A stretch of DNA of 33,303 nucleotides from Nitrospirae bacterium GWB2_47_37 (lineage in GTDB: Bacteria > Nitrospirota > Thermodesulfovibrionia > Thermodesulfovibrionales > Dissulfurispiraceae), in assembly GCA_001803635.1 (NCBI GenBank), contig MHDU01000007.1, positions 1 through 33,303 of the forward strand. The letters run 5' to 3'. Under the pieces are notes generated by a model. The model was not told the DNA's origin, searched no databases, and was given only the letters and a program-made list of their open reading frames with translations. Below are positions 1 to 33,303 of this stretch, in pieces; positions within the stretch are counted from its first letter, which is position 1; each line of letters opens with the position of its first letter. The translations under genes and the position numbers were made by a program.

Positions 1-15
1 ATTATCGGAAAATAT

Positions 16-519
16 ATGAATATGAGCATCCCATTGCGTAAAACCATAATTACGGCCTTTTTGCTCTTCGCTGTCGATGCCTTTGTCCTCAATCAATTTG
101 CAATTGCCGTATTCACCATTATCCTCGGCGTTCCGGTTCTGCTTGTAAAGCTGTTCAAAGCCGGAAAGGACAGGGAGAGGGTGGGTCTGCTTCTGACGAA
201 GGCGGGGATATATGCAATCATGATTATCCTGATTATTGGAACAAATGCTCTTAACAACATGATTGCAGAAAGCAGGGCGAAGGACATTATCGCAGCCTGC
301 GAGCAGTTCAAGGCGAAAAACGGGCGCTATCCGGACAAGCTTACCGAACTGGTACCGGATTATCTTCCCGCAATTCCTGCTGCGAAATATTCGGTGATGG
401 GCGCGCCTTTCCGATATTTTGGCCGTCAGGACAGCCATGCTTTAATGTATGAAGCAGTTCCGCCATATGGGAGGAAGTATTATGTATTCGAGAAAAAGGC
501 GTGGGAATATGTTGATTGA
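16..519 (+). CDS. Membrane protein with pseudopilin-like C-terminal segment
   Basis: The 167-residue product has two hydrophobic segments near residues 8-45 and 60-80. A soluble tail follows with the pattern AACEQFKAKNGRYPDKLTEL (about residues 93-112). That pattern resembles the region after the helix in type II secretion pseudopilin-like and DUF-type proteins, where a growing chain is followed by NGRYP and a proline-rich stretch. No enzyme motif is visible. The reading frame is open back to base 1, so the true start could lie outside the window; ATG 16 and ATG 22 are the first inside it. It precedes the DUF4919 gene closely, consistent with one transcript. Function unknown. Confidence 0.6.
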   Translation: MNMSIPLRKTIITAFLLFAVDAFVLNQFAIAVFTIILGVPVLLVKLFKAGKDRERVGLLLTKAGIYAIMIILIIGTNALNNMIAESRAKDIIAACEQFKAKNGRYPDKLTELVPDYLPAIPAAKYSVMGAPFRYFGRQDSHALMYEAVPPYGRKYYVFEKKAWEYVD

Positions 520-526
520 AGCGCAG

Positions 527-1201
527 ATGAAAGGAATTAAAGGAGAAAATAAAATATTAACGATCTATCGCTTGTTCGCAATTGTTCTGATGTTGCTTAT
601 CTTAACCGGAAACATTTTTGCCGGAGAAGATGATCAGCTTAAAAAAACTTCTGACTATCAGACCCTCCTTAAACGGGTTATGAGCTTCGACCGCACCGTT
701 GATTTCAAGGCATTAAGGCTTTCATATGCTGAAACCCAGGACTATAACCCTTACGGAGACGATAAGGCAAAAAAGGCTGAAATGTTTGAAGCGCTGAGGA
801 ATAAGCAGTACGAAAAGGCTGTTTCATCGGCGCAGGCAATACTTGAAAAGAAGTTTGTTGATATCGAAGCCCACTTTGTAAGCAGCATCGCTTTTCGCGA
901 GATGAAGAATGCCGGGAGATACAACTTCCATCACTTTGTTACTGGAGGGCTTATTGACTCGATACTCGACTCGGGAGACGGAAAAACCCCTGAGACCGCC
1001 TTTGTAATTATTGAAACAGGCGAGGAGTATGCGCTGCTCGGGATAATAGGATTTGAGGTTGTCCGCCAGAGCCTTATAAAATCGAACGGGCACAGTTATG
1101 ACAAAATGGAAACGAAACATCGTAAGACAGGAGAGACTGCAATATTCTTTTTTAATGTGGATATACCGTTCAACTGGCTGAATAAACAATTCAAAAAGTA
1201 A
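527..1201 (+). CDS. Secreted DUF4919-family protein
   Basis: The mature part matches what I recall of DUF4919. It has YNPYGD near the N-terminus, a helical middle with QYEKAVSSAQAILEKKF, then FHHFVTGGLIDSILDSGDGK followed by an EEYALLG segment and a C-terminal FFFNVDIPFNWL strand. A signal peptide ending NIFAGE precedes it. The start is uncertain: in-frame ATGs lie at 449, 509 and 527. The best Shine-Dalgarno (AAAGGAG at 539-545) instead points at ATA 554, which aligns with the ATG of the gene at 6039 that carries an almost identical leader. I list 527 as the nearest ATG. The family has no assigned function that I know of; export is inferred from the leader. Confidence 0.7.
   Translation: MKGIKGENKILTIYRLFAIVLMLLILTGNIFAGEDDQLKKTSDYQTLLKRVMSFDRTVDFKALRLSYAETQDYNPYGDDKAKKAEMFEALRNKQYEKAVSSAQAILEKKFVDIEAHFVSSIAFREMKNAGRYNFHHFVTGGLIDSILDSGDGKTPETAFVIIETGEEYALLGIIGFEVVRQSLIKSNGHSYDKMETKHRKTGETAIFFFNVDIPFNWLNKQFKK
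566..629 (+). repeat. Signal-peptide cassette, copy 1
   Basis: This 64-bp tract is identical at 61 of 64 positions to 6051-6114. It encodes the hydrophobic core and cleavage region of the signal peptide of the DUF4919 gene, while the mature proteins of the two genes are unrelated. This suggests a copied leader rather than ordinary paralogy. Confidence 0.85.
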
Positions 1202-1220
1202 CCGCAACCGGAGGTGAAAA

Positions 1221-1772
1221 ATGATTCACAGATTGTTTTTAGTGATTTTAATCTCTGCGGCTATTTTATTAAGTTCAAATATAGCTTCTGCCGAACCGAT
1301 GAAATCTTCAGGGCTTGATATCATTGAGTCTGACGAATATGAAATTTTTAACGCGGTTCTCGATAAATATGATGCCTTTGTCTCGCTTGATAAAACGACT
1401 ATATCCGAAAAGAGATTAGATAATGCCGATGTTGCGCATTTGCAGCGATCAGGCATGCAGATTGATAATTATCTGACCGACGATTTTAACAAGAAAAACA
1501 GCAGATCATATGAGCTTGAAAAAAGATTCTCTAAAAAGAGATATTTCATGGATGAATCGCATCCGCGTTTTCCCGACAGTGTCAAGGAAAGCGTAAAAAT
1601 ATCGAGGGCAGGCTTCGATAAAGAAAGAAATGGGGCGGTCATTTTTATAAGGTATCGGAGCATCGCGCCGCAAAAGGCATTTTACGAAGAAGGCAACTTT
1701 GTCTTTCTTGAGAGGAAGGAGGGCAAATGGATTGTAGTAAAAACAGTAACGGCATCGCAAAGGTATTATTAA
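1221..1772 (+). CDS. Secreted protein of unknown function
   Basis: The 183-residue product begins with a clear signal peptide (hydrophobic residues 4-20, cleavage near IASA/EP). A good Shine-Dalgarno, GGAGGTG, lies at 1210-1216. The C-terminal half reads as beta strands: VKISRAGFDKERNGAVIFIR, then a GNFVFLERKEGKWIVVKTV pattern. I have seen this pattern in unnamed secreted proteins that end in a wall of strands, but I cannot give a family name. No catalytic residues are evident. Its stop codon overlaps the ATG of the WD40 stub at 1772 by one base, so the two were probably translationally coupled when the downstream gene was intact. Confidence 0.65.
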   Translation: MIHRLFLVILISAAILLSSNIASAEPMKSSGLDIIESDEYEIFNAVLDKYDAFVSLDKTTISEKRLDNADVAHLQRSGMQIDNYLTDDFNKKNSRSYELEKRFSKKRYFMDESHPRFPDSVKESVKISRAGFDKERNGAVIFIRYRSIAPQKAFYEEGNFVFLERKEGKWIVVKTVTASQRYY

Positions 1773-1915
1773 TGAAACGCATCTTTCGGATATTGTTCGT
1801 TTTTGCTGTCATCGTAGCAGGTCTATGCCCTGCAATCGCCGCTGAAAAGCCGGAGATTTTTGTGCAGTTGGGGCATTCGGGGAGTGTTAAAACTGTAGCT
1901 TTTTCTCCAGTATAG
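1772..1915 (+). pseudogene. N-terminal stub of a WD40-caspase gene
   Basis: From ATG 1772 the frame encodes 47 residues: a signal peptide (core FRILFVFAVIVAGL, cleavage near AIAA/EK) followed by KPEIFVQLGHSGSVKTVAFS, then a stop two codons later. The mature start is the same as in the WD40-caspase proteins at 7023 and 12191, which continue SPDGKYAL where this one reads SPV and stops. The 66 bases after the stop show no further WD40 sequence in any frame, so this looks like a deletion remnant rather than a simple frameshift. It could still be translated as an exported short peptide. Confidence 0.75.
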
Positions 1916-1981
1916 AAAATATTGTAAAGGCAGATATGGCTTGGATTTCATAGAAAAAATTAACAACCTAAGGAGGAATTT

Positions 1982-2194
1982 ATGGGTGGTATAGGCGTGC
2001 CGGAACTTATTGTTTTGTTTGTGCTTTTTATGCCAATTTGGTTAATTGCATTTGTGGATGTCCTCAGGAATGAATTTGCAGGTTCAAATAAAATTGTCTG
2101 GCTGATAGCGGTGATTCTCGTTCCCTTTGTTGGTCCCATAGCCTACTTTTTCATCGGCAGGAAACAGAGGGTAAAGAAAGTTAAGGAAAATTAA
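1982..2194 (+). CDS. Small PLDc_N-type membrane protein
   Basis: This 70-residue protein has two transmembrane helices. It shows the signature of the cardiolipin synthase/phospholipase D N-terminal region (PLDc_N): a helix, WLIAFVDVLRNEF, a polar turn with a lysine, then KIVWLIAVILVPFVGPIAYF and a basic tail RKQRVKK. Stand-alone PLDc_N proteins have no catalytic HKD motif, and none is present here. A strong Shine-Dalgarno (AAGGAGG at 1970-1976) precedes it. It sits between the WD40 stub and the first intact WD40-caspase gene and may be cotranscribed with the latter. Membrane anchoring is likely; any specific role is unknown. Confidence 0.75.
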   Translation: MGGIGVPELIVLFVLFMPIWLIAFVDVLRNEFAGSNKIVWLIAVILVPFVGPIAYFFIGRKQRVKKVKEN

Positions 2195-2262
2195 GAAGAG
2201 GGCATGAGGAATCTGAGTTTCAGTAAAGAGAGGCACTTATTTAAATACGGGAGAAAGATAAT

Positions 2263-5200
2263 ATGTTTAGAGTTATGAGGTTAATCCGCTTTCTATCGGT
2301 ATGGGTTGGAGTTATTGCCATACTGTCCATAAGTTCAGCTTCTGCCTTTGCCGCTGAAAAGTTTACCCCAGCAGGCAGTAAGCAGGGGCCTGAGATTTTT
2401 GTGCAACTGGGGCATTTGAAAAGAGTTTACTCTATCGCCTTTTCCCCTGACGGCAGATATGCATTGTCTGGAAGTGATGATAATATCCTCTTTTGGGATG
2501 TAGAATCAGGCAAGGAGATAAGAACATTTGCAGAGCATACAGACGTGGTTCTCTCTATCGCCTTTTCCCCTGACGGCAGATACGCACTGTCAGGAGGTTA
2601 TGATAAGAACCTCAAACTCTGGGAAGTTTCAACGGGCAAGGAGATAAGAACATTTGCAGGGCATACAGACTTTGTTACTTCTGTTGTCTTTTCCCCTGAT
2701 GGCAGATATGCATTGTCTGGAAGTGAGGATAAAACCCTCAAGCTCTGGGATGTATCAATAGGCAAGCAGATAAGGACATTTACAGGGCATACAAAAAATG
2801 TTAATTCTGTAGCTTTTTCCCCTGATGGCAAATATGCCATATCAGGTGGTGGGTCTTATGGCAGCATAGCAGACAATTCTGTAAGACTTTGGGATATTTC
2901 TACAGGAAATGAGATAAGGACTTTCACAGGTCATACTGAAAGTGTTTACTCTGTCGCCTTTTCTCCTGACGGCAAATATGCATTGTCAGGCAGTCTCGAT
3001 AAGACCCTCAAGCTCTGGGATGTAGCAACAGGCAAGGAGATAAGGACTTTTGCAGGGCATACGGACCGTGTTGATTCTGTTGTCTTTTCCCCTGATGGAA
3101 AATATGCACTTTCAGGAGGCGGGGATAAGACCTTAAAGCTCTGGGATGTAGCAACAGGCAAGGAGATAAGGACTTTTGCAGGGCATACAGACCATGTTCA
3201 AGATATCGCTTTTTCCCCTGACGGAAGATATGCACTTTCAGGGAGTCTGGATAAGAACCTCAAACTCTGGGAAGTTTCAACGGGCAAGGAGATAAGGACT
3301 TTTGCAGGGCATACAGACTTTGTTACTTCTGTTGTCTTTTCCCCTGATGGCAGATATGCATTGTCCAGAAGTGAGGATAAAACCCTCAAGCTCTGGGATG
3401 TATCAATAGGCAAGCAGATAAGGACATTTACAGGGCATACAAACTGGGGTACTTCTACTATCGCCTTTTCCCCTGATGGAAGATATGCATTGTCAGCAGA
3501 GAATAACACCCTTAAGCTCTGGGAAGTTTCAACAGGGAAAGAGATAAGGACATTTACGGGACATACACATTGGGTTTATTCGGTTACCTTTTCTCGTGAC
3601 GGCAAATATGCATTGTCAGGAAGTGAGGATAAGACCGTCAAGCTCTGGGATGTATCAACAGGCAAGGAGATAAGGACTTTTGCAGGGCATACGGACCGTG
3701 TTGATTCTGTTGTCTTTTCCCCTGATGGAAAATATGCACTTTCAGGAGGCGGGGATAAGACCTTAAAGCTCTGGGATGTAGCAACAGGCAAGGAGATAAG
3801 GACTTTTGCAGGGCATACAGACCATGTTCAAGATATCGCTTTTTCCCCTGACGGAAGATATGCACTTTCAGGGAGTCTGGATAAGAACCTCAAACTCTGG
3901 GAAGTTTCAACGGGCAAGGAGATAAGGACTTTTGCAGGGCATACAGACTTTGTTACTTCTGTTGTCTTTTCCCCTGATGGCAGATATGCATTGTCCAGAA
4001 GTGAGGATAAAACCCTCAAGCTCTGGGATGTATCAATAGGCAAGCAGATAAGGACATTTACAGGGCATACAAACTGGGGTACTTCTACTATCGCCTTTTC
4101 CCCTGATGGAAGATATGCATTGTCAGCAGAGAATAACACCCTTAAGCTCTGGGAAGTTTCAACAGGGAAAGAGATAAGGACATTTACGGGACATACACAT
4201 TGGGTTTATTCGGTTACCTTTTCTCGTGACGGCAAATATGCATTGTCAGGAAGTGAGGATAAGACCGTCAAGCTCTGGGATGTATCAACAGGCAAGGAGA
4301 TAAGGACATTTGCAGGGCATACAGACCATGTTAAATCTATCGCTTTTTCCCCAGATGGCAGATATGCACTGTCAGCAGATAGGAATAACACCCTTAAGCT
4401 CTGGGAAGTTTCAACAGGAAAAGAGATAAAGACGATTAGGACTTTTACAGAATATACATTCGATGAAGAGTTTATTGTCTTTTCCTCTGATGGAATATAT
4501 ACACTTTCGGGGAGTCCGGATAAGACCGTCAAGCTCTGGGATGTATCAACTGGGAAAGAGATAAGGACATTTGCAGGGCATACAGACCATGTTAAATCTA
4601 TCGCTTTTTCCCCAGATGGCAGATTTGGGTTATCAGGCAGCGAGGATGGCACAACAAGAATCTGGGATATAAATACAGGCAAAGAGCTTGCCCAGTTCAT
4701 CAGCTTTACCGACGGCGAATGGGTTGTGATTACGCCTGAAGGGTATTTTAATTCCTCGCCGAATGGCGCCAAGCATCTCAATGTCCGTGTTGGCAACAAT
4801 GTCTATTCCGTAGACAACTTCTATGAAAAGTTTTTTAATCCTGTTTATGTTGCCTCTGTATTACAGGGCAAAAAGGTTGAGGCGGTTGCAGATATAAGGA
4901 AAGGAATCTTAACGCCTCCTGATGTAAAGATAATCTCTCCAGAGCCAAACGCAGCATTCAGCACAGACACAATAACAATAACTGTCTCAGCAAAAGATAC
5001 AGGCGGAGGCATTGACGAGATACGGCTTTATCATAATGGCAAGGCAATAGGCGAAGATACGAGGGCTGTAAAGATTGTTCCAAAGCCTGTCCCCGCAAGT
5101 AGTAAGCAGGGAGACAATGAGACAATCAAGACATACACGGTTGCCCTCGTTGATGGGGTAAACACATTCCGTGCAGTTGGTTTCAGCAGGGACAGGACAG

Positions 5201-5994
5201 AGTCCAATCCCTATGAACTGATAGTCAAACTCACTACTCCGTCAAAGGATGTATCCCTTTATGTTCTTGCAGTCGGCATAAACAAATATAGGAACCCTGC
5301 ATTAAATTTAAACTACGCAGAGCCTGATGCAAGGGGAATAGTTGATTTCTTCAAGCAGAAAGGTAAGGGATTGTTCAAGAATGTTGAAATCAGAGATATT
5401 TACAATGAACAGGCGACGAAAGAGACAATAATCTCAAAGCTCAAACAACTTGAGAATACAAACCCGCAGGATGCGGTATTGATATACCTTGCAGGACACG
5501 GAGAGAATATAAATGACAAATGGTATTTCATCCCCCATGAACTGACATATCCTGAAAGGGAAGCGGATGTAAAAACAAAAGGAATCTCATCTGATGAACT
5601 ATCAGGGTATATAAAGAACATTAAGGCACAAAAGATACTCTTGCTTATTGATGCCTGCAAATCAGGAGCGGTATTGATAGCATTCAGGGGATTTGAAGAC
5701 AGGAAGGCGCTCTCGCAATTATCAAGGTCAACAGGGGTGCACATAGTAGCCGCATCAACAAAAGACCAGTTTGCGGCAGAGGTAAAGGAACTCGGTCATG
5801 GAGTATTTACATATACCCTTCTTGAAGGATTAAAAGGCAAGGCAGCAGGAAAAGGTGAGACTGTTACAGTGAGAAAACTGATGGGATATATAGAAGAAAA
5901 ACTGCCTGAGATGACGAAGAAATACAAACAGGAGGCGCAATTCCCTGTTGTTGATTCAAGGGGAATGGATTTTCCGCTGGTGCTGACAAAATAA
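2263..5994 (+). CDS. Exported WD40-repeat caspase-like protein, 18 blades
   Basis: The protein has 1243 residues. A signal peptide occupies residues 1-31 (cleavage near AFAA/EK). Eighteen WD40 blades of about 42 residues follow from residue 50 to 812, with the consensus FSPDGKYALSGSxDKTLKLWD. A linker with FTDGEWVVITPEGYF starts near 815, an Ig-like domain spans about 885-990, and a caspase (peptidase C14) domain covers about 998-1243. The caspase dyad is intact: His1079 in AGHG and Cys1132 in DACKSG. C14 enzymes cleave after basic or acidic residues depending on the branch; specificity cannot be read here. Blades 6-10 are repeated exactly as 11-15. Eighteen blades do not divide into seven-bladed propellers, whereas the neighbour at 7023 has 14. 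The signal peptide implies activity outside the cytoplasm, unlike most bacterial caspase defence proteins. Confidence 0.92.
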   Translation: MFRVMRLIRFLSVWVGVIAILSISSASAFAAEKFTPAGSKQGPEIFVQLGHLKRVYSIAFSPDGRYALSGSDDNILFWDVESGKEIRTFAEHTDVVLSIAFSPDGRYALSGGYDKNLKLWEVSTGKEIRTFAGHTDFVTSVVFSPDGRYALSGSEDKTLKLWDVSIGKQIRTFTGHTKNVNSVAFSPDGKYAISGGGSYGSIADNSVRLWDISTGNEIRTFTGHTESVYSVAFSPDGKYALSGSLDKTLKLWDVATGKEIRTFAGHTDRVDSVVFSPDGKYALSGGGDKTLKLWDVATGKEIRTFAGHTDHVQDIAFSPDGRYALSGSLDKNLKLWEVSTGKEIRTFAGHTDFVTSVVFSPDGRYALSRSEDKTLKLWDVSIGKQIRTFTGHTNWGTSTIAFSPDGRYALSAENNTLKLWEVSTGKEIRTFTGHTHWVYSVTFSRDGKYALSGSEDKTVKLWDVSTGKEIRTFAGHTDRVDSVVFSPDGKYALSGGGDKTLKLWDVATGKEIRTFAGHTDHVQDIAFSPDGRYALSGSLDKNLKLWEVSTGKEIRTFAGHTDFVTSVVFSPDGRYALSRSEDKTLKLWDVSIGKQIRTFTGHTNWGTSTIAFSPDGRYALSAENNTLKLWEVSTGKEIRTFTGHTHWVYSVTFSRDGKYALSGSEDKTVKLWDVSTGKEIRTFAGHTDHVKSIAFSPDGRYALSADRNNTLKLWEVSTGKEIKTIRTFTEYTFDEEFIVFSSDGIYTLSGSPDKTVKLWDVSTGKEIRTFAGHTDHVKSIAFSPDGRFGLSGSEDGTTRIWDINTGKELAQFISFTDGEWVVITPEGYFNSSPNGAKHLNVRVGNNVYSVDNFYEKFFNPVYVASVLQGKKVEAVADIRKGILTPPDVKIISPEPNAAFSTDTITITVSAKDTGGGIDEIRLYHNGKAIGEDTRAVKIVPKPVPASSKQGDNETIKTYTVALVDGVNTFRAVGFSRDRTESNPYELIVKLTTPSKDVSLYVLAVGINKYRNPALNLNYAEPDARGIVDFFKQKGKGLFKNVEIRDIYNEQATKETIISKLKQLENTNPQDAVLIYLAGHGENINDKWYFIPHELTYPEREADVKTKGISSDELSGYIKNIKAQKILLLIDACKSGAVLIAFRGFEDRKALSQLSRSTGVHIVAASTKDQFAAEVKELGHGVFTYTLLEGLKGKAAGKGETVTVRKLMGYIEEKLPEMTKKYKQEAQFPVVDSRGMDFPLVLTK
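3026..4307 (+). repeat. Perfect direct repeat of 652 bp at offset 630 bp
   Basis: Positions 3026-3677 and 3656-4307 are identical base for base by eye; the copies share 22 bases because the unit is periodic. The unit length of 630 bp equals exactly five 42-residue WD40 blades, so the frame is kept. Divergence begins at G3025/T3655 on the left and T3678/A4308 on the right. The absence of even synonymous changes points to a very recent tandem duplication or gene conversion, or to an assembly artefact. Confidence 0.9.
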
Positions 5995-6038
5995 AAATCA
6001 TGCATCGGATAGGCATCATGGATGTCTGAGGAGAAGAA

Positions 6039-6428
6039 ATGACAACAACATATCGCTTGTTCTCAATTGTTCTGATGTTGCTTATCTTAACCGGAAATGT
6101 TTTTGCCGGAGAAGGGGAACGCCATAATGGAGGCGAGGTTATCCAGATAAAACAGGGAAATGTCGGCAGGTTCCATGAACTCCAGATAGGTGTCATGAAT
6201 ATAATCAGAGCTGATTATGTTGATGAGGCCGGCACAAAAAAGCAGGGTTTAATAGCTGTATTGTCATTATTTGTTGAAGGGAATCCTCCGCAAGAAAAGA
6301 ATTTTAAAGTTCATGCGGGGCAAAAGATAATAATGGATAAATACTCAGTGTATGTGGAAGAAATACGAGGAACGGTTAAAGGCTTAGTAACATTGCGGAT
6401 AAATATAAAAGGGGCGGTATGGCATTAA
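6039..6428 (+). CDS. Small secreted beta-rich protein, unknown function
   Basis: The 129-residue product starts at ATG 6039 behind GAGGAGAAG (6028-6036). Its signal peptide ends NVFAGE and is copied almost exactly from, or to, the DUF4919 gene at 527. The mature domain of about 105 residues is rich in alternating hydrophobic residues (ELQIGVMNIIRADYV, GLIAVLSLFVEG, GLVTLRINIKG), consistent with a small beta sandwich. I do not recognise the family. The last ten bases overlap the next gene (start 6419), so the pair is probably translationally coupled and belongs to the unit leading into the second WD40-caspase gene. Confidence 0.65.
   Translation: MTTTYRLFSIVLMLLILTGNVFAGEGERHNGGEVIQIKQGNVGRFHELQIGVMNIIRADYVDEAGTKKQGLIAVLSLFVEGNPPQEKNFKVHAGQKIIMDKYSVYVEEIRGTVKGLVTLRINIKGAVWH
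6051..6114 (+). repeat. Signal-peptide cassette, copy 2
   Basis: Matches 566-629 at 61 of 64 positions, with differences only at one base in the TCT/TCG codon and two in AATGTT/AACATT. It encodes the core of the leader of the gene at 6039. Confidence 0.85.
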
Positions 6429-6967
6429 AAAAATTTCAGCCCGAAAGACCCGATTTTCTGATAAACACCGATTGGGGTACCCCGAAGGAACAGTTATCGA
6501 CAGAGGACGCAAAAAGCAGAGGCATGAAGCTTTTTCATAAGAGATGGGTAATCAAAGAAGAAAAAAAACAGCTTCGGGAAGAATATAGCATTTATCATTC
6601 CATCCGCAGTATAGGCTATCTGCTGATAGTCCTTTCGTTTGTTGTCTTCATAAATATTGCAGATATTTTAAAAGGCGGCATTCTCTCATCTTTTTTTACG
6701 ATACTTTATGGTCTCGTTATGCTTACGGGCGGAATCGGATTGATCAAATACAGACGTTTTGCCCGGAACATCGCCGTATTTGTGTTTCTCTCTTTTCTAT
6801 CGTTGCCTTTTACGCCTCTTTTCAGTGACGACAAAGGGGCGCCATTCATCATAATATTGGGCGTAATCGGCCTTTATTATCTTTTGCGAAGAACGGCCCG
6901 AAAAATATTTGCGCCTCTCCCTGACGGGCAGAAAATCAGCGGCTCAAAATCAGGCTTTACCGACTAA
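6419..6967 (+). CDS. Membrane protein with three hydrophobic segments
   Basis: The 182-residue protein has a polar, charged N-terminal 60 residues, including a tryptophan-glycine turn and the charged run EEKKQLREEY. Hydrophobic segments follow near residues 62-85, 90-105 and 118-155. The C-terminus is basic and polar. No signal peptide is present, so the N-terminus is probably cytoplasmic. I recognise no family. It overlaps the preceding secreted-protein gene by ten bases and ends about 55 bases before the second WD40-caspase gene, which fits a pattern in which small membrane or secreted proteins precede each WD40-caspase gene. Confidence 0.65.
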   Translation: MALKKFQPERPDFLINTDWGTPKEQLSTEDAKSRGMKLFHKRWVIKEEKKQLREEYSIYHSIRSIGYLLIVLSFVVFINIADILKGGILSSFFTILYGLVMLTGGIGLIKYRRFARNIAVFVFLSFLSLPFTPLFSDDKGAPFIIILGVIGLYYLLRRTARKIFAPLPDGQKISGSKSGFTD

Positions 6968-7022
6968 GAGGGAGTGTATGAGTAAAAACAGCTTTGTCTG
7001 GAAGATATTATCAGGAGGAAAT

Positions 7023-10000
7023 ATGTTTAGATTTAAGAGTTTATTCCGTTTTTTAGCGGTCTGGTTGGGAATTATTTCCATACTATCCATAAATTCGGCT
7101 GCTGCCTTTGCCGCTGAAAAGTCTGAGATTTTCGTGCAGTTGGGGCATACAGGCACTGTCAACTCCGTTGCTTTTTCTCCTGACGGAAAATATGCACTGT
7201 CGTCAGGGAGTTACGACAAGACCCTCAAGCTATGGGATGTATCCACTGGTAAAGAAATTAGGACATTTCAAGGACATGAAAATACTGTTCTGTCAGTAGC
7301 ATATTCTCCTGATGGAAGATATGCGTTATCAGGGGGTTGGTCCAACGCCCTCAAACTGTGGGATATTGCTTCGGGCAAAGAAATAAGGACATTTGAAGGG
7401 CATAAAAGTCGGATTGCATCTGTAGCCTTTTCCCCTGATGGAAGATATGCATTGTCAGGGGCAGGGGGTGGGATTGATGATGACCATACTCTCAAACTGT
7501 GGGATGTTGCAACAGGCAGAGAAATACGTACATTTAAGGGACATACAAATAGTGTTGGCTCAGTCTCCTTTTCCCCTGATGGAAAGTATGCATTGTCTGG
7601 AAGTAATGATAAAACCCTCAGACTCTGGGATATTGCAACAGGCAAAGAGGTAAAGACATTTGAAGAAGATACAGAATATGTTTACTCAGTCGCTTTTTCG
7701 CCAGACGGAAGATATGCATTGTCAGGTGGTGGTGGCGGCAAAATCCTCAAGCTCTGGGATATAGCAACGGGAAAAAAGATATGGACTTTTGAAGCGCTTA
7801 CATTTTCTGTTGAGTCTGTAGCTTTTTCACCTACCGGAAGGTATGCCCTTTCAGGAACTAGCGATTATACCCTCAAGCTCTGGGATATAGCGACGGGAAG
7901 AGAGATAAGGACTTTTAAAGGACATACTAATAATGTTACCTCTGTTGCCTTTTCTCCTGATGGAAAGTATGCCCTTTCAGGAAGTGTGGATAAAACCCTC
8001 AGACTCTGGGAAGTTGCTACAGGAAAAGAAATAAGGACATTTTCAGGGCATACAATTAAGGTTTCCTCTGTAGCTTTTTCTCCTAATGGCATGTATGCAG
8101 GGGGCGAGGATGGCATCCTTAGGCTTTGGGATATTTCAACAGGCAAAGAAATAAGGGCTTTTATAGGGCATAGCAGTTGGATTAGCTCTATAGCTCTTTC
8201 CCCTGACGGCAAGTATGTGTTGTCAGGGAGTCAGGATGTGACCTTAAACCTCTGGGACATAGCAACAGCCAAAAAGATAAAACAATTTACAGGGCATAAA
8301 AGCATGATTAAATCCGTAGCCTTTTCTCCCGATGGAAAATATGTATTGTCAGGACATCTTGATGCCACCCTCAAACTCTGGGATGCGGAAACAAGCAAAG
8401 AGATAAGGACATTCACAGGGCATACAGACCTTCTTAATGGTGTAACCTCGGTTTCCTTTTCCCCTGACGGAAAATATGCATTGTCGGGTGATTTTAAAGG
8501 CATTAAACTCTGGGATATATCAACAGGGCAAGAAATAAGGACATTTTTAAGTGGGGGATTCTCTGCATCTTTTTCCCCTGATGGCAGGTATGTTTTGTCG
8601 GGGAGTGTGGATGGAAAGATAACGATATGGGATATATCAACAGGAAAGGAGATAAGAAAATTTCCTGAGTTCTCGGGTTGGCTTAAGTCATTAATTTTTT
8701 CTCCTAACGGTAACTATGCATTGTCAGGGGGTGAATATTATCATCCCCTAAGGCTCTGGGATGTAGTAACTGGCAAAGAGATAAGAACTTTTTCAGGACA
8801 TACAAGATATGTTACTTCCATCGCCTTTTCTCCTGATAGCAGATATGCATTCTCAGGAAGTGCTGATGGCACAACGAGAATCTGGGATATAAATACAGGC
8901 AAAGAACTCGCCCAATTTATCAGCTTCACCGATGGCGAATGGATAGTGATTACTCCTGAGGGCTATTACAACTCATCTGCCAACGGCGATAAACATCTGA
9001 ATGTAAGAATCGACAATAACGTCTATGGCATTGAAAATTACCGCGAAGCATTTTATCGCCCTGACCTTGTAAAGCTTGTGCTTTCAGGAGGCTCGTTAAA
9101 GGACTTTAAAACACTTGCTGATGTTAAGCAGCCGCCGGTTGTAACTATTGTTGATACTCCGAAAAGCACGGATAAGAACGTAGCCGCGATAACCCTTAAG
9201 ATAACTGACATTGGCGGAGGCATAGGAGACATAAGGCTCTATCTCAACGGCTCTGCTGTAGTCCTTGACAGCGCAAGGGGAGTAAAGATAATCCCTAAGG
9301 ATGACAAGGCAGTTTATAAGGTATATAATCTTAAACTCTCAAACGGCTTGAACACTATCCGTGCAATCGCCTTTAACGGTGAAAATACAATGCAGAGCAA
9401 TGATGTGCTTCATGAGATAACAGCATCATTCAAATCTCTGACAAAGCCGTCTTTAAATGCCATCATAGTAGGTATCAACGAATATAAAAACCCGAAGTTG
9501 CAGCTCAAGTATGCGGTTTCTGACGCAGAGCTTTTTGAGAACACACTTAAAAAAGTTACCGCAGGGCTTTTTGAAAAAGTAAATATTAAAAAACTTGTTA
9601 CAAAAGAAGAGACGACAAATGAAAGCATCATAAAAGAGCTTAAAGCCTATAAATCATTGAACCCTGACGATGTATTTGTCTTTTTTGTTGCAAGCCATGG
9701 AACAGTTGATAACGGAGAGTATTTTCTTATTACCTCAAATGTCGGCTCAACAAGAACAGAAAAACTAAAGACAGACGCATTGCCGCAGGGAATGCTTAAA
9801 GAGCTTATAGCCAATATCCCGGCAACAAAGAAACTGATTATTATTGACACATGCAGCGCAGGCGCTTTGGGAGAGGCAATACAGGTGGCGATGCTTACAA
9901 GGGGAATGAGCGAAGACACTGCAATGAAGATATTAAGCAGGGCTGTGGGCTCAACCATTCTTTCAGCTTCAACGTCTGTGCAGGAGGCAGTGGAAGGTTA

Positions 10001-10208
10001 TCAGGGGCATGGCCTGTTCACTTATGTGCTTGTTGAAGGATTAAAGGGGAAGGCTGATAAGGGAAAGACAGGATATGTCAAGACTACAGAGCTTGCTGAT
10101 TATGTTGATAATGAAGTGCCTGTCCTTGCTGAAAAAGTCTTTAAGAAGGCGCAGTATCCGACAATATCGATAAGCGGTCAGGCATTTCCGATAGGGAAGA
10201 TAAAATAA
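7023..10208 (+). CDS. Exported WD40-repeat caspase-like protein, 14 blades
   Basis: I chose ATG 7023 because AGGAGG lies just upstream and the leader then aligns with the paralogue at 2263; ATG 6978 in the same frame would add 15 residues. The 1061-residue product has a signal peptide (cleavage near AFAA/EK) and EIFVQLGH at the mature start. Fourteen WD40 blades (about residues 41-628) match two seven-bladed propellers. The FTDGEWIVITPEGYY linker, an Ig-like domain (about 703-800) and a C14 caspase domain (about 812-1061) follow. The dyad is His892 in ASHG and Cys944 in DTCSAG. Blades vary more than in the first paralogue, some with glycine-rich insertions near residues 144-150 and 235. Location outside the inner membrane is inferred from the leader. 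Confidence 0.92.
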   Translation: MFRFKSLFRFLAVWLGIISILSINSAAAFAAEKSEIFVQLGHTGTVNSVAFSPDGKYALSSGSYDKTLKLWDVSTGKEIRTFQGHENTVLSVAYSPDGRYALSGGWSNALKLWDIASGKEIRTFEGHKSRIASVAFSPDGRYALSGAGGGIDDDHTLKLWDVATGREIRTFKGHTNSVGSVSFSPDGKYALSGSNDKTLRLWDIATGKEVKTFEEDTEYVYSVAFSPDGRYALSGGGGGKILKLWDIATGKKIWTFEALTFSVESVAFSPTGRYALSGTSDYTLKLWDIATGREIRTFKGHTNNVTSVAFSPDGKYALSGSVDKTLRLWEVATGKEIRTFSGHTIKVSSVAFSPNGMYAGGEDGILRLWDISTGKEIRAFIGHSSWISSIALSPDGKYVLSGSQDVTLNLWDIATAKKIKQFTGHKSMIKSVAFSPDGKYVLSGHLDATLKLWDAETSKEIRTFTGHTDLLNGVTSVSFSPDGKYALSGDFKGIKLWDISTGQEIRTFLSGGFSASFSPDGRYVLSGSVDGKITIWDISTGKEIRKFPEFSGWLKSLIFSPNGNYALSGGEYYHPLRLWDVVTGKEIRTFSGHTRYVTSIAFSPDSRYAFSGSADGTTRIWDINTGKELAQFISFTDGEWIVITPEGYYNSSANGDKHLNVRIDNNVYGIENYREAFYRPDLVKLVLSGGSLKDFKTLADVKQPPVVTIVDTPKSTDKNVAAITLKITDIGGGIGDIRLYLNGSAVVLDSARGVKIIPKDDKAVYKVYNLKLSNGLNTIRAIAFNGENTMQSNDVLHEITASFKSLTKPSLNAIIVGINEYKNPKLQLKYAVSDAELFENTLKKVTAGLFEKVNIKKLVTKEETTNESIIKELKAYKSLNPDDVFVFFVASHGTVDNGEYFLITSNVGSTRTEKLKTDALPQGMLKELIANIPATKKLIIIDTCSAGALGEAIQVAMLTRGMSEDTAMKILSRAVGSTILSASTSVQEAVEGYQGHGLFTYVLVEGLKGKADKGKTGYVKTTELADYVDNEVPVLAEKVFKKAQYPTISISGQAFPIGKIK

Positions 10209-10220
10209 GGAGGATAGGAC

Positions 10221-11834
10221 ATGAAAAAAGGATTTTTTATATTAGCGTTTGTATCAGGGCTTTCACTTATCGGCAATGCATGGGCAATGCCTGTTGAGGC
10301 AGAGCCTGTCTCAAAAATACAGAACATTGTTCTTTATCAGGATAGGGCAATGATAAAGAAAGAGGCAGGCGTTGCGGTTAAGAAAGGTGAAAATATCATA
10401 AGGATTTCCGGATTGACTGTAAATTTAACGGACGAATCGGTTCAGGTGAATATTAAGGAAAAGGCTGCCGTCAGGATATCCGGTGTCAGGGTTGAAAAGA
10501 CTTATCTCCAGAAGACAATGCAGGATAAGCTACAGAAGCTCCAGGCAAGGATAGACAGCATTAACGAGCTTATAAACACAAGCTCAAATGAAATCTCCGC
10601 AATAAACAGTTCCATCGAATTTTTAAAGAAGACTGTTCCATTCCCTCAAAACCGGAAGATTACACAAGCCGAGGTCGAAGGACATGCTAAGTTTATCGAA
10701 AGGTCTTTGTCGGTAAGCTATGACAGGATTGCAAAACTCGAAAATAAAATAAAGAAGCTCCACGAAGAAAAGAGGGCAGTGGAAAATGAGCTTAAAAACC
10801 TGAGCTCATCAAGGAACGAAAGCAAAACAATCGTAATCAATCTGCTTTCAAATGCGGACAGGGGAATTAATCTGGGGCTTTCCTACATCGTTACAAAGGC
10901 GGGCTGGTCTCCGCAGTACGATGTCAGGGCTGACTCTGCTACAGGAAAGATCGATATTGCATGCTTTGCGAGCATAGCCCAGTTTACCGGTGAGGACTGG
11001 AAGAATGCGGATATAGAGCTTTCTACTGCGAGGCCTTCTTACGGGCCTCCTCCGGAGCTTTCCGCATGGTATGTGGATATTTATAAGCCGAGGCCTCCGG
11101 TTTATAAATACAAAAAGGCTATTGAAGATGCGGATATGCCGATGATGAGTATGGAAAAGGCCTCTGCCACGGCGCTTGGGCAGCGATTCGAAGAGCCGAA
11201 GATAAAGGCGGAGGCGACATCATTCAGCTTTATAATCCCGGGCAAGGTCAATATTCCGTCAGATAACCAGCCGCACAGGATATTAATCGCATCCTCATCC
11301 AAAGAGGCCAAACTCGACTATTATGCAGCGCCGAAGCTCTCAAAACACGCGCATTTAAGGGCAGGACTTAAAAATCCGCTGCCGTTTCCAATCTTTGCAG
11401 GGCAGATGAGTATATTTTTAGATGAGCGGTTTGTGAATACAACATCTATTGATAAGCAAATTCTTTCTGATGAGGACATGATTCTGTCACTCGGAGTTGA
11501 TGAAGGTATTAAGATAGAGAAAAAGCTCCTGAAGAAATTTACCGAATATTCCGGAGTGTTTTCAAAAGATACTCAGATAAACTACGAATATGCGATTGAC
11601 ATTGCCGGCAGCAAAGACAAAGAAATCGGAATTAATATCACTGACAATTTTCCTGTTTCAAAGAATGAGCAGATAAAGGTTGTCCTTGAGTCTCCCAAAA
11701 AAGAAGATGTAAAAATCTCCGACGATGGAATAATATCGTGGGATTTAAGGCTTAAGCCTAATGAGAAGAAAACCCTGAAAATAAAATTCAGGGTAGAGTA
11801 TCCGAAAGACTTGAATATTACGGGATTGGAGTAG
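10221..11834 (+). CDS. Mucoidy inhibitor MuiA-like DUF4139 protein
   Basis: The 537-residue exported protein has a signal peptide ending NAWAMP. The N-terminal domain fits DUF4140 (VLYQDRAMIKKEAGVAVKKG, then an ISGL segment). A long coiled coil follows at about residues 95-200. The DUF4139 domain begins with LGLSYIVTKAGWSPQYDVRA and includes TGEDWKNADIELSTARPS, the most recognisable stretch of this family. It ends in a beta-rich region with SWDLRLKPNEKKTLK. MuiA-family members were named for an effect on mucoid phenotype; their molecular role is unsettled. GGAGGATAG precedes the ATG and the gap to the caspase gene before it is 12 bases, so it is very probably in the same operon. Confidence 0.8.
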   Translation: MKKGFFILAFVSGLSLIGNAWAMPVEAEPVSKIQNIVLYQDRAMIKKEAGVAVKKGENIIRISGLTVNLTDESVQVNIKEKAAVRISGVRVEKTYLQKTMQDKLQKLQARIDSINELINTSSNEISAINSSIEFLKKTVPFPQNRKITQAEVEGHAKFIERSLSVSYDRIAKLENKIKKLHEEKRAVENELKNLSSSRNESKTIVINLLSNADRGINLGLSYIVTKAGWSPQYDVRADSATGKIDIACFASIAQFTGEDWKNADIELSTARPSYGPPPELSAWYVDIYKPRPPVYKYKKAIEDADMPMMSMEKASATALGQRFEEPKIKAEATSFSFIIPGKVNIPSDNQPHRILIASSSKEAKLDYYAAPKLSKHAHLRAGLKNPLPFPIFAGQMSIFLDERFVNTTSIDKQILSDEDMILSLGVDEGIKIEKKLLKKFTEYSGVFSKDTQINYEYAIDIAGSKDKEIGINITDNFPVSKNEQIKVVLESPKKEDVKISDDGIISWDLRLKPNEKKTLKIKFRVEYPKDLNITGLE

Positions 11835-11867
11835 GGTGCGACAATCGAGGGATAGAAGAGGAATAAT

Positions 11868-12194
11868 ATGAACCCGAAGTCCGCCAAGACCTTCGTCTGG
11901 GCTGCAGTAATCAGCATTTTACTCGGCATGGCTGTCATGTCTCCTGCCGGCAGCTTTTTCCTCTACTCATTGGCTGCGCTCTCTGCTCTGATTCCGATAA
12001 TCTTCGGAGATAGGAGACTGCGTATCGCAGGCGCTGGGATATTAGCCGCATCCATTGCATTGCTTGCCGCGACTTATCCTGAATATGATGCCGAAATGAC
12101 GAGATATAAAGAGCGCGCTGATAGGAAATCTTCAGAGGGGGTAAAGCCTGCGCCTTTGCCACGGCAGGAACGCAGGGCGGGAGGGGAAAGATGA
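11868..12194 (+). CDS. Small membrane protein coupled to WD40-caspase gene
   Basis: The 108-residue product has two to three hydrophobic helices (about residues 8-28, 31-46 and 53-70) and a polar, arginine-rich C-terminal 35 residues. No family is recognised. GAGGAATA precedes the ATG. Its stop overlaps the start of the third WD40-caspase gene as ATGA at 12191-12194, a classic arrangement for translational coupling. It has the same position relative to its WD40-caspase gene as the small membrane proteins before the first two copies. Confidence 0.65.
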   Translation: MNPKSAKTFVWAAVISILLGMAVMSPAGSFFLYSLAALSALIPIIFGDRRLRIAGAGILAASIALLAATYPEYDAEMTRYKERADRKSSEGVKPAPLPRQERRAGGER

Positions 12195-15163
12195 AAAAGT
12201 TGACAATGTTGCTTTTGGTTCTTTGTATGGCCGCATTTATTTGCGGATATGTCTCTGCCTCCGAAAAGCCGGAGATTTTTGTGCAGTTGGGGCATACTGA
12301 TTTTTCCGGTCTTGGATCTTCAGTCGCGTTTTCGCATACGGGCAAATATCTATCCTCTGCCGGCAGTAGCGGTGCAATCAAGCTATGGGAAGTAGAAACA
12401 GGAAGGGAGATAAAAACGCTGTTGGGGCATTCGGTTAATTTAACTTCACTGGCTTTTTCTCATGATGATAGGTATTTGCTGTCTGGAAGCGTGGATAAAA
12501 CAATCAAACTTTGGGATGTATCTACGGGCAAAGAGATAAGGACCTTCGCAGGGCATAAGAATTTTGTCAAATCTGTAGCCTTCAGCCCGGACGGCAAAAC
12601 CGCTGCATCGCTGGACAGCAAAGAGATAAAACTCTGGGATATAAAAACAGGCAGAGAGATTAAATCATTTCAAGGAAATGAACATTTTGGAAAAGATTTT
12701 ATTGCTATATCGTCTATGATTTTTTCACCTGACAATAAGTATCTTGTTTCAAGTAGCAGCGGGGGAAAAATTGTCGCATGGGAAGTTAGTTCGGGTGCGC
12801 GGATAGTCCAAATTGACAGATTTGAATTGTTTAATGCAATTAGTCCTGATTTCTTGGGATTTTCGTCTGATGGGAAAGTAATCATAAGAGGAATGATGGA
12901 AATTATTTTCGTTGATTTGTTCGCAAAAAAAGCAAAGATAATACCTATAAAATCTTCTGTAATAGATGTTTCTCGAGATGAAAAATATGTCCTTTGTGGA
13001 ATGGGGGATTTCGAGCTTTTTGATTTAAACACGGGTAAAAAAGTTTGGGATTTACAACGACCACCTTCCAAAGATGGAATCGGATTGTTCAGAGCGTCTT
13101 TTTCACCTGATAACAAATTTGTCTTGCTTTATGGCTCTGAGAATATTCTTAAGTTATATGACCGCGCTACAGGAAATGAACTTCGGTCATTTAAATCTGA
13201 GGTAAAATCACCAAGCAGTGCTGTAGCTTTTTCCAAAGATGGGAAATATGCCGTTTCTCCTTTTATAGATAAAGAAGGAGTTGTAATTAACCTTTGGAAT
13301 CTCCATAAAGCCGGCCTTGATGGAGTTATCAATAAAACCAAACAACTCGAACAAATTATGAATATGTTGAAGGAAGCCGAAAAAACAAAGAATGAGGGAA
13401 TTTACAAAAAGGTTGAAAAACTAAACGAAGAGATCGAATATTATGGCTATGCATCCGGAACAATTTCTCATGATAAAAATAACAATAAAAGTTACAGAGT
13501 GGAATCTCCCTTCAGGGCGAATACCATAATCTTCTATGAAGCTCCCATGGGTGAATTTGGAATAACGATGTGGGACAAAAAGCGAGAGATAAATAAACTT
13601 TCTGCACACACAGCAGAAATAACCGCTTATACTTTAAGCTATAAATATGCGTTAACAGGGTGTAAGGATAAAACAATAAAGCTCTTCGAATTTCCTTCCG
13701 GCAGGTATATTAAGACGTTTACAGGGCATTTAGGAGAAATTAAAGGACTAACATTTTCACCCGATGGAAAATATATCCTATCCACAAGCACAGACGGCAC
13801 GACCCGCCTCTGGGACATTTCCACAGGCAAAGAAATCGCCCAGTTCATCAGCTTCACCGACGGCGAATGGGTTGTCATCACGCCGGAAGGCTATTTTAAC
13901 GCCTCACCGAATGGCGCCAAGCATCTCAATGTGCGCATCGGGAACAATGTCTATGGCATTGACCAGTTTTACAGCAAATTCTACCGTCCCGAGCTTGTGA
14001 AACTTGCCCTTGCCGGAAAAGAACTGCCGAAAGGGGAAAGCCTCACCGATGTTCTTGCCAAAAAACCTGCGCCTTCAATCCGGATAATGTCACCTCAATC
14101 AGGAACGGTAGATAAAGATATTATCACTCTGTCCGTTAAGGTTACAGACAACGGAGGCGGCATAGGCAATATCAACGTATATCTGAATGGTTCTCAGGTA
14201 GCGAATGATACGAGGGGCGTAATTATAAAGGGTAAGGAATCAGACAATGAAAAATTATTATCATTTACCGTTCCTCTTATAGACGGACAGAACGAGATAA
14301 AGGTAATTGCGTTCAACAAAGAAGGTTCTATGGAATCGAACCCGGCGGCAATAAATATTATCTCAAAGGCTATATTACAAAAACCGAATCTGTATGCCAT
14401 AGTTGTAGGGATAAATGAATACAGGAATAAATCCATATCACTCACTTATGCGGTCCCTGATGCAAAGGCATTTGCAGAGACCTTAAGGAAGTCTGCCGGG
14501 CCTCTTTTTGAAAATATCCGGATAAGAATGCTCACGACCTTTGATGAGACAACAAAAGAGTCCATCACAAAAGTATTTGAAGAGGTGAGAGAGAAAGTAA
14601 AGCCGAACGATCTCTTCGTGTTTTATAACGCCTCTCACGGCATAGTGGACGTGGTGGACGATGAAGAACAGTATTTTCTGCTCACAAGCAATGTCCTGCT
14701 CCTTTCATCAAGACATATTGGAAAAGATGCTATGAGTCAGAAGGAGCTTGCAAAGCTTGTCGGGAACATCCCTGCACAGAAAAAACTTATCATACTTGAT
14801 ACCTGTAATGCAGGCAAGGGGGGTAAAGAGATTCAAATTGCACTTTTGCAGCAGACAAGGGGATTAACCGAATCCACGGCAGTTAAGCTCCTTCAAAGGG
14901 CAATAGGCTCATCGGTATTTTCAGCGTCCTCCGACACCCAACAGGCGTTTGAAGGGTATAAGGGACACGGCCTGTTCACGTATGTGCTCATCGAGGGACT
15001 TAAGGGGAAGGCGGATGTAAAGAAAGACGGCTTTATCACCATATACGGGCTTGCGGATTATGTGGATGAGCAGGTAATCAAACTTTCGGAAGCGATATTC
15101 AAAAGGCAGCAAACGCCGACCATACAGACAGGAGTAAATTTCCCGTTAGGGAGGGTCCAATAG
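12191..15163 (+). CDS. Exported WD40-caspase-like protein with degenerate blades
   Basis: The 990-residue product begins with a signal peptide (cleavage near VSA/SEK) and the shared mature start KPEIFVQLGH. About ten WD40 blades lie in residues 34-545, but several are strongly degenerate, and a lysine/glutamate-rich helical insertion interrupts them at about 377-418. The linker FTDGEWVVITPEGYF (about 555), an Ig-like domain (about 628-725) and a C14 caspase domain (about 734-990) follow. The dyad is intact: His816 in ASHG and Cys872 in DTCNAG. The C-terminal half resembles the protein at 7023 more than that at 2263 (both lack the DAC version of the Cys motif). ATG 12191 follows GGAGGGG and overlaps the previous stop. 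Confidence 0.9.
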   Translation: MKKLTMLLLVLCMAAFICGYVSASEKPEIFVQLGHTDFSGLGSSVAFSHTGKYLSSAGSSGAIKLWEVETGREIKTLLGHSVNLTSLAFSHDDRYLLSGSVDKTIKLWDVSTGKEIRTFAGHKNFVKSVAFSPDGKTAASLDSKEIKLWDIKTGREIKSFQGNEHFGKDFIAISSMIFSPDNKYLVSSSSGGKIVAWEVSSGARIVQIDRFELFNAISPDFLGFSSDGKVIIRGMMEIIFVDLFAKKAKIIPIKSSVIDVSRDEKYVLCGMGDFELFDLNTGKKVWDLQRPPSKDGIGLFRASFSPDNKFVLLYGSENILKLYDRATGNELRSFKSEVKSPSSAVAFSKDGKYAVSPFIDKEGVVINLWNLHKAGLDGVINKTKQLEQIMNMLKEAEKTKNEGIYKKVEKLNEEIEYYGYASGTISHDKNNNKSYRVESPFRANTIIFYEAPMGEFGITMWDKKREINKLSAHTAEITAYTLSYKYALTGCKDKTIKLFEFPSGRYIKTFTGHLGEIKGLTFSPDGKYILSTSTDGTTRLWDISTGKEIAQFISFTDGEWVVITPEGYFNASPNGAKHLNVRIGNNVYGIDQFYSKFYRPELVKLALAGKELPKGESLTDVLAKKPAPSIRIMSPQSGTVDKDIITLSVKVTDNGGGIGNINVYLNGSQVANDTRGVIIKGKESDNEKLLSFTVPLIDGQNEIKVIAFNKEGSMESNPAAINIISKAILQKPNLYAIVVGINEYRNKSISLTYAVPDAKAFAETLRKSAGPLFENIRIRMLTTFDETTKESITKVFEEVREKVKPNDLFVFYNASHGIVDVVDDEEQYFLLTSNVLLLSSRHIGKDAMSQKELAKLVGNIPAQKKLIILDTCNAGKGGKEIQIALLQQTRGLTESTAVKLLQRAIGSSVFSASSDTQQAFEGYKGHGLFTYVLIEGLKGKADVKKDGFITIYGLADYVDEQVIKLSEAIFKRQQTPTIQTGVNFPLGRVQ

Positions 15164-15249
15164 GGCATGTCCAGACGCCGGTGATTATAAGTTTTGGAAA
15201 AGATAATCTACTCTATAAATTTAAAGTAAGGACATAAAAAGGATTAGTC

Positions 15250-17937
15250 ATGGGAATAGGGCGGCTTATGATTAAATATTTTTTGGCCGTATTTATTGTA
15301 GTGCTTTTTTCATCTTCAGGATTTTCACAATCCTCGCAGCTTGCCGATGAGCACTTCGCGAAGGCAAACCAGCTTTATAAAGAGGGCAGGGTTTCAGCGG
15401 CATGCGAAATGTTCAAAAAGTCGGTAGAGGCCGAAAGGAACAGCCAAAATCCAAGGCTTTTATATCTGTCCGCCGAATTAGGCTGGGCCGGATACTGCTA
15501 TCTGAATTTGGGTCAGTACGATAAAGCAATTAAATATTATGAGGAAGCGCTTGTTATAAACAAGAAATTAGGCAGAGAAGATAACGTCTTAAATTCTCTC
15601 AACGGCATCGGGAGGGTTTATGAGTCATGGGGTCAGTACGATAAAGCAATTAAATATTATGAGGAGTCGCTGACTATAGTAAGAAAATTAGGACAGGAAG
15701 ATAAAATCGCTACTGTTCTCAACGGCATAGGACTGGTTTATAACTCATGGGGTCAATACGATAAAGGAGTAAGATATTTCGAAGAGGCGCTTAATATTGC
15801 AAAAAGATTAGGGAGAGAATCCGACATTGCCGCTTACTTACACAACATCGGTTTGGTTTATTACGAATGGGGCAGGTACGACGAGGCAATAAAATATTTT
15901 GAAGAGGCGCTGAATGTCACAAGAAAAATAGGACAGGAAGATATAATTGCCTATGTTCTTAACAGCATCGGGAGGGTTTATTACTTATGGGAACAGTATG
16001 ACAGGGCAATAAAATATTATGAGGAAGCGCTGAATATAGACATAAAATTAGTCAAGCCCAACGGCATTGCCATGGGTCTTAGACACATCGGTTTGGTTTA
16101 CCACGAATGGGGCAGGTACGACGAGGCAATAAAATATTTTGAACGAGCGCTGACTATTTCAAGGAAATTAAACATTGAAAGAGATGTTGCCGATGTCTCA
16201 AACAGCATCGGGCATGTTTATAGAACATTGGGCCGGTATGATGAGGCAATTAAGTATTATGAAGAAACATTGATCATTGCAAGAAAATCAGGCATGAAAG
16301 CTAATATCTCCATTGTCCTTAACAATATCGGCGGGGTTTATTATTCGCTCAAGGATTATGGGAAAGCAGTAAGGTATTTCTTGGAATCTGTAGCGCTCAA
16401 GGAAAAGCTTCGCAAAACGGCAAAAGGAGATATCAGGAGGGACTATCTTGAAAGCCAACTTGATACATATCAGTATTTGATTTCTGCATACATCAGGCTT
16501 TCTGATTTTGGAAATGCCTTTTCAACAATAGAACTCAGCCGTGCAAAACTCCTTGCAGAACAAATTTCAGGGTCGGAAGATGTCACAATCCCATCAATTA
16601 AGGAAATCCAGAAGGCTATGCCTGAAAAGTCAGCCGTTTTAATCTATGCAAATATGAGCCTAAAGGACAAAATTATAATGGCTGTCACAAAAGAAGGTAT
16701 CAGGGGCATTGAACTTGATTCCTCCCTCCTCAATGCCTTCAGCGGAAAGAATGGAGATGAAGTAAACGCTGTTCTTAAAGGACTCCGCGGTATAAAGATA
16801 ACAGGGAAGGAGAAAGAGGGCGAATTAAGGGAAGAAAAAAAGGGGACAGTAGGTCTTGATGAAATCATCAATTACTACCGCACCCTTCTTATAAGCCCTT
16901 CAGGAGAAGGCAGTGGAATAAAGGTCAAAGAGGCTGGGGTGAAAGGCGGAAGATTGGGAGAGATGAGCAGGATGCTTTATGATCTTCTCATTAAGCCTGT
17001 TATGTTCGAGTTAAAGGGAAAGACCTCACTAACCATCCTGCCTGACGGCGTGCTGGGTTTTCTTCCATTTGAGTCCCTGATTGATGGAGAAGGGAAGTTC
17101 CTTGCAGAGGCATATGAAATTAAGTATGCCCAGTCCATGGCTGTCATGGACATTATAAATAAGCGCAAATATACAGGCAAAAGAAAACCGCTTCTTGCAT
17201 TCGGAGGCGCGATATATGATCGTATGACATATACGGCGGATATGGTGAAGAACGGGAAACAGATTTCCGCCCTTGGAAAGAAGGTGCATCAAAAAATAGC
17301 AAGCAGGGGTTCCATACGTGGTGCCTATGCCTCGCTCGGTATCGCTGAATGGTCAAATATTCCAGGGACATTAAGCGAGGTGAAGAAAATTTCTGAGATT
17401 GTAAAAGGAGCTATGGTATACAAAGGAGATGAAGTCACTGAAGATAAAGTAAAGGATCTTTCCTCAAGAGGGGAACTTTCCGAATATAAAGTGATCCATT
17501 TTGCTGTTCACGGTCTTGTTGTCCCTGAAATGCCTGAGCTTTCGGCAGTTGTGCTTTCTCAGTTCAAGACCGAGAGCGGCGGAGAGGACGGGTACCTGAG
17601 AATGGCTGAAGTCGCAGAGTTAAAATTGAATGCCGATTTTGTGAATCTCTCTGCTTGTGAAACAGGGCTTGGGAAGATTTACGGAGGCGAGGGCGTTGTG
17701 GGACTGACACAATCTTTTTTGATAGCAGGCGCAAACGGACTTTCCGTGTCTCTCTGGCAGGTGGAGGATGTATCCACATCGAAGTTCATGACAGGGCTTT
17801 ATGAACTGACCGAGGGAAAGGGAATGAGCTATTCAGCTGGTGTCACAGAGATGAAACGCAGATTCATAAAAGGAGATTTTGGAGACTCTTACAAAGCTCC
17901 ATTTTACTGGGCGCCTTTTGTGTATTACGGAAGGTGA
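15250..17937 (+). CDS. Exported TPR-CHAT protease
   Basis: The 895-residue product has a signal peptide (cleavage near GFSQ) and about nine TPR units with a strict 40-residue period between residues 35 and 400 (consensus GRYDEAIKYYEEAL). A helical linker follows, then a CHAT domain in about residues 590-895. CHAT is a clan CD cysteine protease domain related to separase and caspase. The catalytic residues are present: His754 in HFAVHG and Cys803 in SACETG, followed by GEGVVGLTQSFLIAGAN, typical of CHAT. ATG 15250 follows AAAGGA; ATG 15268 is an alternative. Known TPR-CHAT proteases such as the type III-E CRISPR partner are cytoplasmic; this one carries a leader. Several TPR units are nearly identical in DNA, implying recent amplification. 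Confidence 0.88.
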   Translation: MGIGRLMIKYFLAVFIVVLFSSSGFSQSSQLADEHFAKANQLYKEGRVSAACEMFKKSVEAERNSQNPRLLYLSAELGWAGYCYLNLGQYDKAIKYYEEALVINKKLGREDNVLNSLNGIGRVYESWGQYDKAIKYYEESLTIVRKLGQEDKIATVLNGIGLVYNSWGQYDKGVRYFEEALNIAKRLGRESDIAAYLHNIGLVYYEWGRYDEAIKYFEEALNVTRKIGQEDIIAYVLNSIGRVYYLWEQYDRAIKYYEEALNIDIKLVKPNGIAMGLRHIGLVYHEWGRYDEAIKYFERALTISRKLNIERDVADVSNSIGHVYRTLGRYDEAIKYYEETLIIARKSGMKANISIVLNNIGGVYYSLKDYGKAVRYFLESVALKEKLRKTAKGDIRRDYLESQLDTYQYLISAYIRLSDFGNAFSTIELSRAKLLAEQISGSEDVTIPSIKEIQKAMPEKSAVLIYANMSLKDKIIMAVTKEGIRGIELDSSLLNAFSGKNGDEVNAVLKGLRGIKITGKEKEGELREEKKGTVGLDEIINYYRTLLISPSGEGSGIKVKEAGVKGGRLGEMSRMLYDLLIKPVMFELKGKTSLTILPDGVLGFLPFESLIDGEGKFLAEAYEIKYAQSMAVMDIINKRKYTGKRKPLLAFGGAIYDRMTYTADMVKNGKQISALGKKVHQKIASRGSIRGAYASLGIAEWSNIPGTLSEVKKISEIVKGAMVYKGDEVTEDKVKDLSSRGELSEYKVIHFAVHGLVVPEMPELSAVVLSQFKTESGGEDGYLRMAEVAELKLNADFVNLSACETGLGKIYGGEGVVGLTQSFLIAGANGLSVSLWQVEDVSTSKFMTGLYELTEGKGMSYSAGVTEMKRRFIKGDFGDSYKAPFYWAPFVYYGR
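15508..16145 (+). repeat. Near-identical TPR-encoding repeats, 120-bp period
   Basis: The stretch encoding GQYDKAIKYYEE occurs as the same DNA at about 15510 and 15630. The stretch encoding IGLVY-EWGRYDEAIKYFE is almost the same at about 15847 and 16087, a distance of 240 bp or two units. Identity at synonymous positions indicates recent tandem duplication or conversion within the CHAT gene. Confidence 0.75.
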
Positions 17938-18023
17938 TAAGGATAAAAAAGATGCCGGGCAAACAAGCATGATATTTACCGACGGGAAAGACAATCCTAT
18001 ATGTTGATTGAAACAAAAATAAA

Positions 18024-18581
18024 ATGAGCCCTGTAACACATTTTTTTATAAGCCGGCTTACGGCGAACGCAGATAAACTCGAAAAGCGCGACAGGGCTCT
18101 CGTAACCATTGCCGGTGTTATTCCCGACATAGACGGGCTCGGCATTATCGCCGATATTTTTATGCGAAACGCCAATGAGCCTTTCAAATGGTATCAGCAA
18201 TTCCATCATGTACTGACACATAATCTCGCATTCTCTCTTATCGTAACTATCGCCGTTTTTTCGTTTGCAAAAAAGCGGACGCTCGCCGCCTTGCTCGCGT
18301 TTGCGAGCTTTCATCTTCACCTTCTCGGAGATCTGGCCGGTTCTGCCGGGCCGGAGGGTTCTCTATGGTCTATCCCTTATTTCTGGCCTCTGTCGAATGT
18401 TGAGTTTACATGGAGCGGACAATGGGAATTGAACGCATGGCAGAATATCGTGATTACGGCAATTGCGATAGGCATATTGATATTTCTCTCATGGAGGCGC
18501 GGCTATTCGCCGCTCGAAATATTTTCTACGAAAGCCGATAAGGCTTTTGTGGAAGTTCTCAGAAGGCGTTTCGGCTTTTAG
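18024..18581 (+). CDS. YdjM-like membrane-bound metal-dependent hydrolase
   Basis: The 185-residue integral membrane protein matches the YdjM/DUF457 family of predicted metal-dependent hydrolases. An N-terminal SPVTHFF is followed by VIPDIDGLG, FHHVLTHNLAFS and FHLHLLGDLAG, which supply the conserved His and Asp residues expected to bind metal. Hydrophobic segments lie near residues 60-80, 90-105 and 145-160. The substrate is unknown for the family; some members are SOS-regulated in enterobacteria, but no LexA site is visible here. Its stop codon overlaps the stop of the converging lipoprotein gene by three to four bases, leaving no space for a terminator. Confidence 0.8.
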   Translation: MSPVTHFFISRLTANADKLEKRDRALVTIAGVIPDIDGLGIIADIFMRNANEPFKWYQQFHHVLTHNLAFSLIVTIAVFSFAKKRTLAALLAFASFHLHLLGDLAGSAGPEGSLWSIPYFWPLSNVEFTWSGQWELNAWQNIVITAIAIGILIFLSWRRGYSPLEIFSTKADKAFVEVLRRRFGF

Positions 18582-19432
18582 TTAGAATCGGGAGAGCATT
18601 TTTTTATCATCCCTGCGGCTTCCTTTACGCCTTCTTCGTCTCCTAACCCTTTGCTCACTGACAGCGCCCTCTGATAATATTTAACGGCATCTCCGCACAT
18701 CTTTTGCTTAAAGAGCATGTCGGCTATGCCTATTAAATCCATCGATATCTTTCTGCCTGCTTCCAGCTTCTTGTCTATGAGAAACGCGTCTTCATAAAAC
18801 TTTATTGCCTCGGTATATTCGCTTTTCGCAGCCTTTGCCTCCGCTATGAGCCTTAAGGAATTAGCCGTTTCAGCCTCATCCCCGCCGGCTTTGTTGAGTG
18901 AGAGCCCTTTATTCCCGTAAGTTATGGCCGAGACTGCGTCTCTCTTTAAAAGCTCTATCCTTCCCTTGAGGTTGTAAATCTTTCCCTGACATTGCGAATC
19001 GCCGCACGAAGACAATGACCTGTCCGTCCAGTCCTTTGCAGTGTCATGCTTCCCTTCATCCAAATAAAGAAGCGCTTTTAAAAATGCCGCATCCGAGATG
19101 TGCGCCGGCCGGTAAGCTACGGCTGAGGCATTTAATATCTCGTCAAGGTATTTATGCGCTTTTTCTTTGTCTCCTAATTTGCGATACGCCGAAGCCGCGT
19201 TAATAAGGTTTATTGCTGTTCCGTCGATATTTTCCATGGAACGGTTGATATTCAATGCCTCGTTATAAAGGTTCAGCGCCCTTCTGTAAGACCCTTTTTT
19301 GAACGCGGACTCCGCCTTCTGATTAAACTCGGCGGCCTTTAACTGCGCGTCCGAAAGGGTCGGCTCTTTATAACCGCCGCAGCCGGCCAACAGCAGGCAA
19401 AAGGCAATGCAAAAGACTCCTGTTTTATTCAT
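18578..19432 (-). CDS. TPR lipoprotein of the Mla-type operon
   Basis: The 284-residue product has a type II signal peptide with lipobox LLAGC (Cys18), followed by about five to six TPR units (for example KAESAFKKGSYRRALNLYNE and YTEAIKFYEDAF). It is the last gene of the minus-strand transport operon and overlaps mlaD by eight bases. That position is often taken by an auxiliary lipoprotein in Mla/Ttg2-type systems, although those are usually not TPR proteins. I infer an outer-membrane or periplasmic scaffold for the MlaD-like protein. Its stop overlaps that of the YdjM-like gene on the other strand. Confidence 0.72.
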   Translation of the reverse strand: MNKTGVFCIAFCLLLAGCGGYKEPTLSDAQLKAAEFNQKAESAFKKGSYRRALNLYNEALNINRSMENIDGTAINLINAASAYRKLGDKEKAHKYLDEILNASAVAYRPAHISDAAFLKALLYLDEGKHDTAKDWTDRSLSSCGDSQCQGKIYNLKGRIELLKRDAVSAITYGNKGLSLNKAGGDEAETANSLRLIAEAKAAKSEYTEAIKFYEDAFLIDKKLEAGRKISMDLIGIADMLFKQKMCGDAVKYYQRALSVSKGLGDEEGVKEAAGMIKKCSPDSN

Positions 19433-20381
19433 AACTGTCCACCTTTAATGTTTTTTCTTCCGGGTTTTTTATGAAGAGGCGCACCGGCCATGTCTTTTTT
19501 ACCGAATCCACCACCTCTTTAGCGCCTTCGGCGACATCGTTTCCTTTTTCAATTATAGACGGGATTTGCGGCGCTGCCTGTTCCGTTGCCTTTTTGATCT
19601 CCTCTGTTGTTTTCTGTATATTTTCGACGCTTTTATTTGCGCGTTCCAGCATGACGGGAATATCCTTATCGACTTTTTTTACAAGGCCGTCCACAGTGTT
19701 TATCGTCTGTTTAGCGGAATCAAGGAGAGAGTCTATTTTTTTAACGGAAGTATTGACGCCCTTATCCGCATCCGTGAGCAGGGAATCGAGGCGCTGTTTT
19801 GTAGCGGGCAGGCCTTCCGCGATTATCCTCAGATTTTTTAAGGTCTGTTTCATATCGCCCTGCGGGTCGTTTATATAAGCGACTATCTGCCTTATATCGC
19901 TGAGGGCCGGTTTTAATTCATCTTTTAATTCAGCCGCTATTTCGCCGAGGCCGCGCGTCCTTTCGAATGCGATAACGCCGTCTTCCTTAACATCTTTTGC
20001 CTTCGCCGAGCCCGGGGTTATTTCTATTACGCTGTCGCCTATAAGCCCTTCTTTAATAAGCCGGGACTCAGAATCGGTTTTTATCCATTTAATATATTTG
20101 GTGTTTATCGACAGTTCTACTTTTACCTTTGCCGCATCGTACAGATAAAGCCTTTTAACCTTACCTATCTTAAAGCCGCTGAGCTTCACTGCCGTGCCTT
20201 CGTTTATGCCCCGCCCGCTTTCCGCGATAAGAAATATTCGCGTCTTTGATGTAAATGCATCGCTCTGTAATCCTACGGATACTATTGCTATGATTATCCC
20301 GATAAGCGCCGCAAGGACAAAAAGACCTATTTTTTTCTCTATGCCTACGAACCTTTCGTCGGTCTCTTTCATGAATTTCAT
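19425..20381 (-). CDS. mlaD: MlaD-like MCE-domain substrate-binding protein
   Basis: The 318-residue product has one transmembrane helix near residues 15-36 and a single MCE domain. Typical features are KTRIFLIAESGRGINEGTAV, then KLSGFKIGKVKRLYL, and LIKEGLIGDSVIEITPG. The C-terminal 160 residues form amphipathic helices with repeated spacing of hydrophobic residues (VKKIDSLLDSAKQTINTVDG), as in longer MCE proteins that form tubes between the membranes. MlaD hexamers bind phospholipid on the periplasmic side of the inner membrane. It starts 10 bases after the ATPase stop in the same operon. ATG 20381 is used; ATG 20372 would remove three residues. Confidence 0.9.
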   Translation of the reverse strand: MKFMKETDERFVGIEKKIGLFVLAALIGIIIAIVSVGLQSDAFTSKTRIFLIAESGRGINEGTAVKLSGFKIGKVKRLYLYDAAKVKVELSINTKYIKWIKTDSESRLIKEGLIGDSVIEITPGSAKAKDVKEDGVIAFERTRGLGEIAAELKDELKPALSDIRQIVAYINDPQGDMKQTLKNLRIIAEGLPATKQRLDSLLTDADKGVNTSVKKIDSLLDSAKQTINTVDGLVKKVDKDIPVMLERANKSVENIQKTTEEIKKATEQAAPQIPSIIEKGNDVAEGAKEVVDSVKKTWPVRLFIKNPEEKTLKVDSYE

Positions 20382-20391
20382 AATTCTGTCC

Positions 20392-21033
20392 TTATAGCCT
20401 TAAGATACCGTCTTCTTTTATTCCTTTTACGGACTGCTCGTCAGGCGTTATATAAACTGACGTCCTGCCCGTTTTTTCCGAATGAAATTTCTCCGTCAGT
20501 TTTATGAACCTTTCGGACATTTCCGGGCTCAGCCCCTCAAATACAGAGTCGTATATCATCAAATCAGGGTCCATGAGCGCTGACCTCACGAACCCTAAGA
20601 GCCTCTTTTCGTGGACAGGAAGCGGTCCCGGAAGCTCTCCCATCATCTCTTCGAGATGGGAAATGTCCATGCCGGCATCTCTAAGCCTTTGAACGGCCTT
20701 TTCTTCGACATCGGTCGGCTTCTTTCCTGAATGATACCATACAGGCAGTACGATATTCTCCCATACCTTGAGATTGCTGATTAACCCGCCGTCCTTCAAA
20801 ACCGTGCCGGTCCTGACGAAAATCCTGTTCAGCTCTTCTTCTGAAAGGGAGTACACTTCCTTGTCGAATAGAAAGACCCTGCCGTGTTCCGGCCTTTCGA
20901 GCCCTAAAATGACGTTGAGCAGCCTTTTGTTTTCATAATCCGAGTTCGTGATAATTTTGTGTACGGAACCCTCCTGTATCCTGAAGGAAAGGTCGTTAAA
21001 ATCTTCCGTAGTTATGTTTTCGAGCCTTATCAT
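20392..21033 (-). CDS. MlaF-like ABC ATPase with all motifs degenerate
   Basis: The 213-residue product occupies the MlaF position and keeps the overall ABC pattern, including GLERPEHGRVFLFDKEV after the P-loop region and EKFHSEKTGRTSVYIT near the end. Every catalytic motif is altered. The Walker A region (residues 29-39) reads TNSDYENKRLL, without the GxxGxGKS/T glycines and lysine. The Q-loop glutamine is a lysine (K80). The signature reads LPGPLPVHEKR (134-144) instead of LSGGQ. Walker B is IYDSVFEGL with Ser163 for the catalytic glutamate. The H-loop histidine is Pro197. The frame is intact and overlaps mlaE by ATGA. It is either a structural, non-hydrolysing subunit or needs a second ATPase encoded elsewhere. 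Confidence 0.82.
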   Translation of the reverse strand: MIRLENITTEDFNDLSFRIQEGSVHKIITNSDYENKRLLNVILGLERPEHGRVFLFDKEVYSLSEEELNRIFVRTGTVLKDGGLISNLKVWENIVLPVWYHSGKKPTDVEEKAVQRLRDAGMDISHLEEMMGELPGPLPVHEKRLLGFVRSALMDPDLMIYDSVFEGLSPEMSERFIKLTEKFHSEKTGRTSVYITPDEQSVKGIKEDGILRL

Positions 21034-21800
21034 GCGAAGGATATAAGGGTAATTATACCATCAAATATGAATACTAAAAACAGGCTCTGCATTACCGCCC
21101 TTGTGGCTGCCTGAGGTATCTCGGTGATGGACGCCTCTACGCTGAATCCCTGATAACAGGAGACCGTCGATATGAGAAGGCCGAATACAAGGCTTTTTGC
21201 GAGGGATACTACCACCTCAAAGAGTCCTAAAGCAGAGAATATCCCTTTGATATTCTGCAGGAAGGGAAGCCCTTTGAATACGGAGGTAAAGGCCAGCCCT
21301 CCCGCAACGGCGGTTATCTGAAAATAGAAGGTAAGAATAAATACCGAGATCGTAATGCCTGCGATCCTCGGAACGAGCAGATAATCCACCGGATCGATGC
21401 CCATGATCCTCAGGCTGTCGGCCTCGTTGTTTACCTTCATCGAGCCGAGTTCCGAAGATATGGCGGTGCCGCTTCTCGCTATGATTATGATGGCTGCAAG
21501 CAGCGGTCCTAACTCTCTCACAACCGTCCATATGAGTATCTTCCCTATAAGCACGGCATTTGCTCCCGCGATATTAATCACCTGCGTGATAATTACTATT
21601 CCTATCAGTATCCCGATTGCCGCGACCTTGCTCAAGGCCTCTATCCCGGTAAAGTATAACTGCTTGTAAAGCACGGACCGTATAGGCGCCCTCCCGAGCA
21701 ACGAGATATTTTTTATGAAATAACAGAGGAGGTTATAGTAGCCCGTCAGGTATCCGAAGGCCTTGATTATGCTCCTCCCTATTTTCAGAGCGCTTATCAT
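21030..21800 (-). CDS. mlaE: MlaE-family ABC transporter permease
   Basis: The 256-residue protein has five or so transmembrane segments and the conserved MlaE core: IVITQVINIAGAN, then WTVVRELGPLLAAIIIIARS, SGTAISSELGSMKVNNEADS and LRIMGIDPVDYLLVPR. This permease moves lipids between the membrane leaflets or between membranes in Mla/Tgd/Mce systems. It is the first gene of the operon mlaE-mlaF-mlaD-TPR lipoprotein. Its ATG is divergent from the Crp/Fnr gene with about 100 bases between them. Since the adjacent ATPase is degenerate, how this permease is energised is open. Confidence 0.9.
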   Translation of the reverse strand: MISALKIGRSIIKAFGYLTGYYNLLCYFIKNISLLGRAPIRSVLYKQLYFTGIEALSKVAAIGILIGIVIITQVINIAGANAVLIGKILIWTVVRELGPLLAAIIIIARSGTAISSELGSMKVNNEADSLRIMGIDPVDYLLVPRIAGITISVFILTFYFQITAVAGGLAFTSVFKGLPFLQNIKGIFSALGLFEVVVSLAKSLVFGLLISTVSCYQGFSVEASITEIPQAATRAVMQSLFLVFIFDGIITLISFA

Positions 21801-21904
21801 AGATTAGATTTTATCATAATCACGAATCGAATGTTTTATATTTCAGTATTTCTATGGATTTGGTAAAATGGATAGAGTTCAGGACAGCCTCACCAGGAGG
21901 TCAG

Positions 21905-22597
21905 ATGAGAAAAGACGCCGATACCGGCCTGATAAAAGAGTTCCTTAAGGAGATACCTATTTTCAAGAGCCTTTCCGACAGGCATTTGAACCGGCTATCG
22001 GAGGACTTCATCGTATGCCGTATGAATAAAGGGGAGACCATATTTCATCAGTCCGACGAGAGCACCGACCTTTATATAATGCTCGACGGCGCGGTTAGGG
22101 CTTCCCTCGTGAATGAGGATGGAGAGGAGCTTGTGCTGGCGGCTTTTAACAAGGGGGATTTTTTCGGCGAGATGAGCCTCCTTGACGGAGAGCCGAGGTC
22201 CGCGACAATGATCGCTGCCGAAAACGCGGCGCTCGGCATATTGAGGCGGGAGACGTTTCTGAGGGCGGTAAAAGATGATCCGGGTATCGCTATCGACCTT
22301 CTTTCCGCAATAGTGCGGAGAATGAGAATGGCGGATGGAATGATAGAATCGCTCGCTTTTTTAGATGTCGGCCAAAGGGTTTTAAAGCTTTTAGTGCAAA
22401 TCGCAAGGACGGAAGGGATAAAAGACAAGGACGGTTTTTTCAGGATAAAAAGGCTTACACATAAGGAACTCGCGGCTCGGACAGGGGCCTCTCGCGAAGC
22501 CGTGTCAAAGGCCATGAAAGTTCTTTCGTTCAGGGACGGCGTAAAGGAGGAAGGCGACTGCTTCCTGGTTTCTCCCCGCGCTGAGGAGATTTTATAA
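21905..22597 (+). CDS. Crp/Fnr-family transcriptional regulator
   Basis: The 230-residue product has an N-terminal cyclic-nucleotide-binding fold (LSDRHLNRLSEDF, then GDFFGEMSLLDGEPRSATM, close to the cAMP-binding pocket pattern with Arg and Ser). A dimerisation helix follows, then a C-terminal winged helix with the recognition helix in TGASREAVSKAMKVL. No FNR-type cysteine cluster is present. ATG 21905 is preferred over 21854 because AGGAGG lies at 21895-21900, although the spacing of four bases is short. It is divergent from mlaE, so it might regulate that operon from the shared 104-base gap; no clear Crp palindrome is visible there. Confidence 0.88.
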   Translation: MRKDADTGLIKEFLKEIPIFKSLSDRHLNRLSEDFIVCRMNKGETIFHQSDESTDLYIMLDGAVRASLVNEDGEELVLAAFNKGDFFGEMSLLDGEPRSATMIAAENAALGILRRETFLRAVKDDPGIAIDLLSAIVRRMRMADGMIESLAFLDVGQRVLKLLVQIARTEGIKDKDGFFRIKRLTHKELAARTGASREAVSKAMKVLSFRDGVKEEGDCFLVSPRAEEIL

Positions 22598-22625
22598 TAA
22601 ACGGTCGTATTATGTGAATTTTACC

Positions 22626-22654
22626 TTGACTGGGCGAAAGCTCTGATATATGCT
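22626..22654 (+). promoter_or_regulatory. Candidate sigma-70-type promoter
   Basis: TTGACT at 22626-22631 and TATGCT at 22649-22654 are separated by 17 bases. They match the consensus at five and four of six positions. The site is 67 bases before the GTG start at 22721, in a gap between the Crp/Fnr gene and the long plus-strand series. It is plausible as the start of the region C transcript, but is judged by eye only. Confidence 0.4.
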
Positions 22655-22708
22655 TGAAATAGAATAATTAAGAACAGGCTGAATTTAAATATGAGCTTAT
22701 TATGTAAG

Positions 22709-22714
22709 AGGAGG
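22709..22714 (+). promoter_or_regulatory. Ribosome binding site deciding a GTG start
   Basis: AGGAGG lies six bases before GTG 22721. The in-frame ATG 22691 has no such sequence upstream, so the GTG start is favoured for the FlgT-like gene. Confidence 0.65.
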
Positions 22715-22720
22715 GCAGAG

Positions 22721-23908
22721 GTGTTCGGTAAAACAGGTTTATTATTGCTATTAATGCTCGTCTTTTATTCGCAGGAAGCGCTCTGCGGGACAAAATGCAT
22801 AGATTCGGAGGGGGAAGCCGTTATCGTAAATAACGACGTATTTTCAGCAAAAGCCGAGGCCGTTGCGCGGGCGAGGTGGGCGGCCATAGAACAGACGGTA
22901 GGGGTTGAGGTAAAGGCTCAGTCTGTAGTTCAGAACATGGCTCTCGTGGATGACGCCGTAAGCAAGCAGGTAAGAGGCGTTGTTACAGGGCATAAAATAT
23001 TGAGAGAGGAAAACAGGAAGGATACTATTTGGGTAAAGATAAACGCGTGTGTAGAGCCTGCAAAGGCCAAGGAAGCGGTTTCATCTCTCGCGCTCAACAA
23101 TTCTATAGCCGTTTTTATACCCGCAAGAAAGCCGAAAGTTGTAAAAGAATTCGAGGAAAAATACAAAACCCCTTACAGCAAAACACAGAGAAGCGGGCTT
23201 GAGACAAGGGATGAATATGACGAGACGAATATTCTATCCGAAACCCTTATAGGCAGGCTTATAGAGCAGGGTTATACCGTTGCCGATGTAGCGCCTACAC
23301 ATGCTATGGAAGCAAGGGAAATAGAAGACGCAATAAAAAGCGGCAATTTCCTTATGTTGAGGACGCTCATGTATAAGTTCCTGTCGAATGTTATCCTTAT
23401 CGGCAAGGTCGATTATGCGATTTCCACAAGAAAGGGCGAGGATATAGGATACGGCGTATCAATGCCTTTTAATAACGTGACCGTCAGGCTTACCTACCGC
23501 ATCGTAACCCGAGATGCCTCGGGCAGAACCGTTATTCTTACCGCGGGAACAGAGGAAGGAAAAGGGCTTGCGATTGGTTTGGAGGACGCCGCTGCAAACG
23601 GGATGAAGGATTTGTCGCAAAAGATGACGCCTATTGTTTTAGAAAAGCTCGGTCAATATATAAAGGGTATTGCGAAGAAGATACAGGTTAAGGTGGACGG
23701 CGTTGCGGATATAAACTCCAATTTTGAAGTAAAGGACGCATTGCAACACATAGCATGGGTCGCAGGGGTAGAGGAGAAGGGCCTTGGAGAGTTTGTAGTG
23801 AGTTATCCTGAAAACGCGATTTACCTTGCCAACAGCATAGCTCAGAAAGGAATATTTCAGGTTGTTAACTTTTCGCCGTATTCCATATCCGTAAAATACC
23901 GCAAATAA
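22721..23908 (+). CDS. Exported FlgT/LPP20-like N-terminal domain protein
   Basis: From GTG 22721 the product has 395 residues: a signal peptide (core GLLLLLMLVFY), then a domain with EGEAVIVNNDVFSAKAEAVA and RARWAAIEQTVGVEVKAQS. The alanine/arginine-spaced helix followed by a glycine-valine pair is the pattern of FlgT N-terminal and LPP20-type domains. A middle region (VFIPARKP, about residues 125-135, then ETLIGRLIEQGYTVADV) resembles the nucleotide-binding-like middle domain of FlgT, and a beta-rich C-terminal part follows. FlgT in Vibrio stabilises the flagellar outer-membrane ring, but no flagellar gene is in the window. It leads directly into the CsgG-family gene (17 bases) and was probably cotranscribed with it. 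Confidence 0.65.
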   Translation: MFGKTGLLLLLMLVFYSQEALCGTKCIDSEGEAVIVNNDVFSAKAEAVARARWAAIEQTVGVEVKAQSVVQNMALVDDAVSKQVRGVVTGHKILREENRKDTIWVKINACVEPAKAKEAVSSLALNNSIAVFIPARKPKVVKEFEEKYKTPYSKTQRSGLETRDEYDETNILSETLIGRLIEQGYTVADVAPTHAMEAREIEDAIKSGNFLMLRTLMYKFLSNVILIGKVDYAISTRKGEDIGYGVSMPFNNVTVRLTYRIVTRDASGRTVILTAGTEEGKGLAIGLEDAAANGMKDLSQKMTPIVLEKLGQYIKGIAKKIQVKVDGVADINSNFEVKDALQHIAWVAGVEEKGLGEFVVSYPENAIYLANSIAQKGIFQVVNFSPYSISVKYRK

Positions 23909-23925
23909 CTCAGGAGGATAATTTT

Positions 23926-24837
23926 ATGTCTTTTTTAAGAACAATTTTTGTATTGACGGGACTTTTTGTGATCTTATGCGGCAATGCCTCGGCATCGGAA
24001 CGTATGAGGATTGCGATTATGCCGTTTGAGATAGGCGCGTCCGGAGTGCCGTCCGACGCGGCTGTTGGCCTTGCGGATATGCTGGTGACCGCCCTTGTTA
24101 AGACAAGGGCTTATGACATCGTTGAGAGGGAACAACTGCAGAAGATCTTGAGTGAGCAGAAGTTCGGGATGAGCGGCCTTGTAGATCCTTCTACAGCAGT
24201 GCAAATAGGGAAAATGTTAGGTGTAAAAAAAATCATTATCGGCAAGATCACACAGATGGGTGTAACCCAATCGGAGATGATCTTCATAAAAGTTGCTACG
24301 GCGAAAGTCTCTATTGACATAAGGATTATCGATGTGGAAACAGGCATTATAGAGAGCGCGGAGACGGCAACAGGAGACGAGACTCTCACAAGGATTTCCG
24401 GAGACAATCTCGCAAGCCTGCTCCAGAAGGAGCAGCTTAGGGGCGTGCAGGCAGGCGTTTCATCTTTCGACCAGTCTGTATTTGCAAATGCTTCAAGAAA
24501 GGCAGTCGATTCAATGGTAGACAAAATTATGGAGAATGTCGAGCAATTGGGATATGTCATTGCGGTCGAAGGCGCTGTAATAATGATAGACCTGACGAAG
24601 TCTCACGGTCTTGAAGTGGGAACGCGCATTCAGGTTGTGAGGATGGGTAAATCCATAATACATCCAATAACAAAGAAGGTGCTCGGGGCGGGCAAGGAGA
24701 CAGTCGGCAATATAGAGATTACCGAGCTTGAGCCGGAGTGGAGCAAGGCCAAACTTTTGGACGCAAAAGGTGAAATCAGAGTAGGAGACAGGGTTTCTAC
24801 AAAGGGAATAAAAAGGAAGAAAAAAGAAGACGAGTAG
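23926..24837 (+). CDS. CsgG-family exported protein with FlgT-C-like tail
   Basis: The 303-residue product has a signal peptide (cleavage near ASA/SE). A CsgG-type domain spans about residues 25-210. It starts RMRIAIMPFEIG, continues LADMLVTALVKTRAYDIVER and EQLQKILSEQKF, and has the GKMLGVKKIIIGKIT strand-helix, then VSIDIRIIDVETGIIESAET. The C-terminal 80 residues (SHGLEVGTRIQVVR, GDRVSTKG) resemble the small beta domain at the end of FlgT. CsgG forms the curli export pore, but this protein lacks a lipobox cysteine, and no CsgA, B, E or F gene is present, so pore formation is not implied. GGAGGATAA precedes the ATG. Confidence 0.8.
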   Translation: MSFLRTIFVLTGLFVILCGNASASERMRIAIMPFEIGASGVPSDAAVGLADMLVTALVKTRAYDIVEREQLQKILSEQKFGMSGLVDPSTAVQIGKMLGVKKIIIGKITQMGVTQSEMIFIKVATAKVSIDIRIIDVETGIIESAETATGDETLTRISGDNLASLLQKEQLRGVQAGVSSFDQSVFANASRKAVDSMVDKIMENVEQLGYVIAVEGAVIMIDLTKSHGLEVGTRIQVVRMGKSIIHPITKKVLGAGKETVGNIEITELEPEWSKAKLLDAKGEIRVGDRVSTKGIKRKKKEDE

Positions 24838-24927
24838 CCCGGGATGTGAAAATTACCTTTACATGCGGGACGCCAGGTGTTATAAATGCAGTATGAAGGG
24901 TTATTACATTTCAGGAGGTGTTTTGAC

Positions 24928-26154
24928 ATGAGCAGAGATATGTTTAGATTTTTGGCAATGGGAGTATTGTTGGCGGCATTTATTTTCGGTTGCGCGCCGC
25001 AGGAGGCCGCGAAATGCACGTCTCCGGAGGACAATCCGCAGCATCATTATTTGATGGGAATGAAGGCGCTTGAGGAAGGAAAGATCGACGTCGCGCAAAG
25101 CAAGTTCGAACGGGCTGTGTATTGCGAGGATAAGTTTGCTCCCGCGTACAGCGGTCTTGCGATTGTAACTGCCGAAAGGGCAAAAAGGCAGACGGATGCG
25201 GGATTCAGAAAGGTCGAGACAACAAGGGCGCTCGACAATCTAAAGAAGGCGGAGAAGCTTGCAGATACGGCCGAGGATAAATTCGATCATCTCACGGCGG
25301 GCATCAGGGTCTACACGACTTTAAAGACCTCCGAGTGGTTGAAAAAGGCTGAGGAGGCATTCGGCGACATAAGGATGCTCAAGCTTGATGAGAGAAAACT
25401 CGTCTATTATCAGGGCACGGAGGCCGCCGATTATTTCATGGGCATAGCATATCTTGAAGCCCTCGAATTCAGGCAGGCGAGGGATAAGTTCGCGGATGTG
25501 CTGAAAGCAAAGAGGGAAGGTAAGTGGCATGAAAAGGCGGAAAAGGCGCATAAGCGTGTAGACAAGATAGTCCGCGCAATGGCAGGCATTACAGTAGGCG
25601 ATGTCGGCAAGCAGATAGCAGTTAAGAATTCGGTGACAAGGGCAGACCTTGCAGCCTTGCTTATTGATGAAATGAAATTAGATAAGCTGTTTGCTCGGTT
25701 TATTCCGCAGTCTAAGTTGGATGCTATTATGCCTGAGTTTATCCCTGCTGATATTCTGAACCATCACTTCAGAGAAGAGATTCTTACTCTGATGAAATGG
25801 AAAATTAGAGGTTTCGAGGCACCTCAAGATCCTGTTACAAAGGCACCCTTGTTTAAACCTGATAGTGTAGTGAAAAGGGTTGAGATGGCATTGATGCTTG
25901 AGGATATCTTGATAAAAATTGTTGGGGATGAAAATGTTGCTACAAGATACTACAAGAATAGCGTCTCTGACTTTGCGGATGTTGAAGCGACAAAATACTA
26001 TTCAAATGCTGTAAAGACGGTTGTATCTACAGGTTTGATGGAAACTGAAAAGGGTTATCCACCTGAGTTTCGTTTGTTTGTTCCAGTTGATGGAGCTGAT
26101 GCGCTCATAGCTATCAGAGAGTTGATTTATATCAGGGATAAGGGAAGGTATTGA
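24928..26154 (+). CDS. TPR lipoprotein with SLH-like C-terminus
   Basis: ATG 24928 follows AGGAGGTG; an earlier in-frame ATG at 24886 lacks a good site. The 408-residue product has lipobox IFGC (Cys22) and a TPR-like region (about residues 30-200). Two or three S-layer-homology-like motifs follow from about residue 221 (VTRADLAALLIDEMKLDKLF; FKPDSVVKRVEMALMLEDIL; FADVEATKYYSNAVKTVVS). SLH domains bind cell-wall polymers in many bacteria. The DNA of the N-terminal part is clearly GC-richer than that after about 25690. The change lies at the end of a 134-bp tract shared with the gene at 26236, so the C-terminus looks grafted. Probably anchored in the envelope. Confidence 0.75.
   Translation: MSRDMFRFLAMGVLLAAFIFGCAPQEAAKCTSPEDNPQHHYLMGMKALEEGKIDVAQSKFERAVYCEDKFAPAYSGLAIVTAERAKRQTDAGFRKVETTRALDNLKKAEKLADTAEDKFDHLTAGIRVYTTLKTSEWLKKAEEAFGDIRMLKLDERKLVYYQGTEAADYFMGIAYLEALEFRQARDKFADVLKAKREGKWHEKAEKAHKRVDKIVRAMAGITVGDVGKQIAVKNSVTRADLAALLIDEMKLDKLFARFIPQSKLDAIMPEFIPADILNHHFREEILTLMKWKIRGFEAPQDPVTKAPLFKPDSVVKRVEMALMLEDILIKIVGDENVATRYYKNSVSDFADVEATKYYSNAVKTVVSTGLMETEKGYPPEFRLFVPVDGADALIAIRELIYIRDKGRY
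25561..25694 (+). repeat. 134-bp SLH-like module tract, copy 1
   Basis: Identical to 27616-27749 except for one base (A25627 versus G27682, giving Asn or Asp). Flanking sequence of the two genes is clearly diverged although the proteins remain similar. This indicates a recent conversion tract inside older paralogous domains. Confidence 0.88.
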
Positions 26155-26173
26155 TTTGCAGAGTTAAGACTAA

Positions 26174-26207
26174 TTTAGGAGGAGCAATATTTATTGCTCC
26201 TCCTAAA
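26174..26207 (+). other. Long perfect hairpin containing a Shine-Dalgarno
   Basis: TTTAGGAGGAGCAATA at 26174-26189 pairs perfectly with 26192-26207 across two bases (16 pairs). It starts 19 bases after the TPR-SLH gene stop. No U-run follows on either strand, so it is not a typical intrinsic terminator. The left arm contains AGGAGG and the right arm its complement. It could stabilise the 3' end of the upstream message, be a processing site, or control translation. Confidence 0.7.
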
Positions 26208-26235
26208 AGCATAATAAAAATGTAAGGAAGTTGAA

Positions 26236-28203
26236 ATGAAAAAAAATATATATATATTTATTTTTATATTTATATTTGTTTCCTTGCCATTTTATCTGTA
26301 TGCTGAAACACGCGGGCTTACTATAAATATTAAGACTCCAGATGGGAAAAGCGTAGATCTATACAATGGCTCTTTTGCTCTTATTATTGGTGCAAGCAAC
26401 TACACTGAAGGTTGGCCCAAGTTGCCCGGCGTCAAGAAGGATGTGGATGCGGTAAAAGCAGTTCTCGAAGAGCAGGGCTTTCATGTTACTGTCGTCATGG
26501 ACCCCAAAAAAGACCAGATGGTGCAGGCCTTCGAGAATTTCATCAATAAATACGGCCAGGACCAGGACAACCGGCTTCTCTTTTATTTTGCGGGACATGG
26601 GTATACGGTAAAGATGACCTATGGCGAAGAAATGGGGTACATCGTGCCGGTAGATGCACCGAATCCGCACAATGACCAGAACCGTTTTCTGTCCACTGCG
26701 ATGGACATGCAGCTGATAGAAGTGTTTGCAAAACGCATACAGTCCAAGCACGCCCTCTTTCTTTTTGACAGTTGTTTCTCCGGCTCATTATTCGCCCTGT
26801 CTCGTGCGGTGCCCGAGAGTATATCGTACAAGACCGCAAGACCTGTCCGCCAATTCATCACCTCGGGAGGCGCGGACGAACAGGTACCGGACACGAGCAT
26901 TTTTCGGCAGCAGTTTATCTCAGCCCTTAAAGGAGAGACCAACCTTGGTAAAGACGGCTATATAACCGGCACAGCACTTGGTGAATATCTTCAAGACTCG
27001 GTAGTCAACTATTCAAAGGGAGCACAGCATCCCCAGTACGGTAAAATCCGCAACCCGAACCTGGACAAGGGAGATTTTGTGTTTGTTTTAAATAAGACCA
27101 ATGATGAACAAAGTATGTTTATTATTCATGCTGAAGAGCAACGTGTTAATGAAGAAAGGAAGAGCATAAAGAAAGAAAAGGAAAAATATGAACATGATAA
27201 AGTAGTATATGCAGAGCGTGAGAAAGAGGAGAAAGAGAAACTAATAAAAGATGCTGAGAGTGCTGAGAAGATGATTGCGTTACAGGAAGAAAGAAGGAAA
27301 TTAGAGGAGGAGCGCAAGGAGATTGATAGAATACGCATTTTAGGAAAAAAAGAGGCGCTAAAAAGAGAGAGGGAGAAAAAGAAAATAGAAGAGGAACGGG
27401 AAAAAATAGAGAAAAAGAAGCTTTATGCAAATTTACCAAAGGACGGTATTAAGTATACTATTTCTGGAGGAGAAGGAGGTGAAAACTATCATAACGGTCT
27501 CAAATATTTAAGTTCATTAGAGTTTAGAAAGGCAAGGGATAAGTTTGCAGACGAACTGAATTCGTCCAGAGAAGGGCCTTTTCACGCAGACGCTGACAAA
27601 GCCTGGAAGAAAACGGACAAGATAGTCCGCGCAATGGCAGGCATTACAGTAGGCGATGTCGGCAAGCAGATAGCAGTTAAGGATTCGGTGACAAGGGCAG
27701 ACCTTGCAGCCTTGCTTATTGATGAAATGAAATTAGATAAGCTGTTTGCAGGACGCATCCACGTAAAATCACAGATTGACAAGATGAAGACCGAGTTCAT
27801 TCCCGCTGATGTCCTTAACCATTCGTTTAAGGAAGAGATACTTACTATAATGAAGTGGAAGGTAAGAGGCCTGGAGCCTAAATACGATACAGCAACAAAG
27901 GCGTATCTCTTTAAACCTACGGATGTGGTGAAGCGCGGAGAGATGGCGTTTATACTCGAAGACGTTTTGATAAAACTCACAGGAGATGAGAAACTTGTCA
28001 CAGCATATTTTTTTGGACAGGATAAATCACCATACCCTGACGTCAAACCGACCTCTCCGTTTTATAACGCGGTTATGAATATGACGTCGAGGGGAATCAT
28101 GGAAGGCGAGCTTTCCGGAGAGTTCAGGATAGATGCGCCTGTTGACGGGGCGGAGGCGTTGTTTGCCCTGAGGGTGTTGAAACAGAAGATGAATATTTAT
28201 TAA
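26236..28203 (+). CDS. Exported caspase with coiled coil and SLH-like module
   Basis: The 655-residue product has a very AT-rich, isoleucine/phenylalanine-rich signal peptide (residues 1-24). A C14 caspase domain occupies about residues 40-285, with His121 in AGHG and Cys180 in DSCFSG and the ALIIGASNY strand at its start. A highly charged Glu/Lys/Arg coiled coil runs from about 290 to 395. A short TPR-like stretch (SLEFRKARDKFADEL) leads to an SLH-like region from about 470 to the end. That last part is paralogous to the lipoprotein just upstream. The arrangement suggests a protease held at the cell surface by SLH-like domains through a stalk. Catalysis is inferred from the intact dyad. Confidence 0.87.
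   Translation: MKKNIYIFIFIFIFVSLPFYLYAETRGLTINIKTPDGKSVDLYNGSFALIIGASNYTEGWPKLPGVKKDVDAVKAVLEEQGFHVTVVMDPKKDQMVQAFENFINKYGQDQDNRLLFYFAGHGYTVKMTYGEEMGYIVPVDAPNPHNDQNRFLSTAMDMQLIEVFAKRIQSKHALFLFDSCFSGSLFALSRAVPESISYKTARPVRQFITSGGADEQVPDTSIFRQQFISALKGETNLGKDGYITGTALGEYLQDSVVNYSKGAQHPQYGKIRNPNLDKGDFVFVLNKTNDEQSMFIIHAEEQRVNEERKSIKKEKEKYEHDKVVYAEREKEEKEKLIKDAESAEKMIALQEERRKLEEERKEIDRIRILGKKEALKREREKKKIEEEREKIEKKKLYANLPKDGIKYTISGGEGGENYHNGLKYLSSLEFRKARDKFADELNSSREGPFHADADKAWKKTDKIVRAMAGITVGDVGKQIAVKDSVTRADLAALLIDEMKLDKLFAGRIHVKSQIDKMKTEFIPADVLNHSFKEEILTIMKWKVRGLEPKYDTATKAYLFKPTDVVKRGEMAFILEDVLIKLTGDEKLVTAYFFGQDKSPYPDVKPTSPFYNAVMNMTSRGIMEGELSGEFRIDAPVDGAEALFALRVLKQKMNIY
27616..27749 (+). repeat. 134-bp SLH-like module tract, copy 2
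   Basis: Counterpart of 25561-25694, differing at one base. The distance between copies is 2055 bp, direct orientation. Confidence 0.88.
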
Positions 28204-28237
28204 AAGAAGGCAAAAGGCCATAGGCGATTTAAACGAA

Positions 28238-28265
28238 TTGAACGATGTTGAACGATTTGAACAAT
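28238..28265 (+). repeat. Short tandem repeat before an LPP20-like gene
   Basis: TTGAACGATG is followed by TTGAACGATT and a partial TGAACAAT, three units of about ten bases between two genes. It ends 20 bases before ATG 28286. It might be a binding site array or slippage product; nothing more can be said. Confidence 0.5.
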
Positions 28266-28285
28266 ATTTCGAAGAGGAGGAGAGT

Positions 28286-29206
28286 ATGAGAAGAAAAGTA
28301 TTTATAATGGTGTTGTTAATAATGGGGTTGACCGGCATCGCATTTGCACAGGAGCCGCCGTCAACTGCGGCCATTGACGCGAGGTTCTCGGCTGCCAACG
28401 AATGGCTGAACAAGAATAATCTGAGCGTAACCGCAGCGCCTGAACAGGCATTCGTCAATGACTATATACTTGTTGTAGGTGAAGGACTACCTTCGCCTGC
28501 TGCAAAGTCCCCGGCGCAGAGGCGGTTAACCGCTGAAAGGGCTGCTACTGTGGTGGCATACCGTCAGTTGACCGAATTCATAGAGGGGTTTGCCCTTGTT
28601 GGAGATACCCTCGTTAAGGATGCGGAGCTTCAGTATGACGTGATAAGGGTAGCTGTCGCGGGTTTCGTAAAAGGCGCTCAACTTGTTTATAAGGAATACA
28701 ATCAGCAGGAAGGTTCGGCCCTTGTGATAGTCAAAGTAGGGATGACAGGACCTCAGAGTTTTGCCAAGACCATGTATGCAAAGATGCTGGGCGATCCGCA
28801 AATCAAAAGAGATATTATCGGAGTGCCGGGGCCTGAGTACAGGCACAAGCCTGTTCCTCTCGAAGAAAGATATGACGGCTTAATTATCGATGCCACGGGA
28901 CAGAGCTTCAGGCCTGCGCTGATAAACAGGATATTCACGCCCAAGGGAGACGTGCTCTATGACCCGTCGAAGATAAGCCAGAAGGTTTTGGTAGAGCAGG
29001 GGTGCGGCGAATACACGAACAGCGTTGAGAAGGCAAAGGCAGCGCTGGAGTCGAGAGGGGTGAAAAATCCCCTTGTCGTAACCGCTTCCGGAGCCGTTAC
29101 GGCATCGGATCTGCAGGTAAGCAATGATGACGCCGTAAGGATATATTCCGCAAACCAGAAGGCCAATTTTTTTGCCTCGGCTAAGGTGGCTTTTGTTCTG
29201 AAATAA
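28286..29206 (+). CDS. Exported LPP20/FlgP-like protein
   Basis: ATG 28286 follows GAGGAGGAG and starts a signal peptide (cleavage near AFAQ/EP). A TTG further upstream lies in the short tandem repeat and has no ribosome binding site. The 306-residue product has the LPP20-type helix in ERAATVVAYRQLTEFIEGFA, followed by the strand pattern of that fold (YDVIRVAVAGFVKGAQLVYK, then SALVIVKVGM). The C-terminal 130 residues (ERYDGLIIDATGQSFRPAL, NRIFTPKGDVLYDPSKIS) form a second domain found after such regions in proteins of unknown role. LPP20-like FlgP works in flagellar outer-membrane structures in some bacteria; no flagellar gene is near. Confidence 0.65.
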   Translation: MRRKVFIMVLLIMGLTGIAFAQEPPSTAAIDARFSAANEWLNKNNLSVTAAPEQAFVNDYILVVGEGLPSPAAKSPAQRRLTAERAATVVAYRQLTEFIEGFALVGDTLVKDAELQYDVIRVAVAGFVKGAQLVYKEYNQQEGSALVIVKVGMTGPQSFAKTMYAKMLGDPQIKRDIIGVPGPEYRHKPVPLEERYDGLIIDATGQSFRPALINRIFTPKGDVLYDPSKISQKVLVEQGCGEYTNSVEKAKAALESRGVKNPLVVTASGAVTASDLQVSNDDAVRIYSANQKANFFASAKVAFVLK

Positions 29207-29211
29207 CAAGT

Positions 29212-29249
29212 TATAGGCGGGGGATGTGACACCGCATCCCCCGCCTATA
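29212..29249 (+). terminator. GC-rich intercistronic hairpin, U-tract lacking
   Basis: TATAGGCGGGGGATG at 29212-29226 pairs perfectly over 15 bases with 29235-29249 around an eight-base loop. It begins five bases after the stop of the LPP20-like gene. It is strong enough to act as a terminator stem, but no run of T follows on the plus strand, so RNA processing or 3' stabilisation is as likely. Confidence 0.45.
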
Positions 29250-29277
29250 CGCCTTATCACATAAATAAGGGGGCGTA

Positions 29278-30090
29278 ATGAGAAAGTATGTCTTCATAAT
29301 TTTATCTCTCTTGATGTTTTTGCCTTTTAGCGCCGATCTCTCTTTCGGTTATCAAAATGAGATTAGAGCCCTTTCCTCTGCCGTTTCTTCGGGTATGGAT
29401 AAAGTAGGCAGCAGAAAGAGGGTTGCCGTAGCCGATTTTACGGATCAGAAAGGCAATATAACCGAACTCGGGAAATTCATGGCCGATGAGCTGACGTCCG
29501 AATTGTTGAAATCGGCTCAGGGCTTCGAGGTGATGGAAAGGGCGCAGTTAAAGAGCGTTGCCGGACAGGAGGATTTCGCCCTGCCGTCGCCTTATGATCA
29601 GAGCGCCGTTAAGAGGCTCGGAGAATCCGCAAGGCTGGGAGCAGTAGTTACAGGCATAATTACACCATTCAGTTCCACGGTGAGGGTAACGATAAATGTC
29701 GTCTCTACTTATATGCCTAAGGTTGTGCATTCCAAGACGGTAGATATACCGCGTAGGGGTAAAATAGCGGAATTGCTTTCAGGCGGCATGAAACCGTCCG
29801 TAAATTTCGATCTGTCCGGCAGGTGGTATGGTAACGACGGCGGAATTTATTATGTCCGCCAGATAGGCAACAAAATTTGGTGGTTTGGAGAAAATCACCC
29901 CAATGCGCCTTCGTGGTCAAACGTTGCCTATGGAGAGATTCACGATACAGAGATAAGGCTTCAATGGTCGGATGTCCCTAAAGGTTATATCATGAACAGC
30001 GGAATTCTTGTACTCGAAATTTTATCAAACGGAAGGATTGCGGCAAGAAATAAGACCGGCGGGTTCGGCGGGTCGGAATGGACGAGATGA
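29278..30090 (+). CDS. Exported FlgO-like protein with C-terminal beta domain
   Basis: The 270-residue product has a signal peptide and an FlgO-type domain from about residue 40 to 165: KRVAVADFTDQKGNITELGK, then a helix with FMADELTSELL, FEVMERAQLKS and a GAVVTGIITPF strand. The C-terminal 90 residues form a distinct small domain with WYGNDGGIYYVRQIGN and KIWWFGE, tryptophan- and glycine-rich and probably a beta barrel. I have seen this pattern elsewhere but cannot name it. FlgO proteins are outer-membrane partners of FlgP and FlgT in Vibrio. The next gene overlaps it by ATGA. Confidence 0.7.
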   Translation: MRKYVFIILSLLMFLPFSADLSFGYQNEIRALSSAVSSGMDKVGSRKRVAVADFTDQKGNITELGKFMADELTSELLKSAQGFEVMERAQLKSVAGQEDFALPSPYDQSAVKRLGESARLGAVVTGIITPFSSTVRVTINVVSTYMPKVVHSKTVDIPRRGKIAELLSGGMKPSVNFDLSGRWYGNDGGIYYVRQIGNKIWWFGENHPNAPSWSNVAYGEIHDTEIRLQWSDVPKGYIMNSGILVLEILSNGRIAARNKTGGFGGSEWTR

Positions 30091-30572
30091 AGCATCGGAG
30101 TTTTTTTAAAACAATAATAATCCCCTGTAGCATTTTGTTGCAGGGTTTTTCTTTTTTGGCGTTTGTCCTCTTACCGTCCGACATTGTTTTAGCCGAAAAA
30201 ACACAGCGGTATTTTCCGTCGGCAAAAGAACATTCTCAGAAAATAAAGCAGATAGCGGGAATTATCGCCGTCGAGATAAACAGGAGGGGTATAAAGACCG
30301 TAGAGGTTAAAGAATTTACTGATATAAGGGGCAGGCCGTCGGCTGTCGGAAAGGATATTGCAAAAGAGTTTGAAAGACAGATGGCTGCGGCGGAGGGTAG
30401 AGGCTTTGCTATAATAAAGAACGATGCAAAGGCTGTCGTTACCGGAACTGTTACGCCTTTTAAAGAAAGAGAGAAATGGCAGATTAAGATAAAGGTAGTA
30501 TCGGCGGAAACAGGCGCGGTTATTACGGCATACACTGGGATTCTTAAAAAGACCAAGGGGATCAAAAAATGA
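30087..30572 (+). CDS. Exported short FlgO-like protein
   Basis: ATG 30087 overlaps the stop of the previous gene (ATGA) and is preferred to ATG 30078. The 161-residue product has a long hydrophobic leader (residues 8-35) and then an FlgO-like domain (VEVKEFTDIRGRPSAVGK, AKEFERQMAAAEGRGFAIIK, AVVTGTVTPFKEREKWQIKI, KVVSAETGAVITAY). It is shorter than its neighbour and lacks the tryptophan-rich C-terminal domain. The two are likely diverged tandem paralogues made from one message. Envelope location is inferred. Confidence 0.65.
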   Translation: MKHRSFFKTIIIPCSILLQGFSFLAFVLLPSDIVLAEKTQRYFPSAKEHSQKIKQIAGIIAVEINRRGIKTVEVKEFTDIRGRPSAVGKDIAKEFERQMAAAEGRGFAIIKNDAKAVVTGTVTPFKEREKWQIKIKVVSAETGAVITAYTGILKKTKGIKK

Positions 30573-30589
30573 GACTGATATATACGGCG

Positions 30590-30651
30590 GCAACAATCCG
30601 CCGGTCAAAGGCACAATGTGGATAGATAAGGTGAGGTTTTATAGGGAGTGA
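30590..30651 (+). pseudogene. Possible C-terminal remnant of a lost gene
   Basis: In a frame different from the upstream gene, bases up to the TGA at 30649-30651 read GGNNPPVKGTMWIDKVRFYR then E and stop. The MWIDKVRFYR ending looks like the last strand of a carbohydrate-binding or CIA30-like beta-sandwich domain. Only this short tail is convincing, so I treat it as a relic. Chance is not excluded. Confidence 0.3.
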
Positions 30652-30713
30652 CACCTCAAGAAGGTTGTAAAATAAGAAAATTTTTGGGAAGCTTTATTTT
30701 TAAGGAGGTAATT

Positions 30714-31328
30714 ATGCTAAGGAGGGATGCAAGGGCTGCGTTTGTTGCAATATTGGCAATGTCTTGTACGATGTTCATCGGATGTGCATTCGTTGATCAG
30801 AAGGTTGATTTGAGCTACGAAAAGGTTGTTAATACAAGAGGCGGCTCAGGCGACGTCTTTATTGCAAAACCCAAAGATCATCATAATATTATGAAAAAGG
30901 CGGATGGTTGGCTTATCGGAACGGTAAAAAACACTTATGGCATGAAGACGGCTGATGTGGTTACGGAGAATGACATTGGTGATTGGGTTGTCCGTGCACT
31001 CACACAGGAGTTAAGTTTTGCCGGATACAATGTTATGCCGGTAACAATGCTGCCGGATAATGTATCAAAGGGAATTGACTTAACTGTTTTAAAAGTATTT
31101 GTAGACCAGGATCCCGGTTTCTGGACAGTGGGAGCTATAAGCGATGTGCAGTTTGCAGTTGAGATGTGGAAGAACGGCATGAAGGTAAAAAGTTTTAATG
31201 TCTCGGCAAAAGGAGACGATCGTTCAATGATGGGGTCAGCCGAAACTAAGGCAATTTCTTTGCGAAAAGCAATGCAGGCTGCGATGCAGCAGGCAGTGCC
31301 TGAGATAATAAAGACACTTGAACAGTAA
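30714..31328 (+). CDS. YajG-like lipoprotein
   Basis: ATG 30714 follows AAGGAGGTAATT; a GTG at 30648 in frame is less likely. The 204-residue product has lipobox FIGC (Cys24). Its arrangement recalls YajG-type lipoproteins: a charged start, a WLIGTVKNTYG strand, a helix with WVVRALTQELSFAGYNV, a strand with IDLTVLKVFVDQDPG, and a C-terminal helix with SLRKAMQAAMQQAVPEIIKT. Homology by shape is all I can claim. It ends 16 bases before the caspase lipoprotein and belongs to the same transcriptional run. Confidence 0.6.
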   Translation: MLRRDARAAFVAILAMSCTMFIGCAFVDQKVDLSYEKVVNTRGGSGDVFIAKPKDHHNIMKKADGWLIGTVKNTYGMKTADVVTENDIGDWVVRALTQELSFAGYNVMPVTMLPDNVSKGIDLTVLKVFVDQDPGFWTVGAISDVQFAVEMWKNGMKVKSFNVSAKGDDRSMMGSAETKAISLRKAMQAAMQQAVPEIIKTLEQ

Positions 31329-31344
31329 GGAGTGTGATATTGAA

Positions 31345-32523
31345 ATGGCAGTAAGTTTTCGCATAAAGATAGTTTTATTGCCTGCACTGCTAATTATTGC
31401 AGGATGTAGCATGTATGAATTTAAAGACCCTACCGGTGCACAATTACAAGTCCGGTATACCTCTCCTCAACAAGAAAAAATATCGGCCCCAAAGAAAAAA
31501 ATAAAGAAAAGAATAGAAGAAGAACCTGTCGCCGCGCCTCCTTTAGACGAAAAACTCCCTCCTTCTCGTCCCGACACCTATGCGGTAGTAATAGGCATAG
31601 ATTATAAAGGCAGAGAGGATATACCTGATTTGCAGTATCCATCACAGGACGCAAAGAAAATATACAACATACTCACAGATCCAAGATACGGGGGAGTGCC
31701 GAAAGAAAACGCAGTATTGTTATTGAACGAAAATGCTACAAGGAACGAAATGATATCGGCATTGAGAAAGATAAAGACATGGGACGGATATGTGTATGTC
31801 TATTACTCAGGGCATGGAGCGCCTAAGACAAAGGGGGATAAGTTCATAGATGCCTTTTTAGTGCCTAATGACGTAGTAATAAGCGACCCTGAAGCAATGG
31901 AAGACACGGCAATAAAAATATCATATCTTCAGGAACTTGTAGAGACATCAAATGCAAGGGGAGTAATGCTTGCCCTTGATGCCTGTTTTTCAGGTGGAGG
32001 CAAATCCATAGTGCCGAAGGGAGGAAAGCCTCTGGTAGGAATGCTCGTAAATCCTGAGATGCTGAAGCCCAAAGGCGCAGGCAAAGTAATAATCACATCA
32101 TCCGCTACCAACCAGCAGTCATGGGAAGACGAAACAGAGCTGAAGTCAGGCATATTCAGTCACTATTTCTTGGAGGGATTGAAAGGTAAAGCAAGCAAGG
32201 ACATATGGGTAAAGGTTGATGAACTTGCAGAGTATGTAAAAGACAATGTATCCAAGGCAGCCCGTAAACTCAAAGGACAGGAGCAGACCCCTCAAATCAC
32301 GGGAAATGCAGACTTCGCAGTAACTAGGAATTGGGAGAGGGCAAAGGTAATGGACATAGAGATAGCGAGGAACAAACTGAAGACTGCATTTGAAAAAGGT
32401 ATTATATCGGCAGAACAATTAAACAAAGCACTTGATGAATTAAAGACAAAAAAACACTCAAAGACCCTCGATGCATTCCTTGAAGGCAAGATAGAGGAGA
32501 AGAAGTTCGGGGAACTGTATTAA
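31345..32523 (+). CDS. Caspase lipoprotein with SHOCT-like tail
   Basis: The 392-residue product starts at ATG 31345 (AGGAG at 31328-31332, a long 12-base spacing; ATT 31339 has better spacing). Lipobox IIAGC gives Cys21, so the protein is lipid-anchored. A lysine/proline-rich linker to about residue 75 is followed by a C14 caspase domain (YAVVIGIDYKG, His157 in SGHG, Cys214 in DACFSG, TSSATNQQSWEDET) up to about residue 335. The C-terminal 50 residues (LKTAFEKGIISAEQLNKALD) resemble a SHOCT motif, a short helical segment found at the ends of many envelope proteins. It is directly followed by the FlgT-like/DUF4384 gene one base after its stop. Confidence 0.85.
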   Translation: MAVSFRIKIVLLPALLIIAGCSMYEFKDPTGAQLQVRYTSPQQEKISAPKKKIKKRIEEEPVAAPPLDEKLPPSRPDTYAVVIGIDYKGREDIPDLQYPSQDAKKIYNILTDPRYGGVPKENAVLLLNENATRNEMISALRKIKTWDGYVYVYYSGHGAPKTKGDKFIDAFLVPNDVVISDPEAMEDTAIKISYLQELVETSNARGVMLALDACFSGGGKSIVPKGGKPLVGMLVNPEMLKPKGAGKVIITSSATNQQSWEDETELKSGIFSHYFLEGLKGKASKDIWVKVDELAEYVKDNVSKAARKLKGQEQTPQITGNADFAVTRNWERAKVMDIEIARNKLKTAFEKGIISAEQLNKALDELKTKKHSKTLDAFLEGKIEEKKFGELY

Positions 32524-32524
32524 C

Positions 32525-33303
32525 ATGAAAAATCTACTTTTGTTTTCGGCATTAATGCTGATAAGTTTTCCTGTCTTTGCCTCTGAAAAGTCAGTATGGG
32601 TGGAGTCAGACGGCGAGGCGTATATGAGCGAAGTTGAAACTCCAAAAGAAGTTATGGAAAGGGCAAAGAAAGACGCACAGAACAAGGCAATTGAAAAAGC
32701 CCGCGGCGTGTTCATAAGATCCCATACCCTTGTCTCAAACAGCCAGCTTACCGAGGATTTGATTTATGCAGCGGTGAGAGGGAAGATCGAAAGGGTTAAT
32801 GTAACCAAAAAAGGCTGGGATGAAAAGGACAGGAACCTTTACAGGGTCAGGCTTAAAGCCCTTGTAAGCCCTGTGTATCCGGAAAGGGGCAAGGGCATAG
32901 CGCTTAAAGTCTCTCTCTCAAAGGCAGACCTGAAAGAAGGCGCTAATGTAAAAATATTTTATCAGGCAAATATCGACTGTTATGTTTATATCTTTTCAGT
33001 TGCCGCCGACGGCTCCGTTACGTTGCTGCTGCCGAATTCCATGAATCAGGAGAATTTTATTACGGCTGAAAAGGCATATAAATTTCCTCCGGCTAACAGC
33101 TCAATTCGTTTGAAAGCGCTGTTTCTGCCGGACTATAAAGGCAATACAGCGGAAGAAAAGATAAAGGTTATAGCCACAAGGAAAAAAGAGGACATTGTGC
33201 CCCTCGGTTTTCAGGAAGGCATGTTCAAGGTGTATGACGCAAGATCCACAGGCATGATAAGCGATTTGGTAAAAAGGCTCAATCAGCTTGAGCCGGATGA
33301 CTG
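32525..33303 (+). CDS. Exported FlgT-like DUF4384 protein, partial
   Basis: This frame starts at ATG 32525, one base after the caspase lipoprotein stop, and stays open to the window end (259 codons seen). A signal peptide (cleavage near VFAS/EK) is followed by an LPP20/FlgT-N-like domain (ESDGEAYMSEVETPKEVMER, AIEKARGVFIRSHTLVS). A DUF4384 domain then reads GANVKIFYQANIDCYVYIFS, ADGSVTLLLPN and EEKIKVIATRKKED. DUF4384 is often fused to or placed next to bacterial C14 peptidases, as here. The C-terminus is outside the window. Confidence 0.8.
   Translation, partial: MKNLLLFSALMLISFPVFASEKSVWVESDGEAYMSEVETPKEVMERAKKDAQNKAIEKARGVFIRSHTLVSNSQLTEDLIYAAVRGKIERVNVTKKGWDEKDRNLYRVRLKALVSPVYPERGKGIALKVSLSKADLKEGANVKIFYQANIDCYVYIFSVAADGSVTLLLPNSMNQENFITAEKAYKFPPANSSIRLKALFLPDYKGNTAEEKIKVIATRKKEDIVPLGFQEGMFKVYDARSTGMISDLVKRLNQLEPDD

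Follow-up and report, generated by a model that had tools for sequence, protein, structure and literature searches.

FlgT-, FlgP-, FlgO- and CsgG-like genes beside predicted exported caspases in a Nitrospirota genome: a candidate envelope scaffold independent of the flagellum

Genes of the run and their surroundings

The window, that is, the whole stretch of 33,303 nucleotides that was analysed, closes with a run of ten genes on the forward strand (22691-33301), which we call R, S, T, U, V, W, X, Y, Z and ZZ in their order. All the genes that an initial sequence-only reading had named there are intact open frames on the same strand. The first of them, R (22691-23908, +; previously read from 22721), encodes a FlgT-like protein with N-terminal and middle domains and a signal peptide. 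Its score against FlgT_N (26.2 bits) falls just below the cut-off of 28.8, and the family is matched in 30 of 34 R-family members (best 1.6e-8). When the predicted fold was searched with Foldseek, FlgT (3w1e) came first with an E of 7.4e-8, followed by the FlgT of the LPHT ring and then by CsgG, with a structural match at Z about 11. The model combines a SHS2 N domain with a TolB/CsgG-like middle domain, as the FlgT fold does, and this middle domain resembles CsgG, PelC, TolB and LptE. The insert of R was not resolved, which we count against the explanation preferred below. The second gene, S (23926-24837, +), is CsgG-like (CsgG 86.8 bits, LpoB 24), and the FlgT_C-like tail ascribed to it is present in a weak form (FlgT_C 15 bits; 0.0055 to the tail of a TsaP/LysM protein).

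T (24886-26154, +) is a lipoprotein (lipobox FGC) with TPR and SLH domains, conserved within the order and in other phyla, and SLH was found in 28/28 family members scanned. CsaB is the pyruvyl transferase for the classical SLH ligand, a pyruvylated wall polymer. The T family and U share the SLH domain with SLH-anchored envelope proteins but differ from them in that CsaB, when looked for, was absent from all 16 V-bearing genomes, the host included; the classical tether is therefore unsupported and was rejected, and the SLH part may instead make protein-protein contacts.

V (28238-29206, +, with a likely start at 28286) carries a FlgP (SHS2) domain and a second domain, behind a predicted signal peptide. 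No Pfam family rose above chance level in a scan of 15 V members, and the protein is recognised by profile and fold searches only. Its profile matches the FlgP of Campylobacter (7.3e-15) and of Vibrio (1.7e-10), so the earlier label FlgP-like was right. V aligns with FlgP ungapped across the ring-hairpin region, and its model places strands at 107-111 and 114-119 in the hairpin-insert region after the SHS2 helix, at a pLDDT below 50. In the FlgP-type family, ring formation goes with a hairpin insertion (PMC12222027). The C-terminal domain of V superposes on domain 2 of Treponema pallidum Tp0624 (5jir; Z 14.8, 2.0 Å over 111 residues), although V lacks the OmpA-like third domain of Tp0624 and has different gene surroundings. 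Matches of this second domain to caspase-2 and caspase-3 chains (Z 2.5-2.8) were at noise level and were discarded.

The following genes comprise the FlgO/CsgG-like W (29278-30090, +; FlgO 24.7 bits for a cut-off of 22.6, CsgG 23.1) and the FlgO-like X (30078-30572, +; previously read from 30087), which at 21.9 bits stays just under the same cut-off and has orthologues in the loci of relatives; the FlgO-like character proposed for both is thus upheld. Y (30648-31328, +) is a lipoprotein weakly similar to Lipoprotein_16 (20.6 bits, cut-off 25), and its orthologue adjoins that of Z in the relative G019. ZZ (32525-33301, +) had been read as FlgT-like, which holds for its FlgT_N-like N-terminus, similar to that of R homologues (about 5e-7), and it also carries a DUF4384 domain over the cut-off (74 bits). 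This gene runs into the contig end. Gene-order synteny with G007 points to contig C9 as a possible carrier of the genes that follow (caspase, u1, caspase, u0); the two contig ends have no sequence overlap, so this joining was rejected as an assembly and is put forward from gene order.

Directly upstream of the run lies Q (21854-22597, +), a Crp/FNR-type regulator (cNMP_binding 80.8 bits, with HTH_Crp_2) whose orthologues keep the same position in relatives of the order. The divergent neighbour is a Mla-type operon (18578-21800, -) with MlaE (193 bits), MlaF, MlaD (51 bits) and a TPR lipoprotein. The same arrangement occurs at loci L035, L037, L038 and L061, and a co-directional operon downstream of V at L106-L109, L111 and L114. 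About two independent lineages stand behind the Mla link, a point that also counts against the preferred explanation. Further upstream (2263-17937, +), three WD40-caspase proteins (starting at 2263, 6909 and 12191) and a TPR-CHAT protein (15250), with small genes between them, are associated with the locus without belonging to its core; their catalytic dyads are kept. A PHROGs scan for phage origin gave one weak match, to Z only, and the 17 plasmid records matched cover the caspase part only, at less than 60% identity.

Caspases of the run and their possible tie to the locus

The two caspases reported in the run are indeed there, both over the C14 cut-off, in addition to the three WD40-fused ones and the CHAT protein upstream. 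The two separate SLH proteins of the same report are not, as U itself is a caspase and an SLH protein. U (26236-28203, +; C14 78.6 bits, SLH 52.5 bits) is a predicted exported caspase (amino acids 47-191 and on), followed by a charged coil and a second copy of the C-terminal half of T (about 400-655), which is 72-79% identical to the T C-termini of relatives. Across the 176 genomes searched in the order, this is the only one with a match that covers both parts, and U is here read from a draft assembly. Z (31318-32523, +; C14 59.4 bits) is a caspase lipoprotein with the lipobox AGC and has orthologues in the loci of G001 and G019.

As in other prokaryotic C14 caspases (metacaspases and orthocaspases), the His/Cys dyad is kept in U and Z, as it is in all five caspases of the window. 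Bacterial caspases tend to be treated as enzymes of death or defence in the cytoplasm. U and Z differ in that they are predicted to be exported or lipidated, and in that U is fused to the SLH-bearing domain of T. A simple signal-peptide predictor proved crude and over-called, being positive on 10 of 23 Crp proteins. The evidence of export used here is therefore limited to its lipobox calls, obtained in 12/29 caspases of the loci versus 20/370 other ORFs, and to leader sequences read by eye, which all five caspases of the window have. A 2012 survey of prokaryotic caspases already reported cell-surface operons and possible signal peptides, and its text does not mention SLH, DUF4384 or CsgG (PMC3501461).

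The statistical association with C14 genes that the sequence-only reading had put up for checking proved strong for both V and DUF4384. C14 genes lie within 15 kb of V in 8/50 genomes versus 1.17 expected (1.5e-5), and in 7 of 16 relatives of the order versus 0.91 (1e-5); they are present in 13 of the 16 V-bearing relatives versus 11 of the 44 without V (p=1.8e-4), and DUF4384 is found within 5 kb of C14 in 31/56 cases (0.66 expected). Caspases at V loci fall into several separate clades, several lineages having been recruited separately beside the locus. In most V loci the nearest 10-15 kb are free of caspases, which places these proteins outside the core.

These last observations also suit an explanation in which the envelope locus is real while the caspases, CHAT proteins, HEPN/MNT pairs and DUF4384 are functionally untied cargo of an adjacent gene-acquisition hot spot, U being an accidental fusion. 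The caspases near V belong to several lineages and occur in a minority of loci, the closest caspase relatives of U adjoin unrelated genes elsewhere (L049, L052, L053), and tandem caspase copies and HEPN/MNT pairs differ even among close relatives. A functional tie fits better with a recruitment repeated in at least three lineages and two phyla, with the in-frame fusion of U to the very domain of T, and with the shared export signals. We regard the cargo explanation as a serious candidate, held at roughly one chance in three, and the functional joining of caspases and scaffold as evenly poised.

Comparison with secretion channels, flagellar rings and defence systems

A second possibility is that S, W and X form a CsgG- or PelC-like secretion channel exporting a protein fibre or a polysaccharide, with R, V and T as accessory rings and the caspases processing the substrate. 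The CsgG domain of S and the middle domain of R do recall the curli channel CsgG and its relatives PelC and LpoB, but S differs from the curli channel in its FlgT_C/TsaP-like tail. Curli proper were rejected: a search of the whole genome for curlin repeats, made as a test for the subunits CsgA and CsgB, found no match. The locus also showed no gene that could be proposed as substrate or synthase, and S-type proteins are its least conserved part, missing from many T-V loci. A secretion channel is thus unlikely.

The joint presence of FlgO, FlgP and FlgT homologues recalls the flagellar H ring and basal disk of Vibrio and Campylobacter, with which the run shares the FlgT fold (R), the FlgP SHS2 domain, perhaps with its hairpin-insert region (V), and the FlgO family (W), all predicted to be exported. 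The ring genes might accordingly be accessory parts of the host motor encoded away from the flagellar genes, with the caspases as mere neighbours. In this regard, the absence of flagellar and curli genes stated in the sequence-only reading holds for the window, but for flagella it fails at the level of the genome, and the implied premise of a flagellum-free host was mistaken: FlgI is encoded on contig C76 of the host, and matches to the flagellin family lie on C5 and C76. Moreover, the locus of the relative G051 is immediately preceded by a fli/flg cluster. Against a motor role, FlgI and flagellin are both missing from five V-bearing genomes that are 98-100% complete (G031, G043, G050, G054, G059), the presence of V shows no correlation with that of FlgI (p=1.0), and only one locus has flagellar genes of the kinds tested next to V. 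These families are therefore not tied to flagella, and we rejected a flagellar membership of the locus; the non-flagellated hosts mostly refute the motor-accessory explanation, which we hold to be quite improbable. The locus further differs from the H ring in the extra Tp0624-D2-like domain of V and in the company of a TPR-SLH lipoprotein, CsgG-like proteins and caspases.

Least credible of all is a system of phage defence or programmed death, with the caspases as suicide effectors triggered by infection. Caspases do serve as effectors in bacterial defence systems already described, and U and Z match the generic caspase model of PADLOC. Yet PADLOC matches no other of the ten genes of the run, the core is vertically stable across phyla, and the export signals and lipobox predict an action outside the cytoplasm.

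A candidate non-flagellar envelope machine

The V locus was found 62 times in several phyla, including Nitrospirota, Geobacteraceae, Nitrospinota and other deltaproteobacterial lineages. Its core is the pair T-V, among the best-conserved uncharacterised lipoprotein pairs seen in the analysis, preceded by R-S in many lineages; a transglutaminase-like protein is often present, and CHASE2-cyclase/FecR or Mla genes in some lineages. That the locus is conserved and independent of the flagellum is, in our judgement, highly probable. Many Geobacteraceae keep T-V alone among housekeeping-like genes, a further point against the explanation that we prefer. In the literature searched no earlier description of the locus was found; non-flagellar FlgP relatives may be treated in work on the evolution of the Campylobacter FlgP disk.

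Our preferred explanation, tentative and somewhat below an even chance, is that the run encodes a FlgT/FlgP-type scaffold of the outer membrane and periplasm, independent of the flagellum and equipped with exchangeable exported caspases. V and R, together with W, X and S, would assemble into rings or belts of FlgP/FlgT type beneath the outer membrane, and T would fix them via its SLH/TPR part. Exported caspases would dock on this scaffold, through the copied T domain in U and a lipid anchor in Z, and would act there as proteases of the periplasm, with envelope proteins as their targets. Besides the points already named, this explanation has against it the lack of caspases near most V loci, the occurrence of the fusion in a single genome, the absence of CsaB and the low pLDDT of the hairpin of V. 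A ring-like assembly as such we consider a balanced proposition. The Mla operon, the Crp-type regulator and the CHASE2-cyclase/FecR genes of relatives suggest outer-membrane maintenance or a stress response under a cAMP-type control, rather than motility; outer-membrane homeostasis as the role is a conjecture that we hold to be less likely than not. Altogether, the interpretation given in the sequence-only reading is partly supported: neither of the two refuting outcomes that it named was obtained, and fold and profile searches back a scaffold of FlgT/FlgP type, while a ring with caspases around it or cutting its parts stays hypothetical.

In a broader sense, and with more reserve still, the locus may represent a widespread, undescribed, non-flagellar envelope machine, in which FlgT/FlgP/FlgO/CsgG-type ring proteins and a TPR-SLH lipoprotein mount exported caspases, elsewhere CHAT or transglutaminase-like proteins, as exchangeable periplasmic proteases. 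The occurrence of T-V in the Geobacter-type isolates Geobacter sp. OR-1 and Geomesophilobacter sediminis makes such a system testable. Should this hold, the outer rings found in some flagellar motors would be part of a larger family of envelope scaffolds able to work in the absence of a flagellum. This would bear directly on the origin of these rings, the conserved FlgT/FlgP set being a testable candidate for their non-flagellar relative. Bacterial caspases would in turn gain a periplasmic setting, where the natural fusion in U would name their docking partner.

Gene content and conservation of the locus

The window makes up an entire contig, C7, of the host draft genome (2.47 Mb, 98% complete), and all the genes named in the sequence-only reading were found as intact frames on one strand. 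The run opens with R (22691-23908), whose FlgT_N score is slightly below the cut-off; this domain is matched by 30 of the 34 members of the R family, the best at 1.6e-8. It continues with the CsgG-like S (23926-24837; 86.8 bits), the TPR-SLH lipoprotein T (24886-26154) and U (26236-28203), which joins a caspase (C14) domain above cut-off to an SLH match of 52.5 bits. Behind them lie V (28286-29206), the FlgO proteins W (29278-30090; above cut-off) and X (30078-30572; slightly below it), Y (30648-31328), the second caspase Z (31318-32523; C14 above cut-off, with a lipobox) and the DUF4384 protein ZZ, from 32525 to the contig end. No family was matched in the Pfam search of V; a profile of 60 V proteins matched, over 83-85 residues, the FlgP proteins of Campylobacter (7.3e-15, ungapped) and Vibrio (1.7e-10). 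Two perfect or near-perfect hairpins of 15 pairs, whose minus strand carries terminator-like tails, occupy the T-U (26174-26207) and V-W (29212-29249) gaps and could be operon dividers or repeat elements.

One scan of genome contigs yielded 62 loci carrying V, in Nitrospirota, Geobacteraceae/Desulfuromonadales, Syntrophaceae, Nitrospinota, other deltaproteobacterial drafts and one genome labelled Aquificaceae; the relatives that share it are listed as drafts of Thermodesulfovibrionales/Nitrospirae, and the host probably belongs to that group too. T directly precedes V at nearly all these loci, and R and S stand upstream of T in Nitrospirota and several other groups. Among 79 compared loci, where a few genomes entered twice through the use of two tools, the recurrent neighbours are u0 (transglutaminase-like; 37 loci), u1 (a lipoprotein with GNA1162-like and TPR parts; 21), a FecR protein (15) and a CHASE2-adenylate cyclase (10). 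A Crp-type regulator lies upstream of the run in many Nitrospirota, and an Mla-type operon is found in about two independent arrangements, divergent and upstream in several Nitrospirota and co-directional and downstream in one deltaproteobacterial group. Many Geobacteraceae (L084, L086, L088, L089, L112, L115) keep T-V without FlgT, CsgG or caspase genes, in constant surroundings with u2 (ROK-type kinase-like) before the pair and u7, u8, u11 and u12 after it, which is a second, simpler context of the same pair. Second, weaker V-like matches (E ~1e-18 to 1e-23) occur in the Geobacter-type genomes G080, G082, G083, G084, G087 and G107, covering the FlgP part only and with a stop inside several of the matched stretches.

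Flagella and the ring question

The absence of flagellar genes noticed in the sequence-only reading holds for the window but not for the host genome, since FlgI and flagellin are encoded elsewhere in it. Occurrence of these families only near flagellar genes, which would have counted against that reading, was not borne out: in 60 relatives, FlgI is present in 11 of the 16 that carry V and 30 of the 44 that lack it (p=1.0), and five V genomes that are 98-100% complete lack both FlgI and flagellin. The V locus thus does not follow flagella, and because the flagellar feature that we tested was not found, its identity as a flagellar ring was rejected. Flagellar genes of the kinds tested adjoin V at a single locus, L048 of the closed genome G051, where a fli/flg cluster immediately precedes Crp-T-V-CHAT.

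V was modelled (mean pLDDT 78.5) with two domains, the first of the SHS2/FlgP/Lpp20/FlgT_N type and the C-terminal one superposing on domain 2 of Treponema Tp0624 (Z 14.8, 2.0 A, 111 residues). For the R model (mean pLDDT 74.5) the nearest solved structure is FlgT 3w1e (E 7.4e-8), and the next are the LPHT-ring FlgT of Vibrio and CsgG; the middle domain of R falls in the TolB/PelC/LptE/CsgG-like group. A study of the Campylobacter motor links ring formation in the FlgP family to an insertion that separates the SHS2 helix from the second strand and is present in FlgT too (PMC12222027). The corresponding region of V aligns to FlgP without gaps and is modelled as a short hairpin, at low confidence there, so that ring formation by V is rated as plausible.

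Caspases at the locus

The co-occurrence with caspases that the sequence-only reading had raised was borne out for both V and DUF4384, which lie near C14 genes far more often than expected. C14 is present in 13 of the 16 relatives with V and 11 of the 44 without it (p=1.8e-4). C14 was found no more than 15 kb from V in 7 of 16 relatives (0.91 expected; 1e-5) and 8 of 50 further V genomes (1.17 expected; simulation, 1.5e-5), and DUF4384 no more than 5 kb from C14 in 31 of 56 cases (0.66 expected); the positions were copied by hand from search tables, kin genomes are non-independent, and contig breaks reduce the observed counts. The caspase-domain tree of the V loci contains several well-supported groups (Z type, Z-like paralogues, WD40 type, U type and two Geobacteraceae types), and the locus has thus acquired different caspases on more than one occasion. 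All five window caspases keep the His-Cys dyad and carry leader sequences, Z with its lipobox; by a crude predictor, lipoboxes occur in 12 of 29 V-locus caspases versus 20 of 370 other frames.

Upstream, at 2263-17937, a TPR-CHAT protein forms one run with three WD40-caspase proteins, which are exported and whose WD40 repeats are very long and highly alike; G007, G019 and G043 also have related WD40-caspases close to the locus. In four relatives (L034, L035, L038, L081) a pair read by eye as HEPN-like/nucleotidyltransferase-like (u13/u14) sits among or near caspase genes. A second host cluster on contig C9 (L050) holds u0, u1 and two caspases, one of them sharing 80% identity with Z; from G007 synteny it could continue the window past 33303, but the contig ends of the window and C9 share no sequence.

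From residue ~400 to its end, U reproduces the C-terminal half of T. This part is 72-79% identical to T of most compared relatives' loci and 51%, a lower value, to the adjoining host T. The closest relatives of the caspase half are stand-alone caspases on host contig C72 and in G027 and G032, which have unrelated genes around them. Among 176 genomes of the order, a match spanning both halves was found in the host alone. In the simplest reading, a T gene would have been duplicated and a caspase would have taken the place of the first part of one copy. The fusion, a single case in a draft assembly, marks the C-terminal half of T as a putative caspase docking module.

A possible envelope system

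Every single family in the locus is already known. In searchable open-access papers we found no description of a conserved locus with a flagellum-free FlgT/FlgP/FlgO set, nor of the repeated pairing of this set with exported caspases. On the observed gene content, conservation, fold similarity, non-random caspase neighbourhood and fusion, a mechanism can be proposed, with confidence falling at each step. V, R, W, X and S would form a FlgT/FlgP-like ring or belt under the outer membrane, which T may anchor, through its SLH and TPR parts, to the wall or else to other proteins. Binding of T to the classical SLH ligand is doubtful, because the pyruvyl transferase CsaB was found in none of the V-bearing relatives, host included (0/16). 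Exported caspases might dock on this scaffold and cut envelope proteins. The neighbouring genes for Mla, Crp, CHASE2-cyclase and FecR suggest that the whole may serve in outer-membrane maintenance or a stress response.
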